Shown here: positions 1 to 64,000 of the stretch, one piece after another | How the letters are laid out: each line of letters begins with the position of its first letter | How positions within the stretch are numbered: position 1 is the first letter of the stretch | Assembly (NCBI GenBank): GCA_025041175.1 | Contig: JAKCFJ010000001.1 | Span: 1,550,001 to 1,614,000 of the forward strand | DNA from: Halobacteriales archaeon YIM A00010 | Lineage (GTDB): Archaea > Halobacteriota > Halobacteria > Halobacteriales > Haloarculaceae | Reading direction: 5' to 3' | DNA: 64,000 nucleotides | The notes under the pieces: model-generated | Told to the model about the DNA's origin: nothing | Databases searched by the model: none | The model's input: the letters and a program-made list of their open reading frames with translations, nothing else | Program-made: the position numbers and the translations under genes

Positions 1-75
1 CTCCCACCACGGGCCGTGATTGGACATTTTCGATGCTCTCTCTCCGCAATTCGGGCATTGGTCTAAGTCAGTCAT
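1..75 (-). CDS. Zinc-finger microprotein, partial (runs off left edge)
   Basis: Only the first 25 codons are in the window. The start ATG (75-73) overlaps the previous gene's TGA by the ATGA tetranucleotide, which supports both genes. The protein begins MTDLDQCPNCGERASK, a CxxC half of a zinc ribbon. Function is unknown; small zinc ribbons of this kind are common in haloviruses and may bind nucleic acid or protein partners. It is the last visible member of the minus-strand operon. Confidence 0.6.
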   Translation of the reverse strand, partial: MTDLDQCPNCGERASKMSNHGPWWE

Positions 76-173
76 TCTTTCGCTCCCATAACCACATGCC
101 AACACTGGTAGCAATACTCTTCGTACATTTCCGAGTGGATCTTTCGGGTACAATCCTTACACTCCTCACTCAT
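72..173 (-). CDS. 33-aa zinc-finger microprotein
   Basis: A complete 33-codon frame (MSEECKDCTRKIHSEMYE...) with two CxxC pairs, CKDC near residues 5-8 and CYQC near 21-24, so it could bind one zinc ion. Its ATG overlaps the end of the 107-aa gene upstream (stop at 168-166) and its TGA overlaps the start of the next gene by ATGA. Translation coupling on both sides is the main evidence that this tiny frame is real. No function can be assigned. Confidence 0.6.
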   Translation of the reverse strand: MSEECKDCTRKIHSEMYEEYCYQCWHVVMGAKE

Positions 174-489
174 CACAACCACCCCCAGAATCAACGAGTT
201 CGTCGTAGATCACCACATCTCGATGTCGGTCGGCGCGGACGCTCGCGGCATCGAGCTGTTTCGCATCGATGACGTACGAATGATACGGATCCCCATCACG
301 TCGGCACGTCCGACAGTAGTACGGCTTGTCTGTGTGTTGACTGTCACCCGCCCGCCGGATGGCCGTGTGTCCATTCGGGCAGCGATATCTCCACACCTCT
401 TTGTGGAGATCTCCGCGTGGGAGTGTGTGTACGACACACTCCGGTGGGGTGTCCACACCACGTTCGGTGGGAGAGCGGGCGCTACTCAT
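166..489 (-). CDS. Zinc-ribbon protein of the element, 107 aa
   Basis: The protein carries two zinc-binding pairs: a CPNGH segment after a basic/aromatic stretch and a CRTC pair about 20 residues later. Its C-terminus ends in an acidic and glycine-rich tail with a last cysteine. The frame stays open further upstream, but that part lies inside the neighbouring gene and has non-haloarchaeal composition, so the ATG at 489 is preferred; it overlaps the upstream gene's stop by 8 bp. It is part of the minus-strand operon. Function unknown; a nucleic-acid-binding accessory role is plausible but only inferred. Confidence 0.65.
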   Translation of the reverse strand: MSSARSPTERGVDTPPECVVHTLPRGDLHKEVWRYRCPNGHTAIRRAGDSQHTDKPYYCRTCRRDGDPYHSYVIDAKQLDAASVRADRHRDVVIYDELVDSGGGCDE

Positions 490-901
490 CGGGCTCACCC
501 CCACTCCATGCAGTCTTCGGAGAGACTGTATCACACCGCTTGCAGGTGAGTCCATCCGTCTCGGCCTCGTTGATGAACGAACAGCTCGAACACTCGGGGC
601 AGTCTGTCGACACATCCCCATCCCCGAGGTATCGCGGCGCACGTTCGGGATCGCGGAGATCGCGCTCCTCGATCCACTCGTCAACGTATGGATCCGTGCG
701 CCACACGGCCGATCGCTCTTTTGTGGGACGGGAGACACGCTCGATGATCCCCATATTCCGCAGGGGTTGTGCCAACCGGCTGTTGATGTCAGTATCCCGA
801 ATCGGCCACTCCTCGTTAGGCCGGGGGAGATCGCGGCATAGTTGGGGGTTGTTGTACAGCTTGTTGCGGATTTTTGGACTAACGGTAGTGTCCGTGCTCA
901 T
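482..901 (-). CDS. Winged-helix-like plus zinc-ribbon protein, paralog of the next gene upstream
   Basis: This 139-aa protein is acidic. Its N-terminal half (about residues 15-75) resembles a small DNA-binding helical domain and its C-terminal third holds a four-cysteine ribbon (CPEC...CKRC). It aligns along its length with the 128-aa protein encoded just upstream: both have a LP-P/H-x-EW segment, a V-W-RTD segment before the ribbon and a C-x-x-C...SPK-W ending. They are therefore tandem paralogs. The start overlaps the upstream stop by ATGA. Likely a DNA-binding regulator; the fold is inferred, not shown. Confidence 0.7.
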   Translation of the reverse strand: MSTDTTVSPKIRNKLYNNPQLCRDLPRPNEEWPIRDTDINSRLAQPLRNMGIIERVSRPTKERSAVWRTDPYVDEWIEERDLRDPERAPRYLGDGDVSTDCPECSSCSFINEAETDGLTCKRCDTVSPKTAWSGGEPDE

Positions 902-1284
902 GCACTCTCTCCCCCCTGTTTCCAGTCGTCCTTCGGGGATATCTCACCACACGCTTTACACTGTAGTCCCGCGCACCCGCGCGCGTTGGTGAAACTCCAC
1001 CGCCCGCATTCGGGGCATTGTGGGTCGTTCTCTTTGTCGTCCACGAATCGTGGATCGGGCTTCCCACCGCCGGTATCTGTCGTTTCCAGGTAGTGGTGGG
1101 CTTCCCGGTCGGTCCGCCAAACCCACGCTTTGTTTTTGCCTTTGCGCACACGGTGGATGATATCCCGCTTTGCAAGGCTCATGATCTCACTTTGAGAGAG
1201 TCCCACATTCCCCGATAACCACTCCGTATCGGGATGTGGGAGATGCCCGACCACCTCGGGGTTGGCCCGAACGTAGGCGTGCAT
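898..1284 (-). CDS. Winged-helix-like plus zinc-ribbon protein, tandem paralog
   Basis: A 128-aa protein starting MHAYVRANPEVVGHLP. The frame is open upstream of 1284, but that stretch is arginine-rich and overlaps the neighbouring gene, so this ATG is chosen. The middle contains LSQSEIMSLAKRDIIHRV, which reads like a winged-helix recognition segment, followed by a W-RTD motif and a zinc ribbon with CPEC and CKAC pairs. It is the sister of the 139-aa gene downstream, with which it shares an ATGA overlap. A tandem duplication that produced two regulators is the simplest reading. Confidence 0.7.
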   Translation of the reverse strand: MHAYVRANPEVVGHLPHPDTEWLSGNVGLSQSEIMSLAKRDIIHRVRKGKNKAWVWRTDREAHHYLETTDTGGGKPDPRFVDDKENDPQCPECGRWSFTNARGCAGLQCKACGEISPKDDWKQGGESA

Positions 1285-1292
1285 GTTCCGGT

Positions 1293-1478
1293 TCACAGGC
1301 CCACCCCCATGGCGATCAGTGGCATGGCCCCGAAGAACTGTAGGATTTGGAACGCTATCCACAGGACTACCGCGGCGATCGTCCCGAGGACGATGAGATC
1401 GATAGCGAGGCCGACCACCACGGCGATCACCACCGTTAAGACGTTCTTCACCAAACCGGCGAATTGTCGAACGCTCAC
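1293..1478 (-). CDS. Small two-helix membrane protein
   Basis: The frame encodes two hydrophobic segments, VLTVVIAVVVGLAIDLIVLG and a following AAVVLWIAFQIL stretch, so a protein with two membrane helices is likely. I choose a GTG start at 1478, because it forms a GTGA overlap with the stop codon of the PCNA-like gene, giving 61 aa. An ATG at 1517 would give 74 aa but a 43-bp overlap. The function is unknown; it sits between the clamp gene and the zinc-ribbon genes of the operon. Confidence 0.6.
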   Translation of the reverse strand: MSVRQFAGLVKNVLTVVIAVVVGLAIDLIVLGTIAAVVLWIAFQILQFFGAMPLIAMGVGL

Positions 1479-2356
1479 GAACTCCCACCCCGGTCGAGCC
1501 TTGGGGAGAGCATCCACGTCGCTAAGCCGCGATTTCCGAAGGCCTTGGCTCCGAGCGACATCGGATGGTTATCACCCATCCCCATGACGATCTCTTCGCT
1601 TTCGGTGAAGCCTCGAGCGACCCGTGAGAGAAAGTCAACGGCGAACGTCGACATGAGGGGGTCGGGAATGTCTTGGTCTCCGTCCGCACCCCCGGTGAAA
1701 CCGCCCACGATCGTGTTGGGCTCGTCTTCGGCTTCCTCCGTACTATCCGTCACGGAGAGCGAGATCTCCGAGCGGTCGTCGTCTCCGCGCCCGGAGACGT
1801 GGAAGTGATCGCCATCGAAGTGGATCGTTGCGGTGCTTGCGGCGAGTTCCACCGCCGAGATGGCTGTTTCGAGGTGATCGGTTTCGAGATTCAGGGCGGC
1901 ATCGAACTCGACGTGTTGAACATCCGGAGGTTGGGCGATCGAATCTGGAACGATTCCCGTGAGCGCGTATTCGAACGCTCCCGCCTCGATGATGATTTGC
2001 CCGTCGGAGAGCGAAAGCTCTATGAGACCATCGTTGTGCTTGGCAGCCGCCTTTGCGGAGGAGACGACCTTATCGAATCTGTCGAAGTTGATACCGATGG
2101 CTGTCGTGCCATCGACCACCTCGCCCGCCTCGCTCGAGGGGTGGTAGCGAACGGTTCCCATCAACGCAGTGGAGGGGTTCAGGCCGACCGCCCACAACTC
2201 GCTGTCGGAAACGATCAGTTTGAGTTCCTCCGCGACCGTTCGGGCGGTCGAGATGAACCAACGGAGAGCGTCGTATTCGAGCACCGCGGTGAACGGTCGC
2301 CCGGTGTTTTCCTCCGGTGGCTCGGGGGGTGACGGTGGGGTTGGCACGTCGCTCAT
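1475..2356 (-). CDS. Virus/plasmid-type PCNA-like DNA sliding clamp
   Basis: A 293-aa protein that matches the PCNA pattern in outline. An N-terminal FTAVLEYDALRWFISTARTV segment resembles the first clamp helix. LWAVGLNPSTALMGTVRY near residues 55-72 corresponds to the D-x-A/P-x-x-V-x-M strand of PCNA. The second domain repeats the alternating pattern, and the C-terminus ends in a MSLGAKAFGNRGLATWMLSPRL segment like the PCNA 'YMLAPR' end. Halophile-type acidic stretches fill the linker. Such clamps tether replicative polymerases; here it would serve the element's own primase/helicase. It overlaps both neighbours by 4 bp. Sequence is far from a typical cellular clamp. Confidence 0.82.
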   Translation of the reverse strand: MSDVPTPPSPPEPPEENTGRPFTAVLEYDALRWFISTARTVAEELKLIVSDSELWAVGLNPSTALMGTVRYHPSSEAGEVVDGTTAIGINFDRFDKVVSSAKAAAKHNDGLIELSLSDGQIIIEAGAFEYALTGIVPDSIAQPPDVQHVEFDAALNLETDHLETAISAVELAASTATIHFDGDHFHVSGRGDDDRSEISLSVTDSTEEAEDEPNTIVGGFTGGADGDQDIPDPLMSTFAVDFLSRVARGFTESEEIVMGMGDNHPMSLGAKAFGNRGLATWMLSPRLDRGGSS

Positions 2357-2517
2357 TTGAACCCCTCCACACCCGAGTTGTCGGTCGTGCCACGGCAGCC
2401 GTGGCAGTAGTACCCGTGGTACACGTCACCGCTGTAGTACCGCGAGCGCCCGCTGAATTCCGTCCTGCAATTGATACACTGTCTTCCGTTCGTGTCGCGT
2501 TGGTTGGTTTCAAACAT
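2353..2517 (-). CDS. 54-aa zinc-finger microprotein
   Basis: A short frame starting MFETNQRDTNGRQCINC. It holds two CxxC pairs (CINC near residues 14-17 and CHGC near 38-41) separated by a tyrosine-rich loop, a typical one-zinc knuckle pair. Its TGA overlaps the PCNA-like gene's ATG (ATGA), and its ATG lies inside the last codons of the C2H2 gene upstream. A copy of the element's GCAACTACCA motif ends 5 bases before this ATG. Function unknown. Confidence 0.65.
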   Translation of the reverse strand: MFETNQRDTNGRQCINCRTEFSGRSRYYSGDVYHGYYCHGCRGTTDNSGVEGFK

Positions 2518-2737
2518 CGTCTTGGTAGTTGCTTTTTGGTAGTACGATCTCCCACGAGCCGATCAGGTGGGAAAGCCGCTCTTCTTGTGAGTGTGAAGCC
2601 ACCAGATGGAGCTTCACCCCCGCTGGGTGATCGAACCACTGCCCGCAAATCGAACAGTTGGGTTTGACGGCTTCCATCTTAGCTGACTCAGTAGACTCAG
2701 CTGGCTTAGCTGTGTTAGCTGACTCAGTATCACTCAT
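2510..2737 (-). CDS. C2H2 zinc-finger protein, 75 aa
   Basis: The protein contains a canonical C2H2 finger, C-x2-C-x12-H-x4-H, in the segment starting CSICGQWF and ending VASH (about residues 28-50 from the chosen start). The N-terminus is a Ser/Thr/Glu/Ala-rich low-complexity stretch with imperfect AESTESAK-type repeats. The start at 2737 (MSDTES...) is preferred to an in-frame ATG 15 bp upstream because it gives an 8-bp overlap with the upstream gene. C2H2 fingers of this size are frequent in archaeal viruses and often act as DNA-binding regulators; that role is inferred. Confidence 0.72.
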   Translation of the reverse strand: MSDTESANTAKPAESTESAKMEAVKPNCSICGQWFDHPAGVKLHLVASHSQEERLSHLIGSWEIVLPKSNYQDDV

Positions 2738-2936
2738 CACCGAACACCTCAAGCTTCCGGTCGGCCACCCACCCGAACGCGTACCCCACGCTCACGATGG
2801 TCGAGAGGTAGAGAGCGAGCGGCGCGAGCCATGCCGGATGTGCGATCGCGGCAGCCGTGACTACCCCGGCGGACGCGATAGGCCACGTAAACGTGGCTCC
2901 GAGTAAGGTTCTGCGCAGGTGGGTTGTGGGGTTCAT
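2730..2936 (-). CDS. Small two-helix membrane protein
   Basis: A 68-aa protein with two hydrophobic segments (PIASAGVVTAAAIAHPAWLA and LALYLSTIVSVGYAFGWVA), a basic N-terminus and a short acidic C-terminal tail. That predicts two membrane helices. It overlaps the upstream gene by ATGA and the C2H2 gene by 8 bp, so it belongs to the operon. Nothing in the sequence points to a specific function. Confidence 0.65.
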   Translation of the reverse strand: MNPTTHLRRTLLGATFTWPIASAGVVTAAAIAHPAWLAPLALYLSTIVSVGYAFGWVADRKLEVFGDE

Positions 2937-3385
2937 GGTCCGCTCTCCACGTCATCGAGTATGGCCCGCTGGATGTCCTCGAAGACTTCATCCGCCTCGG
3001 TGGTGTCCGTGACATAGCCGTGGTCGGCCATCGCTTTGTTGAGAGCTGACATGCGCCGGTGGATGCCAGCCGCGCGTGTCGAGAGGGTCTCAATACACGA
3101 TTGGGCCTCATCGCCATCGGAGAGCAGGTAGTAGCCTCCGTGGTAGGAGCCAATCGGCATGTTGTACTCACAGACTAACTCCCGGATCGCCGCGCGGGTG
3201 TTCGGAGTGGAATCGAGCGTGTCGATGCCCCCGAGTGCCTCGGATAGCTCTCCCGATGTGATCGAGTTTTCTTTCCCGACATGCGCTGTCAGAACCAACG
3301 CTGTTTCAAGAAGTAGTTTGTCCTCCGCTCCGGTCGCATCGGGTACGTCGAGCGAGCGGTCTACGTCTGGGTGGTCGTCGCTCAT
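2933..3385 (-). CDS. Hypothetical acidic protein, 150 aa
   Basis: The protein starts MSDDHPDVDRSLDVP and is acidic and mostly helical. A segment with LTAHVGKENSITSGELSEALGG followed by NTRAAIRELVCEYNMPIGSY reads like a helix-turn-helix with a wing, similar to viral regulators or replication accessory proteins. The remainder (RRMSALNKAMADHGYVTDT...) may form a coiled coil. The ATG at 3385 is preferred over an ATG four codons upstream. A GCAACTACCA motif lies 30 bp upstream. It is the first gene of this part of the minus-strand operon. Function unknown. Confidence 0.6.
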   Translation of the reverse strand: MSDDHPDVDRSLDVPDATGAEDKLLLETALVLTAHVGKENSITSGELSEALGGIDTLDSTPNTRAAIRELVCEYNMPIGSYHGGYYLLSDGDEAQSCIETLSTRAAGIHRRMSALNKAMADHGYVTDTTEADEVFEDIQRAILDDVESGP

Positions 3386-3397
3386 ACGCTCCCCCAC

Positions 3398-3778
3398 CCA
3401 CGTTTTCCCGCCCGTGGTAGTTGCTTTTTCGTCATTGTTGTCTCCCTTCGGTTACCGAACGCGCATATGAACGCGCGTAAGATAACCTAAACGTTACCGA
3501 ACCATAAATCTATGGGTTCGATTTATTACCCATGTGGAACGAGCTATCGGCTATGGGGAGTTGTGAAAAGCGTTGAAATGGGGAAGCTACGTTACTACCG
3601 ATATAACGCAACCATGCACGTCGGACCGTGCAATCACAGATATGTTACGAGCGCATATGAAGGGAACGGTTCGGTTGTGTGGTGGTGGGGTGGGGGTGGT
3701 ATTCGAGAGGGGTGTATCAACAGTGGATGTTGCTGTATAACCGTAAGTATTAAGTAGATAGCAACGGTATGTGTTGAT
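3398..3778. promoter_or_regulatory. Divergent regulatory region with repeated operator-like sites
   Basis: No gene fits in these 381 bp. They separate a minus-strand operon start from a plus-strand gene. Two direct copies of GTTACCGAAC lie at 3451-3460 and 3493-3502. An ATAAC-N6-GTTAC palindrome-like site lies at 3482-3497. GCGCATATGAA occurs at 3461-3471 and again at 3651-3661, the second also next to a GTTAC. A very G-rich run lies at about 3674-3702. This layout suggests control of both directions by one regulator; the regulator is not known. Confidence 0.55.
3748..3755 (+). promoter_or_regulatory. TATA box for the 370-aa gene
   Basis: TATTAAGT lies 24-31 bp before the ATG at 3779. That spacing places the transcription start at or near the ATG, so the message is probably leaderless, as is common in haloarchaea. 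Confidence 0.5.
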
Positions 3779-4891
3779 ATGGGACGAAGCTTCCCTGCCA
3801 ACGGGGCACCGATCGGAGAACAGGAACTTGAAAACATCGCGGACTCATACGGCCACGACAGCGAAGATGTGCGCACGTTGGTCGAAATCGCACAGGAACA
3901 GATGGGCGAAATGGTGGGGATGTACTACGATGGGCAGGTTGTTGGGGAAACGGAATCGTGGCTCATCACGCTCGCAAGCCACCACTTCCGTGATGAGGTG
4001 GACGAAGCGATTCATGCGTATGAAGGCGAGGTGGGCGACCAACTTGAGGAAGATCTACCACACATCCTTTCGGAGGTTCAACACACCGCGTTCGAATCGA
4101 GTGCAGGGCAAAAGATCACTGGGTACAGTGAGCAAGAAGCCGCGAACGCGATTTCGGCCAACTACCCGCGTGTGATCCGCAAACCCGAAGACGAACGCCC
4201 AACGTTCGAGGACATCGATGTCGAGTATCGGATCCAATACGACAAAGGCTACCAAGCTCCGTATCATTTCGTCGCCCGCGCGTGGGTGACGATCTCCGGT
4301 GTGGATGGGACGCTCGTTCAACACCGAGCGGTGCGAGCCATCCCCGACGACAGCTCGGATGAACCACGCGATGAGATCGTGGTGTCGGCCGACGATTCGC
4401 ACAAGGAGAGCGATACGCTGATTGACGACTATATCAGCCGCCACTCGATCGATGATCAGCTCATGGGCGACAGCTCACTTGTGGATGAATACGACATCGG
4501 GCTTCGGTGGTGGGTTCACGAACTCATCACGGCCGATTTCCAACTGGCGTACGAATCCATCGAGGACTCGCTACCGCTGTGCGACAACTGCCGGGCGTGG
4601 CCGCATCACGCATCGGGTGTGTGGGTGGAACAACGCGACACCCACCAATTCGACCCATCGGTTCCGGATACGATGTGTAACATCTGCTACGCGCAGGTAC
4701 TCGAAGCCGAAACGAGTCTGTCGGGCCAAGAAGCCGAAGTGGCAGCCGCCATGGAATCAGCAACGTCCCATAGCGCGGTGGCTAACGCGGTGGGGGGGAT
4801 CGATGAGAACCACGTTGGCACGGTCGCCGGGCGCATCCGAGAGAAAATCGAACGCGCCCAACGCACCGACGACCTCGTGAACATCGAGTGA
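3779..4891 (+). CDS. Hypothetical element protein with a C-terminal zinc-binding region
   Basis: A 370-aa acidic protein I do not recognise. The first 150 residues are helical and acidic. The middle (about 150-185) has an alternating pattern, YRIQYDKGYQAPYHFVARAWV, suggesting beta strands. Near residues 268-305 there are two CxxC pairs, CDNC and CNIC, about 35 residues apart, which could hold zinc. The C-terminus (AVANAVGGIDENHVGTVAGRIREKIERA) looks like a small helical DNA-binding or coiled-coil segment. It is one of two plus-strand genes inserted in an otherwise minus-strand block and has its own promoter. Confidence 0.7.
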   Translation: MGRSFPANGAPIGEQELENIADSYGHDSEDVRTLVEIAQEQMGEMVGMYYDGQVVGETESWLITLASHHFRDEVDEAIHAYEGEVGDQLEEDLPHILSEVQHTAFESSAGQKITGYSEQEAANAISANYPRVIRKPEDERPTFEDIDVEYRIQYDKGYQAPYHFVARAWVTISGVDGTLVQHRAVRAIPDDSSDEPRDEIVVSADDSHKESDTLIDDYISRHSIDDQLMGDSSLVDEYDIGLRWWVHELITADFQLAYESIEDSLPLCDNCRAWPHHASGVWVEQRDTHQFDPSVPDTMCNICYAQVLEAETSLSGQEAEVAAAMESATSHSAVANAVGGIDENHVGTVAGRIREKIERAQRTDDLVNIE

Positions 4892-4921
4892 GAGAACGAA
4901 TAACGACACCAACACAAGACA

Positions 4922-5266
4922 ATGACTGACCACAACGGAGTATGCCCCGTCCCATTCGACCGGACGATCGAGACAGACATCCCGGTGTTAACCGACGACC
5001 ATGAGATCACGCTCACTGTTGGTGATGAGACGTTCAACGGCCCCGTGGTCCGGATTGATACCTACAGTGATGCGGTCGACGTGGAGCGCGTCGTACAGTT
5101 CAATGTGAGCTATAAACACCGCATCGGTGGGCCTGATTGGGAACCGTGGAAAGTCTACCTGATCGAGGAACCCCGTGGGTTCTACCGTGCCACCCTCGTG
5201 CTGTTCAACGGGGATAAATCGCTGACGCGCAACCTTGACCCCCCAGACGAGATCGCCGTTGGGTAG
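4922..5266 (+). CDS. Hypothetical protein, 114 aa
   Basis: A small acidic protein starting MTDHNGVCPVPFDRTI. It is rich in alternating hydrophobic residues (HEITLTVGDETF, VVQFNVSYKHRI, YRATLVLFNGD), so it is likely an all-beta domain. It follows the 370-aa gene by 30 bp and is probably cotranscribed. It lies next to the candidate replication origin. No function can be assigned. Confidence 0.6.
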   Translation: MTDHNGVCPVPFDRTIETDIPVLTDDHEITLTVGDETFNGPVVRIDTYSDAVDVERVVQFNVSYKHRIGGPDWEPWKVYLIEEPRGFYRATLVLFNGDKSLTRNLDPPDEIAVG

Positions 5267-5594
5267 GCACAACTACATGGCCCCTGATGGTAGCAGCCTT
5301 CTTTTATCAGCGATCGAGTAGTGTAAGAGTGGGGTGGTTGTGTTTTTTCCGGTGTGTAGTTTGGGGAAATTCTCTTATATCCATTTCTATACAACGCTGT
5401 TTCTACTGTGGGGTGGAGGTAGTTCAACTACCGATTTGGTGTTTGTGTAAGTATTCACTCACATACACTTACGTACCACGTAGTAACAACCCCAGTGAAA
5501 GTAATAGAGTTGGTAGTACCCAACGCATGAGGAGTAGTCTAACGCATGGGGGTTCTCGGTTTACTCTTTCCAAGCTATAGTACCACACGCCTTT

Positions 5595-5725
5595 GGTGTC
5601 AAGGGGTACAAGGGGGGTGATTATATTATAAAGAAGGGTCAAGGGACTAATATAGGTGACATGTATAGGGGGGTAGTAGAGGTATAATAAGATAAGCGCC
5701 GATACCCCTTGTACCCCTTGACACC
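5595..5725. other. Candidate replication origin of the element
   Basis: A perfect 21-bp inverted repeat (left arm 5595-5615, starting GGTGTCAAGGGG; right arm 5705-5725) brackets 89 bp of AT-rich DNA containing ATTATATTATAAAG and GTATAATAAGATAA. The spacer also contains a degenerate AAGGGTCAAGGGA copy of the arm. G-run-containing inverted repeats around an AT-rich unwinding region are the general form of archaeal origins. The site is immediately downstream of the helicase gene, in a 542-bp gene-free stretch (5267-5808). No Cdc6/Orc1 gene is visible in the window, so an initiator match is not shown. Confidence 0.55.
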
Positions 5726-5808
5726 CCCTTCTGTGTGATACGTTGGAGAAACTCACCGCTTTCGTTACACGAGCGGTGTGGAAAAGAAGTGGTGGTGGAG
5801 TCTACGCG

Positions 5809-7659
5809 TTAGACGACGTGGAGCTTACCGGAGTTGCGCATCACGTCTCCGCGTTCGACCGTCTTCTCAACTCCCGCCACGGCGGTGGGGGTGTCGATGC
5901 CTTTCTCGGAGAGGGTGAGCATCAACTCCCCATACTCCATCGAGCGGTGCTCCGCATCGTAGAGAGCTTTCATCACTTCGGCGGCTGCCTCGGTGGTTCC
6001 AGCATCCGAGCGGTCGGGCGTTTCGGTTTCGAATCCCGGCGCGTCCGGTCCCACGCCATCCATGCGCGATTGTTCCGTGTCTGCCTCGCTCGGTTCCTCT
6101 CCATCACGGATTTGGGCTCCGCGTTGGGACCACTGCACCCCACGATAGACAGTGACGCGGCTTGGCCCTTCCTGACGCGTCTGTCCGGTCTCGATGCGAA
6201 TGTCTGAGAAATCAAGAATGCGTTTCGAGAACGCATCGTTCGAGATGCGTGGGAGATTCTCAACGTCGCAATACCTACGGTAGGCTTCCCGAGCGTCGTC
6301 TTTCGTTACGTACGCATCATCGGCCCCGCTGTCGTCTTCGACCAAACAATCCATGGCGAACGCGTACACCGAATCACTGGCTTTTTTCATCTCCCGGCGT
6401 ACGACCGACGGTTCGGGCACATCGGGGTAGAAGATTCCTGTGTCGTCCCACCGCTGTAGCTCCTGTACGCATCGGACCAGGAGCGCAGACTTCTCTTCTG
6501 GCGTTGAGAGCGAATCGAGGAGTTCGTCCTCGGGCACGAAATCGTCATCGCTCGGGCGGAAGGTGTTCGGGAAGTTGATATATACCCACCGCCTCCAATA
6601 CCCATCAGAATCGTCGGCCGAGCGTGGGACTTCATTCACACAGAACGTCATCGTCGCGTGATTGACGAATGGGTACGTTTCCTTATATTTCGAATTCGCC
6701 GTGAGCACGTCCTTACCGCCCGTTGCTTTTTTGAACGTCTCCGTGTTCGTGAGTTCGTCCGAACCCATATCCGCGTCGATGTTTGCCAACGATCCAGCCA
6801 GTCGGCCTTCGGCCCATTGGTCGGTGGTCGATGCGATGGATTGGAGCGATTCGCCCGCCACGTTATCGTGGATCTCTCGGTTGTTGGCAATCTCTTCACC
6901 GGGGTGGAGGAACCGGCGGACGGCTGCGGAGAACGTACCCTTCCCGTTGGCCCCATCCCCCGATAACATCGCGGCTTTCGAGGACGGGTAGCCCTTGTGG
7001 AGCATGTGGGCGATCAGCCGGTACATGGTGTCCACGTCACTGGGGTTAACGATGTCCGTCAGGAACGAATCGAACTCGTCACACGTCGCGGCATCCGGAT
7101 CGTCGGGCCACTCCGCGGCGATGCGTATTTGATGTGGCTCCTCGGGGTTGTAATCCATCAACTCCCCACTCGTCACATCGAGGATCCCATTCCCCACAAC
7201 TAAGTGCGAATCTGGTGTGTTGAACCACGGTTTCGGCCGTGTGACGTAATCACGCACATTTTTCAGGACGTTATCCCGCGCGCTCGGGGAGAGAATCGCT
7301 CCACACAACCGGAGCGTTTGGGATTTGACGAATTGGTCTCCATCGGGCTTGTAGATCCCCAGCTCCGGATCGAACCTCCATAGGCACGGTCGCCATCCGT
7401 GCGTTTCCTCGGGCGGACGGATCACATTGTAGTGGTCTCCGATCGCCATGCCGATCGTGTGTATAAGCTCGCGTTGAAGGATGTCGTTGTCCTCATACTT
7501 CTCGAGCGTCCCTTTGACAGCGGGGTACAGCGGGTGTTCGTCCCACAATCCCCCCTCGAAAGCGTCACTGTCGACCGCCTCGCGTAGTTCATCACCCGTT
7601 GGTCGGTAGTCGGGTTGTTCTCCTGATGCGTCGTCTTCCGCATTGGTATCTTCTGACAT
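5809..7659 (-). CDS. D5/P4-family primase-associated helicase (SF3)
   Basis: A 616-aa protein with the layout of phage/plasmid D5-type helicases. The D5_N-like region spans about residues 60-210. The Walker A motif GDGANGKGT is at about 234-242. NIDADMGS near 290 fits the Walker B position, and an FCVNEVPRSADDSDGYWRR segment near 337-355 matches the conserved motif C/arginine region of the SF3 family. A C-terminal winged-helix-like part follows. These ring helicases unwind the element's origin. The gene follows the primase after 9 bp, and those bases are the GCAACTACCA motif. Start ATG at 7659. Confidence 0.88.
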   Translation of the reverse strand: MSEDTNAEDDASGEQPDYRPTGDELREAVDSDAFEGGLWDEHPLYPAVKGTLEKYEDNDILQRELIHTIGMAIGDHYNVIRPPEETHGWRPCLWRFDPELGIYKPDGDQFVKSQTLRLCGAILSPSARDNVLKNVRDYVTRPKPWFNTPDSHLVVGNGILDVTSGELMDYNPEEPHQIRIAAEWPDDPDAATCDEFDSFLTDIVNPSDVDTMYRLIAHMLHKGYPSSKAAMLSGDGANGKGTFSAAVRRFLHPGEEIANNREIHDNVAGESLQSIASTTDQWAEGRLAGSLANIDADMGSDELTNTETFKKATGGKDVLTANSKYKETYPFVNHATMTFCVNEVPRSADDSDGYWRRWVYINFPNTFRPSDDDFVPEDELLDSLSTPEEKSALLVRCVQELQRWDDTGIFYPDVPEPSVVRREMKKASDSVYAFAMDCLVEDDSGADDAYVTKDDAREAYRRYCDVENLPRISNDAFSKRILDFSDIRIETGQTRQEGPSRVTVYRGVQWSQRGAQIRDGEEPSEADTEQSRMDGVGPDAPGFETETPDRSDAGTTEAAAEVMKALYDAEHRSMEYGELMLTLSEKGIDTPTAVAGVEKTVERGDVMRNSGKLHVV

Positions 7660-7668
7660 TGGTAGTTG

Positions 7669-8745
7669 CTACAGCGTGAAATGGCGCGTTTTGCCATCCG
7701 TACACCGTTCGTTGCGCTTTGGGATGTCCGCTCCTCGGTCTCGCAGTTCATCGACAGCCGCCCAGTAGTCATCCCCCTTGGGGTAGTCGCCCGGCTTCGA
7801 GACAATCCCCGCCTCGAGCGCGACGATCTCGAGCGCGGAGAGTCCGATCATCCCCTGTCGGTAGACCCACCCATCATCAAATTGGCCGAGCCTCGCACCA
7901 CTTTCCGAACTCTCCCACGATGGATCAAGGTCGGCTGTCCCGTCCGGGCGCTCGTTCGTGACAGACGAGAGCAGATTGATGTCACGCGGTCGCACGGCAT
8001 CCACGGCATTGAAAATCTTCTCCGTATCGGTGGGTTGGCTTGTCTGGTCGCCTCGGGTGGGAGTTTGCCCACCACCCACCCCACCGTCTTCGATATCCGG
8101 AGTCACATCGCGCGCGTGCGCGTTGTAGATGTCGTGGATTTGCTTGGAGATGCCTGGGAGTTTCATCGGTGTGCCAGCGATGTGCTTGCCCGTCACGGCG
8201 ATGAACCTATCTTCGGCGTAGAATTCGATCTCCGGATCATCGGTGTAGGGCCAACCCCGAAGTTCGAGCACGCACGTGGATCGTTTCCCCTCGGGTAGTG
8301 ATGCGATGCCAAACCCGTGCAGGCCGGTTCCGGATGTGGAGAGCGCAACGTGTACGTCCCACGAATCGAGCAGGTGCCATGCTTGGGGGTGGATCACTCC
8401 GCGCTCGTCGCACCGCACATCATCACAGTCGATGAATACAATCCGCTCCTCACGCTGGCTGCCACTGGGCAGTTCGGGCAGGCACGTCGCTATCCCGAAC
8501 CCGAGCTTGTCGGACCAGTCGCGTGCCACCCCGAACGGCAGCCAGTTTTCGGGATCCTTCCAGGATACGTGACGGTCCAACCAGTCGGGGTAGTTCCACG
8601 GCGCGCGCGGAACCTTGCGCCCGTCGGTGTACGCCCAATTAAACCATCTGTCGAACCCCACCAACGCATTGGGGTACGTCCCATACACGATGGTGTACTG
8701 ATCCGGTCCGACCGGCTCCCGGTATACCGATTCGTCCGAAGTCAT
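7669..8745 (-). CDS. Primase-polymerase (AEP/Prim-Pol family)
   Basis: A 358-aa protein with a bifunctional primase/polymerase domain. FIDCDD near residues 104-109 gives the catalytic acidic pair. A STSGTGLHGF segment near 136-145 gives the conserved histidine motif. IEFYAEDRFIAVTG near 173-186 corresponds to the third acid and the nucleotide-binding end of the fold. The remainder is a linker and a C-terminal helical domain. It would make primers, and perhaps copy DNA, for the element together with the adjacent D5 helicase. The ATG at 8745 is chosen because it overlaps the previous stop (ATGA); the frame opens 6 codons earlier. Confidence 0.85.
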   Translation of the reverse strand: MTSDESVYREPVGPDQYTIVYGTYPNALVGFDRWFNWAYTDGRKVPRAPWNYPDWLDRHVSWKDPENWLPFGVARDWSDKLGFGIATCLPELPSGSQREERIVFIDCDDVRCDERGVIHPQAWHLLDSWDVHVALSTSGTGLHGFGIASLPEGKRSTCVLELRGWPYTDDPEIEFYAEDRFIAVTGKHIAGTPMKLPGISKQIHDIYNAHARDVTPDIEDGGVGGGQTPTRGDQTSQPTDTEKIFNAVDAVRPRDINLLSSVTNERPDGTADLDPSWESSESGARLGQFDDGWVYRQGMIGLSALEIVALEAGIVSKPGDYPKGDDYWAAVDELRDRGADIPKRNERCTDGKTRHFTL

Positions 8746-8972
8746 CGGATAACCCCGGCACATTTATACCCATCGCCACCCTCACATCGAATGGAAAGCG
8801 TGAGAGCGTTTTTCCGCCTATCGCGGTTTGGTATCCCGCGAATAAGGTAGTTGCTAACCGGCGAGCGTGGTTCACTCCACCTCGCCGGCATTCCTATAAT
8901 TCGTGACTGTGCAGTTTCTCTCCGGGGGAGAGCGGCCTGTCTCCGCCGTGGTATCGTTGTTTGAGCGTCCAT
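8742..8972 (-). CDS. Small basic protein, 76 aa, first gene of the replication operon
   Basis: The frame starts MDAQTTIPRRRQAALPRR and is rich in arginine and proline, unusual for a haloarchaeal protein, so composition alone would argue against it. Two facts argue for it: its TGA overlaps the primase ATG by ATGA, and its own ATG is directly preceded by the GCAACTACCA motif seen before other genes of this element. A TATA-like TTTTATGTAG on the minus strand around 9030-9040 would start transcription about 35 bp upstream. A basic DNA-binding role is possible but not shown. Confidence 0.45.
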   Translation of the reverse strand: MDAQTTIPRRRQAALPRRETAQSRIIGMPARWSEPRSPVSNYLIRGIPNRDRRKNALTLSIRCEGGDGYKCAGVIR

Positions 8973-9047
8973 GGTAGTTGCTTCCCCTCGCACCGCAAGT
9001 TTGCGTTACCCACTACCACCCAGTCCTACATAAAACCCTCGGAGAAA

Positions 9048-9063
9048 GTAACCGATATGTTAC
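9048..9063. promoter_or_regulatory. Operator-like palindrome GTAAC-N6-GTTAC
   Basis: GTAAC (9048-9052) and GTTAC (9059-9063) face each other across CGATAT. The site sits between the divergent promoters of the replication operon and the coiled-coil gene. A similar site occurs at 3482-3497 and a longer version outside the element at 14352-14374, so one regulator family may read all three. Confidence 0.5.
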
Positions 9064-9107
9064 TAACCTTCCGATTCGGGAAGTGGTACCACATCAAATA
9101 CCGATGA

Positions 9108-9114
9108 TTATATA
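9108..9114 (+). promoter_or_regulatory. TATA box for the coiled-coil gene
   Basis: TTATATA lies about 30 bp before the ATG at 9142. It is only 4-10 bp from an earlier in-frame ATG at 9118, too close for initiation there, so it decides the start. Confidence 0.5.
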
Positions 9115-9141
9115 CATATGTGTTACGTAGAGGCTCGTGTG

Positions 9142-9621
9142 ATGGGGAAGCAAGCGAGCAATTCGGATGGTGGTAACATTATCGTTTCTGATGGGGACGG
9201 ATCGGGCAGCTCATCGGATGAGGAAAACACAGATAGGTTCGAATCGTTAAAAGAATGGTACGAATCCGACACGGAAGGCCCGGACCGGCGTAAGATCGGA
9301 ACGAAACCATCAGCTCCGATTTGGCAGGCATTTAAGAATTATGTCGAAGCCGAACACGGAATGTCCCACGGAGTGACGGCTATAGAACTCGATGCGGCGT
9401 TGTTGGATCGGATGGGAGAGTCCCGAGAGGGCGCGCTCATCGATCGTGTGGGAGAGGTGGAGACGCATCTCGGTGAAGCATCGGAGCGTCTCGGTGAAAC
9501 TGAGACCAAGCTCGGTGAAACCGAGAATCGTCTCGGAGATCTCGACAACAAACTCGATACGGTCATGCGAATGCAGAACATGATACTCGAGGAGCTTGAG
9601 GGAACCGACCACTCCGGTTAG
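9142..9621 (+). CDS. Coiled-coil protein of the element, 159 aa
   Basis: The N-terminal 45 residues are low-complexity Gly/Ser/Asp/Glu. The middle, with RRKIGTKPSAPIWQAFKNYV, may be a ribbon-helix-helix or short DNA-binding segment. The C-terminal half is a regular coiled coil built from near-repeats of the form LGE-x-E-x-(R/K)LG (about residues 105-145). That pattern implies oligomerisation. The frame opens at 9118, but the TATA box position favours the ATG at 9142. Similar short coiled-coil proteins in haloarchaeal plasmids and viruses are often regulators or partition accessories; this is only a suggestion. Confidence 0.65.
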   Translation: MGKQASNSDGGNIIVSDGDGSGSSSDEENTDRFESLKEWYESDTEGPDRRKIGTKPSAPIWQAFKNYVEAEHGMSHGVTAIELDAALLDRMGESREGALIDRVGEVETHLGEASERLGETETKLGETENRLGDLDNKLDTVMRMQNMILEELEGTDHSG

Positions 9622-9897
9622 ACCCGACCTCCTTTTCATCTCAGAATAATGTCCCGGAGCGGCGCATGGGGAAGCATCGTGCACTCCGGGAGTTACTAAT
9701 TCGCACTCAAACCAGAAGTATCCTGTGGGCGAATGTCACACTGCCAATGTTACTTATACGTTCCACTTCCACAGCCGAAAGGAGTTTATACGTTATATTT
9801 ATGTCCGCCCGTCTCCTATATGAGATTGAAACGGCCCTCCGAGCGAGCACGCCACTAATCCGACAGCGGTGAAAGGCCGTCCCTAACAGTGACTTCA

Positions 9898-10437
9898 ATG
9901 TCAACAGAATACGACGTTTCCACCCTGGATTCGAAGGCTATCCACATCACGGATCGTGATTTGATCGGAGCGGAAGATGTCTGCTGGAATTGCTTCGCGT
10001 TGATCCGCGAAGAGCGTGAGACTCCGAGTGAGGACTACCTACTCGGCCGAGAGCATTGGTACGGTGGGAAACGTCCCGTTCGCTCGAAGGTTCACATCCC
10101 CCCTGCTGGCGCAAAGCCCACGCGGTCGACCGAGATGGGCTACCCGGCGCAAAACCGAGCGGCCCAACCCGGAACGCTGTTCTGTGAGTGTGGCATGTCG
10201 GGCGCGTTTGCCCGGTATCGCCATCCGTGGTCGTGTGAGGACGATTTCCTCGATCTCCTCGATCGTGCGTTGGCTACACTGGCTGCCAAGGGCGTCGAAT
10301 TCAACGCGCCATCAGCTCGCAACGAAGCTCTTGAAGCCGCTCGGGAAGGCTTCACATGGCCTGATTTCTCGGCGGATGAAGCCATACAAATCGGTATCGC
10401 CTACGGAATCGGCGTTTCCGAATGCGAAGATGACTAA
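9898..10437 (+). CDS. Hypothetical element protein with CxxC pairs
   Basis: A 179-aa acidic protein starting MSTEYDVSTLDSK; an in-frame GTG 9 bp upstream is an alternative start. It has CWNC near residues 29-32 and CECG near 96-99, roughly 65 residues apart, with many tryptophan, tyrosine and proline residues between, so a zinc-stabilised domain is likely. The C-terminal part (DDFLDLLDRALATLAAKGVEF) is helical. The upstream 276 bp (9622-9897) hold no gene but carry an AT-rich TTTATACGTTATATTTATG run that could be a promoter. Function unknown. Confidence 0.65.
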   Translation: MSTEYDVSTLDSKAIHITDRDLIGAEDVCWNCFALIREERETPSEDYLLGREHWYGGKRPVRSKVHIPPAGAKPTRSTEMGYPAQNRAAQPGTLFCECGMSGAFARYRHPWSCEDDFLDLLDRALATLAAKGVEFNAPSARNEALEAAREGFTWPDFSADEAIQIGIAYGIGVSECEDD

Positions 10438-10585
10438 ATATACATACGATATCGAGAGCGAACATATCTGTCCGCGGTGTGGTGTCGCGGTGGATAGGGA
10501 GGTATCGTGGTGCTATAACTGTGGGTTCAAGCCCCACTCCCTCCACAACAACGCGGAGGGTAACGCACTCCCCTCCCCTTGGTGA
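10430..10585 (+). CDS. 51-aa zinc-ribbon microprotein
   Basis: Starts MTKYTYDIESEHICPRCG and overlaps the end of the 179-aa gene by 8 bp. It contains CPRC and CYNC pairs about 14 residues apart, the spacing of a rubredoxin-like zinc ribbon. The C-terminus is short and histidine/asparagine-rich. It matches the style of the other microproteins in the element. Function unknown. Confidence 0.6.
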   Translation: MTKYTYDIESEHICPRCGVAVDREVSWCYNCGFKPHSLHNNAEGNALPSPW

Positions 10586-10678
10586 TGGCAGGCCGGGTCA
10601 CGGCACTATCACCACGTTGGGACCTGCTTCCCCCACTGTCTCCCATCATCACATCAGTTCCCAACGGCTTTTTCAGTA

Positions 10679-10777
10679 CTACGGTTCAGTCGCCGCTCCA
10701 CAATCGAGACATAGGGTGATATCACCTTTGCCCTGTTTCGTATTCCGACTACCACACTCGCCACATTCTTTTCCCAT
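10679..10777 (-). CDS. 32-aa zinc-ribbon microprotein
   Basis: Starts MGKECGECGSRNTKQ, with CGEC near residues 5-8 and CLDC near 23-26, a complete minimal zinc ribbon. It lies 2 bp after the stop of the 72-aa gene on the same strand, so the two are likely cotranscribed. Very small; support comes from the cysteine spacing and operon position. Confidence 0.5.
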   Translation of the reverse strand: MGKECGECGSRNTKQGKGDITLCLDCGAATEP

Positions 10778-10779
10778 AT

Positions 10780-10998
10780 TCACTTTCGCTTATATTTCCT
10801 CGTTCTAACGCGTTTCGGTTCCTCCAAGATCGTTTTCCGAATGTTGTTCACATCGTCATCGGATACCTCAACCAAGGTGGTCATCTTAGGAGCGTCGATG
10901 TGCAGGTACGTGCGCCCATCTCCCCCCACCACAAATTCGATCTCGGTCAACGTTTCCTTTGTATTCGCTTCCCCACTTGGTTCACCTGTTTCAGACAT
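10780..10998 (-). CDS. Hypothetical protein, 72 aa
   Basis: An acidic N-terminus (MSETGEPSGEANTKE) is followed by a compact alternating domain (TEIEFVVGGDGRTYLHIDAP, TLVEVSDDDVNNIRKTIL) and a basic tail ending KYKRK. The pattern suggests a small alpha/beta protein with a basic, possibly DNA-contacting, end. AT-rich TATAATAA at 11012-11019 may be its promoter. Function unknown. Confidence 0.55.
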   Translation of the reverse strand: MSETGEPSGEANTKETLTEIEFVVGGDGRTYLHIDAPKMTTLVEVSDDDVNNIRKTILEEPKRVRTRKYKRK

Positions 10999-11145
10999 GC
11001 CTGAGTGTCGCTATAATAACTGAACTATCAAAAAGTTTTCCGTGTTGTTCGATCACACATGGCGACATTCGGCCATTCGGCCGTGAGCGTATATATACGG
11101 CGCATCCAGCAGATAGCAGCAACCTTTCAATAAAACAATCACACC

Positions 11146-11793
11146 ATGACTAACGACTGTGGAGCGACGAACCGGAACGGCAACCCGTGCAGTCTCTCCG
11201 CCGGTTGGGGCACGGACCACAACGGCGAAGGGCGGTGTAAGTTCCACGGTGGTGCTACAAGCGGTGGTGCTCGTGAGGGAGCGGGCGCACCCAAGGGCAA
11301 CGACAACGCGGCGACCCATCGGCTGAACTCCAATCCATCGCTGCTCTACGAGAATCTCGAGGAGTCACGCCAAGACATCGTTGATGAACTGCGTGATTCG
11401 ATCGTGGATCAGTTGGCCGAGCGGTGGGGTGGCCTCGAGTCCGTCCCTGCCACGCACGTCCGACAGGCCCGCCGAATCGCCATGAACATGCTCAAGGTGA
11501 CTGTCCTCGCGGAGGAGTGGCAGGCCAAACAGGCTGAGGAGAGCGGCAACCCACTCATGGAGCGAGAGACTCGCACGTCTGAGCAGGGCCACGAATTCGA
11601 TGTGGATGTTCCGAGCAAGGTCGAATCCATCGCCGGCGATCTCTCGAGAGAGAACCGGATGTGGCTCAAAGACATGGGCATTCTCGGCTCTCCGGAGGAG
11701 CAACAGGCCGACGCGGCGAGTGAGGTAGCAGCCGCGTGGGAAGACGCGGCTGCTCAGTGGAGAATGAAGCGCGTCGAGAACGAGCAGGCGTAG
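11146..11793 (+). CDS. HGGxSTG-type protein, terminase-small-subunit-like
   Basis: A 215-aa protein. The N-terminus has CGATNRNGNPC, then a CKFHGGATSGG segment near residues 31-41. That is the cysteine/histidine motif found in phage proteins annotated as HGGxSTG domain or small terminase-like. It is followed by GAGAPKGNDNAATH, a sequence typical of the linker in small terminases. The rest is helical with an acidic C-terminus. In tailed viruses the small terminase binds packaging sites; a large subunit is not seen here, so the role is uncertain. TATATATACG at about 11091 could be the promoter. Confidence 0.65.
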   Translation: MTNDCGATNRNGNPCSLSAGWGTDHNGEGRCKFHGGATSGGAREGAGAPKGNDNAATHRLNSNPSLLYENLEESRQDIVDELRDSIVDQLAERWGGLESVPATHVRQARRIAMNMLKVTVLAEEWQAKQAEESGNPLMERETRTSEQGHEFDVDVPSKVESIAGDLSRENRMWLKDMGILGSPEEQQADAASEVAAAWEDAAAQWRMKRVENEQA

Positions 11794-11989
11794 GTAGACC
11801 GAATTCGAGAGGGGTGGTCATGCACGACCATGCCCGGATGGTCGCATACCGACATCGAGACGACGAAATTCTGACACCCCTCAATCCGTGGAACCGTTGG
11901 GTAGTCGCTTTCAGTTTATTCAATCCTTGCACTTCACCCCACTCAATTCATGAGATTATCCAATATTAAACCTTGTGCTATGTGATCGG

Positions 11990-13093
11990 TTATCCCATCC
12001 GACTGAGTGCCTCGCGGCGGTCCTCCGCCGGCGTTTGGTCGTATTTCATGGTGGTCGTCTCGGATCGATGGCGCAGTTGGGCTTTCGCTGCGGCCAAGCC
12101 CTCTTCTCGAGCCATATACGTTCCGACCGAATGACGGATCATGTACCAGCTCACCTCGCGCTCGGAGCGCTCGATGCCGGCCACGTCGAAGAGTGATTTC
12201 AGCAGGTATGCGAGCGAGTTCGAGGAGTAGGGATTTGCCTCCCGAGTCAACCAGATGGCGTCCGATCCATCGTAGACATCGTACAGCTCACGCTCCTCGA
12301 GCCAGCGATCGAGGGCTTCGGCCGTCCGGTCAGTGAGTGAGACAACCCAGTTATCCGAGTTCTTCGAACTCTCCGCCTCGGGAATTCGGAGCACTCGGTT
12401 GGCAACATCGACCCACCCGATTCGTGAGCGTTCGACCTCCACCGGTCGCAGGCCGGTATCGAGCGATGTCCAGACGAGCGAGGGGATTTTCCAACCATTG
12501 GCGCGCTTGAAGTCCTCGCTCGATATAGCGGCTTTTGGTTTATCGAAGCGTTGGGAGAGTTCGGTTTTCCACTCCTCCCGTTCGTCGGCATCAAGGCCCC
12601 CATATGCAGGCACAGAACCGTATTCGAGAGCGGCGTTCCGTATCGCTGTCCTCTCTTCTCGAGTCAGAAAATCGCGGGGGTTCACCCCAGATTGGGAGGA
12701 AAAGGACAGCTCCGGATTCCACTCGATGTTCATGCCTCGCTCGGCATTCATCCATTTGAATAGGCGTTTGACGGCCTTCTGTTCGTTGGCGAGGTAATTC
12801 TTCGAGTAATCTTCATCCGACATCACACAGGAGCGCATGTACTCGCTCGCATCGCCGGCATCGGGAGCGGTCGTATACCCGCTGTCGGACCACAGAAACC
12901 GCATGAAGCGATCGGTTCGAACGCTGGTTTGTCGGACGGTCTCACGGGCATACCCCTCTCCATGCGATGGGTCTTTGCCCATCGACTGAAGCCAACTGAT
13001 GAACTCCTCTTTGAACGCGCGATAGTCGACTTTCTCGCGCTCCCCGAGGGAATCAACGGTTGGCTCAGTCACCACAACAACCCGCCGTGTCAT
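11990..13093 (-). CDS. Tyrosine recombinase / integrase of the element
   Basis: A 367-aa site-specific recombinase. The N-terminal part (about residues 20-130) is a SAM-like core-binding domain. The catalytic domain shows an arginine in SLDTGLRPVEVERS (about 215-228), an R-H pair in WYMIRHSVGTYM (about 315-326), an H-R pair in AQLRHRSETTTM and a tyrosine nucleophile in MKYDQTP near 350. The usual first histidine of the HxxR box appears to be tyrosine (YMIR). The gene starts 160 bp from the 3' end of tRNA-Glu and reads away from it, the usual arrangement for an element integrated in a tRNA gene. Confidence 0.9.
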   Translation of the reverse strand: MTRRVVVVTEPTVDSLGEREKVDYRAFKEEFISWLQSMGKDPSHGEGYARETVRQTSVRTDRFMRFLWSDSGYTTAPDAGDASEYMRSCVMSDEDYSKNYLANEQKAVKRLFKWMNAERGMNIEWNPELSFSSQSGVNPRDFLTREERTAIRNAALEYGSVPAYGGLDADEREEWKTELSQRFDKPKAAISSEDFKRANGWKIPSLVWTSLDTGLRPVEVERSRIGWVDVANRVLRIPEAESSKNSDNWVVSLTDRTAEALDRWLEERELYDVYDGSDAIWLTREANPYSSNSLAYLLKSLFDVAGIERSEREVSWYMIRHSVGTYMAREEGLAAAKAQLRHRSETTTMKYDQTPAEDRREALSRMG

Positions 13094-13252
13094 GGTCTAC
13101 CCCCACAAAAGTTGAAGTGGGCCTGATAGGTTACTCTAATCGCTGTACAGCAGTAGTGTGGGCATTTGCCACCCCACCGTGTGGGCCTGAAGTCCATGTT
13201 GCATTCACTCCTGTTTAACGTTGGAATGTACACCACGGAAGCAAGATACCCA

Positions 13253-13327
13253 TGCTCGGTACGGGATTTGAACCCGTGTCGCAGGCTCGAAAGGCCCGCA
13301 TGATTGGCCGGGCTACACCAACCGAGC
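13253..13327 (-). tRNA. tRNA-Glu (anticodon TTC)
   Basis: Read on the minus strand, the 75 bases start GCTCGGT and end ACCGAGC plus A, giving a perfect 7-bp acceptor stem. The T arm is ACGGG-TTCAAAT-CCCGT. The anticodon stem CGGGC/GCCTG holds the loop CTTTCGA, so the anticodon is TTC (glutamate). CCA is not encoded. Its 3' end faces the integrase, making it the likely attachment site. Confidence 0.93.
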
Positions 13328-13524
13328 GTAACTGTACATCTGCCCCGGTCATTAATAAGCGCTGTCTTTCACTCCCACCTTTTTGATCCGCCACCTTTTT
13401 TCCACTCGGGTAGCTGCGCTACCCTCGCGCAAAAAACGTGGGCGAAAAAAAGCCGCTCGCTACGCTCGCGGTGAGCGTACTCACATACCGCTCCGCTACC
13501 GTACTGCGACCGCTACCGTCCCCG

Positions 13525-14082
13525 TCAATCGTCAGTAGTGTGATCAACGTCGGTCTCTCCGACGACGCGCGCCAGCTCGGGGTGACCCTGGCACAAGCCA
13601 GCGAGATCGCCGCGCTGGCGATACTGGCAGTAGGTCACCAACGAGTCGACCAGATAGGCCGGGGCACTGTCAGCGTCGGGTTTCTCGGTCATGGCTGCGG
13701 GTTCGCGCGAGTCGTCGGATGTGAACACGGATTGGACCACCGTCCCATCACGCTGTTCGTGGAATCGGACGCACGCGCCGTTGTCGAACCAACATTCGAC
13801 GATCATCTCACCGGTGGCGCAGTAACGCGTGAACCGCGCAATTCCCGGCAATTCGTCGTAGCCACCTGCTCGGGTCCTGCCAAGCCCCGCTGTTGCCAGT
13901 ATCTGTTCGATCTGGGTAGCGTGGGCACAGCCGGTGGACTGGCAGGGCCGACACCAGAGGCCCTCTCCTACGTCGATGCTATGGTACAACTCCGCCGTCA
14001 CGATCTCCGCGCGATCCGTGTCGGCCGAGAGGTTCACAACTTCTCCCTGCCGATTCCGGAACTGGAACAGCGGCAGACTCAT
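13525..14082 (-). CDS. Hypothetical haloarchaeal protein, 185 aa
   Basis: Starts MSLPLFQFRNRQGEVVNL. It has scattered cysteines (LWCRPCQSTGC near residues 42-52, later CATG and CQ), which may bind a metal, and an alternating beta-rich middle (ARFTRYCATGEMIVECWF). The start at 14082 forms an ATGA overlap with the microprotein upstream, and the frame upstream of it has poor composition. It lies outside the integrated element, just across the tRNA. Function unknown. Confidence 0.6.
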   Translation of the reverse strand: MSLPLFQFRNRQGEVVNLSADTDRAEIVTAELYHSIDVGEGLWCRPCQSTGCAHATQIEQILATAGLGRTRAGGYDELPGIARFTRYCATGEMIVECWFDNGACVRFHEQRDGTVVQSVFTSDDSREPAAMTEKPDADSAPAYLVDSLVTYCQYRQRGDLAGLCQGHPELARVVGETDVDHTTDD

Positions 14083-14225
14083 CGCCACCACCGCCCCAAC
14101 GGACAACCCATCCGGTGTTCGAGTCGCGTGCGAACCGGCCGACCGCACACCGGGCAGCGCGTTCTCTGGTTGTCATTCTGATACGATGCGACACCGTTAC
14201 ATGTCTCTGATTCGTTCCCCAGCAT
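14079..14225 (-). CDS. 48-aa zinc-finger microprotein
   Basis: Starts MLGNESETCNGVASYQ and contains a compact CPVCGRPVRTRLEHRMGC segment, a C-x2-C...H-x3-C zinc knuckle like those in haloarchaeal small zinc-finger proteins. Its TGA overlaps the ATG of the 185-aa gene (ATGA). A GTAAC/GTTAC palindrome lies about 130 bp upstream. Small zinc-finger proteins of this class influence gene expression in several haloarchaea; here the role is inferred only. Confidence 0.6.
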   Translation of the reverse strand: MLGNESETCNGVASYQNDNQRTRCPVCGRPVRTRLEHRMGCPLGRWWR

Positions 14226-14673
14226 GGGTTTTCCTAGCGAGAACCCCAGCGTCGGGTGCCCTCACACCCGGCGCGTTTCAACGAACGCGCGTGCGGATGC
14301 ATGCTGGCGTTCTCATTTATTCTTCGTTACCCCATCACACATAAAGGTACTGATGTAACCGATGACGTTACATCGTACTAACAGCTCGTTCCGCCAGCGG
14401 TTGCTCGTTGGAATGGAACAGAGCCGCCGATAGCGGGCGCTACTGCTGGTAAATAATGCTATAAGATACATTCCTGTCTGTCCTCCAGTTCGGAGAAGGA
14501 TTTCTGTAAACGGAGTCATTTCATCAAGAGAGGGGGAAAACGTGGAATGGTACGTCACGGCGACGCCGCTGCTGCGCTACGTCAGCTTCGGGGTCGAGGC
14601 GTTTCGGGGCAAGGAGTTCGTAGACGCAGGGTTGGAGCGGGCCATCGAACGCGCCGAGTGGCTATATCGACGC
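14226..14673. other. Gene-free stretch with an 8-bp-arm palindrome
   Basis: I see no convincing gene in these 448 bp. They include an inverted repeat at 14352-14374 (listed separately) and an AT-rich CATTTATTCTTCG run at about 14315 that may be part of a minus-strand promoter. The right end is the 3' flank of the ABC permease gene. Confidence 0.5.
14352..14374. promoter_or_regulatory. Operator-like palindrome GATGTAAC-N7-GTTACATC
   Basis: Perfect 8-bp arms (14352-14359 and 14367-14374) flank CGATGAC. The core GTAACCGAT...GTTAC matches the site at 9048-9063 in the element. It lies upstream of the zinc-finger microprotein gene that starts at 14225. A dimeric regulator is the likely reader. Confidence 0.5.
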
Positions 14674-15492
14674 TCAGGCGAGATCGCTGTTGCGGAATCG
14701 CAGGTACGCCAGTCCGAGCGGGACGACCAGCCAGAAGACGACGAGCACCCAGCCAAGCCAGGGCTCGAGATAGAACGGCGCTGGCTCTTTGATCGCATAT
14801 GACGATGGTTCGTAGAACGCCCGCCGTGGATTGAGTCGCGGGAGCAAATAGAGCCAGTTCGGACCGGGATCGGGCTGATACATGCCGGTTTGAGGATCGA
14901 TCTGCATAGGATCGACGAACTGGACGACGATTCCGACTAGGAAGTCCCACAGAAACGAGAACAGGATCGTCATACCGAGCGCCCCGATCGTCGCAGTCAT
15001 CGACGAACGCATCGCCGTCGAGAACGCCATGGCGATCGCCACAAATATGATTCCGAACAGCGTGATCTCACCGGCAGCGATGAGAAACGCGGGCAGGGAG
15101 AAGAGATCGGTGAACACGATCGTCTGGATGCCGACGAGCGCGAACCCGACGGCCATCGTCACGACGACGATCGCCGACCGGCCGAGGAACTTCCCCAGCA
15201 TGACATCCAGCCGAGAGTGGGGCAACGTGAGCAACAGCTTGAGGCTGCCCGATTCACGCTCGCCGACGATCGCCTTGTAGCCGATCATCACACCCAGCAC
15301 CGGCACGACGACACCGAGCATCCCGACGATGCCGTCGAACAGCGTGGTGAACGTTGGTTCCTCGCCCAGTCGAGAGCGGTGATAGTGAAACACCAGCGTC
15401 GTGAACCCGACGAAAAACGCCACCAGCAACTGGAGCGTCCGCGCCCGGATCGCGTCCTCGAAATCCTTTTTCGCAACGACGAGCGTACTCAT
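14674..15492 (-). CDS. ABC-2 type exporter, membrane subunit (NosY-like)
   Basis: A 272-aa integral membrane protein with about six hydrophobic segments. MSTLVVAKKDFEDAIRARTL at the N-terminus and GYKAIVGERESGSLKLLLTLPHSR near residues 70-93 are typical of the ABC-2/NosY permease family, the latter being the coupling region. It is clearly paralogous to the permease encoded at 16060-16884 (same N-terminus, same GERESGSL motif, same PLGLAYLRF-(R/K)-x-SDLA end). With the ATPase at 17749 it would form an exporter; the substrate is unknown. Confidence 0.85.
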   Translation of the reverse strand: MSTLVVAKKDFEDAIRARTLQLLVAFFVGFTTLVFHYHRSRLGEEPTFTTLFDGIVGMLGVVVPVLGVMIGYKAIVGERESGSLKLLLTLPHSRLDVMLGKFLGRSAIVVVTMAVGFALVGIQTIVFTDLFSLPAFLIAAGEITLFGIIFVAIAMAFSTAMRSSMTATIGALGMTILFSFLWDFLVGIVVQFVDPMQIDPQTGMYQPDPGPNWLYLLPRLNPRRAFYEPSSYAIKEPAPFYLEPWLGWVLVVFWLVVPLGLAYLRFRNSDLA

Positions 15493-15529
15493 CTTCGATC
15501 GACCTCGATAGTATTTGTCATTCGTGTGT

Positions 15530-16063
15530 TCACCGTTTTCCTTCGAGCCACTGCTGCCCAGCGAATCCCAACAGCCCGATCGAGCCGACGAGCGAACCCA
15601 ACCGCAACGCGACCGCCTGTTGTGGCGGTCGCGGTTCGATGCGCGCGAGGACCACGAAATGGTAGCGGTCGTCTTTGACGACCTGGACGTAGGTCAGGAC
15701 CGACCAGATTCGTCGTGTTTCGTCGATCTGCTCGTCAATCTGACCGTTCGCGGGACGAGCGTTCGTCTCGCTCCCGTTCGGGACGAACGACGCCCACGGC
15801 TCGGGGGGGCTGTTGATCGGGACAACTTTGGCTGCAGACGATCGTTCGCTCTGGGGAAGCTTGTCGAACCACTGCTGTGCATTGGGTGAGAGGTTCTCGT
15901 ACGCTACCGTTTCGTTCGTGACCGGATAGGACTGGTTGCTGCTGTTCGGATCCCGAACCACTTCCACCGCGGGGTCCTGGGCGGGCACCGGCGAGACGAG
16001 CGGCAACGCGTACAGCACCAGCGCGAGAACGAGCACGCTGCCGAGGAGATGCCGGCGATTCAC
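15530..16063 (-). CDS. Secreted/membrane accessory protein of the ABC exporter
   Basis: A 177-aa protein with an N-terminal signal/anchor (RRHLLGSVLVLALVLYALPLVSP), an acidic extracellular middle with several N-glycosylation sequons (NSSNQS, NETV) and a C-terminal hydrophobic segment (LGSLVGSIGLLGFAGQQWL). It lies between the two permease genes and overlaps the upstream one by ATGA, so it probably works with the exporter. I do not recognise a family beyond that. Confidence 0.7.
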   Translation of the reverse strand: MNRRHLLGSVLVLALVLYALPLVSPVPAQDPAVEVVRDPNSSNQSYPVTNETVAYENLSPNAQQWFDKLPQSERSSAAKVVPINSPPEPWASFVPNGSETNARPANGQIDEQIDETRRIWSVLTYVQVVKDDRYHFVVLARIEPRPPQQAVALRLGSLVGSIGLLGFAGQQWLEGKR

Positions 16064-16884
16064 GCTAAATCACTCCGTTTGAACCGCAGGTACGCCAGTC
16101 CGAGCGGGACGACCAGCCACACGCCCAGTATCACCACTGCGAACCACGGTTCGAGATAGAACGCACCGGGTTCGACGCCGAACGCGGTGGCGTCCTGGAA
16201 CGCGTGGCGTGGATTCAGCCGCTTGATGAGATAGTACCAGTCGGGTAACTCGGAAACCGGTCCGACAGGGCTGTTCTCCGGTGTCCGCTCCACGAACGAT
16301 TCGACCAGAACGAGCACCGAGTCCCAGAGGAACACGAACAGCAACGCGAGCCCGATCGCTCCCCACATGGCCATCATCGAGGTGCGCATCGCGGTGGAGA
16401 ACGCCATGGCAATCGCCACGAACACAACCCCGATGATCGCCGTTTTCACGGCGGCGATCGCGTAGGCCGACGCCGAGAACAGTTCGGAACTGGCTGCGAA
16501 CTGTACACCCACGACGGCGAAGCCAACGAACACCGCGAGGACCACCACGGCCGATCGCCCGAGGAACTTGCCGAGCACCACGTCCCGACGCGTGTGTGGC
16601 AACGTGACCAACAGCTGGAGACTGCCGGATTCGCGCTCTCCCACGATCGCCTTGTAGCCCAGCATCGTCCCCAATACCGGAACGAGTATGGTCATCTGCG
16701 TGCTGATCCACGAAACGACGGCTTCGGCGGTCCTGAGCTCCGACAGCCGAGCTCCCCGGGCAATGTACAGCTGGTAATACACCAGCACCGCCAGCACCAC
16801 TGCAAACAGCGTCGTCACCACCATCAGCGCCCGCGATCGGATCGCGTCCTCGAACTCCTTTCTGGCGATCACGAGCGTGCTCAC
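16060..16884 (-). CDS. ABC-2 type exporter, membrane subunit (NosY-like), paralog
   Basis: A 274-aa membrane protein with the same architecture as the permease at 14674-15492: N-terminal MSTLVIARKEFEDAIRSRAL, a GYKAIVGERESGSLQLLVTL coupling segment, a SAVVVLAVFVGFAVVG helix, and a C-terminal PLGLAYLRFKRSDLA. The duplication suggests a heterodimeric transporter. It is separated from its ATPase gene by a plus-strand gene. The 273 bp before it (16885-17157) hold no gene I can support. Confidence 0.85.
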   Translation of the reverse strand: MSTLVIARKEFEDAIRSRALMVVTTLFAVVLAVLVYYQLYIARGARLSELRTAEAVVSWISTQMTILVPVLGTMLGYKAIVGERESGSLQLLVTLPHTRRDVVLGKFLGRSAVVVLAVFVGFAVVGVQFAASSELFSASAYAIAAVKTAIIGVVFVAIAMAFSTAMRTSMMAMWGAIGLALLFVFLWDSVLVLVESFVERTPENSPVGPVSELPDWYYLIKRLNPRHAFQDATAFGVEPGAFYLEPWFAVVILGVWLVVPLGLAYLRFKRSDLA

Positions 16885-17157
16885 CGTCGATCACCGCCAC
16901 GTCCGTCGATCATGTCGAGCTGAAAATGTCACTGGTAGATATTGACAAAGGATACAATGTGAATGCTTCGATATAGATGCGTCTCGTCGGGCACTCAATG
17001 TGGCGTTTCGAACAAACCATATTTCACACAAATCACCCCAGGAATGACTCACGATCGTCGGCTTTCTCGATGTTGATCCACACATTACTTGTCGGTTGGA
17101 TACCATCATCGGCTATGCAACGGTTCGGCCGTCACATCGCTTCGAGGTGGTTCTGAG

Positions 17158-17745
17158 ATGTGGCCGTGGTCGCACGCGGCGGTTGGCTATCTCTGTTACT
17201 CGCTGGGCACGCGTCTCGTCGGTCGTCGCCCGACGGCAGGGCCGACGGTGGCCGTGTTGTTCGGGGCACTCCTCCCGGATCTCGTGGACAAGCCGCTCTC
17301 GTGGGTGTTCGGGCTGGTTCCGCAGGGGTACGCGGTTGCTCATTCGGTAATTCTCGCCGTTCCACTGGGGATGGGCGCAGTCGTCATGGCTCGCCAGCAC
17401 GATCGTCGCCCGCTGGGCATCGCGTTCGTCGTCGGCTACTGGTCGCATCTGCTGGGTGACGTGCTGTTCGGGTGGTTGCGGTCGAGTCCGCACGCGTTCG
17501 GGCGCGTGCTCTGGCCGATCGTCACGCTGCCGCCGTACGACCGGCCGGTGTTCGCCCGCCTCGACGAGTACGTCTCGGTGTTCACCGGCTTCCAGACGAC
17601 CGGCGATGCAATGATCGTGATCCTCGGGGCGAGCGTGGTCTACGTGACGATCGGCGTCTGGATCGTCGACGGTCGGCCCGGTTTGGCACCGATCAGGCGA
17701 TCGCTGGAACGGTCGTACGACGATCCGACCGACCACAACGAGTGA
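17158..17745 (+). CDS. Membrane-bound metal-dependent hydrolase-like protein (YdjM/DUF457 type)
   Basis: A 195-aa membrane protein starting MWPWSHAAVGYLCYSLG. The H-x(n)-H pattern HAAVGYL..., LLPDLVDKPLSW (residues 40-51), VAHSVILAVPL and GYWSHLLGDVLFG (about 97-109) is the conserved set of metal-binding residues of the YdjM/DUF457 family. Enzymatic activity for this family is poorly defined. The frame opens 69 bp earlier, but family members start at the MWPW-like methionine. The gene lies convergent to the ABC ATPase, with stops 4 bp apart. Confidence 0.75.
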   Translation: MWPWSHAAVGYLCYSLGTRLVGRRPTAGPTVAVLFGALLPDLVDKPLSWVFGLVPQGYAVAHSVILAVPLGMGAVVMARQHDRRPLGIAFVVGYWSHLLGDVLFGWLRSSPHAFGRVLWPIVTLPPYDRPVFARLDEYVSVFTGFQTTGDAMIVILGASVVYVTIGVWIVDGRPGLAPIRRSLERSYDDPTDHNE

Positions 17746-17748
17746 CCC

Positions 17749-18666
17749 TCACGCGGTCGCCTGTTGTGGCTCGCTGGTGTACTCGACGAACAGGTCTTCG
17801 AGCGATTGCTCTTCGGTGCTGAAATCCTCGACGGTAGCGCGTTCCTGAATCGTCGACAGCACGTCCCCTTTCGCGTCGTCGGTCGCTTCGACCGTGATCT
17901 CCGTCCCATCGACGGCGACCGATTCGACGCCGTCGAGTCCGCCAACCGTCGTTTCGAGATCTGGTGGAACGTCCGAGAGCCGGAACACCAGCGTCGTTTG
18001 CGTGCCGAGTTGGTCCCGAAGCCCGTCGATCGTGTCTTGGGCGATCAGCTCTCCCTCCCGCATGATGCCGACCCGATCGCAGACCGCCTCGACCTGTTCG
18101 AGAATGTGACTCGAAAAGAAGACGGTGGCACCGCGCTCGTTCTCCGCGCGGATGATCTCGCGCATCTCCTGTGCGCCGTTCGGATCGAGTCCGGTCGTCG
18201 GTTCGTCGAGGATCAACAGATCCGGGGACCCGACCAGCGCTATCCCCAGCACGAGGCGCTGTTTCATCCCTTTCGAGTAGCCCCCGGCGGGACGATCGCC
18301 CGCATCGTCGAGTCCGACGCGTGCGAGCAACTCATCCGGATCGTCGGTGGCTCCCTTCGAGTCGATGGCGAACTGGAGGTGCTTTCTCCCACTCAGTCGG
18401 TCGTACACGTCGTAGCCCTCCGGCACGACGCCGATACGCTCGCGGATCGCTGTGGGCTCTTCGTGTGCATCGTAGCCGAGCACGCTCGCATCGCCGGCCG
18501 TGGGAGCGATCAGATCCAACAGCACGTTGATTGTCGTGGATTTACCCGCGCCGTTCGGTCCCAGAAAGCCGTAAATCTCCCCCGACTCGACTGTCAGATC
18601 CAACTCGTCTACGGCCGTGACCTCACCGTACTGCTTGGTCACACCACGGAGTTCGATGGCTGTCAT
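17749..18666 (-). CDS. ABC exporter ATP-binding subunit
   Basis: A 305-aa ATPase. GPNGAGKST (Walker A) is near residues 38-46, YSKGMKQRL (signature) near 130, LLILDEPTTGLDP (Walker B) near 152-164 and SSHILEQVE (switch) near 185. It has the C-terminal extension of the CcmA/NatA exporter class (TIQERATVEDFSTEEQSLEDLFVEYT). With the two permeases it would drive export of an unknown substrate. The ATG at 18666 is preferred over one three codons upstream; an AACTATACG box about 27 bp upstream suits a leaderless start. Confidence 0.9.
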   Translation of the reverse strand: MTAIELRGVTKQYGEVTAVDELDLTVESGEIYGFLGPNGAGKSTTINVLLDLIAPTAGDASVLGYDAHEEPTAIRERIGVVPEGYDVYDRLSGRKHLQFAIDSKGATDDPDELLARVGLDDAGDRPAGGYSKGMKQRLVLGIALVGSPDLLILDEPTTGLDPNGAQEMREIIRAENERGATVFFSSHILEQVEAVCDRVGIMREGELIAQDTIDGLRDQLGTQTTLVFRLSDVPPDLETTVGGLDGVESVAVDGTEITVEATDDAKGDVLSTIQERATVEDFSTEEQSLEDLFVEYTSEPQQATA

Positions 18667-18827
18667 GGTCGGCAATCCAGCGCCGCACGTATAGTTCGTT
18701 CGGGTTTAATTACCACTAATTAGATATGAAAATCGCCCTGTAGCGGTTGGATGAATCCGTCTCAAAACCACAGCGTCGTCTGTTATTTTCGGCAGCGATC
18801 GAGTTGCTGATACAGAAGTCGAGCGGC

Positions 18828-19268
18828 CTAGAGGTCCGTCGTGCCCCGTACCACCGTCCCGGCCGGCACGTCCTCCGTGACGGTCACGTTCGCGCCGATC
18901 ACGGCGTTTTCCCCGACGTGGACGCCGGGCAGCACGACCGCCCCGGCACCGACGAACGCTCCGTCTTCAAGCACGATCTCCTCGAACCGATCGTTTCGGT
19001 GTTCCATTCCGTCCTCGGTGAGATCGTGTGTGACGCCGACGACAGACGCGTTCGGGCCGATCTGAACGCGATCACCGATCACGGCGTTCTCGACGTACGT
19101 GTTCGCGTTGATGTCGACGGATTCGCCGATCGTGGATTTCTTTATCGAAACGCGCTCGTAAATGCGCGAATCCGAGCCGATGGTCGAATCGTGAACCGTG
19201 ACGTACTCGCGGATCTCGCTATCGCCGAGCGTGGCGTTCTCGATCTCGGTCGTTTCGTGGATCACCAT
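18828..19268 (-). CDS. Left-handed beta-helix acyltransferase (hexapeptide repeats)
   Basis: A 146-aa protein made of hexapeptide repeats: turns such as ATLGDS, STIGSD, STIGES, AVIGDR, PNASVVG and the later (L/V)-x-G-x-H-V-G-E-N-A-V-I-G-A-N repeats run through residues 10-140. This is the left-handed beta-helix fold of sugar or amino-acid O/N-acyltransferases (WbbJ/LacA class). The acceptor is unknown; a role in surface glycan modification is possible. An ATG three codons upstream is an alternative start. Confidence 0.8.
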   Translation of the reverse strand: MVIHETTEIENATLGDSEIREYVTVHDSTIGSDSRIYERVSIKKSTIGESVDINANTYVENAVIGDRVQIGPNASVVGVTHDLTEDGMEHRNDRFEEIVLEDGAFVGAGAVVLPGVHVGENAVIGANVTVTEDVPAGTVVRGTTDL

Positions 19269-19307
19269 GAACGGCATCAGGCAGGCGACGAACGTAACTA
19301 TCCCCGA

Positions 19308-21278
19308 TTACTTGCCTTCGAACTCTGGTTCACCGTCGCCCATGAAGGCCGTGATGCCCTCCATGAGGTCGTCGGTGCCGATGAGGTGCCCGAACGCCTG
19401 GGCTTCGATTTCGAGTCCGGCGTCGGTGTCCTCCCACCCGCGCAGCATGGCCTTCTTGACGAAGCGCGTCGCAACCGGCGGGCCGGCAGCGAGCTCGGCG
19501 GCGAGTTCGAACGCCCGATCCTCTAGTTCCTCGTGGGGGACGACCTCGTTCAGGAATCCGTACTCTTCCATCGTTTCGGCCTCGTACTGCTCGGCGGTGA
19601 GGATGATCTCTTTGGCCCGGCCTTCGCCGACGATGTGCTGGAGGCGCTGGGTCCCGCCCCACCCCGGCAACAGGCCGAGATCGAGTTCGGGCTGACCGAG
19701 TTCGGACCGCTCAGAGGCGACGCGCATGTCCGCACACATCGACATCTCCATCCCGCCACCGAGGCAATATCCGTCGATCCCGGCGACGATCGGCAGCGAA
19801 CTGGATTCGAGCGCGCCGTACGTCTGCTGGCCCTTCCGGGACAGCTCGATCGCCTGGAGCGGCTCGGCGCTGGCGGCCATCGACTGCACGTCCGCACCGG
19901 CCGAGAACGCCTTCTCGCCCTCGCCCGTGATGAGGACCGCGCGCACGTCGTCGTCGTCTTCGAACGCCTCGATCGCCTGTTCGAGCTCCGAAAGCAGCTC
20001 GGGGTTGACGGTGTTCATCCGGTGGGGCCGGTCGAGCACGACGTGGCCGACCATCTCGCCCGGATACTCGACGCGGATCATCTCGTAGCTCACGGCGTCG
20101 TCATCCTCCTCCTGATCGTAAAAGCCGCCCTGCTCGGCCCGTTCTCGCAGGCCAGCGGAGACGGCGTACCGGTCTGCGCCGGTCTCCTCGTACAGCTCGT
20201 CGAGAGTGTCGACGAGCGTGTCGAGTCCGGCCCCATCGGCGAGCTTGGCCGGCCCCTCGGGGTAGCCCGCACCGAGCATCACGGCCTCGTCGATGTCCTC
20301 GACAGGGGCCACGTCGTCGCCAACGAGGTTGCCGACCTCGTTGGCCATCACGGCGAGCAGGCGGTGTTCGAGCCCCTCGCGGCCGGCGTCGGTTGGGATC
20401 TGTGCCCCTTCGCCGTCCTCGTACTCGTAAAAGCCCGCGCCGGTCTTTTTGCCGTAGCGCTCCTCCTCGACGACTGTCTCCAACAGGGGTGCGGGTTCGT
20501 AGGCCGCCCCGAGCACGTCGTGCATGTATTCGAGCACGTGGTAGGTCACGTCGTTGCCGACCTGATCGCCGAGTTCGAACGCACCCATCGGCAGCCCGAT
20601 GTCGAACTTCACCGTGCTGTCGATCTCGGCTTTGCTCGCAACGTCTTCGGACACCATCCAACACGCCTCGTTCATCAGCGGCACGAGGATGCGGTTGACG
20701 ATGAACCCCGGCGTGTCCTTGCGCACCCGGACCGGCGTTTTGTCGAACGATTCGGCCAGATCCTCGACGACCGAAAGCGTCTCGGTGTCGGTGTGCTCGC
20801 CGGAGATGACCTCGACGAGCTGCATGCGCACAGGGGGATTGAAAAAGTGCATCCCACAGAACCGCTCTGCGCGCTCGGTCACCTCCGAGAGGTCGGTGAT
20901 CGAAAGGGAGGAGGTGTTGGTCGCAAGGATCGCCTCCTCGGGAGCGTACTCCTCGACCTCTCCGTACACGTCCTGTTTGATGTTCATCTGTTCGGGCACC
21001 GCCTCGATGATGATGTCAGCGTCGCTGACAGCCTCGTCCATCTCCACCAACGGCGTGATCCGGTCGAGCGCGCTGTCGGACTCCTCGTCGCTGATCCGGT
21101 CGTTCTCGACGAGCTTGCCCAGACTCCACTCGATCTGCTCGTAGCCGTTCTGAACGAACTCCTCTTTGATGTCCCGGAGCGTCACCTCGTATCCCGATAG
21201 CGCGGCGACCTCGGCGATACCGTGGCCCATGTTCCCGGCACCGAGCACCGCGACCGTCTCGATATCATCTACGTCCAT
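19308..21278 (-). CDS. Fused 3-hydroxyacyl-CoA dehydrogenase / enoyl-CoA hydratase
   Basis: A 656-aa fusion. Residues 1-290 form a 3-hydroxyacyl-CoA dehydrogenase with VAVLGAGNMGHGIAEV (NAD-binding GxGxxG) near residue 10, EAVPE and ATNTSSLSI further on and the catalytic FCGMHFFNP box. A C-terminal HAD helical domain extends to about 380. Residues 400-656 are an enoyl-CoA hydratase/isomerase with the oxyanion motif GYCLGGGMEMSMCADMR and SELGQPELDLGLLPGWGGTQRL. Together they carry out hydration and NAD-dependent oxidation in beta-oxidation. It is divergent from an acyl-CoA dehydrogenase gene. Start at MDVDDIETVAVLG; an upstream ATG adds 19 poor-quality residues. Confidence 0.92.
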   Translation of the reverse strand: MDVDDIETVAVLGAGNMGHGIAEVAALSGYEVTLRDIKEEFVQNGYEQIEWSLGKLVENDRISDEESDSALDRITPLVEMDEAVSDADIIIEAVPEQMNIKQDVYGEVEEYAPEEAILATNTSSLSITDLSEVTERAERFCGMHFFNPPVRMQLVEVISGEHTDTETLSVVEDLAESFDKTPVRVRKDTPGFIVNRILVPLMNEACWMVSEDVASKAEIDSTVKFDIGLPMGAFELGDQVGNDVTYHVLEYMHDVLGAAYEPAPLLETVVEEERYGKKTGAGFYEYEDGEGAQIPTDAGREGLEHRLLAVMANEVGNLVGDDVAPVEDIDEAVMLGAGYPEGPAKLADGAGLDTLVDTLDELYEETGADRYAVSAGLRERAEQGGFYDQEEDDDAVSYEMIRVEYPGEMVGHVVLDRPHRMNTVNPELLSELEQAIEAFEDDDDVRAVLITGEGEKAFSAGADVQSMAASAEPLQAIELSRKGQQTYGALESSSLPIVAGIDGYCLGGGMEMSMCADMRVASERSELGQPELDLGLLPGWGGTQRLQHIVGEGRAKEIILTAEQYEAETMEEYGFLNEVVPHEELEDRAFELAAELAAGPPVATRFVKKAMLRGWEDTDAGLEIEAQAFGHLIGTDDLMEGITAFMGDGEPEFEGK

Positions 21279-21395
21279 GACGGTTAGTCGGTCCGCGGCT
21301 GAGGTGTTCAACGTTTCCCATTGTCCCTGTAACAACCGTTTACGGGTTTATCGCCTGCGCAAAATTGTTATATTTTAACCACTGCGAGGGAGGGC

Positions 21396-22550
21396 ATGGA
21401 CTTCGAGTTATCCGACGAGCAAGAGCAGATCAGAGAGGAGGTCCGACGTTTCGCAGAGAACGAGGTCAAACCAGTCGCCCAGGAGTACGATGTCGAGGAG
21501 AAATTCCCGTTCGAAGTCCTCGATGCGGCGACGGAAATGGGTCTTAACGGCGCAAACATCCCGATGGAGTACGGTGGTGCCGACTACACCGCACTCGACA
21601 CGGCAATCATCATCGAGGAGCTGTTCGCCGCCGATCCCGGGATCGCCCTGTCGATCACGGCGACCACGTTCGGCAGCGACGCACTCATCGAGTACGGAAC
21701 CGAAGAACAGAAAGAGCGTTTCCTCGAGCCGATCGCCACCGGAGAGGCCATCATGGGCGCGGCGATCTCCGAACCCGACACCGGTTCGGACGTGTCCTCG
21801 GTGTCGACCAACGCAGAGAAAGACGGCGACGAGTGGGTGATCAACGGCAACAAGATGTGGATCACCAACGGCTCGGTGGGCGATTTCTTCGTCGTCATGT
21901 GCGAGACCGATCCCGATGCGGAGGGTCGGTACAACGGCTTCTCCCAGATCGTTGTCGAATCCGACCGCGATGGCTTTACCAGCGAGAAGATCACCGGCAA
22001 GCTCGGCATCCGCGCGAGTGATACCGCGGAACTCATCTTCGACGACGTTCGCGTTCCCGAGGATAACCTCGTCGGAACCCGCGGGATGGGCTTCCTCCAG
22101 CTCATGCAGTTTTTCGACATCACACGGACGATGGTCGCCGCCCAGGGCGTCGGCATCGCAAAAGGAGCCTGCGAGCGGGCGCTCGACTACGCACAGGAGC
22201 GCGAGCAGTTCGGCCGCGAGATCGGCGACTTCCAGGCCATCCAACACAAGCTCGCAGACATGCACACCCGCACCGAAGCCGCCCGCCAGCTCACGTACAA
22301 ATCCGCGTGGAGCGTCGGCAACTCCGAGGACCAACTGACGACGCTCGCCTCGATGGCGAAAGAGTTCGCCTCCCGCGTGGCTGTCGATGCTGCGAACGAA
22401 GCCGTCCAGATCCACGGCGGTTCTGGCTACGTCAACGACTTCGACGTCGAGCGCCTCTACCGCGACGCCAAGATCACTCAGATCTACGAAGGGACTTCCG
22501 AGATCCAGAAGAACGTCATCGCACGCGAGCTGATGGACAAAGGGTTCTGA
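21396..22550 (+). CDS. Acyl-CoA dehydrogenase
   Basis: A 384-aa flavoprotein of normal length for the family. MDFELSDEQEQIREEVRRFA starts the N-terminal helical domain. GAAISEPDTGSDVSS and MWITNGSVGDFFVV form the FAD/substrate-binding middle. ERALDYAQEREQFGREIGDF and the catalytic QIYEGTSEIQKNVIARELM lie in the C-terminal domain. It would start fatty acyl-CoA oxidation and pass electrons to an ETF. A TTATATTTT box lies about 26 bp upstream. The final A of its TGA is also the first base of a MITE relic. Confidence 0.92.
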   Translation: MDFELSDEQEQIREEVRRFAENEVKPVAQEYDVEEKFPFEVLDAATEMGLNGANIPMEYGGADYTALDTAIIIEELFAADPGIALSITATTFGSDALIEYGTEEQKERFLEPIATGEAIMGAAISEPDTGSDVSSVSTNAEKDGDEWVINGNKMWITNGSVGDFFVVMCETDPDAEGRYNGFSQIVVESDRDGFTSEKITGKLGIRASDTAELIFDDVRVPEDNLVGTRGMGFLQLMQFFDITRTMVAAQGVGIAKGACERALDYAQEREQFGREIGDFQAIQHKLADMHTRTEAARQLTYKSAWSVGNSEDQLTTLASMAKEFASRVAVDAANEAVQIHGGSGYVNDFDVERLYRDAKITQIYEGTSEIQKNVIARELMDKGF

Positions 22551-22618
22551 TACTGTCGGCCCTGCGGACGGACTGCGACGGACTATCCAGTTGCCGTCCG
22601 GCGGGTCACCAGCACTAC
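22550..22618 (+). mobile_element. Degenerate MITE copy
   Basis: Starting ATACTGTCGG, this stretch aligns with the MITE at 36122-36221 (same orientation), sharing CGGACTG-x-GACGGACTATCCAGTTG and a CGG-x-TCA-CCAGCA tail. The right terminal repeat is lost and the left one is eroded after ten bases. It lies at the 3' end of the acyl-CoA dehydrogenase gene. Confidence 0.65.
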
Positions 22619-22724
22619 ACGACGATCACACCGAGCGCCCCGTCCCCACGGAACCGACCGATTCCAACGCCGAGACGCGCCCCTCACCACGACGTTTAAT
22701 ATATAATACTATGTATGTCATTGT

Positions 22725-23981
22725 ATGGCATCCAGCGCAGCGATTCCGGATCCGGTGCTCGTTCGGCTCGTGTTGGCGGGCGCGCTCGGGCTGTTTCTGG
22801 GACTCGAGCGAGAGTGGTCCCACCGGTCGGCGGGCATCCGGACGTTTTCGCTCATCACCTTGTTGGGTGCGGTGTTCACGGTGCTCGACCGGCCGTGGTT
22901 GCTGGTTCTGGGCGGCGTCTTAATCGTCGTGCAAGGCGGGGTGCTGGCCGTGCGTGGTCTGATCAGCCCAGATGAGGGACTATCGCTCACGACAGCGGTG
23001 TCGATGTTGGTGGCGTACGGCGTTGGAGTGCTCGTGGGTTCGGGGATGCTTCTGGCAGGGGTGACGGTTGCGATCCTCTCCTCTCTGTTGCTCGTGTTGA
23101 AACGGGAACTGCACGATTTCGCGTGGGGGCTTACCAAAGCGGAGCTGCGGTCGGCGGTGGAGTTCGGCGTGCTGGCGTTCGTCGTCTATCCAGTTCTCCC
23201 ACCGGGGGAAATGACCGTGAGTCTTGCTGGTCTTCCGATCCAGATCGAGCCGCGGGTGGTGTGGCTGCTCGTCGTCAGCGTTGCGGCCATCGGCATCGTC
23301 AACTACGCGGTCGTCAGATCCTACGGCGGCCGGGGGATTGTGGTCACCGGCTTTTTCGGTGGATTAGTCACTTCGACCGCCGTCGTTGGCGCGATGCTCG
23401 ATCACGTTCGTCAGCACGAGCACGCCGTTTCCTACGCGGTCGCGGCGATCCTGCTCGCTGATGCCGCGATGGCGCTGCGGAATCTAGCGATCGTGGTGGC
23501 GTTCGCCAACGACCGCGCTCCGGTGCTCGGGCTTGCGGTCCCTCTGAGCGCCATCGTTCTTGGCAGCATCGCTATCGCCGGACTCACGGCCGATTGGACC
23601 CAACAGGTCGATCTCGATCTCGACGGGCCGTTCTCGCTCCCGAACGCGCTCGGGTTCGGCGCGCTGTTCGCGCTCGTGCTCGTGGTGAGCGCGATCGCAA
23701 AAGCGCTGTTCGGCGATGCCGGTTTCCTGCTCGCAACCCTGATCGGGAGCCTCGTTTCGAGCGCCGGGGCGACCACCTCCGCGATCGTGCTGTACAACGG
23801 CACCGCGATCGGTGCGAACACGGCCATCCTCGGCGTGCTGGGGGCGACCATCGTGAGCATCCTCGTGAAAGCTGCGCTCGCGCTCGCCGGTCCCACCCGT
23901 TCGTTTGGCTACCGCGTGGCGGCGTGGAGCACCGCACTTGCCACCGTCGGGTTCGGGATCGGTCTTGTGCTCTTTGCGTGA
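22725..23981 (+). CDS. MgtC/SapB-type membrane protein with DUF4010
   Basis: A 418-aa membrane protein with about 11-12 hydrophobic segments. LRVLAGALGLFLGLEREWSHRSAGIRTFSLI-like residues 14-42 match the MgtC signature (GL-x-x-G-x-ER, R-T). The rest (GFFGGLVTSTAVVGAML near 208-224, SLVSSAGATTSAIVLYNG) matches DUF4010. MgtC relatives are linked to magnesium or envelope stress, but the role of the DUF4010 version is not established. AT-rich TTTAATATATAATAC about 25 bp upstream is the likely promoter. Confidence 0.85.
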   Translation: MASSAAIPDPVLVRLVLAGALGLFLGLEREWSHRSAGIRTFSLITLLGAVFTVLDRPWLLVLGGVLIVVQGGVLAVRGLISPDEGLSLTTAVSMLVAYGVGVLVGSGMLLAGVTVAILSSLLLVLKRELHDFAWGLTKAELRSAVEFGVLAFVVYPVLPPGEMTVSLAGLPIQIEPRVVWLLVVSVAAIGIVNYAVVRSYGGRGIVVTGFFGGLVTSTAVVGAMLDHVRQHEHAVSYAVAAILLADAAMALRNLAIVVAFANDRAPVLGLAVPLSAIVLGSIAIAGLTADWTQQVDLDLDGPFSLPNALGFGALFALVLVVSAIAKALFGDAGFLLATLIGSLVSSAGATTSAIVLYNGTAIGANTAILGVLGATIVSILVKAALALAGPTRSFGYRVAAWSTALATVGFGIGLVLFA

Positions 23982-24102
23982 TCTCATCGGGCACGCGCGC
24001 TGGCTGTGTCTTTTCTGGGTGTGTATCACAAGCGCGCTACGGGTTCGCAAATACTGCTCGAAACCCAATCCATTATTTACCCATGGGAGACCAACGCGGA
24101 CC

Positions 24103-25440
24103 ATGAACCGAGAGACGACGACCCCAACGGTCCGATCGATGCCGGGAGAACGCGCGCGCAAGTGGGCCAAACGCCACCACGACCACGCCGCACCGAGCAC
24201 CTACGTGTACGATTTCGTGTGGGATCCCGACGCGGAGGCCGTGGGACCGTTCTGTACCGACATCGACGGCAACGTTCTCATGGATTTCACGAGTCACGTG
24301 GGTGCCGCGCCGCTGGGGTACAACAACCCCGAGATCGTCGAGCGGCTTCGGGAGTTCGATCTCGTTGACCCGCTGACGATCGCCGGGCAGGACTTCTACG
24401 TCAGCGGTGAGAACGTCGGCGAGCGGGGACTCCCCGGACCGACGGAGCTGATGGAGCGTCTCACCGAACACACGGGCCACTACGGGTTGGACACGGTGTT
24501 TCTCTCGAACACGGGGGCGGAGGCGGTCGAGAACGCCATCAAGATCTCCTACGACCACACCCGCGGTGAGTACGGAATCACGTTCGAAGGAGCGTTCCAC
24601 GGGCGAACGCTCGGCGCGCTGTCGCTCAACCGATCGAAAGCCGTCCACCGCCGACACTACCCTTCGATCTCGGATATCCACGACCTGCCGTTCTGTACGG
24701 AGACGGACGGGGAGCGGGGCTGTGGCTGTGGCTTTTTCACAGAAGACAGCTCGAAACTCCGGGAGCTGCTCGATCCCGAGCGGGGCCACGTTGCCGCCGA
24801 TGACGTCGCTTACCTCATCATGGAACCTGTTCAGGGCGAAGGAGGGTATCGAGTCCCGAGCGAGGCGTTCATGGCGGAGGTCGCCTCGGTCTGTGCGGAG
24901 CACGATCTCCACCTCGTCGCCGACGAGATCCAGGCCGGTGTCGGTCGCACCGGGGAGATGTGGGGCTCAGACCACTTCCCCATTGAACCGGACGTCATCG
25001 CGAGCGCGAAAGCGCTCCGGGTCGGCGCGACGATCTCCCGAGAGGAGGTGTTCCCCGACGAGCAAGCCCGCATCTCGTCGACGTGGGGCGCGGGTGACAT
25101 CCTCGGGTCTGCTCAGGGCGTGTTCACGCTCGATGCGATCGACGAGCAGGATCTGCTCGCAAACGCGACCCAACGCGGTCGGCAGGCAAAAGAACGCATC
25201 CGAGACGCCGGGATCGACGGCGTCGTGGACGTTCGGGGACTCGGGCTGATGCTCGCGGTGGAGTTCGAGACGAAGACGCTTCGGGAGGATGTCATCGAGG
25301 CCGCGCTCAAACGAGGGCTGCTCACGCTCGGCTGTGGCCACAAAACGCTCCGGCTGCTCCCGCCGCTCGACGTTACCGAACGCGAGATCGATCTCGCGTG
25401 TGATCTCCTCGTCGACGCCGCCACGAGCGTGAACTCGTAG
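24103..25440 (+). CDS. Class III aminotransferase (PLP-dependent)
   Basis: A 445-aa fold-type I aminotransferase. SNTGAEAVENAIKI near residues 131-144 binds the phosphate. EGAFHGRTLGALSL follows. LIMEPVQGEGGYRVP and HLVADEIQAGVGRTGEMWG hold the cofactor aspartate. The Schiff-base lysine is in IASAKALRVG near 305. Family members include 4-aminobutyrate and acetylornithine aminotransferases; the exact donor cannot be read here. A cysteine-rich CGCGFF segment near residue 208 is unusual. ATTATTTAC about 30 bp upstream may be the TATA box. The start is the ATG at 24103, 66 codons after an upstream opening. Confidence 0.88.
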   Translation: MNRETTTPTVRSMPGERARKWAKRHHDHAAPSTYVYDFVWDPDAEAVGPFCTDIDGNVLMDFTSHVGAAPLGYNNPEIVERLREFDLVDPLTIAGQDFYVSGENVGERGLPGPTELMERLTEHTGHYGLDTVFLSNTGAEAVENAIKISYDHTRGEYGITFEGAFHGRTLGALSLNRSKAVHRRHYPSISDIHDLPFCTETDGERGCGCGFFTEDSSKLRELLDPERGHVAADDVAYLIMEPVQGEGGYRVPSEAFMAEVASVCAEHDLHLVADEIQAGVGRTGEMWGSDHFPIEPDVIASAKALRVGATISREEVFPDEQARISSTWGAGDILGSAQGVFTLDAIDEQDLLANATQRGRQAKERIRDAGIDGVVDVRGLGLMLAVEFETKTLREDVIEAALKRGLLTLGCGHKTLRLLPPLDVTEREIDLACDLLVDAATSVNS

Positions 25441-25474
25441 AGCCCGCGACGCATCCATTGGACGATCTGGCGGG

Positions 25475-25690
25475 CTACTCTCCGCCTCCGCCACCACCGA
25501 ATCCGCCACCGCCGTCACCGCCAAAAATACCGTCGCTGCTCCCGTCGCCACCGGTATCGTCCTCTCCACCGACCGCGTTCGTCCGACGGTTGGAAGATCT
25601 CGATTGACCCTTCGAGCCGGAATTATTCCCAATTGCTATATATAATATGTAAATAATAACTAGTATTGCTACTATTAATGCTACATCCAT
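25475..25690 (-). CDS. Small membrane protein with Gly-rich tail
   Basis: A 71-aa protein with one N-terminal helix (MDVALIVAILVIIYILYIAI) and a hydrophilic tail that becomes almost pure glycine/aspartate (GGDGGGGFGGGGGGE). Proteins with a membrane anchor and a Gly-rich tail occur widely in haloarchaea, but no function is known. Upstream DNA is very AT-rich and probably holds its promoter. Confidence 0.55.
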   Translation of the reverse strand: MDVALIVAILVIIYILYIAIGNNSGSKGQSRSSNRRTNAVGGEDDTGGDGSSDGIFGGDGGGGFGGGGGGE

Positions 25691-25778
25691 ATATCAACTA
25701 GATACCTATTCGTAATATATCTTGTGGGAGAACGTACGTGCGGTGATCATCCGGTAACTGGTGGAACAGTTTCCGCCG

Positions 25779-26099
25779 TCAGAACTGGTATCGTCTGTCG
25801 TCGTTGTCGGGTGGTTGTGGCGTGCCGGTCATCTCCTGGAACGTCATACCCGAGAGATACTCGTCGTAGGTCACGTCGTATCCGCGCCGAAGATGGAAGT
25901 CGAGTGACCCGGTGTCGACGGACGTTTGAAACAGCATGTGGATCGCTCGCCGGACGAGTTCGTCGGGATCGTCGGGGTCGAGAACGGTTTGTAAGACGGC
26001 GAGTTCGTTGCGCGTTTCCCGGTCGAGCGAGACCGAGAGCTCCGTATCGAGATCGGTGTAGACCGACTCCACGTCCTCGGAAAGACCATCGAGGCTCAT
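25779..26099 (-). CDS. Hypothetical acidic protein, 106 aa
   Basis: Starts MSLDGLSEDVESVYTDL. The segment TELSVSLDRETRNELAVLQTVLDPDDPDELVRRAIHMLF resembles a helix-rich DNA-binding or dimer domain such as ribbon-helix-helix (a beta strand followed by two helices). The C-terminus has an YDVTYDEYLSGMTFQEMTG segment. The start is at 26099; an upstream opening is basic and low quality. It is separated from the TenA-like gene upstream by 52 bp and may be cotranscribed with it. Confidence 0.6.
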   Translation of the reverse strand: MSLDGLSEDVESVYTDLDTELSVSLDRETRNELAVLQTVLDPDDPDELVRRAIHMLFQTSVDTGSLDFHLRRGYDVTYDEYLSGMTFQEMTGTPQPPDNDDRRYQF

Positions 26100-26151
26100 A
26101 CTATCGGATTCCACGGCGTCACTCGGGATACGGCTTACGAGACGATGTTTG

Positions 26152-26814
26152 TTACACCGGCCACTCCTCCTGTTCCCACGCCGCGTCCCAAAACAGGTAT
26201 TCGTACCGCGCGGAGGTGAGAAACCGATCGCGATACGTCTCTCGACGTCTCCGGGGCTCACCGTCCGCTACTTCGTCCATCACGTCCTTGCACCACTCCG
26301 TGAGCGTTGTGAATTCCTCACCTGCGTACATGTCGATCCACTGGCTGTACAGCTCGTGATCCGGGCGGCCGCGTTCGTCGAGGCGGTGAGCGGTGACGTT
26401 GAACCCCCACATGCACGGCAGGAGTGCGGCGATCGTCTCGCCGAATCCCTCATACCCCGATCGGACGAGAAAATCGGTGTACGCTTGGGTCGTCGGCGTC
26501 GGCTCGGTCGCTTCCAGCTCGGCTTCGGAGATACCGAACTCGGCGGCATACGACCGGTGGAGATCCATTTCGGTGTTGACCGTCGCATCGAGCAGCGACG
26601 CAAACCGGCTCATACGGTCGAGATCCGGGGCGCGTGCCCCACCCAGGGCGAACACGCGGCTGTACTCGACGAGAAACACGTAGTCCTGGGCAACCCAGTG
26701 GCGAAACGGCTCCACGTCGAGCGTTCCATCACCGATCCCTTCGACCATCGGGTGGTCGAGCGTTGCGTCCCACAGCGGTTGGGCGACCGTCCGTAGCTCG
26801 TCGGTGAACGCCAT
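26152..26814 (-). CDS. tenA: TenA family protein (thiaminase II-like)
   Basis: A 220-aa all-helical protein. The family pattern is visible: LRTVAQPLWDATLDHPMVEGIGDGTL at the start, FRHWVAQDYVFLVEYSRVFA near residues 38-57, the region ALLPCMWGFN holding the usual active-site cysteine, and YAGEEFTTLTEWCKDVMD near residues 165-182. TenA enzymes hydrolyse thiamin breakdown products so that the pyrimidine can be reused. Specific substrate unknown. The start is the ATG at 26814. Confidence 0.85.
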   Translation of the reverse strand: MAFTDELRTVAQPLWDATLDHPMVEGIGDGTLDVEPFRHWVAQDYVFLVEYSRVFALGGARAPDLDRMSRFASLLDATVNTEMDLHRSYAAEFGISEAELEATEPTPTTQAYTDFLVRSGYEGFGETIAALLPCMWGFNVTAHRLDERGRPDHELYSQWIDMYAGEEFTTLTEWCKDVMDEVADGEPRRRRETYRDRFLTSARYEYLFWDAAWEQEEWPV

Positions 26815-26929
26815 ACTCTCCGTGTGGTGACCGACTACATCAGCGTACCGTTCGGGCGTGCGTTGATTCGAACTGACGTTCCGATGTGTGATCAGCACGT
26901 CTAAGGGATCAAGTTCCTAGGTAGAACCG

Positions 26930-27844
26930 ATGACCGAGACAGCCGCCAGTCCCGAGAACACCAGCGCCATCCGGAGCGCACTCATCGAGTGGTACGAGTC
27001 CGATCACCGTGATTTCCCGTGGCGGCGGACGACCGATCCGTACGAGATCCTCGTGTCGGAGGTGATGAGCCAGCAGACACAGCTGGAACGCGTCGAGGAG
27101 GCGTGGGCGGCGTTTCTCGACCGGTGGCCCACCGTGGCGGCTCTCGCTTCGGCGGACCGGGGCGACGTGGTGGCGTTCTGGTCCGACCACCGGCTGGGCT
27201 ACAACAACCGGGCGAAATACCTCCACACCGCGGCACAGCAGGTGATCGAGGAGTACGACGGGGAGTTTCCGACCTCGCCCGAAGCGCTACAGTCCCTCCA
27301 AGGCGTCGGTCCCTACACCGCCAACGCCGTGGCCAGCTTCGCGTTCAACGAGGGCGACGCCGTCGTCGACACGAACGTCAAACGCGTGCTGTACCGGGCG
27401 TTCGACGTTCCGGATTCGGATGCGGCGTTCGAGGACACGGCATCAGAACTGATGCCGACGGGTGAGTCCCGCGTGTGGAACAACGCCATCATGGAACTGG
27501 GCGGCGTGGCGTGCCAGAAGACGCCCCGCTGTGAGCAGGCGGGCTGTCCGTGGCGCGAGTGGTGTCACGCCTACCAGACGGGTGATTTCACCGCGCCGGA
27601 CGTGCCCACCCAACCCGAGTTCGAGGGAAGCCGGCGACAGATGCGCGGTCGCGTGATCGGGGTGCTCAAAGAGTACGACGAACTCCCGCTGGACACCCTC
27701 GGGCCGCGCGTCCGGGTCGATTACACGCCCGACGGCGAGCACGGCCAGGAGTGGCTCCGGGGGCTGCTTTCGGATCTCGAAGCCGATGGGCTCGTGGAAA
27801 CCAAAGAGATCGACGACGAGACGGTGGCACAGCTCTGTCGATGA
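26930..27844 (+). CDS. mutY: A/G-specific adenine glycosylase
   Basis: A 304-aa DNA repair enzyme. PWRRTTDPYEILVSEVMSQQTQ (residues 25-46) contains the catalytic glutamate. LQGVGPYTANAVASFAF is the helix-hairpin-helix. VVDTNVKRVLYR holds the catalytic aspartate. C-x(6)-C-x(2)-C-x(5)-C near residues 199-217 (CQKTPRCEQAGCPWREWC in the sequence) is the iron-sulfur loop. It removes adenine opposite 8-oxoguanine. The last 63 residues are duplicated almost exactly in a downstream fragment. Confidence 0.93.
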   Translation: MTETAASPENTSAIRSALIEWYESDHRDFPWRRTTDPYEILVSEVMSQQTQLERVEEAWAAFLDRWPTVAALASADRGDVVAFWSDHRLGYNNRAKYLHTAAQQVIEEYDGEFPTSPEALQSLQGVGPYTANAVASFAFNEGDAVVDTNVKRVLYRAFDVPDSDAAFEDTASELMPTGESRVWNNAIMELGGVACQKTPRCEQAGCPWREWCHAYQTGDFTAPDVPTQPEFEGSRRQMRGRVIGVLKEYDELPLDTLGPRVRVDYTPDGEHGQEWLRGLLSDLEADGLVETKEIDDETVAQLCR

Positions 27845-27845
27845 C
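27652..27845 (+). repeat. 194-bp repeat, copy A (mutY 3' end)
   Basis: These 194 bases recur at 28666-28859 with one mismatch (27716 G versus 28730 A). They cover the last 64 codons of mutY. The near identity means a recent segmental duplication. Confidence 0.95.
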
Positions 27846-27880
27846 GGTGGGTAGATACGATAACAGTGAGTGCCAGCACG

Positions 27881-28354
27881 CTACGGTTCCTCTTCGAGGA
27901 GTTCGATTCCCTGCTCTACGACGGCCTCAGTAACGAACAAACTCGTTTCCGTTTGTAGGCTGCGCATCTGTTCGATCGCTTCTGATCTAGAGAGTTCATT
28001 CCGAGAGAAGGCGAGTACGATGATACCGATCGACCCGTGAACCTCGATATCCGCGTTCTGTGCAACATTCCTCGCATCAAGGTCGTCAGTCAACAGCGTG
28101 GCATTTCGCTCGTCTGCGATAGTGAGAGCAGCTGTTTCACCCGGATCGAGATCCGCGTTCCTCTCCTGGCATTTCTCGCCGGCTTCCAGGAGATCGTACT
28201 CGGTGTCAGCGAGTGCTGGCGGAATGGTGCCTGCTTCGAGTTCCTCGTAGACTGTCTGGGGAATCAGTAAAATATCGACAACAGAGAGGTGACGGAGCGC
28301 GTCGATTTCGTCGAGATGAATGATCGGCCCAGCGTCTGCAACCGCAACGATCAC
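27881..28354 (-). CDS. PIN-domain toxin (DUF3368 type)
   Basis: A 157-aa PIN nuclease. AVADAGPIIHLDEID at the N-terminus has the first catalytic aspartate. DPGETAALTIADER near residues 70-83 has the glutamate, and LLTDDLDARNVAQN near residues 87-100 has the remaining acids. The family is the DUF3368/VapC-like RNase class paired with small antitoxins. Its ATG overlaps the stop of the antitoxin gene by ATGA. Likely cleaves RNA when released from the antitoxin. Confidence 0.85.
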   Translation of the reverse strand: MIVAVADAGPIIHLDEIDALRHLSVVDILLIPQTVYEELEAGTIPPALADTEYDLLEAGEKCQERNADLDPGETAALTIADERNATLLTDDLDARNVAQNADIEVHGSIGIIVLAFSRNELSRSEAIEQMRSLQTETSLFVTEAVVEQGIELLEEEP

Positions 28355-28602
28355 GCGTTCAGTCCCCAGTGAACGTCGCTCTCGACGGCTTGTGCCTCGC
28401 GTTCTGTGCGCTTGACGCGGTCACGACCGACGAGTTCGATCGCCTCCTCTCGATCGATTTCGTCGTTCAGATACCGCGAAAGGACGAGTTCTATCCAGAG
28501 GTCCTCGACGCCTCGCTCTAATGCCTGTTCGAGGATCTCCGATTCGGGGACCTCCCGCGCATTGGAGATCTCTTGAACCCGTTCGGTGAGATCGACGGCC
28601 AT
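28351..28602 (-). CDS. UPF0175-like antitoxin
   Basis: An 83-aa protein, MAVDLTERVQEISNAREVP..., followed by ESEILEQALERGVEDLWIELVLSRYLNDEIDREEAIELVG, the helical pattern of UPF0175/DUF6290-type antitoxins that accompany DUF3368 PIN toxins. It precedes the toxin and overlaps it by 4 bp. The ATG at 28602 is preferred to one 24 bp upstream. A 34-bp piece of this gene (28454-28487) is copied at 28867-28900. Confidence 0.78.
   Translation of the reverse strand: MAVDLTERVQEISNAREVPESEILEQALERGVEDLWIELVLSRYLNDEIDREEAIELVGRDRVKRTEREAQAVESDVHWGLNA
28454..28487 (+). repeat. 34-bp repeat, copy A (inside antitoxin gene)
   Basis: These 34 bases match 28867-28900 exactly. In the copy they follow the duplicated mutY end after only 7 bp. 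Confidence 0.9.
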
Positions 28603-28636
28603 ACGGAACAATAGTACTGTGCCCACTTAAGGGTCT

Positions 28637-28858
28637 ATGGCAAACAGACGAACCGTGAAGTCGTCCGTGATCGGGGTGCTCAAAGAGTACGACGAACTCC
28701 CGCTGGACACCCTCGGGCCGCGCGTCCGGATCGATTACACGCCCGACGGCGAGCACGGCCAGGAGTGGCTCCGGGGGCTGCTTTCGGATCTCGAAGCCGA
28801 TGGGCTCGTGGAAACCAAAGAGATCGACGACGAGACGGTGGCACAGCTCTGTCGATGA
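28637..28858 (+). pseudogene. mutY C-terminal fragment (duplicate)
   Basis: A 73-codon frame with its own ATG (MANRRTVKSSVIGVLKEY). From the eighth or tenth residue on it matches the MutY C-terminus with one substitution (V to I). It has no catalytic or iron-sulfur residues. As the open frame starts right after the antitoxin promoter region on the other strand, it could be transcribed, but no independent function is likely; the C-terminal domain of this MutY class alone is not known as a separate gene. Confidence 0.8.
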
Positions 28859-28859
28859 C
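28666..28859 (+). repeat. 194-bp repeat, copy B
   Basis: Copy of 27652-27845 (193 of 194 bases). It lies 1,014 bp downstream in the same orientation, with the toxin-antitoxin pair between the copies. Confidence 0.95.
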
Positions 28860-28866
28860 CGAGTGC

Positions 28867-28900
28867 TCGATTTCGTCGTTCAGATACCGCGAAAGGACGA
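28867..28900 (+). repeat. 34-bp repeat, copy B
   Basis: Exact copy of 28454-28487 from the antitoxin gene. It shows that the duplicated block once extended further and then lost about 600 bp. Confidence 0.9.
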
Positions 28901-28989
28901 ACTGTGCGGTATCCCTCCGGGCGCGTCACGGTCGGCCGGTATGTCGATGGTGGCGGTCACCAGGTCGTCTCGAGACCGTGCCGTTGTTC

Positions 28990-29418
28990 TCACACGTCGC
29001 CAGAGCCATCATCCAGTTCGTTCTCGATCAAATCGGCCATATCAGCGACGAATGTCTCTGTGCGCTCGTAGAGCGCATCAACGTCCCCCGTCGGCGGAGA
29101 TTGCCGGTAGTCTGCTTGTTGACGTTTATTATACATATTGTTAAGAAAGCTGCCATCGGTCTTCGTTGCATCGCCATTGAGGACGATCTCCCGACCGAAG
29201 AGCCGACTGACTGCGCCATGCAACGGATGAGCGAACCCTCGGTTGTACAAGACCGCTTGTGCAGCGTGGAAACAGGCGTAGTACAATCGGCTGACGACTC
29301 CTCGGTCAGTCCCTCGCCCGCGTATTGCATCTGCATCAGCAAGCGCCCCGTACGCCAACTCGATTTCAACAGTCGGATCTCCTGGATCATCGTCCTCGTC
29401 CGAGGCCTCAGCCGGCAT
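28990..29418 (-). CDS. HEPN-domain protein (probable toxin)
   Basis: A 142-aa protein with the HEPN pattern: VEIELAYGALADADAI, then SRLYYACFHAAQAVLYNRG near residues 43-61, and a C-terminal acidic helix. HEPN proteins paired with MNT nucleotidyltransferases act as RNases or other toxins. The usual active R-x4-6-H motif is not obvious here. The gene's ATG at 29418 overlaps the end of a truncated nucleotidyltransferase gene. It would be an orphan if the partner is not made. Confidence 0.75.
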   Translation of the reverse strand: MPAEASDEDDDPGDPTVEIELAYGALADADAIRGRGTDRGVVSRLYYACFHAAQAVLYNRGFAHPLHGAVSRLFGREIVLNGDATKTDGSFLNNMYNKRQQADYRQSPPTGDVDALYERTETFVADMADLIENELDDGSGDV

Positions 29419-29605
29419 ACGGACGTCCCTCCCTGCGCACGTTCGTGAGATGTGGGCCATTCTCTTGCTGTTCAAATTCGGCAGTGGTGACACACATCGG
29501 GGAGACAATCACGTCATACTCGAGCATCACATCGAATGCAGCTGACGACGCTCGATCAGAGACGGTCTCTCGGATGATGTGAACCACCTCGTATCCGGGG
29601 ATCAC
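29408..29605 (-). pseudogene. MNT-type nucleotidyltransferase, N-terminally truncated
   Basis: 65 codons matching the C-terminal half of haloarchaeal MNT antitoxins (SAAFDVMLEYDVIVSPM, then TAEFEQQENGPHLTNVRREGR). The catalytic GS-x10-D-x-D box that defines the family is missing. Upstream in the same frame there is no ATG, and a TAA lies before 29660; only a GTG at 29605 could start a stub. So the gene has lost its 5' half, probably through the same rearrangements seen in this region. Confidence 0.75.
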
Positions 29606-29794
29606 GATTTGCTCGATCTCAAGTCGTACCGCAGTATCTATATTACCACACCCATACGTTTGTTAAAATACTCAGATAATAAATTAGAATTTACGATCGC
29701 AACGTGAATGCGACTCGAACGGTGAGCATCCAAAACGGTGGAGGGCGGATGGGAAAGCCGGTACACTTTTCCTTCCCAACGAGTTCCAACACGT

Positions 29795-30373
29795 ATGAAT
29801 GGACCACACGTTGCCGCGGTCTGTGGCAGCCTCCGGGACGGGAGTTACACCCGGATCGCGTTGGAGCAGGCGCTGGCTGCGGCCGCCGATCTGGACGCGT
29901 CGGTCGATCTGATCGATCTCCGGACGCTCGATCTGCCGGTGTACGACGCCAACGCCAACGAAGCGGGCGATTCGAACGAGCTCAGACAGCGGATTCGGGT
30001 CGCCGACAGCGTGTTGTTAGGATCGCCGATGTACCACGGCTCCTACTCCGCCCCCCTGAAAAACGCGCTGGACTACTGCGGGTTCGACGAGTTCGAGAAC
30101 ACCACCGTTGGGCTGCTCGCGGTTTCGGGCGGATCGTTCACGGTCACGACGCTCGATCACCTCCGATCGGTGTGTCGCGCGCTGAACGCGTGGGTGATCC
30201 CCCACCAGGCCGCGATCCCCAGCGTCAGCAGCCAGTTCGAGGACGGCGAGTTCGTCGATCCGGACACCGAGGCACGCGTCGAAACCCTGGGGCGGCGCGC
30301 CGTCGAGTACGCGACGATCGAACCCGATCCCTACACCGTCGAAAGCGCCGAAAACGTCGGTGCAGACGACTAG
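29795..30373 (+). CDS. NADPH-dependent FMN reductase family protein
   Basis: A 192-aa flavodoxin-like protein. VAAVCGSLRDGSYTRIALEQ (residues 6-25) is the FMN phosphate loop. LGSPMYHGSYSAPLKNALDY near residues 78-97 matches the second FMN-binding loop, and LAVSGGSF is the third. Members reduce FMN, chromate or quinones. The start at 29795 is chosen over an upstream opening of 19 codons with no family match. Substrate unknown. Confidence 0.88.
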   Translation: MNGPHVAAVCGSLRDGSYTRIALEQALAAAADLDASVDLIDLRTLDLPVYDANANEAGDSNELRQRIRVADSVLLGSPMYHGSYSAPLKNALDYCGFDEFENTTVGLLAVSGGSFTVTTLDHLRSVCRALNAWVIPHQAAIPSVSSQFEDGEFVDPDTEARVETLGRRAVEYATIEPDPYTVESAENVGADD

Positions 30374-30695
30374 CTCGCTGGTCAGTATCTTCTTCGTTCT
30401 TCGACGCCCTGGTCGATCACTACTCTCCAGCTTCGGTAGCTAGTGGCGCGGTAGCCGTCGATTGATGAGTTCTTTGCCGCCCGACTCTGAGAACGACTCA
30501 CCTTCTGACAGAACCGGTGTGCGAGATGTAGAACTTGTAATCAGCAGATGAACACTTTTCATTTTCACGTCCTTCGTTGTGAAACAGCCGTTCGGTAGAT
30601 ATGCTTGGTAACCGCTATGATTCTCGCAGTAACTATCGCACAAGAGTAGAAAGATTCCATCGGGTTATACGCGCCGAGCAAGTACGAGCAGTATC
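30374..30695. other. Gene-free stretch
   Basis: I see no supported gene or repeat in these 322 bp. A 67-codon minus-strand frame at 30440-30643 has no haloarchaeal character and no neighbours to support it. The right end should hold the promoter of the HTH_10 regulator. Confidence 0.5.
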
Positions 30696-31463
30696 ATGCG
30701 CGAGGTCGTCTTCATTGTCGAGTACGAGAAGGGGGCTGACGAGGTGATGGACCGTTTCATCGAAAATCCGAACCTCCATGCCCGATCAATGGAGATTCAC
30801 GCGACCAGCGAATCGGTGTGGGGAATCGATAAGATTGTGGGTCCGGACGGGGTCCTCAACGAGTTCGACGATCGCCTGAAACGCGCCACCAGCGACCCGA
30901 ATGCGACCGGAATGTGTGGTGCACCCATCACGGAGTGGCACTACGACATCCTCTCATCGAACCCAGAGTCGCGAAAAATATACTCGCTCCACAGAGAAGG
31001 CGACGGCCCGCGTTCGATTCCGCTCGTCGCCGCAAAGCACGTCGGCGAGGGGTTGATACTCCGCTCGGAACGCCGGGGTGCCCAGTCCCGCTGGAGCTTA
31101 CTCGTCGACGACACGGTGGCGGAGATCCACGACGAAATCCGTGAGAATCTTCGAGACGGGTTATCACTCACTGTTGAACGACTTGGACAGCCCCCGTGTT
31201 TGCTCGAAGACGGACGTATACAAAGAGATCTCACGCCCGAACAGAAGTCAGCACTCGAAGCCGCTGTCGAACACGGGTACTATGACGTTCCGCGACAGCA
31301 GTCTGTTACCGAGATTGCAGCCGATAGTGGCGTATCGAGTTCGACGTTCCAGTACCGACTCAACCGGGCCGAAGCGTGGTTAGCCCACCAGTTCGCGACC
31401 GATTCGGTAGGTGTCGATACCGATGCGGAGCTCGATACCGAGGACATCGAGTTCATACGGTGA
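30696..31463 (+). CDS. Bacterio-opsin-activator-type HTH_10 regulator
   Basis: A 255-aa transcription regulator. The C-terminal HTH_10 domain (LTPEQKSALEAAVEHGYYDVPR, then TEIAADSGVSSSTFQYRLNRAE, about residues 178-230) is the hallmark of haloarchaeal Bat-family regulators. The N-terminal part is a sensor-like domain without an obvious cofactor motif. Targets unknown; the MBL hydrolase gene 80 bp downstream on the same strand is a candidate. Confidence 0.88.
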   Translation: MREVVFIVEYEKGADEVMDRFIENPNLHARSMEIHATSESVWGIDKIVGPDGVLNEFDDRLKRATSDPNATGMCGAPITEWHYDILSSNPESRKIYSLHREGDGPRSIPLVAAKHVGEGLILRSERRGAQSRWSLLVDDTVAEIHDEIRENLRDGLSLTVERLGQPPCLLEDGRIQRDLTPEQKSALEAAVEHGYYDVPRQQSVTEIAADSGVSSSTFQYRLNRAEAWLAHQFATDSVGVDTDAELDTEDIEFIR

Positions 31464-31544
31464 GCGTGCCCTCCGGTCGAACACGCGACGGTTGAAATAT
31501 TCCAACGTAATTCCCAACCCGTCGTATCCCGAAGGAAATCATGT

Positions 31545-32306
31545 ATGACAGCTGATTCCGACATCAGTGTTCAGCTTGTACGGAACGCCACCGTCCTCGC
31601 GACCATCGATGAGACGACGTTCCTCGTGGATCCGATGTTCACACCACAAGGCGAGATGCCGACCGTGACGGATAACCCCGGAGCTCCTGAATTCCTCACC
31701 ACAGCGAACCAACGTAGGAATCCGCTTGTGCCGCTGCCTGACGTGGACCTCTCCTATGACGCCGTGGTCGTCACCCATCGACATCCCGACCACTTCGACG
31801 AGGCGGCGAAAGAGGAACTCGACGCAGATGTCTCCCTCTTCTGTCAGCCGGAGGAGGCAGACGCCTTCACTGACGAGGGGTTCACCGATGTGCGGCCTGT
31901 TGACGACGAGGCTTCCTTCGACGGCGTTACGATCCACCGGACGCCGGGGCGTCACGGTCACGGCGAGCTAGCTGAGGGGATGGGGCCTGTCTCCGGATTC
32001 ATCTTCGAAGCCGACGAAACGCTGTACATCGCTGGGGATACGATCTGGTACGACCCGGTGGAAAAGACACTCGATCAGTTTGCCCCCGATATGGTCGTCC
32101 TCAACGGTGGCGAAGCACAGTTCGAACAAGGCGAGCCCATCACGATGGGTGTCGAGGATATCAACGCCGTTCGCGATACTACCGATGCTACAGTCGTTGT
32201 CGATCACATGGAGGCCATCAACCACTGTCTCCTCTCGCGCGACGAATTGCGCTCGGAGACGGAGAACGTTCTCGTTCCTGAAGACGGAGAGCAGATTGCC
32301 CAGTGA
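31545..32306 (+). CDS. MBL-fold metal hydrolase (UlaG-like)
   Basis: A 253-aa metallo-beta-lactamase-fold protein. VVVTHRHPDHFDEA (residues 74-87) is the HxHxDH motif. GRHGHG and YIAGDTIWYD give further metal ligands, and DHMEAINHCLLSR near residue 222 supplies the last. The UlaG-like subgroup includes lactonases and many uncharacterised hydrolases. The TGA stop (32304-32306) abuts the left end of an IS200/IS605-like element, so the original C-terminus may have been altered. Confidence 0.85.
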   Translation: MTADSDISVQLVRNATVLATIDETTFLVDPMFTPQGEMPTVTDNPGAPEFLTTANQRRNPLVPLPDVDLSYDAVVVTHRHPDHFDEAAKEELDADVSLFCQPEEADAFTDEGFTDVRPVDDEASFDGVTIHRTPGRHGHGELAEGMGPVSGFIFEADETLYIAGDTIWYDPVEKTLDQFAPDMVVLNGGEAQFEQGEPITMGVEDINAVRDTTDATVVVDHMEAINHCLLSRDELRSETENVLVPEDGEQIAQ

Positions 32307-32808
32307 CATCCTCCCACGACTTCAGTCGTGGGCTTCCCACGCCCGCACCGCATTGCGCTGAGTTGGGTGGTTGCAGGTTTGCGGTCCACCACCACGGTCG
32401 AAGTCAGAATCTCCGACTGCAGTCCTGTGAAGGCACGGGTGGACTGCTGGCAGTGCCACACTACCGGTACTCCTATCCTCACCCCGTTCTGGTCCGGCGT
32501 TTCGGTTCCGTCACCAGAACGCGAGCGTTCTGATTGGCTCACGAGAGCTTGCTCTCGTGAACGTCGGAGTCGAACGGAGGCATCCGTGGACTCGGAGTTA
32601 CTTTTTGTACTGCCAAGTGGCCCGACGCTTGTTGTTTCGTTCCCACGAAGGGTACAGCTCGTTTTCCGAGCTGGGCGGACACTCGAACCGCCAGTTTCGG
32701 GCCGTCAACGACCGGACTCTGTGAGAATCCGGCTCGACAGTTGAGAGACGTACGGAAGGAATATCAACATGTCGGATTCATCCCACGGCTGAAGCCGTGG
32801 GTTTTCTC
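32307..32808. mobile_element. IS200/IS605-like non-autonomous element (PATE-like)
   Basis: About 0.5 kb bounded by subterminal hairpins: CCCACGACT-TC-AGTCGTGGG at 32313-32332 and CCCACGGCT-GA-AGCCGTGGG at 32782-32801. Imperfect palindromes of this form are the ends recognised by single-strand IS200/IS605 transposases, and the flanking GACATCCTCCC and GGGTTTTCTCC match ends of haloarchaeal tnpB elements. No transposase or TnpB frame survives inside; a 138-codon frame at 32328-32744 has no family match. Small elements with such ends (palindrome-associated transposable elements) are known from other haloarchaea. Confidence 0.72.
32515..32559. repeat. Double-hairpin unit inside the IS200/IS605-like element
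   Basis: CAGAACGC-GA-GCGTTCTG (32515-32532), a 7-nt spacer ATTGGCT, then CACGAGAGC-TT-GCTCTCGTG (32540-32559). Both stems are perfect. The same two-stem layout with 7-nt spacing recurs in the tnpB relic at 62.3-62.7 kb. Confidence 0.75.
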
Positions 32809-32810
32809 CT

Positions 32811-33046
32811 TGATTTCCTATAACCAGAACAGCAGCCGAGGCAACCTCGACCTGTCACCCAAACCGTCGCTCCTCCCCGACGAGGGCGAGGAGGACCATC
32901 CTGATGGCTACGAGGAGTTCCGACAGCAGGGGGTCCCGGAGGAGACGATTGAGAAGTGGGAGGGTGATGGGCATGATCTTGAGCGGATGAGTGATGCTAG
33001 AGCACAGGAAGGAATACTTCTACCGCGGTCCATCAACAGCAACTAA
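32811..33046 (+). pseudogene. C-terminal gene remnant after the IS200/IS605-like element
   Basis: From just after the element's right end the frame encodes an acidic, haloarchaeal-looking sequence (LDLSPKPSLLPDEGEEDHPD, then EEFRQQGVPEETIEKWEGDGHDLE) ending at a TAA at 33044-33046. Its only upstream ATGs lie in or before the element, so it is probably the severed 3' part of a gene whose 5' part is gone. No family recognised. Confidence 0.45.
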
Positions 33047-33232
33047 CGAATTCCTCGCTACTGGAAGCTACGACTGGTCGATATGAGCGTGCAGGCGTTT
33101 CTCTACGCGACGCTCACGGACACGTGAGGACAGCAACCAAATCGTTCCCGAGACACAGCTTCGACGGACCACACTCACGACCACTCGCCAAAGAACGACA
33201 AGAGTCACACGGATCGACCGTGTTGTTCGGCC

Positions 33233-34396
33233 ATGGACGACGATCAACGGCAGATCGAGACGCGGGCGATCCACGCCGGCCAGCAGCCCGATCCCGAGAC
33301 GGGCGCGGTCATGACCCCCATCTACGCGAGTTCGACGTACGCCCAGGACGCGCCGGGCGACGACCGGGGCTACGAGTACTCCCGGACCGGAAATCCGACC
33401 CGGGCGGCGCTCGAAGCCAACCTCGCGGATCTGGAAGGCGGCGCTCACGGCCGGGTGTTTTCGACCGGGATGGGCGCGATCAACACGGTGCTCAACCTGT
33501 GTGAATCGGGCGATCACGTTGTTGCGAGCAACGACGTGTACGGCGGCACCCACCGGCTGTTCACCCAGGTGTACGACCAGTACGACGTGTCGTTCGACTT
33601 CGTGGACATGACCGATCTCGACGAGGTGTCAGAGGCCGTCCACTCCGAGACCCGCGTGGTGTGGGTCGAAACGCCGACCAACCCGTTGTTACGGGTGATC
33701 GACACGGCGGCTGTCGCGGAGATCGCCCACGCACACGACGCCCTCTGTGCGGTGGACAACACGTTTGCGACGCCGTGTCTCCAACGACCGCTCGAAGACG
33801 GCGCTGACATTGTCTGTCACTCGCTCACGAAGTACATGGGCGGCCACTCCGACGTGGTCGGCGGGGCGCTCGTCACTGACGACGCCGAGCTCGACGAGCG
33901 CCTCGGATTTTATCAGAACAGTGTCGGCGCGACGCCGGATCCGTTCGGCTGTTTTCTGGTGTTACGAGGCGTGAAGACGCTCCCGGTTCGCATGGAGCGC
34001 CACTGTGAGAACGCGCGCGCGCTGGCGACATGGCTCGCGGATCGTTCGGAGGTGCAACGCGTCTACTACCCCGGTTTGGACAGCCATCCGACCCACGAGA
34101 CCGCAGCCGAGCAGATGGACGATTACGGCGGCATGCTCAGCTTCGAACTCGACGCCACGCTCGAGCAAACGAGCGCGGTCGTCTCGAACACGGACGTGTT
34201 CACGCTCGCGGAAAGTCTGGGAGGCGTCGAGAGCCTCATCGAACAGCCGGCGGCGATGACACACCAGTCGATCCCGCGCGAGGAACGGATCGCTGCGGGG
34301 CTGACCGACGGCCTGATCCGCGTCAGCGCCGGCATCGAGCACGTCGATGACCTCCGAGCGGACCTAGAGCGCGCGTTCGATACCGTGCTCGGATGA
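33233..34396 (+). CDS. Cystathionine gamma-synthase/lyase (PLP-dependent)
   Basis: A 387-aa Cys/Met-metabolism enzyme. YEYSRTGNPTRAALEANLADLEGG (residues 44-67) includes the PLP-phosphate tyrosine/arginine. VWVETPTNPLLRV follows. The Schiff-base lysine is in CHSLTKYMGGHSDVVGG near 200. IEQPAAMTHQSIPREER gives the carboxylate-binding end. Gamma-synthase and gamma-lyase cannot be separated by motif alone. Together with metY/metX at 40-42 kb it points to active transsulfuration. Confidence 0.9.
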   Translation: MDDDQRQIETRAIHAGQQPDPETGAVMTPIYASSTYAQDAPGDDRGYEYSRTGNPTRAALEANLADLEGGAHGRVFSTGMGAINTVLNLCESGDHVVASNDVYGGTHRLFTQVYDQYDVSFDFVDMTDLDEVSEAVHSETRVVWVETPTNPLLRVIDTAAVAEIAHAHDALCAVDNTFATPCLQRPLEDGADIVCHSLTKYMGGHSDVVGGALVTDDAELDERLGFYQNSVGATPDPFGCFLVLRGVKTLPVRMERHCENARALATWLADRSEVQRVYYPGLDSHPTHETAAEQMDDYGGMLSFELDATLEQTSAVVSNTDVFTLAESLGGVESLIEQPAAMTHQSIPREERIAAGLTDGLIRVSAGIEHVDDLRADLERAFDTVLG

Positions 34397-34456
34397 GCCA
34401 CTGCGCGTCGAGACAGATGGCGAAACTGATAACGGCAGAACACATACTCCACACCA

Positions 34457-35266
34457 ATGAAACGTCGGACGTACCTCTCCGGGGCAGTGACTGCCGTTGG
34501 ACTTCCGGTATCGGCGGTCGGTTCGGGGCTGGCACCCGCGATCGGCGTTAACGATCGAGAGAACGAGACACAGCCTGCATCGATGCTTCTCGAAGGGACC
34601 GACTACGAGACGGAGCTGTACGTGATCGAGGGCGACAGCACGGGACCGACGGGAATCGTCGTCGGCGGTGTCCACGGGGACGAGAAGTCCGGCTACCGTG
34701 CTGCGGAGACGGTGTCGAGCTGGCAGTTCGACGCTGGTCGGGTGGTCGTGGTTCCCCGCGTGAACCAACCGGCGATCGATGCGAACGCCCGCCACGGCGT
34801 CGGTGGGGATCTCAACCGTAAGTTCCCGCCCGGGGAGGAGCCGACGACGAAGCTCGCACGGACGATCTGGAACGACGTGGTGCTTCAGTACGAGCCCGAT
34901 TTTCTGCTGGATCTCCACCGCTCGAAAGGCATCTACGAGTTCCATCCGGACTTCGTGGGACAGGCGATCTACCCCACGAGCGTCGAACCCGCACCGTCGA
35001 ACGCCACAGAAACGATCGACATGTTGAACGAGGATCACGTCCCGTGGTCCATGCCGTTCCACGAGTTCAAGACCGGTAACACGTTGTACGGAACAAGTCC
35101 CATGCTCGTTCACAAGGCCGGTGACGATCTCGGAATCCCGGCGTACATCGTGGAAACGGCGAGATTCCTCACGGATCTCGATACGCGAACCGAGTGGACC
35201 GCTGTGGCCGCCCGATCGCTGCTCTCGTTACACGACATCGAACGTGTGACGGAGGGCGATCGATGA
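34457..35266 (+). CDS. Secreted M14-like succinylglutamate desuccinylase/aspartoacylase family protein
   Basis: A 269-aa protein. The N-terminus MKRRTYLSGAVTAVGLPVSAVGS has a twin arginine and a hydrophobic stretch, consistent with Tat export. GGVHGDEKSGYRAAE (about residues 73-87) holds the zinc-binding H and E, and FLLDLHRSKGIYEF the second zinc histidine. The carboxylate-binding DLNRKFPPGE motif is present. Family members are metallo-acylases or carboxypeptidases; the substrate is unknown. A small membrane-protein gene overlaps its stop. Confidence 0.82.
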   Translation: MKRRTYLSGAVTAVGLPVSAVGSGLAPAIGVNDRENETQPASMLLEGTDYETELYVIEGDSTGPTGIVVGGVHGDEKSGYRAAETVSSWQFDAGRVVVVPRVNQPAIDANARHGVGGDLNRKFPPGEEPTTKLARTIWNDVVLQYEPDFLLDLHRSKGIYEFHPDFVGQAIYPTSVEPAPSNATETIDMLNEDHVPWSMPFHEFKTGNTLYGTSPMLVHKAGDDLGIPAYIVETARFLTDLDTRTEWTAVAARSLLSLHDIERVTEGDR

Positions 35267-35535
35267 CGGTATCGGACGTTCGACGGATCTTCGCCGACCG
35301 GAGCGTCATCGCCGTCTTCGTGCTCCTCGTTGGGCCGCTCGTCATTGGAGTCATCGATAACGATTTCATGACGCCGCTGGCGCTGCCGGGGTATGTCGCG
35401 CTCTCTGTCGGGAGTTCGATCGGGAACCACCTCTTCCCGAACCTCGCTCTCTGGGTGTTCTGGGCGCCGTTCTTGGTGGGCAGCTACGCAGTCTCGGTCG
35501 CCATCGGCGGGCTGTATCGTCTCATCCGACGGTGA
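35263..35535 (+). CDS. Small membrane protein, 90 aa
   Basis: Starts MTVSDVRRIFADRSVIAVF and overlaps the previous gene's stop by ATGA. Three hydrophobic segments (VIAVFVLLVGPLVIGVI, LALPGYVALSVGSS, LWVFWAPFLVGSYAVSVAIG) predict two or three helices. Possibly a partner or anchor for the secreted M14-like enzyme; this is only inferred from the overlap. Confidence 0.7.
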   Translation: MTVSDVRRIFADRSVIAVFVLLVGPLVIGVIDNDFMTPLALPGYVALSVGSSIGNHLFPNLALWVFWAPFLVGSYAVSVAIGGLYRLIRR

Positions 35536-35604
35536 AAAACACAACGGAGAGAAACGAACAACCAGTGGCAGTGGTTTTTTGCCGCGACCGAACTGTTCGG
35601 TAGT

Positions 35605-36081
35605 ATGAAAACAGCAGCGCTCGACGAGATCCAGACCGTTCCGAACCCGTTGAACGTCCACGAGATCCGAAAGCCGCTCTCGATGGTGCTCGGGACGACC
35701 GACTTCGCCATGAACTACTTCGAGCTCGAGACCGGCGAGTCCTTTTCCGGTGGGATCCACACCCACCACGACCAAGAAGAGGTGTTTTTCATCGTGGAAG
35801 GAACCGCGACGTTCGAAGTCGGCCGGGAGGGCGATGAGGAGGTGCGGGTCGGCCCGCAGGCTGCGATCCGCTTTGAGCCGGGCGAGTTCCAGTGTGGACA
35901 CAACCACGACGAGGAGACCGTCGTGGGGCTGGCGCTGGGCGCGCCCGGCGCGATGCACGACTGGGACGAGCTCGAATCGATCGTCTACTGCCCGGAGTGT
36001 GGCGAGGAAACGGGCCACGGGGTCGCGCTCGAAAACGGGGCGTTCGAACTCACCTGTACCGCGTGTGGCTACGAATACTGA
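35605..36081 (+). CDS. Cupin-domain protein with C-terminal zinc ribbon
   Basis: A 158-aa protein. The cupin barrel has GGIHTHHDQEEVFFIVEGTATFEV (residues 48-71, metal-binding histidines and glutamate) and the second motif RFEPGEFQCGHNHDEE near 91-106. A short ribbon follows with CPECG and CTACGYEY. This combination occurs in many haloarchaea without a known reaction. Its stop codon ends on the first base of a MITE. Confidence 0.85.
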   Translation: MKTAALDEIQTVPNPLNVHEIRKPLSMVLGTTDFAMNYFELETGESFSGGIHTHHDQEEVFFIVEGTATFEVGREGDEEVRVGPQAAIRFEPGEFQCGHNHDEETVVGLALGAPGAMHDWDELESIVYCPECGEETGHGVALENGAFELTCTACGYEY

Positions 36082-36291
36082 TAGGGACTGTTGTGAGTAT
36101 TTTCGGCACGGTCGTTGAGTGATACTGTCGGACAGAGTCACGTACGGACTGAGACGGACTATCCAGTTGTTGTCTGGCGGTCATCAGCATTTGATATTCA
36201 ATCATCTCTGTCCGACAGTATGACGCCTGCTCTGTGGTTTCACGAACCGTTCTGTGTCGCCACAGCGGGACGGAATCACAACAGTCCCTAT
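36081..36291. mobile_element. Outer MITE with 16-bp terminal inverted repeats (host of a nested MITE)
   Basis: ATAGGGACTGTTGTGA at 36081-36096 and its exact reverse complement at 36276-36291 bound a 211-bp stretch. About 100 bp of it is the second MITE at 36122-36221, so the element itself is only about 111 bp. Similar ends are seen in haloarchaeal IS families; no transposase frame is inside. It sits between convergent genes. Confidence 0.7.
36122..36221 (-). mobile_element. MITE, copy 1 (100 bp, nested)
   Basis: Perfect 16-bp terminal inverted repeats: ATACTGTCGGACAGAG at 36122-36137 and its reverse complement at 36206-36221. The interior, read on the minus strand, matches copies 2 and 3 (GATTGAATATC, CCGCCAGACA, CAACTGGATA, CCGT-x-CGTGACTC). 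No coding capacity. It is inserted in the outer MITE. Confidence 0.88.
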
Positions 36292-36307
36292 GAGTGGCCC
36301 ACGCTGC

Positions 36308-37282
36308 TCAAAACAGCGCGTCGCTCTCCTCGAGGATCCGCGCCGGTCCGCCGACCCGCCAACGTCTGGTCGGCGCGTGCTCGCCGACAGCGCGTTCGAC
36401 CGAATCGACGTGTTCGGCCGTCGTGTTGACGTAGACGCTCGCGCCCGTGTCTGTGGAAAAGAACACAGGAATCCCCTCGCGCCGGAGGTCGCGCACCGTC
36501 TCGAAGATTTCGAGCGTTGCCGGCTGCCAGTACACCCAGCCGGCCGGGCCGGTCATCGTCGTCGCGGCCAGTGAGAGCGAATCGTGTTCGGCGAGTTCGA
36601 ACGCCGCGTCGAAATCACCACCCGTGAGCGCGTCCCGCATTTCGGCGATCTGGCCGTGGATGTGGGCCAGCCGGGCCTCGAACATGTGGCTGTCGGCGGC
36701 CTCTTTGTGCGCCTCTTCGGTCTCTTTGTACGCCGGCACCTCACAGCCGATGACCCGAAGCTCCTCTTCGAGACCGGTGTCGATTCGCTCTGAGCGACAG
36801 TCCGCGTCGTTCAACCCCGTTCGGAGATGCGAGAATCCGCCGGTGACGGCACGTGCTGCCGAGGAGGAGCCACGGCGGGCGATCGTCGAGATCTCCGGAC
36901 GGCTCAGCTCCAGCCCGGCGGCCTCACACAGCGCCATCGCGGCCGCAGCGAACCCCGAGGACGAGGAGCCGAAGCCGATGTTCGTCGGAAACGAGCTCTC
37001 GCTTTCGAACCGGACGGGCGTCTCGAACTCCGCGCGTGACCGTACGTGGTCGATGACGGTCTCGACGCGCTCCGCGGCGCGCCCCGAGACCTCTTCCCCG
37101 TCGATCACGATCCGATCGGACGCGAGCGACGCGTCGAACTCGACGGTCGTGGTGGAGTTGCTCGGTGCGGTGCAGACGCTGATCGAATCGTGGTACGGAA
37201 GCCGTAGCTCCGGATCGCGCATCCCGTGGTACTTGATGAGCCCCTGGATCGGATGTGCCCGCGCGGTCGCCTTCGTTTGCAT
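36308..37282 (-). CDS. mvaD: Phosphomevalonate decarboxylase (haloarchaeal type)
   Basis: A 324-aa GHMP kinase-fold enzyme. MQTKATARAHPIQGLIKYHGM is the characteristic N-terminus. FPTNIGFGSSSSGFAAAAMALCEAAG near residues 98-123 is the phosphate loop. RRGSSSAARAVTGGFSHL and the C-terminal PVFFSTDTGASVYVNT follow the decarboxylase pattern. In haloarchaea this enzyme acts on phosphomevalonate and yields isopentenyl phosphate for ether lipids. A start six codons upstream is possible. Divergent from metG, with a MITE between. Confidence 0.85.
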   Translation of the reverse strand: MQTKATARAHPIQGLIKYHGMRDPELRLPYHDSISVCTAPSNSTTTVEFDASLASDRIVIDGEEVSGRAAERVETVIDHVRSRAEFETPVRFESESSFPTNIGFGSSSSGFAAAAMALCEAAGLELSRPEISTIARRGSSSAARAVTGGFSHLRTGLNDADCRSERIDTGLEEELRVIGCEVPAYKETEEAHKEAADSHMFEARLAHIHGQIAEMRDALTGGDFDAAFELAEHDSLSLAATTMTGPAGWVYWQPATLEIFETVRDLRREGIPVFFSTDTGASVYVNTTAEHVDSVERAVGEHAPTRRWRVGGPARILEESDALF

Positions 37283-37333
37283 ATCTCTCAGGCGTTCCAC
37301 CGTGGGCTTAACTCGTTCGACTCGGCGGAGAGT

Positions 37334-37434
37334 ATACTGTCGGACAGAGGTGATTGAATATCGACTGTTGGTTGACCGCTAGACAGCAACTGGATATTCC
37401 GTTGCAATCCGTCCGTGACTCTGTCCGACAGTAT
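37334..37434 (+). mobile_element. MITE, copy 2 (101 bp)
   Basis: ATACTGTCGGACAGAG at 37334 and its reverse complement ending at 37434, with the same interior as copies 1 and 3. The trinucleotide AGT lies on both sides and could be the target duplication. It sits in the divergent region between mvaD and metG, so it may affect either promoter. Confidence 0.88.
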
Positions 37435-37586
37435 AGTTCGGTCATCGGCATCCGTCTTCGATGGTGCTGTCATCAGTGTTCTAACAATCAGTCGATCGAT
37501 GCGGAGCGGCGGACGATCTCGGATGTTTTACGGGGTTTGGGCCACGTCTATGCATATACTCAGCAACGAACAACAGTCGACCACTC

Positions 37587-39659
37587 ATGACACATGATAC
37601 ATACCCAACTGACGAACCGGCTGTCGTAACGTGCGGGCTGCCGTATGCGAACGGGAACCTCCACATCGGCCACTTTCGGACGTACGTGGGCGGTGACGTG
37701 TACGCGCGTGCGCTCGAATCGCTCGATCAGCAAACCGCCTTCGTCTGTGGCTCGGACATGCACGGGACGCCCGTCGCAGTCGACGCGAAACGAAACGACG
37801 AGGATCCGGAAAGCCTTGCGCTGGGCTACTACCGCGATCACAAGGCGTTATTTCCCCAGTTTAACGTCGAGTTCGACGAGTACGGTCACACGCGCCAACA
37901 AACGAACGTCGATCTCACCAAACAGATCGTACTGACACTCGAAGAGCGGGGCTACATCGTCGAACGGGAGATCCCTGTCGCGTACGATCCGGTGGCCGAC
38001 CAGTCGCTTCCGGATCGATACGTCGAAGGAACGTGTCCGTACTGTGGCAGCAAAGCCCGCGGCGACGAGTGTGACGAGGGGTGTGGCCGCCACCTCGAAC
38101 CCGGCGAGATCGAAGACCCCGTTTCGACGATCACGGGTAATGACGCGGAGTACCGAGAACGAACACACAAGTTCTTCCGGCTGTCCGATCTGCAAGACTA
38201 TTTGCAAGCGTTCATCGAACGGGTCGAAGGGACAGACAACGCGAAACACCAGCCCCGTGAATGGATCTTCGGTGAGTTGGAGGATTGGTGTATCACCCGG
38301 GATATCGATTGGGGAATCGACTATCCAGGGGAGTTACCGGACGGAGGCGACAGGCTCGTTCTGTACGTGTGGGTCGATGCTCCGGTCGAGTACATCGCAA
38401 CGACAAAACAGTACTCCGAACGCGTCGGCGCGGACACCTACGACTGGGAGTCGGCGTGGCAGGACGACGGCGAGATCGTCCACGTGATCGGCCGAGACAT
38501 CATCCAACACCACACCGTCTTCTGGCCCGCCCTGCTTCACGCAACGGACTACAACGAGCCGCGCGCAGTGCTGGCGAGCGGCTTCATGACGTTAGACGGC
38601 AAGGGGTTCTCGAAGTCCCGCGGCCGGGCGATCTGGGCACAGGAGTATCTCGATGAAGGATTCCATCCGGATCTCCTGCGCTACTACCTCATGACGACCG
38701 GCGGCTTCCAGCAGGACGTGGACTTCTCGTGGGAGAAGTTCAGCGAGAAGGTGAACAACGACCTCGTGGGAACTCTGGGGAACTTCCTCTATCGCTCGCT
38801 GCTGTTCGCCCACCGAAACTTCGGCGGCACGCCCGAGGCCGATCCCTCCGAAACGGTGCGCACTCGGATCGAAGACGCCATCGAAGCGTTCGAGACGGCC
38901 GTCAACGAGTACACTGTTCGGGAGATCGGCACGACGGCGGTCGAACTAGCGCGTTTTGGCAACGAGTACATCCAAACCAACGAGCCGTGGACGCTAACCG
39001 ACTCCGACCCGGAGCGCGCGGCCCAAGTCATCCGTGACTGTGTGCAGCTCGCCAAAGCGATCGCGGTGCTGCTCGAACCCGTCGCACCCGAGAAAAGCCA
39101 AGCGCTCTGGGAGCAACTGAACGAGGATGGATCGGTCCACGACCAGACGGTGCAGGCAGCGCTCGATCCCCCATCCCGGGAGTTCGACGCCCCCGCGGAA
39201 CTCTTCGAGCCCCTCGAAGACGAGCGCGTCGAACAGTTGAATGCCAAACTCGACGAGCGGATTCAAGAAGTCAGTGGAGAGGCTGCTGCTTCTTCCGAGG
39301 CTAGCGGGGATGAACCAGCCGAGATCGAACCGCTCGCAGACGAACGCGTGAGTATGGGGACGTTCGAAGCGTTCGATCTCAGAGTCGGTGAAATACAGTC
39401 TGCAGAGCCGATTCCCGAATCGGATCACTTGGCGAAGTTGATGGTTGACATCGGTCACGAGACGCGCCAGATCGTGGCCGGGATCAAACAGCTCCACGAT
39501 GTAGAAACGCTCTCGGGAACCCGTATCGTAGTCGTCGCCAACCTCGAACCCGCCACTCTCATGGGCCACGAGTCTAACGGCATGCTGCTCGCAGCGGGCG
39601 AACAGGCCGATCTTCTCACCACCATTGGAGACGCCCCGCCCGGAACCCGAATACACTGA
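37587..39659 (+). CDS. metG: Methionyl-tRNA synthetase
   Basis: A 690-aa class I synthetase. GLPYANGNLHIGHFRTYVGG (residues 17-36) contains the HIGH motif. The knuckle has CPYCGSKARGDECDEGC near 151. ASGFMTLDGKGFSKSRG near 331-347 holds the KMSKS-type loop. A DALR-like anticodon domain follows. The last about 110 residues (MGTFEAFDLRVGEIQSAE, ending GDAPPGTRIH) form an EMAP/Trbp111 tRNA-binding domain, fused as in many archaea. It charges initiator and elongator tRNA-Met. CATATAC about 35 bp upstream may be the promoter. The metY-metX pair lies just downstream. Confidence 0.95.
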   Translation: MTHDTYPTDEPAVVTCGLPYANGNLHIGHFRTYVGGDVYARALESLDQQTAFVCGSDMHGTPVAVDAKRNDEDPESLALGYYRDHKALFPQFNVEFDEYGHTRQQTNVDLTKQIVLTLEERGYIVEREIPVAYDPVADQSLPDRYVEGTCPYCGSKARGDECDEGCGRHLEPGEIEDPVSTITGNDAEYRERTHKFFRLSDLQDYLQAFIERVEGTDNAKHQPREWIFGELEDWCITRDIDWGIDYPGELPDGGDRLVLYVWVDAPVEYIATTKQYSERVGADTYDWESAWQDDGEIVHVIGRDIIQHHTVFWPALLHATDYNEPRAVLASGFMTLDGKGFSKSRGRAIWAQEYLDEGFHPDLLRYYLMTTGGFQQDVDFSWEKFSEKVNNDLVGTLGNFLYRSLLFAHRNFGGTPEADPSETVRTRIEDAIEAFETAVNEYTVREIGTTAVELARFGNEYIQTNEPWTLTDSDPERAAQVIRDCVQLAKAIAVLLEPVAPEKSQALWEQLNEDGSVHDQTVQAALDPPSREFDAPAELFEPLEDERVEQLNAKLDERIQEVSGEAAASSEASGDEPAEIEPLADERVSMGTFEAFDLRVGEIQSAEPIPESDHLAKLMVDIGHETRQIVAGIKQLHDVETLSGTRIVVVANLEPATLMGHESNGMLLAAGEQADLLTTIGDAPPGTRIH

Positions 39660-39840
39660 AGCCAGACACTCCCCGACCATCGTTGCTGAATATCCACGTC
39701 CACTCAGCAGAGAGATAGCAACTCAGACGTACGAGGCTATTCCACCCTCAGATTCTATGACCATCGCTCACATCTATCACAACAGCAAACGTTGCCGTAA
39801 CTCTTGGTTATAACCTCGTGTAGATATATGAGTCACAAAC

Positions 39841-41127
39841 ATGGGAAGCGACGAGCGGCGCACGCGTGGGTTTGGGACTCGGTGTGTCCACGCGGGCCAG
39901 AAAACGGACGAAGGGACCGGGGCGGCAGCTCCGCCGTTGTACCAAACGTCGTCGTACGCGTTCGAGGACGCCGAATACGCGGCGGATCTGTACGCGCTCG
40001 AAGCCGACGGCGACGTGTACTCGCGAATCAGCAATCCGACGAATCGGATGCTCGAGCAGCGGCTTGCGGATCTCGAGGGCGGCGTCGGCGCGCTCGCCAC
40101 CGGTTCGGGGATGGCCGCGCTGGACGCCGCGACGCTCGTGCTCGCCCGCGCGGGTGACAACGTGGTATCTTCGTCCTCGATCTACGGCGGCACGCACGCG
40201 TATCTGAGCCACACCGCTGCTCGGCGCGACATCGAGGCCCGGTTCGTGGACACGCTGGAGTACGAGGAGTACGAGCGGGCGATCGACGGGCGCACGGCGT
40301 ACGTGCACCTCGAAACGATTGGGAACCCGTCGCTCGTGACGGCCGACATCGAACGGGTGGCCGACATCGCCCACGAGCACGGGGTGCCGTTGCTGGTGGA
40401 CAACACGTTCGCCACACCGGCGCTGTGCCGGCCGATCGAACACGGCGCGGATCTCGTCTGGGAGTCGACGACCAAATGGATTCACGGCTCGGGCACGACC
40501 GTCGGCGGCGTGCTCGTGGACGGCGGTCGGTTCCCGTGGGCGGAGCACCCGGAGAAATACCCGGAGATCGGCGGGGAGAACCCCGCGTTCCACGGTCTCA
40601 ACTTCTCCGAACGCTACGAGGAACGGGCGTTCACCAACGCGGCCCGCCAGCGGTCGCTCCGGAGCCTAGGAGACCAACAATCGCCGTTCGACGCGTGGGT
40701 GACGCTCCAAGGACTCGAAACGCTCTCGCTCCGGATGGAGCGCCACGGTTCGAACGCGCTCACCGTTGCCCAGTTCCTCGCGGATCATCCGTCGGTGGCG
40801 TGGGTCACCTACCCCGGGTTGGACGACCACGAAACCCACGACAACGCCCGCCGGTATCTCGACGGCGGGTTCGGCGGCATGGTCGCGTTCGGGCTGGAGG
40901 GCGGCTACGAGGCCGGCAAGCGGCTGTGTGAATCCGTGGATCTCGCGCAGTTTCTGGCGAACGTCGGCGACGCGAAGACGCTCGTCATCCACCCGGCGAG
41001 CACGACCCACGCACAGCTCTCACGGGAGGAACAGCGCGCGAGCGGTGTAACTCCGGATCTCGTCCGCCTGTCCGTGGGTATCGAGGAACCGGAAGACATC
41101 ATCGCGGATCTCGACAGGGCGATATGA
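39841..41127 (+). CDS. metY: O-acetylhomoserine aminocarboxypropyltransferase (sulfhydrylase)
   Basis: A 428-aa PLP enzyme of the Cys/Met family. [22 protein letters not shown] binds PLP phosphate. [19 protein letters not shown] follows, and the lysine is in [17 protein letters not shown] near residue 208. The extra segment [19 protein letters not shown] near 240-260 is typical of O-acetylhomoserine sulfhydrylase rather than cystathionine synthase. It makes homocysteine from O-acetylhomoserine and sulfide. It overlaps metX by ATGA, forming a two-gene operon. Confidence 0.93.
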
Positions 41128-42314
41128 CAGAGACGGTTTCGCTCGGTGAGTTCCAGTTTGCGTGTGGGGAGTCGGTTCCGGACCTCGAACTCGCCTACGA
41201 AACGTACGGAGAGTTCACGGGAGACAACGCGGTGTTGGTCTGTCACGCGCTCACCGGGAGCGCCCACGTCGCCGGGGGCCGGACGACCGGCACCAGCGGA
41301 CAAGCCCGCGCGTGGTGGGACGACATTGTGGGACCGGGAAAGGCGATCGACACCACCGAGTACTACGTCGTCTGCGCGAACGTTCCCGGCTCGTGTTACG
41401 GCTCCTCGGGTCCGGCCTCGATCGGTCCGGACGGGGAGCCGTACGGCACCGACTTTCCGGCAGTGACGATCGCCGACTGGACACAGGCCCAGCGGGCGTT
41501 GCTCGATGAGCTCGGCGTCCCCCACCTGTACGCCGTCGTCGGCGGCAGCGTCGGCGGAATGAACGCGCTCGACTGGGCCAAACGCCATCCCGACCACACC
41601 GAGCGCGTGATCGCCATCGCCGCTGCTCCCCGGCTCGACCCCCAGTGTCTCGCTCTGGACGCCATCGCCCGGCGCGCGATCACGTCCGATCCAAACTGGA
41701 ACGGTGGTTCGTATTACGACACCGCAGAGGAGCCGATCGAGGGACTGGCGCTCGCCAGACAGATCGGGCACGTCATGTATCTTTCCAAAGAGTCGATGGA
41801 CGGGAAGTTCGGTCGGCGTGCCGCCGGTCGGGACGCTGTCCGCGACGCGTTTCCAGTCGATCCGGCAGCTGGCTTCTTTCCCTACCGGGACGTGGAGTCG
41901 TACCTCGACTATCAGGCCGAGCGCTTCGTCGGTCGATTCGACGCCAACAGCTACCTGTATCTGACGCGGGCGATGGACGACTACGATCTCGCATCGGGGT
42001 ACGAGTCGGATGCCGACGCGCTCGCGGCATTCAACGGAGACGCGCTCTGTGTGTCGTTCACCGGCGATTGGCATTTCACCGTCAAACAGTCCGAAGCCAC
42101 CGCTGAAGCGCTTCGGGCCACGAGCACGACCGTCGCCCACCACGTCATCGACTCCGACCACGGCCACGACGCCTTCCTCGTCGAACCCGGGAAGGTCGGT
42201 CCGCCGCTTTCCGATTTCCTCGCCGACGGCGTGCGAGGCACGGCCATAACGGACACCGCCCCCGACGACGACGGGCAGGCGTTCGCGCCCGTTCACACGA
42301 GCCTGTTCAGCTAG
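41124..42314 (+). CDS. metX: Homoserine O-acetyltransferase
   Basis: A 396-aa alpha/beta hydrolase. [19 protein letters not shown] (about residues 135-153) holds the nucleophile serine. [13 protein letters not shown] near 312 and [14 protein letters not shown] near 345 supply the catalytic aspartate and histidine. It makes O-acetylhomoserine for the preceding metY product. Closely related family members can prefer succinyl-CoA or act on serine, but pairing with metY argues for MetX. Confidence 0.93.
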
Positions 42315-42559
42315 TCTCGCCAGAGCATGCCGACGCCGACGACGATGGCGAGCAGATACGCTGGTCGATCGCCCACGACCGACAGCGTGAGTGGTGCGAG
42401 GTTGACGACGTTGGTGCTGGCTTCGGTGGCCGCCCCCTGGATCAACACGAGGAGGTAGCTACTGGCGACTGCGGCCATCGTGAGACCCGCAGTCGTTAGC
42501 GGGTTGTCGTTGATCCACTGCAACGCGCGCACGACCGACCGCCGTGGCAGGGTCGCCAT
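42311..42559 (-). CDS. Small membrane protein, 82 aa
   Basis: Starts [21 protein letters not shown], then [23 protein letters not shown] and a C-terminal [14 protein letters not shown] helix; two or three membrane segments are expected. The stop overlaps the metX stop region by 4 bp in convergent orientation. Unknown function; short proteins of this shape are common in haloarchaea. Confidence 0.65.
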
Positions 42560-42606
42560 CCGTGAGAGCATATCGGGTGTTCGACATCCCCGAAAATAAA
42601 TGTGCG

Positions 42607-43242
42607 TCAGACGCCGAGTACGTTCCGCGCTGTGAGCAGCGTCCGAAGTTCGCTCATCGCGGCGACGGTTTCGTCACACGCGGGTTCGACCGCCGGTTTC
42701 GGCTCGTAGCCCACTGCAAGCCCGGCGTATTCGAGCATCGGGAGATCGTTCGCCCCGTCCCCGACAGCGATGGTGTGGTCCGGATCGATCGATCGGGCGA
42801 GTTCGTCTAACGCGTCGTCTTTCGTGCCTTCGATGAGCGGTCCCTCCACATCGCCAGTGAGTGCGTCGTTTTCAGCCGGCAGCCGGTTGGCGATGACGGT
42901 GTCCACAGCGGTGTCAGCCCGATCGAGCGCCGCCTCTACCCCGCGCTCGAACCCGCCGGTGAGGATCGCAACGTGGACGCCCTCCTCCCGCAGCGCATCG
43001 ATGAGATTGCCTGCCCCCGGCCGGAGCGCCACCGCCGCGAACGCGCGCTGGGCCTCCGAGAGGGACAACCCATCGAGAAGCGACGCCCGCTCGCGCAGGC
43101 TGGTGGCGTACGCTATCTCGTCGTTCATCGCCCGCTCGGTGATCGCCGCCATCTCGTCCGCGACCGCTTTCCGTTCGCCCAGCAGGACGGTCATCTCCGA
43201 GTCCGAGAGCGTCCCGTCGAAATCGAACGCAACGAGTTCCAT
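42607..43242 (-). CDS. serB: Phosphoserine phosphatase
   Basis: A 211-aa HAD hydrolase. MELVAFDFDGTLSDSEM has the D-x-D-G-T nucleophile motif. AILTGGFERGVEAAL near residues 97-111 is motif II. The later K (EGTKDDALDEL) and DHTIAVGDGANDLPMLEYAGLAVGY near 155-180 complete the SerB pattern. It makes serine from phosphoserine, and serA (45557) lies 2.3 kb away. The frame opens 99 bp earlier but without family match; the ATG at 43242 fits the family start. Confidence 0.88.
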   Translation of the reverse strand: MELVAFDFDGTLSDSEMTVLLGERKAVADEMAAITERAMNDEIAYATSLRERASLLDGLSLSEAQRAFAAVALRPGAGNLIDALREEGVHVAILTGGFERGVEAALDRADTAVDTVIANRLPAENDALTGDVEGPLIEGTKDDALDELARSIDPDHTIAVGDGANDLPMLEYAGLAVGYEPKPAVEPACDETVAAMSELRTLLTARNVLGV

Positions 43243-43662
43243 ACCGGAGGCTCTCGCTACGTGGTGAAAACCCAACCGGATCGAATCGGGTGGACGAGCA
43301 CGAATCTGCGGAATCGGAGCACCGGTCTGCTCCAACGACACGTTTTATATGATAGCGCAGATACCATTCTGTATGATACAATCGTGCATTCATACAAGCC
43401 GGTGCAACACCGGAACGGAGTTGGTCGAGCGGGATAACCCGACAGACGCTCCGGAGAGGTCTGTTCGTCGCAGGAACGTTCGTGTTGATAGACCGAACAC
43501 GTGTCATATATACATCATAATTCCTATGAGACACGACCGTCCGAAGGAGAAACATACCGAAACAATAATACTCCATACGTTTCTCGAATTACAATAATCA
43601 GACATAAAAATGTATAGGGAATTGTTACTATTAATTGAGAAGAACGTCATCCCATCCGGCCA
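43243..43662. other. Gene-free AT-rich stretch before the VirD4-like gene
   Basis: No supported gene in these 420 bp. The right half is AT-rich. TATTAAT at about 43629-43635 is placed as a TATA box for an ATG at 43663. A 63-codon frame from 43610 ends in an ATGA overlap with a later possible start (43798), but it is arginine-rich and I do not call it. Confidence 0.5.
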
Positions 43663-45471
43663 GTGGATGGAGAGATCGATCGCACCAACGGAGTGGAGAG
43701 CCGACGGTGCGTCGGTACAACGGCGAGCGTCGCGGATGAGGCGCGTGCGAAGACGAACGCAGGGGGAACGAACAGATCCACAGCACGGAGCGCAGCGATG
43801 ACCGACCGCCGCGGTCGCCGACGAGCGGTGATCGATCGCCTCCGGCGCGGCCGGGACTGGGTGCTGTTACAGCTCCGGATGCGGCTGCGGTATGGGGTCG
43901 TGCTGGTGGTGACTAGTTCGGTCGTACTGCCGTGGCTCGGACGGACGGTCTGGATCGATTCCGTGGTCGTCGGGGGCGAGCTTTCGGTCCCAGTGCTCTC
44001 CCAGGTGTTCGTTGGTCTCGCGTTCGATCCGGTCGTTCTCTTCGGGGGAATTGGTGCGCTGTCGGCCTACTGGCGCTTTGGGCAGACGGAGTACCAGCTC
44101 CGCCACCAGCTGTACGAGGACATCGTACTCGTCCCGCTCGCGGACACAGGCGATCGCCACGACGATCCCCCCGGCTCGAAGCAGGCCGTGCAGTTCGAAA
44201 TGGACCGCTCGGTGTTGGTACTCGGTGAGACTGGCAGCGGGAAAACCGAGGCGATCAAAGTGCTCGCCCACCAGCTCCAAGCCGATCCCGACGAGGCGTT
44301 CGTCATCTTCGACTACAAACGGGACTACCAGACGTTTTTCCCCGAGGACAACATGATCCGGTTCTCCTCGCGCGACTCCACGGTCACGTGGAACGTCTTC
44401 AACGAAATCGAGGAGGACGGCGATTACGGGGAGATCGCCAAAGCCGTCTTCGATGACACCGAGATCGACAACGACTACTTCACCAACGCCGCCGCGCAAG
44501 TGTTGGCTGACGTGCTGCGATTGCTCGAGCGCCGTGCCGAGCGGCAGGGCAAAACGCCGACAAACGCGTACCTGCTAGACTATCTGGACGGGGCGGACGT
44601 CGATTTCCTGCGCGAGGAGTTCGAAGCCGAGGATCTGTCTGCGAAAAAGCATCTTCCCGCAGGGGTAGAGGCGAGCAGCAACATCGTGTCGATCCTCGAA
44701 GAGCGGGTCAAAGCGGTGTTCCGTGGCGACTTTGCGGAGGCCGGGACGTTTTCGGTGCGCGAGTACATGGCGGCTCCGCAGGGGCGAATTCTGCTGTTGG
44801 ACTTTCCGATCCAACAGTCGGCGTCGGTCCAGCCGATTTTCAGACTACTGATCGACTGGAGCATCCGATTCGGGTTGGAGGACGAGCGGGGGTCGTACTA
44901 CATTCTAGACGAGTTCGCGGCGCTGCCCGAGCTGGCCATGCTCGAGCGGCTGATCAACGCCGGGCGGGCGTACAACTGTTACGCGATCTTGGGCGTGCAG
45001 GCGGTGCCCCAGCTCCGGGATACGTATGGAAAAGACAAGGCTGACAGCCTGCTGAGCGGGTTGGCCCAGGAGATCCACCTCCGGGTCGGCCAGGGTTCGG
45101 TCGAGTACTGCCGCAAGCGTCTCGGCCGCGAACGCGTCGAACGCAACGCTGGGGACGACCACGAGGACGAGGAGTGGTTCGTCAGGACCGACGGAAACGA
45201 CGTTCGGGTGTTCGAGGACTACCCGATCGGCGCGAACACCCTCCAGAACTTCGAGGCGGGGCGGGGCATCGTCCACACCCCAGCGGGCCGCCAACACGGC
45301 CGACTGTATCTCCTCGACGCCGTCGAGGGCCGGCTGCTCCCACTCGACCGCCCCGGTCTCCGAGAACGCGTCTGGACCCGCATCACCGGCCGAACCCAAC
45401 GCCAGCCAGCGCTCGAAGAGCGTACCGGCGGCGTACACACGCCACAGCTCGAAGGGGAAACCGAAGACTGA
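43663..45471 (+). CDS. VirD4/TraG-type coupling ATPase
   Basis: A protein of up to 602 aa. After two possible membrane segments (YGVVLVVTSSVVLPWLG, LSQVFVGLAFDPVVLFGGIG) comes a RecA-like ATPase with Walker A LGETGSGKTEAIKV near residue 187. EAFVIFDYKRDYQTFF follows, and the later ILLLDFPIQQS and SYYILDEFAALPELAMLERL form Walker B/motif 3. AILGVQAVPQLRDTYG is typical of the TraG/TraD coupling group. Such ATPases pump DNA through conjugative or secretion channels, but no other T4SS gene is near. The TATA spacing favours 43663; an internal ATG at 43798 (557 aa) is the alternative. Confidence 0.82.
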   Translation: MDGEIDRTNGVESRRCVGTTASVADEARAKTNAGGTNRSTARSAAMTDRRGRRRAVIDRLRRGRDWVLLQLRMRLRYGVVLVVTSSVVLPWLGRTVWIDSVVVGGELSVPVLSQVFVGLAFDPVVLFGGIGALSAYWRFGQTEYQLRHQLYEDIVLVPLADTGDRHDDPPGSKQAVQFEMDRSVLVLGETGSGKTEAIKVLAHQLQADPDEAFVIFDYKRDYQTFFPEDNMIRFSSRDSTVTWNVFNEIEEDGDYGEIAKAVFDDTEIDNDYFTNAAAQVLADVLRLLERRAERQGKTPTNAYLLDYLDGADVDFLREEFEAEDLSAKKHLPAGVEASSNIVSILEERVKAVFRGDFAEAGTFSVREYMAAPQGRILLLDFPIQQSASVQPIFRLLIDWSIRFGLEDERGSYYILDEFAALPELAMLERLINAGRAYNCYAILGVQAVPQLRDTYGKDKADSLLSGLAQEIHLRVGQGSVEYCRKRLGRERVERNAGDDHEDEEWFVRTDGNDVRVFEDYPIGANTLQNFEAGRGIVHTPAGRQHGRLYLLDAVEGRLLPLDRPGLRERVWTRITGRTQRQPALEERTGGVHTPQLEGETED

Positions 45472-45556
45472 TAATCAGTTTCGAAACGTCACAGGCAATG
45501 CTTGCCACGGCTGTGAAGGAAGAAAGCGTTATCCCCATACCGACGGAGACCGAGAT

Positions 45557-47140
45557 ATGAAGATACTCGTCACGGATCCGATCGCGGATGCTGGGTTGGA
45601 TCGTCTCCGTGAAGCCGGCTTCGAAGTCGAAACGGCGTATGAGGCAGAGGGGGAGGCGTTGCACAGCGCTATCCACGATGCGGTTGGGCTCGTCGTTCGC
45701 TCGGGCACGGAGGTGACGCCGGAGTTGCTCGGGGCCGCACCGGAGCTGGTGATCGTCGGGCGGGCGGGGATCGGTGTCGACAACATCGACATCGACGCCG
45801 CGACCGAACACGGCGTGATCGTCGCCAACGCGCCCGAGGGGAACGTTCGCGCCGCTGCAGAACACACGGTGGCGATGACGTTCGCCGCGGCGCGCTCGAT
45901 CCCCCAAGCCCACGCCCGCCTGAAAACCGGGACGTGGGCGAAAGGCGAGTTCCTCGGAACGGAGCTCGACGACAAGACGCTGGGTATCGTCGGTCTCGGC
46001 CGCGTCGGCCAGGAAGTGGCGCGGCGCTTTGGCCCGCTCGGAATGGACCTGCTCGCGTACGATCCGTACATCGGCGCGGATCGAGCCGACGCCCTCGGTG
46101 CGGAGCTCGCGGATCTGGATGCGGTGCTCGAACGCGCCGATGTCGCAACCGTCCACACGCCGCTCACGCCCGAGACCGAGGGGATGATCGGGGAGACGGA
46201 ACTGTCGAAGCTCGACGATGGCTATCTCATCAACTGCGCCCGTGGCGGAGTCGTCGACGAGCACGCACTCGCGGCCGCGGTAGAAGACGGCGTTCTCAAC
46301 GGGGCAGCTCTCGACGTGTTCGCCGAGGAGCCACTCGCAGACGATAGTCCCCTGCTTGACGCCGATAACGTCATCGTGACGCCGCATCTCGGCGCGAGCA
46401 CGGAGGCCGCACAGGAGAACGTCGCAACGAGCACCGCCGATCAGATCGTGGCCGCCGTCAACGACGAGCCGGTAATGAACGCGCTCAACGCGCCCTCGAT
46501 CGACGCCAGCGCGTTCCCTCGCGTCGAGCCGTACATCGGACTGGCCGAAACCGCCGGACGGATCGCAATGGAACTGTTCGACGCCCACATCGAGGAGGCC
46601 CACGTCGAGTACGCCGGCGACATCGCGGCAGAGGAGATCGACATCGTCACCGCCAGCGCGCTGAAAGGGATGTTCCGCCAGCTCGAACCCCAGGTCAACG
46701 CGGTCAACGCTCCCTCGCTCGCCGAGGAGCGGGGGATCGACGTGGTCGAGTCGAAAGCCACACAGGCAGAGGACTTCCAGAGCCTCGTGACCGTGACCGT
46801 TGCCAACGGCAGCGGTGAAATCAGCGTCAGCGGCACACAGTTCACCGGTGGGGATCCGCGCATCGTTCGCATCGACGGCTACCGGGTGGACGCGATCCCA
46901 CACGGCCACATGCTCGTCGCCCGGAACTACGACCACCCCGGCGTCATCGGCTTCATCGGCACCGTGTTGGGCGATTCCGGAATCAACATCGCCGGCATGT
47001 ACAACGGCCGCGAAACCATCGGCGGGGAAGCGCTCACCGTCTACTCGCTCGACGACGAACCGTCCACCGACATCATCGAGACGCTCGAAGACGACGAGCG
47101 CATTATCCAAGCACAGTATCTCTCACTGAACGATGAATAA
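45557..47140 (+). CDS. serA: D-3-phosphoglycerate dehydrogenase
   Basis: A 527-aa enzyme of the long form. VGRAGIGVDNIDIDAATEHG near residues 71-90, the NAD loop LGIVGLGRVGQEVARRFGPLGM near 141-162, and INCARGGVVDEHAL with catalytic R, E and H in the second half of the catalytic core. The C-terminus has an ASB-type intervening domain (about 320-440) and a final ACT domain (DHPGVIGFIGTVLGDSGINIAGMYNGR), which usually gives serine feedback. It begins serine synthesis; serB is close by. Confidence 0.95.
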   Translation: MKILVTDPIADAGLDRLREAGFEVETAYEAEGEALHSAIHDAVGLVVRSGTEVTPELLGAAPELVIVGRAGIGVDNIDIDAATEHGVIVANAPEGNVRAAAEHTVAMTFAAARSIPQAHARLKTGTWAKGEFLGTELDDKTLGIVGLGRVGQEVARRFGPLGMDLLAYDPYIGADRADALGAELADLDAVLERADVATVHTPLTPETEGMIGETELSKLDDGYLINCARGGVVDEHALAAAVEDGVLNGAALDVFAEEPLADDSPLLDADNVIVTPHLGASTEAAQENVATSTADQIVAAVNDEPVMNALNAPSIDASAFPRVEPYIGLAETAGRIAMELFDAHIEEAHVEYAGDIAAEEIDIVTASALKGMFRQLEPQVNAVNAPSLAEERGIDVVESKATQAEDFQSLVTVTVANGSGEISVSGTQFTGGDPRIVRIDGYRVDAIPHGHMLVARNYDHPGVIGFIGTVLGDSGINIAGMYNGRETIGGEALTVYSLDDEPSTDIIETLEDDERIIQAQYLSLNDE

Positions 47141-47288
47141 TGTGAAGTAATGCGGTCTGAAATACGGATAGCGATCGATGCATCGGACACTCTTTTCCGG
47201 AGCTGTTCGGTGGGCTGTCCGTTCCGTTGTGACTCGCTCGACTCGCGCTTTCGGCACGCTTTAACCCGGTCTCTTCCTCCACTGAAGC

Positions 47289-47771
47289 ATGGTCGGCGAC
47301 GCAACGATCGCAACGGTGGTACTCATCGCGGTAACGTCGAGTTTCCCGTTGTTGCTGTACGGCGCGTGGATCGTGATCGACGCCGAGGAAGTGACGTGGG
47401 GCGTGCTCACCCACCACCTCAAATACATCCTGACGGGGCTCGCACTCACGACGATCCCGATGGTGACGTGGATGATCCCCCGGCTCACCGACCAGCTGGG
47501 CGGGCTCGCCGCGCTCCACGCCGTCCTCGGGCTACAAGCCTACGCGATGCTCATCTTTGCTTTGACCGGCATCGTTCGCATCTTCCGCGCCAAACGCCAA
47601 CACGACCTCTATCACGACTACGACGAGCAGGTGCTGGTCGACGAGATCGGTGGCGAGAACATGCACCACTGGCGCTGGCGGCTCCGGATCGGCGTGTTCG
47701 GCTACATCCTCATGTGGATGCTCGCGTACGTCGTCGGCGTCCTCCGGTATCTCACCCGGTATCACGTGTAG
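47289..47771 (+). CDS. Haloarchaeal four-helix membrane protein
   Basis: A 160-aa protein with four hydrophobic segments (IATVVLIAVTSSFPLLLYGAW, ILTGLALTTIPMVTWMI, VLGLQAYAMLIFALTGIV, GVFGYILMWMLAYVVGVL) and conserved-looking histidines (THHLKY, HHWRWR). These might bind heme or a metal, but I cannot show it. Its 3' end overlaps the convergent gene by 20 bp. No known function. Confidence 0.75.
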   Translation: MVGDATIATVVLIAVTSSFPLLLYGAWIVIDAEEVTWGVLTHHLKYILTGLALTTIPMVTWMIPRLTDQLGGLAALHAVLGLQAYAMLIFALTGIVRIFRAKRQHDLYHDYDEQVLVDEIGGENMHHWRWRLRIGVFGYILMWMLAYVVGVLRYLTRYHV

Positions 47772-48270
47772 CGGGAGACCGGTGCTGGTAGTTCCACGTC
47801 GCCAGACAGAATAGGAATCCACCGAGCACCCACCACGGTCCCCACACGAACGTCTGCCAATGGGCCGGCGTCCACACCGTGGGACCGGAGAGACCGATGA
47901 GTCCGCTTTCTGTGAGTGCTCCCTGGATCACGAAATCGAGCCCGTGGAGGACCAGGAGCGCGCTCACACCCCACGCGGCGATGAGCAACAGCCGACGGGG
48001 GATCCGCCGACCCCACGGTCGAACGAGCACCAGCGCGAGCAGTCCGCCGGTGAGTTTCAGGAAACCAGTGAGCCAGAAGACGGTGGTGAACCACGGCGTG
48101 TGGACCAACTCCTGCAGATCGGGCGAGACGGTTCGAAGCCCGACAGTTCCACCGAGCGCCCAGTAGAAGCTCATACCGGCGAACACGAACATCCACGAAC
48201 AAGCCGCGTATCCGGCCCACGACGGTGTTTCAGACGTATTGGAGACCGCCGCTCGCGGTGATGCAGTCAT
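47752..48270 (-). CDS. DUF3995-like membrane protein
   Basis: A 172-aa protein with four helices (AACSWMFVFAGMSFYWALGG, FWLTGFLKLTGGLLALVLV, LLLIAAWGVSALLVLHG, TFVWGPWWVLGGFLFCLATW). The pattern FAGMSFYWALGG near residue 30 and the closing GPWWVLGG-F motif match DUF3995 proteins. Function unknown. Convergent overlap of 20 bp with the neighbouring membrane gene. Confidence 0.72.
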   Translation of the reverse strand: MTASPRAAVSNTSETPSWAGYAACSWMFVFAGMSFYWALGGTVGLRTVSPDLQELVHTPWFTTVFWLTGFLKLTGGLLALVLVRPWGRRIPRRLLLIAAWGVSALLVLHGLDFVIQGALTESGLIGLSGPTVWTPAHWQTFVWGPWWVLGGFLFCLATWNYQHRSPATRDTG

Positions 48271-48363
48271 GAATCCGATTCGATACCTCGCGTGAAAGAG
48301 ATACCGCCCGTCTCACATTCTTCGTCGCCGCAGTTGCCGCCCCGAGAGCGACGCCCCAGAGAA

Positions 48364-49044
48364 TCACCACTGTTCGTTGCTAGCGAGATCGACGTCGTTG
48401 TCGAGCTTCGAGGACGGACAGAGGTTTTCGAGCACGCAGTCGGCACAGTCGGGGTTGCGCGCCGTACACGTCGCCCGGCCGTGATCGATCATCAGGTGGG
48501 TGAACTGCTGCCAGTGCTCTTCGGGGACGATCTCCATGAGATCCGTCTCGATCTTTTCGGGGGACTGTTCCGTGGTGAGACCGAGCCGTCGGGAGATACG
48601 TTGGACGTGCGTATCGACCACGATCCCCTCGACGACATCGTGGCCGTGTTGGAGGACGACGTTGGCAGTCTTGCGGCCAACGCCCGACAGATCCGTGAGA
48701 TCACTCATCGTGTCCGGCACCGAACCGTCGTATTCGGTGATGATGGTTTGGCACGTACTCCGGATGTATTCGGCCTTGTTGTTGTAGTACGTGATGGAGG
48801 AGAGATCCTCGGCCAGTTCGTCCTGGTCGGCGTCGGCAAACGCCTCGGCCGAGGGGTATTTCTCGAACAGTTCGGCAGTGACCGCGTTCACCCGTTCGTC
48901 GGTGCATTGAGCCGACAACACGACCGCGATGAGCAACTCGAGCCGGCTCGAGTAGTTGAGCGAGATGGTCGAATCCGGATACGCCTCCAGCAACCGATCG
49001 ATGATCCGCGTCGCCCGCTCAGTGTCCGCTACCTGCGTTCCCAT
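48364..49044 (-). CDS. nth: Endonuclease III
   Basis: A 226-aa base-excision repair enzyme. LIAVVLSAQCTDERVN near residues 37-52, the helix-hairpin-helix LSGVGRKTANVVL with its catalytic lysine, VVDTHVQRISRRLGL with the catalytic aspartate, and an iron-sulfur cluster loop C-x6-C-x2-C-x5-C at the C-terminus (CTARNPDCADCVLENLC). It cuts DNA at oxidised pyrimidines. The ATG at 49044 (MGTQVADTERA) is preferred over a start 19 codons upstream. Confidence 0.93.
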   Translation of the reverse strand: MGTQVADTERATRIIDRLLEAYPDSTISLNYSSRLELLIAVVLSAQCTDERVNAVTAELFEKYPSAEAFADADQDELAEDLSSITYYNNKAEYIRSTCQTIITEYDGSVPDTMSDLTDLSGVGRKTANVVLQHGHDVVEGIVVDTHVQRISRRLGLTTEQSPEKIETDLMEIVPEEHWQQFTHLMIDHGRATCTARNPDCADCVLENLCPSSKLDNDVDLASNEQW

Positions 49045-49242
49045 ACCGAACCACCCGTGCGGTTCGAACTTGTGCGTGTCGGCTTCGATGGGATTGCCCA
49101 CTTCACGAATATGGAACCCGAAACGAATTTGAGAACGCTTTTAGCGGGCGTTCCCCATCGTCTCACCACGAAGGATGTATACGGGCACAGGGTTCTGGAC
49201 CAGAGCTGAGCAGCAGCCAATCGTTCTCTGTTCGGGTGAGCG

Positions 49243-50010
49243 ATGATCCAGGCGACGGTGTTTCAGGCCGACGACTACGGCCCGTGGACTGTCACGCCCG
49301 CTCCCCGGCCGGAGATGGATCTGCAGATCCTCCAGTCCCGGCTGTACGCGGAAATCGCGGGATTCGTCGGCGACAGGGAGGGGTACGCTTTCTACACGCG
49401 GGGCGACAACGTCGTCGGAATCACGAACGGGATCGACCGGGACGCACACGAACGGCTACAGGCGTCGCTCGGAAACCGATACCCCGTAACCGTCAGCGTC
49501 GGCATTGGCGCCGGTGAAACCCCGGCGACGGCGCTTTCGGAGGCAAGCTCACAACTACGAGCCGCCGGCAGCGCACAGGACGAGACGCGAACCACCATCT
49601 GTCGGGGGGAGACGCTCGAAACGGAAACCGGTGAGGTGACTGTGGGCCACTTCGACATCGAGAACGCGACGGGCCGGCTCACCGACCGCCTCGACGCGTT
49701 CGAGGCGTACACGACGATCCAACAGTGGTACGGGACGCTCGCCCGGCGCCTCTATAGCGACCACGACGCGCTCGCGTTTTTCGTCGGCGGCGACAACGTG
49801 GTAGCGGTCTGTCCGACGCTCGACCGGGCGATCTACCACGACGTGATCGAGTACGTTACGGATCAGACTGACGTTCCGTTTCGCGTCGGCGTCGGCACCG
49901 GAACAACAGCCCGCGAGGCGGGAATGGCGGCGAAACACGGGCTCGAACGGGGCCGCGAACGGGATCGAGACGTGGTGCTGGTGGATCAGCCCCCGACACC
50001 GAGCGTATAG
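49243..50010 (+). CDS. gch3: GTP cyclohydrolase III
   Basis: A 255-aa archaeal enzyme with two related halves, each with a nucleotide-cyclase-like palm. The first has GYAFYTRGDNVVGITNG near 47-63 and TVSVGIGAGETPATAL near 83-98. The second has ALAFFVGGDNVVAVCPTL near 179-196 and FRVGVGTGTTAREAGMAAKHGLERGR near 215-240. It hydrolyses GTP to the formylaminopyrimidine that feeds riboflavin and F420 synthesis. The start is the ATG at 49243. Confidence 0.92.
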   Translation: MIQATVFQADDYGPWTVTPAPRPEMDLQILQSRLYAEIAGFVGDREGYAFYTRGDNVVGITNGIDRDAHERLQASLGNRYPVTVSVGIGAGETPATALSEASSQLRAAGSAQDETRTTICRGETLETETGEVTVGHFDIENATGRLTDRLDAFEAYTTIQQWYGTLARRLYSDHDALAFFVGGDNVVAVCPTLDRAIYHDVIEYVTDQTDVPFRVGVGTGTTAREAGMAAKHGLERGRERDRDVVLVDQPPTPSV

Positions 50011-50029
50011 GTGGCTGCGCCCGACGACT

Positions 50030-50074
50030 GCGAGAGCTTCGCTCTCGCCAAGTGAGTGGTGGACGGAGTCCACC
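50030..50074. repeat. Double-hairpin unit after gch3
   Basis: GCGAGAGC-TTC-GCTCTCGC (50030-50048) and GGTGGAC-GGA-GTCCACC (50058-50074) are separated by 9 nt. Layout is like the double-hairpin units elsewhere in the window, but the spacer is 2 nt longer. A GCGCAAAAAAGGTGG tail follows at about 50079. It could act as a transcription end or RNA-stability signal for gch3. Confidence 0.6.
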
Positions 50075-50139
50075 CGTGCGCAAAAAAGGTGGAAGTGGAA
50101 TCACAAGAATTCTAACCCGAGGCATCTAGGAGCCAGCCA

Positions 50140-51930
50140 ATGGAACGTCCCCCGTTCGAGAGCCGGGACTGGGATCGCGGCCACACAGCGACAGCGGTGG
50201 TCGTCTCGATCGCCGTTCTGGCGTTGCTCGCCCGGTTCGTCCTCCTCGGCGATCGCGTCGCCCACTGGGACGAGGCTCGCGTCGGTTTCTGGATACTCGA
50301 TTACATGGAGACGGGAAACTACAGTTACAGCCCAGTCATCCACGGGCCATTCTACCACCACGTCAACCCGCTGTTGTTCGAGTGGTTCGGGAAGACTGAC
50401 GCCACGATGCGCATCGTCCCGGCGCTCGTAACCGGACTGCTCCCGCTCACGGCGCTGTTGTTCCGGAGCCGATTGGACCGGATCGAAACCGTCGCGTTGG
50501 CGGCGTTTCTGGCGTTCGATCCGATCGTGCTGTACTACTCGCGGTTCATGCGTGGCGACCCGCTCGTCGGCGCGTTCATGTTCGCGGGCTTTGCGTTTCT
50601 GGTCCGGGCGATCGACACCGACAGGACCGGTCATCTCCTCGCCGCGTCGGCTCTGATCGCGCTGGGCTTTACGACCAAAGAGAACGCGTTCGTCTACGTC
50701 CTCTGTTGGCTCGGGGGACTCGCTGTGGCCTTCGACCACCGGTTCGTGACCGTTCACGAGGGAGCACAACAGCGCCGGACTGCTGTTCGGGACGCTCTCA
50801 CGCGGGGGTGGAACTGGCTGGGCCGCCACGGTATCGGGGTTATCGCTGCCGTCGTCGAGTTTTTCGTCGTCATCATCGTCTTTTACGCCCCCCGGTCGAA
50901 CGGACGACTCCACGTCCCCGGACCGAACGGTGGGAGTTACGTCGGTTGGAACGCGCTCACCGATCCGTCGCTTTTGGGGAGATTCGTCTGGGAAGCGACG
51001 GCAGGATCGTTCGAGTCGTTCTTCTCGTTTTGGGGGAACGGAAGTCGATCCGAACACGCCTATCTCCCGTATCTCGTCGATCTGCTCGAAACGATCGGCT
51101 ACGGTTCGTTCGTGCTCGTGGGGCTCGCGTGCATCGGCTTTTTCATCGACAGATACGCCACCGAGCAGCCGCGTGCGCTGCTCACGATCGCATTCGCGTG
51201 GGGGGTGGCGTCGGTGTTCGGCTATCCGATTATCACGGACATCAAAGCCCCGTGGGCGGCGGTGCACGTGGTTCTCCCCCTGATGATCCCCGCCGCCATC
51301 GGCGTTGGGGCGCTCATCCGATCCGTCCGTGCCGCTGCCACACCGGGTCCCTGGTGGATGCGCGCCGGTTCGATCGGGCTGGTGTTGCTGGTGATCTCCG
51401 CGCCTGTCGCTGCCGTCGGAGCACACAGCGTCTATCAAGCCCCTCAATCGCCCGACAACGATCTCGTCCAGTACGCCCAACCGACGGACGACATTCACCC
51501 GACGGTGCACGAGATCGAACGGATCGCAGCGGACAACGAGGGCACCGACGTCGTGCTCTACGGCCAGCAGTTCGTCAACGGCGATCCGATCTATCAGCAA
51601 CCATCGTGTTCGGGGGAAAGCGGCTGGTTCGACTCCCTGCCGCTGCCGTGGTATCTCGTTCGCAGCGACGCGTCGGTCGCGTGCGCCCAATCACCGGCCG
51701 AGCTCGACCAACTCGACGAGGAGCCACCGGTCGTCATCGCCAGCGCGACACACGTACAGAGAAACGAAAGCGGTGAAACCGTCACCGAGCCGGTCGTTCC
51801 CGAAGAACTCGACAGTCGGTTCGAGGGGTACGACGCGACGATCAAACGGATGCGAACCACCGACACCGACGTGGTGTTCCTCATCGACCGCGATCGAGCG
51901 AATTCGACTGATACTGTCGGACAGGGGTGA
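50140..51930 (+). CDS. Flippase-activity-associated protein Agl23-like membrane glycosyltransferase
   Basis: A 596-aa membrane protein with about a dozen hydrophobic segments. WDEARVGFWILDYMETGNYSYSPVIHGPFYHHVNPLLFEWFG-type residues 43-85 and the YYSRFMRGDPLVGAFMFAGFAF segment near 132-153 match the Agl23/TIGR03663 group in the GT39/PMT-like superfamily. These proteins take part in archaeal surface glycosylation or lipid-linked sugar transfer; the exact step is unproven. The last six residues (DTVGQG) and the stop come from a MITE, so the C-terminus has probably been shortened. Confidence 0.85.
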   Translation: MERPPFESRDWDRGHTATAVVVSIAVLALLARFVLLGDRVAHWDEARVGFWILDYMETGNYSYSPVIHGPFYHHVNPLLFEWFGKTDATMRIVPALVTGLLPLTALLFRSRLDRIETVALAAFLAFDPIVLYYSRFMRGDPLVGAFMFAGFAFLVRAIDTDRTGHLLAASALIALGFTTKENAFVYVLCWLGGLAVAFDHRFVTVHEGAQQRRTAVRDALTRGWNWLGRHGIGVIAAVVEFFVVIIVFYAPRSNGRLHVPGPNGGSYVGWNALTDPSLLGRFVWEATAGSFESFFSFWGNGSRSEHAYLPYLVDLLETIGYGSFVLVGLACIGFFIDRYATEQPRALLTIAFAWGVASVFGYPIITDIKAPWAAVHVVLPLMIPAAIGVGALIRSVRAAATPGPWWMRAGSIGLVLLVISAPVAAVGAHSVYQAPQSPDNDLVQYAQPTDDIHPTVHEIERIAADNEGTDVVLYGQQFVNGDPIYQQPSCSGESGWFDSLPLPWYLVRSDASVACAQSPAELDQLDEEPPVVIASATHVQRNESGETVTEPVVPEELDSRFEGYDATIKRMRTTDTDVVFLIDRDRANSTDTVGQG

Positions 51931-52011
51931 TCGAATATCGGGTGCCGGTGAACCGCCAGACAGCAGCTGGCTAGTTCGTCGCACTCCGTCCGTGACTCTG
52001 TCCGACAGTAT
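51911..52011 (+). mobile_element. MITE, copy 3 (101 bp)
   Basis: ATACTGTCGGACAG at the left end (51911) and its reverse complement at the right (ending 52011); the interior matches copies 1 and 2. It provides the stop codon for agl23 on the plus strand and the last base of a TGA on the minus strand for a damaged gene. No target duplication is evident. Confidence 0.88.
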
Positions 52012-52249
52012 CAATCGTCGCCCGGGCGGTAGGCGCCAGGGCGCTTTTCGATTTCGTATACGGCGAGGCGAGTCTGCCCGTGGTCGACTCGACAATCGAG
52101 CCAGAACACACCGATACGAAGCTTGTCGTGAGGAACACCAGCCAGTGGCTCGACGTATTCGTCCGGATCACGCCACTCGTCGGTAACGATCTCATCGAGC
52201 TTCGAAGACGATCTTGTTCGTAGCTCTCAGGTTTGAGACGGTTCACCAC
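52011..52249 (-). pseudogene. Frameshifted haloarchaeal gene remnant
   Basis: Two frames read as one acidic protein. The first (from GTG 52249 or 52246, VNRLKPESYEQDRLR) runs to about 52205. The second continues in another frame with LDEIVTDEWRDPDEYVEP, then AGVPHDKLRIGVFWLDC and TRLAVYEIEKRPGAYRPGDD to a TGA at 52013-52011. The second part has strong haloarchaeal composition but no start of its own. A frameshift near 52200 and a MITE at the 3' end suggest a dead gene. Family unknown. Confidence 0.55.
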
Positions 52250-52299
52250 GCCGGTCAGCTATCGACAACGGTTATGCCGGCCGTTACGAACGCTCACCC

Positions 52300-53481
52300 A
52301 TGAGCGTGCAACTCACGTCGCCGGGACCGACGCTCGGCGTCGTCGGCGGCGGGCAGCTCGGCCGAATGCTCGGTGAGGCGGCCGGGCCGCTCGGCGTCGA
52401 GGTCGTGGTGCTCGATCCGACACCCGACTGTCCGGCTGCTCCGGTCGTCACGGACCAGATCGTCGGGGGGTTCGACGATCCAGAGGGACTCCGCGAACTC
52501 GCGGATCGCGCGGACGTGCTGACGTTCGAGATCGAGCTGGCCGATCCGGAGCTGTTGGAGACCGTCAACGAGGAGACCAGCGTGCCGGTCGAACCGTCGC
52601 CAGCGACGCTACGGACCATCCAGGACAAGCTGGTCCAGAAACGAACGTTGGCCGAAGCGGGGATCCCCGTCCCCGACTTCCGGGCCGTCGACACACCCGA
52701 GGATCTCCGGGCCGCTGGCGAGGAGTTCGGCTGGCCGGTCATGCTGAAAGCCCGCCGTGGCGGCTACGACGGCCGGGGGAACGTTGCCGTCGACGGTCCC
52801 GAAGACGCTGACGACGCGATGGCGGCGATCGGCGGCGACGCGATGGTCGAGACGTTCGTCCCCTTCGATCGGGAGCTGTCAGTCATCGGAGTGAAAGGCG
52901 AAGACACGACCGACGCGTTCCCGGTGACAGAAACCATCCACGAACAGGAGATCCTCCGAGAAACGGTTTCCCCACCACGGATCGGTCCGGAGACAACAGC
53001 CGATCGCTCGGAGATCGAAGCCCGCGCCTACGAGGTGGCGAGCGACGTGCTCGCCCGAATGGAGGGTCGGGGCGTCTACGGCATCGAACTGTTCGAGATC
53101 GACGGGCGGATACTCCTCAACGAGATCGCCCCCCGGCCGCACAACTCCGGCCACTGGACCATCGAGGGCGCGGTTACATCCCAGTTCGAACAGCACGTGC
53201 GGGCCGTCATGGGCTGGCCGCTGGGATCGACCGAACGGCGGTGTCCGACGGTGACGAGCAACGTGCTCGGCAACGTGTCCGAGCCACAGCCCGCCGAGCT
53301 GACCGGGGTCGAGACAGTGCTGGACGAACCGGGGGCGAGCCTGCATTGGTACGGCAAACGGGAGGTACGACCGCTCCGGAAAATGGGCCACGTAACGACC
53401 GTCGGCGACGATCCCGACGCACTCTTGGAACACACGCGCGACGTACGTGCTGCGGTGTCGTTCGACACTGACCGAACATGA
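52300..53481 (+). CDS. purK: N5-carboxyaminoimidazole ribonucleotide synthase
   Basis: A 393-aa ATP-grasp enzyme. LGVVGGGQLGRMLGEAAGPLG near residues 11-31 is the PurK N-terminal loop. PVMLKARRGGYDGRGN near 146-161 binds ATP. Later, GVYGIELFEIDGRILLNEIAPRPHNSGHWTIEG near 264-296 is the conserved catalytic segment. It carboxylates AIR with ATP and bicarbonate and passes product to PurE. The ATG overlaps no upstream gene; its stop overlaps purE by ATGA. Confidence 0.95.
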   Translation: MSVQLTSPGPTLGVVGGGQLGRMLGEAAGPLGVEVVVLDPTPDCPAAPVVTDQIVGGFDDPEGLRELADRADVLTFEIELADPELLETVNEETSVPVEPSPATLRTIQDKLVQKRTLAEAGIPVPDFRAVDTPEDLRAAGEEFGWPVMLKARRGGYDGRGNVAVDGPEDADDAMAAIGGDAMVETFVPFDRELSVIGVKGEDTTDAFPVTETIHEQEILRETVSPPRIGPETTADRSEIEARAYEVASDVLARMEGRGVYGIELFEIDGRILLNEIAPRPHNSGHWTIEGAVTSQFEQHVRAVMGWPLGSTERRCPTVTSNVLGNVSEPQPAELTGVETVLDEPGASLHWYGKREVRPLRKMGHVTTVGDDPDALLEHTRDVRAAVSFDTDRT

Positions 53482-54098
53482 CCGTACCCGAAATCCAATC
53501 ACTCATCGACGAACTAGAAGCACAAGCAGAGAACGACCGCGCGCCGGAATCGACGCCCGAGATCGGCATCGTCATGGGATCGGACTCGGATCTCGACGCG
53601 ATGCACGGAGCGTACGAGGCGCTGACGGAACTCGGGTTCGAGGAGTGCACCGACTACGGCGCTCCTCCAGACATCCGGTTCACTTTCGAAACGTACGTCG
53701 TGTCGGCCCACCGAACGCCCCAGCTCATGTACGCCTACGGGGAGACCGCCCGCGATCGGGGTCTCGATGTGATCATCGCGGGTGCCGGCGGGAAATCGGC
53801 GGATCTCCCGAACATGACGGCCTCGATCGCCTATCCGCTGCCGGTTATCGGCGTTCCGGTTCAAGAGAAATCAGTCGATTCGGTGCTCGGCATGCCGACC
53901 GGCGCGCCCATCACCGCCGTCGACGCCGGTAAATCGTTCAACGCCGCGCTGTCGGCGGTCCAGGTCCTCGCACGAAAACACGAACAGCTCGAACAGCGCC
54001 TCACCGACTACCACACCGGGCTGCAAAGCGACGTGGGCACCGTCTCCCGGGAGCTGCACGAATGCGGGACGGCAGCGTTTCGGGACGAGCGGGAGTAG
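53478..54098 (+). CDS. purE: N5-carboxyaminoimidazole ribonucleotide mutase
   Basis: A 206-aa class I PurE. IGIVMGSDSDLDAMHGAYEAL (residues 31-51), SAHRTPQLMYAYGETA near 77-92 with the catalytic histidine, and GAGGKSADLPNMTASIAYPLPVIGVPV near 102-128 are the conserved blocks. An N-terminal extension of about 28 residues and a C-terminal helical tail of about 25 residues exceed the usual 160-aa length. It converts N5-CAIR to CAIR. Translationally coupled to purK. Confidence 0.94.
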   Translation: MTVPEIQSLIDELEAQAENDRAPESTPEIGIVMGSDSDLDAMHGAYEALTELGFEECTDYGAPPDIRFTFETYVVSAHRTPQLMYAYGETARDRGLDVIIAGAGGKSADLPNMTASIAYPLPVIGVPVQEKSVDSVLGMPTGAPITAVDAGKSFNAALSAVQVLARKHEQLEQRLTDYHTGLQSDVGTVSRELHECGTAAFRDERE

Positions 54099-54353
54099 CC
54101 CCGGAGCCGACGACGACGTTGGATTGACGAGCCACGACGGGAACCCGGACAACGCGAGGGCGTCGTGGTGCCCACGCCGCGCGTGTTCACTGTGAGTGAC
54201 GGGTTCGTATCGTTGGGCAGTCCACTCCAGAGGGCTAGATCCGCCGCATCGATACCGTCAGAAAAACCGCCCAACAAGACCGGAAACGGGCGGATCACCG
54301 GAAATGAATCCTTATATGGGTGGCAGTCTAAGCTGCCATACGATACAAGCACG

Positions 54354-54770
54354 ATGAGTAATCCATGGATAGCGATCGGCGCGCTGGGGGTAGTTGCGGT
54401 TGTGATACCGCTCAGCATGATGGCTGTTTCGAGCTTGTTGCGCCCCCGCGTGCCCGAACAAGGAAAAACCACGACCTACGAGAGCGGGGAGGTGCCGACG
54501 GGCACCACGCGCATCCGGTTTAATATCCAGTACTACATGGTTGCGCTGTTGTTCCTCATCTTCGACATCGAGACGGTTCTCATTTTCCCGTGGACGGTCA
54601 TCTACCGAGACGCCGTCTCCCAACCCGAGATCGGACTCGTTCCGGTGTTGGTTCCGATGCTGGTGTTCATCGGTGTTCTCGGCGTCGGACTCGTGTGGGC
54701 GTGGCGCAACGGCGCGGTCCGCTGGGTACGATCCCCCGGGCGTGAACGGATCGGAGCACGAGAGTCATGA
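54354..54770 (+). CDS. nuoA: NADH:quinone oxidoreductase-like complex, subunit A
   Basis: A 138-aa membrane subunit with three helices. YESGEVPTGTTRIRFNIQYYMVALLFLIFDIETVLIFPWT near residues 42-81 is the conserved NuoA core with the E/D cluster between helix 1 and 2. The ATG at 54354 fits the family start; the frame opens 63 codons upstream. CTTATATGG at about 54310 is the likely promoter of the nuo run. Confidence 0.93.
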   Translation: MSNPWIAIGALGVVAVVIPLSMMAVSSLLRPRVPEQGKTTTYESGEVPTGTTRIRFNIQYYMVALLFLIFDIETVLIFPWTVIYRDAVSQPEIGLVPVLVPMLVFIGVLGVGLVWAWRNGAVRWVRSPGRERIGARES

Positions 54771-54797
54771 CACCACACAGATCATGAATCAAGAGCC

Positions 54798-55487
54798 ATG
54801 AGTAGCCACAATCAGGACACGACAGGCGCACAGACCACACAGGAGGCCCGTATGGGTGAAGGGGTCGACGATCGATTCAACTCGAAACTCCGCGAAGCGT
54901 TCGGCTCCTCACCCTTCATCCTCACGAAGTTCGACAGCTTCATGAACTGGGTTCGGGGCTCTTCGATGTTCATGCTGCAGTTCGGCATCGCGTGTTGCAG
55001 CATCGAGATGATGCACACCTACGCCGTCAAGCACGATCTCGATCGGTTCGGGTCCGGCGTTCCCCGCGCGTCGCCCCGACAGGCGGACGTGATCATCGTG
55101 CCCGGAACAATCGTCTCGAAGTTCGCCCCGCGGATGAAACGGGTGTACGACCAGATGCCCGAGCCGAAGTTCGTCGTCAGCATGGGTTCGTGTACCTGTT
55201 CCGGTGGGCCGTTCCAGGAGGGGTACAACGTCGTCAAGGGCGCTGAAGAGGTCATCCCGTGTGATATCCACGTTCCGGGCTGCCCGCCCCGCCCCGAGGC
55301 GCTGATCTACGGCATCGTCAAGCTCCAGGAGCGGATCGCCAAGGGGGAGACGTCCCCGGTGACGGTCAAACCGTACGAGCTCGAAGAGTTCGGTGATCTC
55401 GAAGACGACGAACTCGTACAGCATCTGGCCGATCAGATCGACGAGGAGGATCTCGTCATGCGGTACAACTGGGCTGAGTCGCCATGA
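54798..55487 (+). CDS. nuoB: NADH:quinone oxidoreductase-like complex, subunit B
   Basis: A 229-aa subunit that holds cluster N2. FGIACCSIEMMHTYAVKHDLDRFG near residues 62-85 gives the tandem cysteine pair, SMGSCTCSGGPFQEGYNVVKG near 128-148 another cysteine, and YVPGCPPRPEALIYGI-type sequence (DIHVPGCPPRPEALIYGIVKL) the fourth. An N-terminal Gln/Thr-rich tail of about 20 residues is present. It overlaps nuoCD by 4 bp. Confidence 0.95.
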   Translation: MSSHNQDTTGAQTTQEARMGEGVDDRFNSKLREAFGSSPFILTKFDSFMNWVRGSSMFMLQFGIACCSIEMMHTYAVKHDLDRFGSGVPRASPRQADVIIVPGTIVSKFAPRMKRVYDQMPEPKFVVSMGSCTCSGGPFQEGYNVVKGAEEVIPCDIHVPGCPPRPEALIYGIVKLQERIAKGETSPVTVKPYELEEFGDLEDDELVQHLADQIDEEDLVMRYNWAESP

Positions 55488-57160
55488 GCCTGGAAGCGCC
55501 CGAACCGAGCACACACGCGGACGTCGGCGTCACCGAGGAGGGTCTCGACTACGACGCGCTCGAATCGCTGTTGGGCGATGCGGTGATCGGCCGCGAAACC
55601 CACGTCAACGCCGAAGCCTTCGTCGTCCGCCCGGACCGGGTCGCAAACGCGCTGTCGGTGCTGAAAGAGGAGGCCGGGTTCGACCACTGTTCGTGCGTCA
55701 CGGCACAGCAGTACGAGGACAGATACGAGAGCATCTATCACCTGAAAAAATACGACGATCCGACCCAAGAGGTCGGCGTCGTGGTGCCGACGAGCGTGAG
55801 CAAGCCGGCGAGCCAGAGCGGGGAGTCGGTGTACCGGACGGCCGACTGGCACGAGCGGGAGGCGTACGATCTCGTCGGGATCGACTACGATGATCACCCG
55901 GATCTGCGCCGGATCCTTCTGCCCGAAACGTGGCAGGGTCACCCACTGGGTCTGAACTACGACCAGGAACAACATCAGGTCGTCCCGCTGACCGAGCACG
56001 CGAATCCGTTACAGGAAGACCACCAGGAGGGAGCGGACACGATGTTCCTCAACGTCGGTCCCCACCACCCCGCCACCCACGGCGTGCTCCACCTCAAAAC
56101 GACGCTCGACGGGGAGCAGGTGGCTGATGTCGAATCCGACATTGGCTATCTCCACCGGTGTGAAGAGCAGATCTGCCAACAGGGGACCTACCGCCACCAG
56201 ATCATGCCCTACCCCGACCGGTGGGACTACATCTCTGCCGGACTGCTGAACGAGTGGGCGTACGCCCGCGCGGCGGAGGATCTCGCGGATCTGGACGTGC
56301 CCGAGTACGCACAGATCATCCGCACGATGAGCGCGGAGTTGTGCCGGATCGCGTCCCACCTGCTTGCGGTCGGCACGTTCGCCATCGATGTGTACGGCGA
56401 TTTCTCGGCGATTTTCATGTACGCGTTCCGGGACCGGGAGGTCGTCCAGAACATCCTCGAGGATCTCACCGGCCAGCGGATGATGTTCAACTACTTCCGG
56501 CTGGGCGGCGTGGCGTGGGACCTGCCCGAACCCCGCGAGGAGTTCTTCGAGAAGACGCGGGACTTCCTCGACGAACTGCCAACCAGACTCGAGGAGTACC
56601 ACAATCTCATCTCCAGCAACGAGGTGTTACAGCTCCGGTGTGTGGACACCGGTATCATCGAGCCGGAGGTCGCCAAAGACTACGGCTGTACGGGACCGGT
56701 CGCTCGCGGCTCCGGAGTGGATTACGATCTCCGCCGTGACGATCCGTACGGCTACTACGACCAACTCGACTGGGATGTCATCACCGAGGGCGGTTGTGAC
56801 AACTACTCGCGGGTGTTGGTACGGCTCCGCGAGGTCGAAGAGAGCGCGAAGATCATCGAACAGTGCATCAATCTGCTCGAGGAGTGGCCCGAAGACGAAC
56901 GGGAGATCCAGAGCAACGTCCCACGGACGCTCAAGCCCGACGCGGACACCGAGATCTACCGGGCTGTCGAGGGTGCGAAAGGCGAGCTCGGCATCTACAT
57001 CCGCAGCGACGGCACCGATACCCCTGCTCGCTTCAAGATCCGCAGCCCGTGCTTTTCGAACTTACAGGCGCTGCCGGAGATGGCCCAAGGCGAGTACGTC
57101 CCCGACCTCGTCGCGGCGCTGGGAAGTCTGGACATCGTACTTGGTGAGGTGGACCGGTGA
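55484..57160 (+). CDS. nuoCD: NADH:quinone oxidoreductase-like complex, fused subunits C and D
   Basis: A 558-aa fusion. Residues 1-180 are the 30-kDa (NuoC) part, with the RTADWHEREAYDLVGIDYDDHPDLRRILLPETWQGHPL-type signature near 124-160. Residues 185-558 are the 49-kDa (NuoD) part: LNVGPHHPATHGVLHLKTTLDGE, then EDIGYLHRCEEQ-like residues and a C-terminal LVAALGSLDIVLGEVDR. C-D fusion is usual in haloarchaea. The stop overlaps nuoH. Confidence 0.95.
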   Translation: MSLEAPEPSTHADVGVTEEGLDYDALESLLGDAVIGRETHVNAEAFVVRPDRVANALSVLKEEAGFDHCSCVTAQQYEDRYESIYHLKKYDDPTQEVGVVVPTSVSKPASQSGESVYRTADWHEREAYDLVGIDYDDHPDLRRILLPETWQGHPLGLNYDQEQHQVVPLTEHANPLQEDHQEGADTMFLNVGPHHPATHGVLHLKTTLDGEQVADVESDIGYLHRCEEQICQQGTYRHQIMPYPDRWDYISAGLLNEWAYARAAEDLADLDVPEYAQIIRTMSAELCRIASHLLAVGTFAIDVYGDFSAIFMYAFRDREVVQNILEDLTGQRMMFNYFRLGGVAWDLPEPREEFFEKTRDFLDELPTRLEEYHNLISSNEVLQLRCVDTGIIEPEVAKDYGCTGPVARGSGVDYDLRRDDPYGYYDQLDWDVITEGGCDNYSRVLVRLREVEESAKIIEQCINLLEEWPEDEREIQSNVPRTLKPDADTEIYRAVEGAKGELGIYIRSDGTDTPARFKIRSPCFSNLQALPEMAQGEYVPDLVAALGSLDIVLGEVDR

Positions 57161-58200
57161 GCCTCGTGGACATCCTCGGGAACGCGCTCGGACTCGGGCC
57201 GCTCGGCCCGCTCGAGGATCTTCTGCTCTCGTTCGTCGGGGCAGCGTTCGTCGGGACGTTCATCCTGCTCAACACGGCGGTCGCCGGCCCGTGGGCCAAG
57301 CGGAAGATCACCGCTGCGTTCACCGATCGGGTCGCCGTCAACCGCGTCGGTCCGTTCGGGCTGTTGATCATCATCGCTGACGCCGTGCGGATGCTCTCGA
57401 AGGAGCTCATTATTCCCGACGGAGTCGACCGGCCGGCGTTCGATCTCGCGCCGCTCGTGTTGGTCGCCTCGGCGCTGCTGGGCTTTGCCGTGATCCCGAT
57501 GGGCAACGGCATCCAGCTCGCGGATCCGGAGGTCGGACTCGCCTTCCTGTTTGCCGTGGCGTCGATTGCCAGCGTCTCGCTCGTGATGGCCGGCTACGCG
57601 TCGAACAACAAGTATTCGATGCTCGGCGGGCTGCGAGCGGTCGCCCAGAACGTCGCGTACGAGATCCCGCTGGTCATCACGGCGATGTCGGTCGTGCTCT
57701 TTGCTGGAACGCTCCAAACCAGTGGGATCGTCAGCGCTCAAGCCGCACCGTTGGTCACGATCGCCGGAGTCTCGATCCCCTCGTGGTACGCGTTCGTGAA
57801 CCCCTTCGCGTTCGTGTTGTTCATCGCGGCGAACATGGCGGAAGTCGGCCGCAACCCCTTCGACGTGCCCGAAGCGCCCACTGAGATCGTTGCCGGCTAC
57901 CAGACGGAGTATTCGAGCGTCTACTTCGTGTTGATGTATCTCGGGGAGTTCATCCACATCTTCCTCGGCGGAGCGATTCTCGCGACGGTGTTCCTCGGCG
58001 GTCCCGCCGGGCCGGTGTTGCCGGGCATCGTCTGGTTCACGATCAAGATCTGGGCCTTCTTCCTGTTCACCCAGTGGGCGCGCTCGGCGCTGCCACGCGT
58101 CCGGATCGATCAACTCATCGAAATCGGCTGGAAGGGGTTGCTCGAGCTGAGCTTCGTCAACCTCATCCTCACTGCCGTCATCGTCGGGGTGATCGTGTAG
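57157..58200 (+). CDS. nuoH: NADH:quinone oxidoreductase-like complex, subunit H
   Basis: A 347-aa membrane subunit with about eight helices. KRKITAAFTDRVAVNRVGPFGLLIIIADAVRML near residues 48-80 is the conserved quinone-pocket loop. NPFDVPEAPTEIVAGYQTEYSSVYFVLMYLGEF near 234-266 is the second signature with acidic residues. It follows nuoCD with an ATGA overlap; the start codon is GTG. Confidence 0.94.
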   Translation: MSLVDILGNALGLGPLGPLEDLLLSFVGAAFVGTFILLNTAVAGPWAKRKITAAFTDRVAVNRVGPFGLLIIIADAVRMLSKELIIPDGVDRPAFDLAPLVLVASALLGFAVIPMGNGIQLADPEVGLAFLFAVASIASVSLVMAGYASNNKYSMLGGLRAVAQNVAYEIPLVITAMSVVLFAGTLQTSGIVSAQAAPLVTIAGVSIPSWYAFVNPFAFVLFIAANMAEVGRNPFDVPEAPTEIVAGYQTEYSSVYFVLMYLGEFIHIFLGGAILATVFLGGPAGPVLPGIVWFTIKIWAFFLFTQWARSALPRVRIDQLIEIGWKGLLELSFVNLILTAVIVGVIV

Positions 58201-58251
58201 CCGACGGAGACGGTGGACTCAAACTCCTACCGCTCTAACATACCATAAACC

Positions 58252-58713
58252 ATGATCGGACTACTCAAGGGCATGGCGACGACCATGAAACACGCGCTCG
58301 ATGGCTCGACGTTCACTGTCGAGTATCCGGACGATCCGCCGGAGGTCAGCCCCCGGTTTCGCGGCGTCCACAAGTTCAGCCAAGAGCGCTGTATCTGGTG
58401 TCGTCAGTGCGAAAACGTCTGCCCGAACGACACGATACAGATCGTCATGGACGAACAGCGCAACGGTGAACAGTACAACCTCCACATCGGACAGTGCGTT
58501 TACTGCCGGCTCTGTGAAGAGGTGTGTCCGGTGGACGCAATCTTGCTCACGCAGAACTTCGAGTTCACCGCCGACACGAAAGACGAGTTCGCCTACAACA
58601 AAGAACAGCTGAAAAACGTTCCGTGGTACAAGGATATCGACCCGCTCGCCTCGCGCGAACCCGATAGGGGCGCGTGGATCGGAGAAGGCGAAGGCGAAGT
58701 GGATTACCAGTAG
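58252..58713 (+). CDS. nuoI: NADH:quinone oxidoreductase-like complex, subunit I
   Basis: A 153-aa iron-sulfur protein with two [4Fe-4S] motifs: CIWCRQCENVCP near residues 45-56 and CVYCRLCEEVCPVDAI near 83-98. It links the peripheral arm to cluster N2 in NuoB. It is the last nuo gene in this run: the next gene is on the opposite strand. Confidence 0.94.
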   Translation: MIGLLKGMATTMKHALDGSTFTVEYPDDPPEVSPRFRGVHKFSQERCIWCRQCENVCPNDTIQIVMDEQRNGEQYNLHIGQCVYCRLCEEVCPVDAILLTQNFEFTADTKDEFAYNKEQLKNVPWYKDIDPLASREPDRGAWIGEGEGEVDYQ

Positions 58714-58765
58714 CGACGATCGCCGGACTCGTTTTCGATTGGGATCACGATAGCCCCGGAAATAA

Positions 58766-59383
58766 TTAGCAGCGCCCGAGAAACAGCGTGAACGTCGCAT
58801 CATCATCTTCAAGTCCGTCGTCGACGGTCCAGCGGTCCAGCACGGAAAAGCCAGCCGCTCGTAACTGCCGTTCGGTCGTGTTCGGTCCGGCGATCTCCCA
58901 CTGCATTTCCACGCCGCTGTCGAGCCAATCCGGATTCGCACCCTGCCACGCTTCACAGCCTTCGGTCAGCAGCAAGTGACCTTCCGGCTGGAGAATTCGT
59001 GCGAACTCCTCGAGCACGCGCTGGTGGTGATCGAGGGGCACGTGGATCAACGAGTGGAACGCGGTCACCGCGTCGAACACCTCGTCTCGTACCGGAAGCG
59101 CCGTCATATCCCCCTGGAGGAGCGCAGCTGTGGGAGCATTGTCCGTCGCCAACTCCAACTGACCACGGGAGAAATCCACGCCGATCGCCTCGGCTGTGCG
59201 GGCGATCCGTGTGAGAATCGGCGCTCCCTGCCCACAGCCCACATCGAGAATCCGCGCGGATTCGGGATACCGGCCAAGCAATCGCTCCAGTCGCTCGAGT
59301 TCGTTTTTGTCGGCAGATCGCTTCCCGGCGTAGGTCTCCGCGATGTCGTCGTACGCGCGTTGGATGTGCTTCCGGTCGTCCAT
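58766..59383 (-). CDS. Class I SAM-dependent methyltransferase
   Basis: A 205-aa protein. ARILDVGCGQGAPILTRIA near residues 38-56 is the SAM-binding motif I, AIGVDFSRGQLELA motif II, and FDAVTAFHSLIHVPLDHHQRVLEEFARILQPEGHLLLTEG the motif IV-VI region. Substrate unknown. It lies where nuoJ would be expected, in reverse orientation. Confidence 0.85.
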   Translation of the reverse strand: MDDRKHIQRAYDDIAETYAGKRSADKNELERLERLLGRYPESARILDVGCGQGAPILTRIARTAEAIGVDFSRGQLELATDNAPTAALLQGDMTALPVRDEVFDAVTAFHSLIHVPLDHHQRVLEEFARILQPEGHLLLTEGCEAWQGANPDWLDSGVEMQWEIAGPNTTERQLRAAGFSVLDRWTVDDGLEDDDATFTLFLGRC

Positions 59384-60238
59384 CGGAGTCGGTTACCGAC
59401 GCGTTGCGTATATGCTTTGTACCATTAACTATAATACAGTAATTATCTGAAAATTATAATAATTATTCTCTGACTAGAGATTAGGTATCGTTACTGATTC
59501 TGTTCCTCGAATCAATTCTTAGTGAGGAAAGATATTTCTTGTGAAGAAAAGAATTAAGTAGTAATTAGAAAAATGATATTAAGATCTATAAAATAGCAAC
59601 TAATCCATCACAATCCTTCTATATATTAAGAGATAACAGACCTATCACAACATAAGCGAGCCCAGCTGGGGAGTCTGGATACCGCCCAGACGACATTTGA
59701 GCTCGAAATTCGAACATTGGATGAACAGTAGCTAATCCTGGTTGTATAACGTACATATATAACGGGAATGTGATAATTACCACAATGACCAATCCAACAG
59801 CGTTACTATCCAATATATCATACTTGGTCCCCATGGCTTATATTGAATGACATAGTGCTAATCGATCATAGTACCGGTTGTCGGTGATCTGCTCAACAAT
59901 ACATCACAGAAACAGTACACAGCCCAGCCTCTACAACCACGATAATCCACGTTCGTGCGTCATCCATAGGCGATCCCAACGACCATATTTTCATGCCCAT
60001 CATCTCACCACCACCGACACAGCACCATCCGAGCTATACCGCGTAACACATTGTGCGGCGTTCAGACGGAACACACTCTTGGCTTGAGCACACAGATCAC
60101 CGACCAATACATCTCTATAACCACGACTCCACCGCCCAGATCGGTATGGAACGACACCCTCCACGCGTTCATCCGGACGACCCCGAATCGCGGTACCGAA
60201 AGGGGTTTATGTCGGTCCCGGCTACCAAGAGAATGGAC
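59384..60238. other. AT-rich island with weak coding signal
   Basis: The first 450 bp are far more AT-rich than the surroundings. Besides one possible small membrane-protein gene (59619-59834) I see no good gene. Around 59880-60180 are degenerate repeats of an ATCACCGACC/CTATAACCACGA-like sequence (for example near 59930 and 60115). The right end holds the SRP RNA promoter (GTTTATG near 60205). Confidence 0.5.
59619..59834 (-). CDS. Putative small membrane protein in the AT-rich island
   Basis: A 71-aa frame starting MGTKYDILDSNAVGLVI. Two hydrophobic segments (AVGLVIVVIITFPLYMYVI and AGLAYVVIGLLSLNI) would span the membrane. Base composition is much more AT-rich than neighbouring genes, which suggests foreign origin or a chance frame. 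A TATAAG-like region precedes it. No function known. Confidence 0.45.
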   Translation of the reverse strand: MGTKYDILDSNAVGLVIVVIITFPLYMYVIQPGLATVHPMFEFRAQMSSGRYPDSPAGLAYVVIGLLSLNI

Positions 60239-60543
60239 TAGGCCGGGCAGTTAGGCCCTGCTCGGAACCCACATATGGTCTTTACTGGGGGCCGAATCCG
60301 GGTGCGTCCGGTCTGACCGGCGCGGGCCCTGCAAACCAACAGAGAAGCCTCGTCCGTCGGGGGCAGCGGTCCACGGTGGGACGCCTGCAGGGGCGTCTTG
60401 GCGTGGTTGATCGTGGTTAGTCCGTCAGGCGCGGAAGCGAGCAGCGGAACCGCGGACACCTGTCGCTCGACGGGTCGCGGGGTGGAGGAGGGGAGCAGCA
60501 TTCCCCGTGCCGGAACGCCGGGCAACCCCGCTGTCCGTCTTAC
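60239..60543 (+). ncRNA. 7S (SRP) RNA
   Basis: About 305 nt with the archaeal SRP RNA organisation. The 5' GGCCGGGCAGTTAGGCCC pairs with the 3' CCCGCTGTCCG region to close the long helix. The conserved domain-IV element CAGGCGCGGAAGCGAGCAG near 60427-60452 (GGAA tetraloop with the AGCAG asymmetric loop) binds SRP54. A promoter-like GTTTATG lies about 35 bp upstream. It works with SRP19 and SRP54 in membrane targeting; exact ends are approximate. Confidence 0.88.
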
Positions 60544-60580
60544 TCATTCATACCATCGATTCCCAGAGGCGCACCTCTCG

Positions 60581-61348
60581 TTATCGGTAGTCGTGCGTGT
60601 GCTGGCTCCGTGTCCAATCGATCCAGTCGTGTTCCCAGCCGGATCGGCCCGCGCTCTCGCGCGCAGCGAACTCGCGGTCTTCTCGCAGCGTCCGGTTTCG
60701 CTCGATCGTGTCGCCCTGTTCGCCATCGATCAACAGCGGATCGAACGCGACGCGACCGAACTCGGCCGTTCGGTCGCCGTCCGGTGAGACCTGGGTCAAC
60801 GTCTGTGAATTCGTCCCGAGCGGGATGAGGAGGCGGCCCTCGGGCGCGAGCTGGCGGACGAGCGCACCAGGTGGATTGATCGCAGCGGCCTCGACCAGAA
60901 TCCGGTCGTAGGGCGCATACTCCACCAGCCCCTCGCTGCCGTCGTGACAATCGACGAGAACGCCACCGTACTCCGCGGCAGCGAGATTACGACGGGCGTC
61001 GGTCACCAGCCGCCGTGTGATATCGACCGCGTGGACGTTGTGTTCACCGACGATCTCGGCAACGACGGCAGCAGTGTAGCCGACGCCGGCACCGACGATG
61101 AGCACGGAGCTGTCGGGCGCGAGGCCGAGCGCTTCGATGAGTCGTGCAGCGGTGCTCGGCGCGAGCACGCGCGACCCGAACCGTTCGAACGAGCAGTCGG
61201 TGTACGCGCGCTCTCCCTGCTCCGGGGGGACGAACTCGTGGCGCGGGACCGCCCGCATAGCGAGACTGACCGACTCGGTTTCGATCCAGCCTTTGGTTTC
61301 GTGTTCGAGGCTGGCGACCATGTCGTCTCGCAACACCGCCCGTTCCAT
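60581..61348 (-). CDS. Protein-L-isoaspartate O-methyltransferase-like
   Basis: A 255-aa SAM methyltransferase. VPRHEFVPPEQGERAYTD near residues 33-50 and SVLIVGAGVGYTAAVVAEIVG near 82-102 (motif I) match the Pcm family; GVLVDCHDGSEG and YDRILVEAAAINPPGALVRQLAPEGRLLIPLG follow. The C-terminus carries a WE-x-DWIDW tail with many charged residues, longer than standard Pcm, so a relaxed specificity is possible. ATG at 61348 chosen over one two codons upstream. Confidence 0.85.
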   Translation of the reverse strand: MERAVLRDDMVASLEHETKGWIETESVSLAMRAVPRHEFVPPEQGERAYTDCSFERFGSRVLAPSTAARLIEALGLAPDSSVLIVGAGVGYTAAVVAEIVGEHNVHAVDITRRLVTDARRNLAAAEYGGVLVDCHDGSEGLVEYAPYDRILVEAAAINPPGALVRQLAPEGRLLIPLGTNSQTLTQVSPDGDRTAEFGRVAFDPLLIDGEQGDTIERNRTLREDREFAARESAGRSGWEHDWIDWTRSQHTHDYR

Positions 61349-61373
61349 ACACACGTTCAGAACTAAACCCTAA

Positions 61374-62225
61374 TCAATCGCGCGGCTGTCGACCTTCCGG
61401 CGATCGTTCGGTGTCATCCTCCCCTGACTGTGCGGCGTCCTTCTCGATCTCGCCTTTGGTTCCCGCAGCATCGAAATCGTGGTCGGGTCGCATGCTGACG
61501 AAGTCGAGAAAATCGCGTGCGGTGAGGAGATCGTCGATCGTGTACTGCTCCAACGCGGCGTCGACAGCAACGCGCGCACCGACGTGGGGTTCGAGCGCCG
61601 CGAGCGCGCACGCGAGATCGTACGCCCGCGCAGCACTGATCTCCCCCTCCCGGACGTTCGTGGCGTCGATGAGATACAGCTCTCCATCCGCGATGAGCAC
61701 GTTTTCAGCCCGGAGATCGCCGTGGGCGATCCCGACGTCGTGGGCTTGTGCGAGCGACGCGAACAGCTCCGGGGCGAACTGTTCGACCGCGTCGTCGCTG
61801 AGATCACCCAGCGTTCGAAACTCGTTGAGATACTCCACTACGAACACGCCGAGTCCGTCGTGCTCGAACGCCTCGATCGGTTCCGGGACGTTGATCCCGA
61901 TGTCCCGCATCGTCTGTGTCGCGCGCAGTTCCTGCTCGGCCATCGCTACCGGCGTCCGCACGTGCTCGAAAAAGCCCATCCACCCGCTCGACAGCGCACC
62001 GAGGTTCCGGCCCGTGGTGAGGAACGTGTGAACGAGCGTGTGCTGGTCGGAGATGACCTTGACGAACCACCGATCGTTCACGGCGCACGGAACCGATAAC
62101 CAGTTGTCGGCTTCCAGAAATTCGACGCGGAGAACCTCCTCATCGTACCGGTGGGCGACCTCCAGCATTACACCTTCCAGTCGATCCCACTCGATCGATC
62201 CCCTGATGAGCCGACGAACCACCAT
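61374..62225 (-). CDS. RIO1-like atypical protein kinase
   Basis: A 283-aa protein. The catalytic loop GIAHGDLRAENVLIADG near residues 175-191 and the metal-binding LYLIDATNVREGE near 193-205 follow the RIO kinase pattern (HGDL-x-x-x-N and D in ID). WFVKVISDQHTL near 53-64 includes the ATP-binding lysine. The N-terminal winged helix of full RIO2 is absent, and acidic low-complexity tails occur at the C-terminus. Likely acts in ribosome or signalling contexts, not proven. It is followed by the Pcm-like gene on the same strand. Confidence 0.8.
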   Translation of the reverse strand: MVVRRLIRGSIEWDRLEGVMLEVAHRYDEEVLRVEFLEADNWLSVPCAVNDRWFVKVISDQHTLVHTFLTTGRNLGALSSGWMGFFEHVRTPVAMAEQELRATQTMRDIGINVPEPIEAFEHDGLGVFVVEYLNEFRTLGDLSDDAVEQFAPELFASLAQAHDVGIAHGDLRAENVLIADGELYLIDATNVREGEISAARAYDLACALAALEPHVGARVAVDAALEQYTIDDLLTARDFLDFVSMRPDHDFDAAGTKGEIEKDAAQSGEDDTERSPEGRQPRD

Positions 62226-62296
62226 TCATCCGAACGATCGCGGCCGGGCCGTATGAGTGTTGCCGATTATCGGTTATCTGTCATTTCTTCGCATCG

Positions 62297-62342
62297 AAGG
62301 CGCGAGCGCCTTTCGTGATGACGAGAGTGCAAAGCTCTCTCG
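62297..62342. repeat. Double-hairpin unit 1 in the tnpB relic
   Basis: AAGGCGC-GA-GCGCCTT (62297-62312) and an imperfect GAGAGTGC-AAA-GCTCTCTC stem. If the first stem is extended by the flanking CG pairs, the spacer is 7 nt, TGATGAC (62316-62322). The unit abuts the first surviving tnpB codons. Confidence 0.6.
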
Positions 62343-62377
62343 AACCACTACGAGGTGCACGCCGACTACAACGCGGT

Positions 62378-62419
62378 CGCCGGATGGCATCCGGCGGGCA
62401 ACCCGAAATCCTCGATTTC
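62378..62419. repeat. Double-hairpin unit 2, inserted within tnpB codons
   Basis: CGCCGGAT-GGC-ATCCGGCG (62378-62396) and GAAATC-CTC-GATTTC (62405-62419), about 7 nt apart. The 52-nt block 62376-62427 interrupts the codons for YNA and AKN and shifts the frame, so it is an insertion into a once continuous gene. Confidence 0.72.
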
Positions 62420-62499
62420 TGGTGACGGCGAAGAACATCGCGGTAAAGTACGCAAAGAATCTCCACCGGTTGCACACGTCCTCCGGTGGAGGGGTGCTC

Positions 62500-62542
62500 A
62501 AAAATCGAAGATTTTTGGCATACCACTGAGCTTCGCTCAGTG
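62500..62542. repeat. Double-hairpin unit 3 in the tnpB relic
   Basis: AAAAATC-GAA-GATTTTT (62500-62516), spacer GGCATAC (7 nt), CACTGAGC-TTC-GCTCAGTG (62524-62542). An outer GTGCTC (62494-62499)/GAGCAC (62542-62547) pair closes the unit, so the whole could fold as a three-way junction. Confidence 0.75.
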
Positions 62543-62649
62543 AGCACACCCGTAGACGTGCCCTTAAACAGCGGGTTGCTGACTATCGAAGGGCCAGCCG
62601 ACGTTTCGGTTGGGTAAGAAGGTACGAGACCACGCTGAAAGCCCCTTCA

Positions 62650-62690
62650 CCAGAACCCACGGTTCTGGTTAGCAGCCAGACTGCGTCTGG
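62650..62690. repeat. Double-hairpin unit 4 after tnpB
   Basis: CCAGAACC-CAC-GGTTCTGG (62650-62668), spacer TTAGCAG (7 nt), CCAGAC-TGC-GTCTGG (62676-62690). It falls in the region corresponding to the 3' non-coding end of the element. Confidence 0.72.
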
Positions 62691-62804
62691 CGACCCCCTC
62701 ACCGACCGAGGCCGAAGGCCAAAGGAGTAGGGAGGGGTTGTTTACCTGCATCACTCACGCAAAGATTGCCGTGGTTTTTATACACACCATCACTCAGGGA
62801 CGGT

Positions 62805-63947
62805 ATGGAGTTCGATCTGCCCGCCGAGCATCGGATGATCCGCGAGACAGTTCGGGAGTTCTGCGACGAAGAGATCGCCCCCATTGCCCAGGAGATCGAG
62901 GAAGAACACCGGTATCCCTCGGAGATCTTCGACGCGCTGGCGGAGTTGGACATGATGGGCGTCCCGATCGAGGAAGCGCACGGCGGTCTCGGTGGTGATC
63001 AGCTCATGTACGCGCTCGTCACCGAAGAGCTCGGCCGCGTCTCGGGTTCGGTGGGGCTGTCGTACGCCGCTCACGTCAGCCTCGCCTCGAAACCGATCGA
63101 GCTGTTCGGTACCCCCGAACAGAAAGAACGCTGGCTCCGCCCGCTCGCGGAAGGGGAGTACATCGGGTCGTGGGCGCTGACCGAACCCGGTAGCGGTAGC
63201 GACGCGAGCGATATGGAGACGGTCGCGGAAAAGGACGGCGAGGAGTACGTACTCAACGGCACGAAACAGTTCATCACGAACGCCAGCGAGGCCGGTTCCG
63301 TCCTCGTCAAGGCCGTCACCGATCCCGGCGCGGGGTACGACGGCATCTCCACGTTCATCGTGGATCCTCAGGCGGACGACGGCTTCGAGGTGACCACCCT
63401 CTGGGACAAGATGGGACTCAACGCCTCTCCGACCTGTGAGATCTCGTTCACGGACTGTCGGATTCCGGCCGATCGGCTGCTCGGAGCAGAAGGGGAGGGG
63501 TGGGAGCAGACCAAAAAGACCCTCGACGGCGGTCGCATCTCGATCGCGGCGCTCTCGACGGGTCTCGCACAGGGCGCGTTCGAGGCCGCCCACGAGTACG
63601 CGACCGAACGCGAGCAGTTCGGATCGTCGATCTCGAAGTTCGATGCCGTCCGAGACATGATCGTCGGGATGGATCGGAAGATCGAGCGCTCGCGCCTGTT
63701 GACCCACAAGGCCGCAACGATGTACGACGACGGTGAGGACGTGACACGGCTCTCCTCGCTCGCAAAGCTCGATGCAAGCGAAACCAGCCGGGAAGTCGCA
63801 GAAGACGCCGTGCAGGTGCTCGGTGGGTACGGCTACACGACTGACTTCGCCCCACAACGGTTCTATCGGGACGCGAAGCTCATGGAGATCGGCGAAGGGA
63901 CGAGCGAGATCCAGCGGCTGGTGCTCGGCCGCGAACTCGGGCTATGA
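62805..63947 (+). CDS. Acyl-CoA dehydrogenase
   Basis: A 380-aa acyl-CoA dehydrogenase. MEFDLPAEHRMIRETVREFC at the N-terminus, SWALTEPGSGSDASDMETVAEKDG near residues 122-145, TEREQFGSSISKFDAVRDMI near 265-284 and the catalytic segment MEIGEGTSEIQRLVLGREL at the end are all present. It is related to, but distinct from, the enzyme at 21396, so substrate range may differ. The start is 13 codons after an upstream ATG. A 17-codon frame (MNRWGVFEPDASDNDGA) overlaps its stop by ATGA and runs to 63997; it may be a real microprotein but support is thin. Confidence 0.92.
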   Translation: MEFDLPAEHRMIRETVREFCDEEIAPIAQEIEEEHRYPSEIFDALAELDMMGVPIEEAHGGLGGDQLMYALVTEELGRVSGSVGLSYAAHVSLASKPIELFGTPEQKERWLRPLAEGEYIGSWALTEPGSGSDASDMETVAEKDGEEYVLNGTKQFITNASEAGSVLVKAVTDPGAGYDGISTFIVDPQADDGFEVTTLWDKMGLNASPTCEISFTDCRIPADRLLGAEGEGWEQTKKTLDGGRISIAALSTGLAQGAFEAAHEYATEREQFGSSISKFDAVRDMIVGMDRKIERSRLLTHKAATMYDDGEDVTRLSSLAKLDASETSREVAEDAVQVLGGYGYTTDFAPQRFYRDAKLMEIGEGTSEIQRLVLGRELGL

Positions 63948-64000
63948 ATCGCTGGGGCGTGTTCGAACCCGACGCCAGCGACAACGACGGTGCGTGACAC

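Follow-up and report, generated by a model that had tools for sequence, protein, structure and literature searches.

A putative replication origin with inward-facing 9-bp iteron pairs beside the D5-type helicase gene of a haloarchaeal tailed provirus

Results

Genomic context of the inverted repeat

The window analysed here is a 64,000-nt stretch of Halobacteriales archaeon YIM A00010 (contig JAKCFJ010000001.1, positions 1,550,001 to 1,614,000). Near its left end, a 542-bp stretch (5267-5808) separates two convergent genes, one at 4922-5266 on the forward strand and the other at 5809-7659 on the reverse strand, which encodes a D5-type SF3 helicase of 616 aa identified by Pfam, PHROG and predicted structure. 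Two open frames within the stretch overlap the putative origin region, one of 97 aa (5287-5580, forward strand) and one of 95 aa (5469-5756, reverse strand). The helicase gene is adjoined by the gene of a primase-like protein of 364 aa (7669-8763, reverse strand), which matched PHROG DNA primase families and had no Pfam match.

These genes are carried by a tailed provirus integrated in tRNA-Glu. A repeat match of 48 bp of the tRNA-Glu 3' end formed attR (13253-13300), and the other copy, attL, was located 38 kb to the left of the window, which gave the provirus a length of 51.3 kb. In addition to the helicase and the primase-like protein, it encodes large and small terminase subunits, portal, head morphogenesis and tape-measure proteins, a sliding clamp and an integrase; the PCNA-like sliding clamp (1475-2356, reverse strand), the terminase small subunit-like protein (11146-11793, forward strand) and the tyrosine integrase (11990-13093, reverse strand) lie in the window. 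Megablast of positions 1-9000 gave no phage match. In the Rfam scan of positions 1-14000 the tRNA alone attained the gathering score, by which a structured RNA at the repeat was rejected. The earlier note on this DNA had seen no Cdc6/Orc1 gene in the part of the element shown, and our results agreed: the genome contained 13 Cdc6_C matches, all of them outside the provirus.

Structure of the inverted repeat

Positions 5595-5615 and 5705-5725 form the 21-nt arms of an inverted repeat, 100% complementary and separated by 89 nt, as the earlier note had described, and the site is located 83 bp beyond the stop codon of the helicase gene. It was the longest inverted repeat in the 542-bp stretch, where 1000 dinucleotide shuffles gave no more than 12 nt, and it also exceeded the inverted repeats of up to 14 nt found in 60 shuffles of the 13.25-kb element part of the window. 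The repeat is therefore real and beyond chance. The arm pair occupies a single site, with no other place in the 5.97-Mb genome at three or fewer mismatches.

Each arm contains a tandem pair of 9-bp units, which had been overlooked in the earlier note. Read inward from either side, an arm consists of GGT, then GTCAAGGGG, then TACAAGGGG. The left arm (forward strand) carries iteron 1, GTCAAGGGG (5598-5606), and iteron 2, TACAAGGGG (5607-5615), while the right arm (reverse strand) carries iteron 3, TACAAGGGG (5705-5713), and iteron 4, GTCAAGGGG (5714-5722), so that all four point inward. The partial third copy of the arm seen earlier was found again as GTCAAGGGA at 5638-5646 on the forward strand, a partial iteron with one mismatch to the unit. 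The sequence between the arms (5616-5704), a putative unwinding region, had an AT content of 62%, compared with 54% in the intergenic stretch and 43% in the element part of the window. GC skew showed no turning point at the inverted repeat.

The helicase and its predicted winged helix

The helicase, which we propose as the initiator, scored above the Pfam cut-offs for D5_N (29.7 bits, cut-off 22.4) and DUF5906 (52.8 bits, cut-off 27.6) and below the cut-off for Pox_D5 (14.5 versus 21.4 bits), and it also matched PHROG DNA primase families. Its best solved sequence relative was 7ola ("DNA primase"), with an E value of 2e-36 for a profile from five relatives. Scanning of the genome contig collection with the helicase protein yielded no confirmed relative, and a single-sequence scan of the viral contig collection yielded none.

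Since the model of the full-length helicase was poor (mean pLDDT 46.1), the C-terminus alone was used for the fold comparison. The model of residues 420-616 (mean pLDDT 74.5) contained two winged helices. The first of them, which is Pox_D5-like and spans approximately residues 425-521, was predicted to resemble the RFX DNA-binding domains 1dp7 (Z 9.5) and 8zjr (Z 9.6) as well as the P4 origin-binding domain 1ka8 (Z 9.0, 2.4 Å, 85 residues aligned), the last score being shared by many other winged helices among the fold matches. Since a Z of about 9 is common among winged helices, the predicted fold speaks for DNA binding and agrees with a P4-type domain without proving one. The helicase thus has a predicted winged-helix domain at its C-terminus that could bind an origin. 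The tail domain of African swine fever C962R, the P4 origin-binding domain and RFX1 are described as alike in the available part of a published study (PMC10516667). The second predicted winged helix (approximately residues 550-616) was like those of Rpa2, cullin and MCM, and was unnecessary for the P4 comparison.

The same design beside related helicases

The design recurred beside related helicases. A first set of 47 loci comprised 45 haloarchaeal genome loci found with the helicase or D5_N, the virus HRTV-DL1 and the window itself. The 600-bp windows flanking the helicase contained 25 inverted repeats with a score of at least 13; the shuffle average was 8 to 9. The best internal period was 9 in 13 of these 25 strong inverted repeats (mean 2.05 and maximum 9 in 2000 arm shuffles). 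A joint signature, with an inverted-repeat score of at least 12, a loop of 30-130 and an internal period of 8-10, was present in 16 of 91 helicase-adjacent windows; of 579 control windows, taken next to different genes of these loci, 4 had it. Its thresholds were fixed after the first set had been viewed. Two of the four control positives (L094 and L100) resemble real sites of their elements. Counted per locus, 16 of the 47 had the signature within 600 bp of the helicase and 31 lacked the strict form within that distance. Such a lack is weak evidence, because pRN1, pHEN7 and P4, the origins of which are known, also fail the strict detector. The control-matched detector missed the site of L149, too, which appeared with looser loop bounds. 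Ten of the 16 signatures were downstream of the helicase, and upstream ones occurred as well. The earlier note had suggested a search for the arm near Prim-Pol/D5 genes of other elements; the exact arm was absent from IMG/VR, and the same design built of other units was found at these loci.

Sets gathered after the 9-bp idea had formed gave the signature at 3 of 6 loci from IMG/VR, at 7 of 23 additional loci from haloarchaea and at 7 of 27 from plasmids or phages; of these last matches, L130 (loop 41) and L140 (loop 36), both with lag 8, look doubtful. Two additional copies of a G405 helicase were excluded from these counts and from the period scan described below; contig C4 of G405 carries three copies of one helicase (L172, L190 and L192) at intervals of about 16.35 kb, which could reflect a plasmid multimer or an assembly artefact. 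The core length across sites had a median of 68 and a range of 36-110. A period scan without the inverted-repeat condition found lag 9 in 28 of 129 case windows and 63 of 569 control windows, an excess that is modest because coding DNA likewise raises multiples of 3. Nothing comparable was seen in most of the sampled D5 phages, whether from Actinobacteria or from other bacteria. Streptomyces phage Abt2graduatex2 (L141) has, at 343 bp upstream of its DNA primase gene, a very long, imperfect inverted repeat (score 59, loop 57) in which 9-bp units are not clear; it is perhaps another kind of origin.

Units nearly identical to those of the window were found in IMG/VR viruses (TGTCACGGG and TGTCAGAGG) and in G406 (TGTCAGGGG). 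In relatives with some of the closest helicases, the pairs downstream of the helicase were GTGTCACGG-GCGTCACGGG in L149 (helicase 38%), GTGTCAGAG-GCGTCAGGGG in L150 (37%), GTCCAGGCA-GTCCAGGCAG in L148 (33%) and TGTCCTGAC-TGTCCTGAC in the virus HRTV-DL1 (37.5%). Reading of G406 (39%) showed TGTCATAGG-CGTCAGGGG opposite TGTCAGGGG-TGTCAGGGG, also downstream, in arms that are unequal. Upstream of the helicase, G435 (37%) has a pair at about 1.4 kb, G460 (37%) a pair of weaker period at about 0.5 kb, G132 (40%) degenerate units and G121 (38%), by eye, a one-way array of 9-bp units directly adjacent to the gene; G209 (33%) had no clear site. The statistics leave out G406, G121, G132 and G435: the window detector had failed on them, and they came to light by reading or in a scan of the whole locus. 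The parts of the HRTV-DL1 and archaeal primase papers at hand (PMC10544981, PMC5862659) describe no origin of the paired-iteron kind.

Several sites had further features. The cores of L149, L150 and L148 share a G+C-rich word (CTATCGC..CGCGCGAGG type) beside the left arm, which is possibly a site of a further protein and which the window does not have. In L022, about seven 9-bp units (GCGTCC(G/A)GT type; about 7510-7590) form a one-way array directly upstream of the helicase, in place of opposed pairs. Longer outer inverted repeats surround or extend the iteron pairs in L194 (about 12070-12300, about 30 nt) and downstream of the helicase in L149 (score 54), and some origins of this kind thus seem to be nested.

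The units of 28 elements, phased by expectation-maximisation, gave a consensus of approximately GGGTGTCC with 6.09 bits, compared with 4.28±0.17 in 60 position shuffles. In 22 non-redundant elements the motif was centred on TGTC, read inward, with 6.06 bits as against 4.55±0.19 in 100 shuffles; the arms were hand-picked from detected sites, which may inflate this signal. Random strand flips of the 22-element units reached at most 5.23 bits in 40 flips, which implied that the units face inward consistently. Iteron similarity did not follow winged-helix similarity significantly in a Mantel test of 26 elements (rho 0.06, p 0.24; partial -0.01), two of the 28 having been dropped since a contig end cut the C-terminus of their helicase. 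Despite this overall result, close element pairs tend to agree in both.

Discussion

The inverted repeat is very probably a replication origin of the tailed provirus, in which inward 9-bp iteron pairs would be bound by the winged helix of the helicase and the AT-rich core would melt. We infer this origin activity from the sequence and its setting, and the site is most likely of the theta type. We also infer the steps of binding, melting, loading and direction in the following model. Through its C-terminal winged helix, the D5-type SF3 helicase would bind the paired 9-bp iterons, so that two helicase assemblies, probably hexamers, would face each other across the AT-rich core. ATP-driven melting would then open this core and load the assemblies, the adjoining primase-like protein would lay primers, and the viral sliding clamp together with the host polymerase would extend them both ways. 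The candidate origin proposed in the earlier note thus stands as the best-supported reading of the site, and so does recognition by the helicase rather than by Cdc6/Orc1, given that none of the 13 Cdc6_C matches falls in the provirus.

Haloarchaeal ORB elements contain G-runs, and the earlier note had likened the arms to such boxes. This likeness was not supported: the ORB core motif was no more frequent in the window than expected by chance and was absent near the inverted repeat. By sequence, the G-runs of the arms belong to 9-bp iterons of the type found beside D5/P4-type helicases. Repeats around an AT-rich region are also a feature of the haloarchaeal chromosomal oriC, with ORB and Cdc6/Orc1, in the accessible part of the literature (PMC4010727). 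Unlike that oriC, the site has no ORB-like match near it and lies in a provirus without Cdc6/Orc1, and an ORB/Cdc6 origin was rejected.

The arms could instead form a cruciform or stem-loop of which the shape, and not the iteron sequence, is read, as Berkner et al. propose for pRN1. The single strand of the site did fold better than all of 200 dinucleotide shuffles (z -4.12). In the available part of the pRN1 study, restoring symmetry rescued a stem mutation that had abolished replication (PMC4234260), and pRN2, pDL10 and pSSVx have good stems with a 9-bp period that by our measure is weak or absent. We consider recognition of shape unlikely, however. Pairing does not require a 9-bp tandem repeat inside the arm, yet such a repeat was present in the 13 of 25 strong inverted repeats mentioned above; by eye, 9-bp units occurred without matching arms in G121, as a one-orientation array, and in G406, with its unequal arms; and the common TGTC motif and the fixed orientation are features of sequence.

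Paired inverted operators are common, and with the two open frames in the stretch the repeat might be read as repressor operators for the helicase operon or for an unrecognised small gene. Such a regulatory role is very improbable, since both flanking genes end at the 542-bp stretch and neither has its promoter at the repeat; moreover, the design lay mostly downstream of the helicase in the first set, next to neighbours of many kinds. The convergent genes and three short terminator-like matches in 4900-6100 would suit a transcription terminator, which the earlier note had named as a finding that would speak against an origin. This fits poorly and is highly improbable: none of the three matches, which were sought as short-loop G+C-rich hairpins followed by a T run, overlaps the repeat, an 89-nt loop makes no intrinsic terminator, and relatives carry the design upstream of the helicase too. 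In pRN1, according to the part of the study at hand, the putative terminator is a separate small stem-loop and is dispensable (PMC4234260). The 21-bp arms, perfect and 89 bp apart, could also be the terminal inverted repeats of a miniature transposable element of 131 bp, but this is scarcely credible for a sequence that is single-copy in the 5.97-Mb genome, has no exact arm match in IMG/VR, shows by eye no target duplication in its flanks and contains tandem units within its arms; a mobile element was rejected.

An origin bound by the helicase would provide a concrete, small origin candidate for haloarchaeal tailed viruses and proviruses that have their own helicase and no Cdc6/Orc1, with a possible use in virus-based vectors for haloarchaea. 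No description of an origin of a haloarchaeal tailed virus was found in the literature searched.

Among known systems, the self-loading D5-like helicases of Staphylococcus, SaPI Rep and SCCmec Cch2, resemble the helicase of the provirus in that, as far as the available text goes, they bind iterons through their C-terminus; the iterons that the C-terminal domain of Cch2 recognises are located directly downstream of the Cch2 gene, and SaPI origins are likewise placed (PMC7581432). The SCCmec iterons, compared here by description, differ in being three in number and 5 nt long (AAGTG), with inverted repeats that are dispensable for binding in the same partial source (PMC7581432). Plasmids of the Lactobacillus group have GTTCCATAA-GTTCCAA or TATCCATAA-TATCCAAC pairs 65-84 bp beyond the helicase gene, and Salinibacter pSR11 has GTAACACAG pairs 6 bp beyond it.

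The site is very probably an origin of the P4/pRN1 kind, and the D5 helicase of the provirus probably binds it. In phage P4, crr, which is annotated as required in cis, is located directly downstream of alpha, the primase-helicase gene, and its type 1 repeats (TGTTCACAC-TGTTCACC) start 9 bp apart (4314/4323 and 4494/4503), with inverted copies 18 bp apart. The site shares with P4 a D5/P4-family SF3 helicase encoded beside it, an AT-rich core flanked by two opposed groups of tandem iterons with a spacing of about 9 bp, and a predicted C-terminal match to the P4 origin-binding domain. In contrast to the site described here, P4 has a separate ori besides crr, a doubled crr block and a fused primase, of bacterial type in the part of the source at hand (PMC4234260), whereas the provirus has separate genes for the helicase and the primase-like protein, and arms that are perfect 21-mers.

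The likeness to pRN1 of Sulfolobus extends to dimensions. Both have a stem of about 20 nt and a loop of 50-90 nt just downstream of the rep gene, with arm, loop and distance past the rep stop of 21, 58 and 53 in pRN1 versus 21, 89 and 83 here, and the D5_N, DUF5906 and Pox_D5 domains also occur in the pRN1 rep protein ORF904. The difference is that ORF904 combines Prim-Pol, SF3 helicase and winged helix in a single polypeptide, where the provirus has two genes for the primase-like protein and the helicase. A 100-bp stem-loop just downstream of orf904 is necessary and, when relocated, sufficient to restore replication of pRN1, and the available part of that study states that an iteron structure is absent and describes the binding motifs of the replication protein as not yet identified (PMC4234260). 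Our reading of the pRN1 record differs from a stem-loop without iterons: its arms, TTATGTCCATAGTGTCCAACT, consist of two 9-bp units, TGTCCATAG-TGTCCAACT, around a loop of 58. Within the family, pHEN7 has TGTCACCAC-TGTCACAAC, and pRN2 has GGACCGATA-GGACAGGAA in part.

We tentatively propose, as an idea that falls somewhat short of an even call, that D5/P4-helicase replicons of archaea and bacteria share one old origin design, with inward 9-bp pairs of the TGTC type, an AT-rich core of about 70 bp and a P4-type winged helix, in which the letters drift fast while period, orientation and place persist. In the literature searched we found no statement that the stem-loop origins and the iteron origins of these helicases follow a single inward 9-bp design. 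If it is true, haloarchaeal tailed viruses would use paired-iteron origins too, and the pRN1 "stem-loop" would be an iteron origin, its perfect stem being a by-product of mirror-image iteron pairs; for the pRN1 binding motifs, it offers an answer at the level of sequence, namely 9-bp units, tandem and inward. The origin kind of P4 and pRN1 is already known, and the haloarchaeal provirus site would be new as a member of it; if this is correct, crenarchaeal plasmids with their stem-loops and P4-like elements with their iterons have origins of one kind.

Follow-up and report, generated by a model that had tools for sequence, protein, structure and literature searches.

The tnpB relic and its double hairpins

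Close to one end of the window, by which we mean the whole 64,000-nucleotide stretch that was analysed, lies a relic of an IS200/IS605-type tnpB gene that lacks about 1.1 kb of its 5' part. Its surviving pieces, all on the forward strand, comprise the codons YEVHADYNA of the RuvC III region (62349-62376), the segment AKNIAVKYAKNLHRLHTSSGGG (62426-62494) and the C-terminus PVDVPLNSGLLTIEGPADVSVG with the stop codon (62547-62617), which is 92% identical to the paralog L042 over 97 nt; the first two pieces were recognized by BLAST to the paralogous loci L041, L042 and L044. Two parts of the transposon 3' region follow on the same strand, one at 62618-62646 that aligns with L041 and one at 62694-62745 that runs to GAGTAGGGAGGGGTTGTTTAC and is common to L041, L042 and L054. 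When the region is compared by BLAST with the host genome and its congeners, the matches stop at the borders of four units, each of which contains two short hairpins.

Unit 1 (62288-62347, forward strand, with an approximate left boundary) reads CGAAGGCGC/GCGCCTTTCG, TGATGA, CGAGAG..CTCTCG and AACCA, has a one-base bulge and abuts the surviving end of tnpB. It is a match to our covariance model R2 (C1:1612290-1612349, 56.9 bits) and belongs to family C, which is also found at other places. Unit 2 (62377-62425, reverse strand) is a family A element with TC..GA ends (covariance model R1, minus strand, 36.0 bits), the net insert of which amounts to 52 nt, namely 49 nt plus a 3-bp direct repeat, CCG, at a site that is empty in L044. 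Unit 3 (62495-62546, forward strand) is a family E element in which an outer stem, TGCTCA..TGAGCA, surrounds two 8-bp hairpins; its site is empty in L041, L042 and L044 and filled in the tnpB of a congener, L043. Unit 4 (62647-62693, forward strand), again of family A with the layout TC[9 bp]TAGCA[7 bp]GA (R1, 66.4 bits), is inserted after GAAAGCCCCT in the transposon 3' region at a site that is empty in L041. Folded as single-stranded DNA, units 1 to 4 gave z-scores of -2.1, -3.1, -4.68 and -6.07, unit 1 being the weakest. The TnpB frame in the window is broken, as unit 2 adds 3n+1 nt and unit 3 brings in an in-frame TGA.

Much of a preliminary description of this DNA, made from its letters alone, holds up. 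The hairpins lie within 62281-62745 as it had placed them, and the double-hairpin plan is indeed shared: three units with perfect stems of at least 6 bp occur in the 465-bp region, a number reached in none of 2000 Markov shuffles. Against the empty paralog L044, the proposed 52-nt insertion of unit 2 between the codons YNA and AKN is exact, and folding bears out the outer stem, GTGCTC/GAGCAC, that it saw in unit 3. Its near-constant spacer of about 7 nt corresponds to a linker whose commonest length, from one perfect stem to the next, is 5-6 nt and comes to about 7 nt once the closing bases are counted. Other points need amendment. Insertion is borne out for units 2, 3 and 4, which have clean empty sites, but insertion into the frame is not borne out for unit 1. 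Stems had been called unrelated between units, which fails for units 2 and 4, members of one family in opposite orientations with the R1 scores given above. Likewise, of the proposal that architecture is kept and sequence is not, the first half stands, but stem bases, linkers and ends are partly conserved and define families.

Elsewhere in the window a fifth element, intergenic and of A/D type, lies at 32511-32560 on the forward strand (CCG-TC[CAGAACGC..]ATTGGC[TCACGAGAGC..]; R1, 27.7 bits), and another double-hairpin-like pair (GCGAGAGCTTCGCTCTCGC .. GGTGGACGGAGTCCACC) is seen in an intergenic gap at 50030-50074. The paralogous tnpB element at L041 carries a different double hairpin in its 3' region (L041:2120-2190; family G, ..GACCATTCGA..), where the relic in the window has a short GGCCGAAGGCC stem. 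We also considered whether an element of the unit 1 type in L041 lies at the tnpB transposon's left border; this was rejected, the sequence there being more like the 3' end of another transposon.

Families, abundance and distribution

Elements of this kind are 45-60 bp long and share a general plan: a pair of short hairpins, each with a perfect stem of 7-10 bp and a triloop, is connected by a linker of 5-8 nt that is specific to the family. Sorted by the linker, which is conserved within families and differs between them, they fall into family A, CATC[hp]TAGCA[hp]GAC; family C, GTCGTY[CGA..]TGATGA[CGA..]; family D, [ACNAGA..]TAGCCA[ACCA..]GAC; family E, TGCTCA[..]GCATRC[..]TGAGCA; and family F, [GCAAATC..]TGGATAC[GGGAAATC..]TTGA. 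Families A and D have the layout 5'-TC[hairpin]-linker-[hairpin]GA-3'. In A, C, D and F the elements terminate in short complementary sequences, 5'-T(C/G)..GA-3', and in E the ends are 5'-TG..CA-3'. Stems are mostly of 7, 9 or 10 bp with triloops, so that the length of a copy changes in set increments.

A layout scan (stems of at least 7 bp, loops of 2-4 nt, spacer of 4-8 nt) of 800 kb of the host genome, sampled as 40 stretches of 20 kb from its 5.97 Mb in seven contigs, recovered 33 double hairpins, whereas no single one of 20 third-order Markov shuffles had more than one (mean about 0.3, an excess of about 100-fold). Only two of the 33 lie in called genes, though 64% of the sample was called coding by a crude codon-usage caller. 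In a small sample there was no preference for convergent gene ends (5/5/5) and no pattern in the orientation to neighbouring genes.

With model R1, family A was found at no fewer than 99 non-redundant places in the host genome, grouped in 82 loci of which 13 are small arrays. Within the host's order it is present in at least 77 of 146 genomes and at least 44 of 57 genera, and family C, by model R2, in at least 128 of the 146 genomes and at least 52 of the 57 genera; the E-values of both models are rough and these counts are lower bounds. Exact matches to the A core occur in Halorubrum and other haloarchaeal genera, and among the matches listed for 197 genomes of the phylum none of family A fell outside the host's order.

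Precise insertion and direct repeats

By joining the flanks of the double hairpins and aligning them to all loci we obtained pairs of filled and empty sites. The comparison of filled and empty tnpB genes that the preliminary description had called for yielded empty sites in the paralogs L041, L042 and L044, as detailed above. Further clean pairs place a family F insertion at GGAAG^CCCC (55 nt net), a family C insertion at CAGG^CGTTG (56 nt) and a family E insertion at GAGACG^CACC (51 nt), none with a repeat. Families A and D are flanked by direct repeats of 2-3 bp, mostly ending in CG or CA: CGG (L006), ACG (L008), CG (L002), CCG (unit 2) and ACG (L028/L041), and an A element that lies within a C linker in a related genus has a CA repeat. 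Repeat length thus varies, from 2-3 in A/D to 0 in the clean C, E and F pairs; these values come from about ten joins that could be read in alignments of paralogs that have diverged.

The clearest case is an A copy inside an intact acyl-CoA ligase gene of the host (L152:1310-2938, from C2:436188; PF00501, E 2.7e-87), where a 57-nt insert is in frame and adds 19 residues. The site is empty in four congeners, with the exact join (GGTGACACC/GGCGACACC) readable in two: the host has GGAGACA-[TC..GA]-CACC as against GGTGACACC in the congener G005, the empty join is also present in G004, and G001 and G006 carry more diverged orthologs that likewise have no insert. Another A copy occupies a site in a short-chain dehydrogenase gene common to the host and one congener; its loop is TCC in one species and the reverse complement, GGA, in the other, and the arms of the second hairpin differ. 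Both nesting and tandem arrays were seen, the tandem copies being separated by CA. Judged from these sequence comparisons the elements are evidently mobile, with precise insertion into both coding and non-coding DNA, and the proposal of mobile inserted elements is upheld by the exact filled and empty sites as well as by the covarying stems described below.

The A copy within a C linker belongs to a repeated, non-coding and hairpin-rich intergenic element of about 400 bp in a related, Halorubrum-like genus (L255-L267), which has conserved blocks such as GGGACTCAAAGGGGCAGCCGCGAGGA and gave no Rfam match.

Covariation of stems and loops

The stems of 60 A places, free of redundancy, comprise 808 cells, of which 780 hold Watson-Crick pairs, 10 hold G-T and 18 are mismatched. 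Relative to the commonest pair, changes affect both sides in 172 cells and one side in 26, where the two-sided number is inflated by the kinship of copies and by the model's own structure and is not a count of events. Covariation exceeds simple controls for both A and C, in sets chosen for good stems, and each of the two hairpins has 29 different arms among the 60 places. The triloops are predominantly of two kinds (31 TNC and 35 GNA among 89, or 74%), and either kind can be found on the same arm; in a set of 171 triloops, about 160 have C-G as the closing pair. DNA mini-hairpins are known to be exceptionally stable when a GNA loop is closed by a G-C pair (PMC4686876). As G-T pairs are nearly absent, we infer that pairing takes place in DNA rather than RNA.

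Mode of movement and alternative explanations

In the explanation that we favour, with a probability of roughly 0.7, each unit is a copy from one of several related families (A, C, D, E, F and others) of mobile double hairpins that are non-autonomous and scattered across haloarchaeal genomes; in the window one C element adjoins the tnpB relic, and two A elements and one E element have inserted into it. Such elements may move as folded DNA, recognized by their shape together with a few end and linker bases, and a recombinase or transposase supplied in trans would make a short staggered cut. Arm identity might be kept because each move demands a perfect fold; alternatively, one arm may be copied from the other by fold-back, or whole hairpins may be swapped between copies. 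We found no mobiliser or autonomous copy with the same ends in about 1 Mb searched, and two candidates that were inspected proved spurious. A bolder version, which we put forward tentatively and would not be surprised to see fail, is that these are an archaeal mobile class selected for DNA shape, in which both arms are rewritten together by fold-back copying or loop inversion and an undescribed enzyme other than that of IS200/IS605 recognizes the fold and the end bases.

One possible identity of the mover within this explanation is a DDE-type transposase acting on double-stranded DNA. The elements would then be minimal MITEs with palindromic terminal inverted repeats (TCRCCAGA in A, TCGTYCGA in C and TGCTCAC in E) and a target duplication of 2-3 bp. 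Their complementary ends and the short direct repeats of A and D are in keeping with this, and the CA between tandem copies is as expected from repeated insertion at CA. Against it, no full-length element shares these ends in the 1 Mb searched, the cleanest C, E and F pairs show no duplication, and A loci are not enriched near DDE_Tnp_1 genes (1 of 82 within 1.5 kb, with 1.04 expected). We regard a MITE origin as doubtful, though it retains appreciable weight.

A less probable alternative, in our estimate, is that the elements derive from IS200/IS605 ends, in the manner of PATEs or REPINs, and are moved in single-stranded form by a Y1 (HUH) TnpA that recognizes the hairpins. What lends it some appeal is the strong clustering in tnpB elements, for which the preliminary description had proposed a test: a tnpB is present no more than 1.5 kb away from 19 of the 82 A loci, as against 1.45 expected and with none of 2000 permutations as high, an enrichment that is overstated wherever a single insertion is common to related tnpB copies, and 11 of 24 C places are likewise near tnpB. 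Because the same site is filled in related tnpB genes, several of the copies there are inherited rather than independent. Two hairpins also figure in the clover model of REPINs (PMC3116915), and terminal-only PATEs of 52 bp are known in Haloquadratum (PMC3119063). However, IS605-type elements make no target duplication (PMC3119063), but A and D joins have 2-3 bp repeats; the absence of a repeat in the clean C, E and F pairs would, on that feature alone, fit an IS200/IS605 derivative. Across 146 genomes the presence of A does not track that of Y1_Tnp (46/31/32/37; Fisher p = 0.13), there being no Y1_Tnp match in 31 of 77 A-positive genomes and 9 of 19 A-rich ones, some of these genomes being incomplete. 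The host has four Y1 transposases to its 99 or more A places, and 63 of the 82 A loci are away from tnpB. Both A and C occur outside tnpB contexts as well. The direct repeats and the independence of Y1_Tnp lend no support to an IS200-type mover, nor to the earlier suggestion that IS200/IS605 machinery perhaps acts on the units, and the co-occurrence test gave no support to its TnpA as an obligatory mobiliser.

From the clustering of A at tnpB and not at DDE_Tnp_1, together with that of C, it follows that the mobile double hairpins either favour tnpB elements as targets or find a refuge in them; DDE transposases, taken as general neutral targets, showed no enrichment of A. SMR-A of Haloquadratum similarly prefers IS605-type transposons (PMC3119063). 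In the host genome 33 TnpB C-terminal domain matches stand against the four Y1 transposases, so most of its IS200/IS605 elements are tnpB-only or relics.

It is quite unlikely that the units, instead of being mobile DNA, act as structured RNAs or as hairpins with a regulatory role (terminators, parts of omega-RNAs or box C/D-like RNAs). The mostly extragenic location would suit such a role, as would the presence of some copies in a transposon 3' region, and family C has a linker, TGATGA, reminiscent of the box C motif; but an Rfam search of the region and ten loci returned only tRNAs, the near absence of G-T pairs and of any preference for convergent gene ends is not what this role would lead one to expect, and exact empty sites are seen both in coding sequence and in the 3' region of the transposon. 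Chance, or ordinary GC-rich coding palindromes of the tnpB relic that underlies the region, is already refuted by the excess over shuffles and the paralogs without inserts, and with it go both outcomes that the preliminary description had named as fatal to its reading, namely palindromes that are normal coding sequence of tnpB and a layout at random frequency.

Comparison with known elements

The closest known counterparts of the double hairpins are the REP dimers of bacteria, especially the CGTC-tagged ones, and REPINs, the SMR and PATE elements of Haloquadratum and the double-hairpin elements of mitochondria. Our search of the open full-text literature found no published report of the elements described here.

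Like them, bacterial REP dimers and REPINs are numerous, short, mostly extragenic hairpin repeats that form dimers with the tags outside (HH), vary in their stems by compensatory changes and sometimes insert in genes, and CGTC-tagged REPs have no known transposase either (PMC3733652, PMC3116915). Family A reads C(A/G)TC-hairpin-hairpin-GA. The terminal tag of CGTC REPs, outside the stem, is CGTC (or TGTC, CCTC); in A the bases before the first hairpin are most commonly CATC, with CGTC or GGTC in some copies, and the CR before TC is derived from the target. Unlike the stems of CGTC REPs, which are of 8-9 bp and start with AT, with a loop of 4-5 nt and a CCA tail, those of our elements start with RCC, have triloops and lack the tail, and the spacer is 5-8 nt as against 20-100 bp in most bacterial dimers. 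With REPINs they share the high copy number and paired extragenic hairpins (at least 99 A places; 31 of the 33 sampled double hairpins outside called genes), but the GTAG tag is absent, the ends being TC..GA, TG..CA or TT..GA, and no RAYT association was found, in line with the independence of A and Y1_Tnp in the 146 genomes. REP dimers and REPINs are moreover bacterial and the present elements archaeal, with a direct repeat of 2-3 bp read from empty sites.

Double hairpins of Allomyces mitochondria, the GC42 clusters of yeast and the palindromic repeats of Volvox resemble them in their length of about 42-50 nt, their short palindromes (paired in Allomyces), their nested and merged copies, their occurrence in both orientations and their short loops of reverse-complementary types, and for GC42 there is a putative target duplication of two nucleotides, AG (PMC2800124, PMC4478555, PMC2670323). 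These repeats reside in eukaryotic organelle DNA and no sequence relationship is known; in our elements several linker families coexist and the arms covary widely.

SMR-A, SMR-B and the PATEs of Haloquadratum are likewise haloarchaeal and transposase-free with no known mobiliser, and they include terminal-only PATEs of 52 bp (PMC3119063). SMR-A differs in being about 110 bp long with inverted terminal repeats, in its near-identical copies and in making no target duplication, with three types in one species (PMC3119063). By that description it is set apart from our elements, which measure 45-60 bp, have highly divergent stems and fall into many families distributed over most genera of the order.

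Rickettsia palindromic elements are palindromic inserts of about 150 bp in protein genes, typically in frame. The in-frame insert of 19 codons in the acyl-CoA ligase gene is one comparable case, but most copies here are extragenic, and those inspected within tnpB either throw the gene out of frame or end it with a stop. A 474-aa open frame at L015 had prompted the idea of similar in-frame inserts in tnpB, which we rejected: neither of the two inserts keeps the frame, what is translated from one to the other is not TnpB sequence, and a stop codon within the second terminates the TnpB frame. We thus set the double hairpins apart from REPINs, CGTC-tagged REPs, SMR-A and Rickettsia palindromic elements, from each of which they differ in at least one defining feature.

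Descriptions of REP and REPIN repeats come mainly from bacterial genomes, and those of double-hairpin elements from organelles, which leaves a gap that the haloarchaeal families would fill. Their many families, rewritten stems and exact empty sites make both the movement of folded DNA and the maintenance of arm identity testable. The elements interrupt genes and, at least once, have extended a protein by an inserted peptide; they also seed arrays of palindromes and accumulate in tnpB elements, and are thus of relevance to annotation and to the fate of TnpB and omega-RNA genes.

A further dispersed family in the host genome has a hairpin with a covarying tip, TTTTTTCCGYTC-GGGTGnnC NNN GnnCACCC-TCRCGCAAAAAA, with copies at L074:12550, L075:14747, L078:13931, L079:12129 and L082:688, four of the five of which have T6 and A6 flanks in a terminator-like or MITE-like arrangement.
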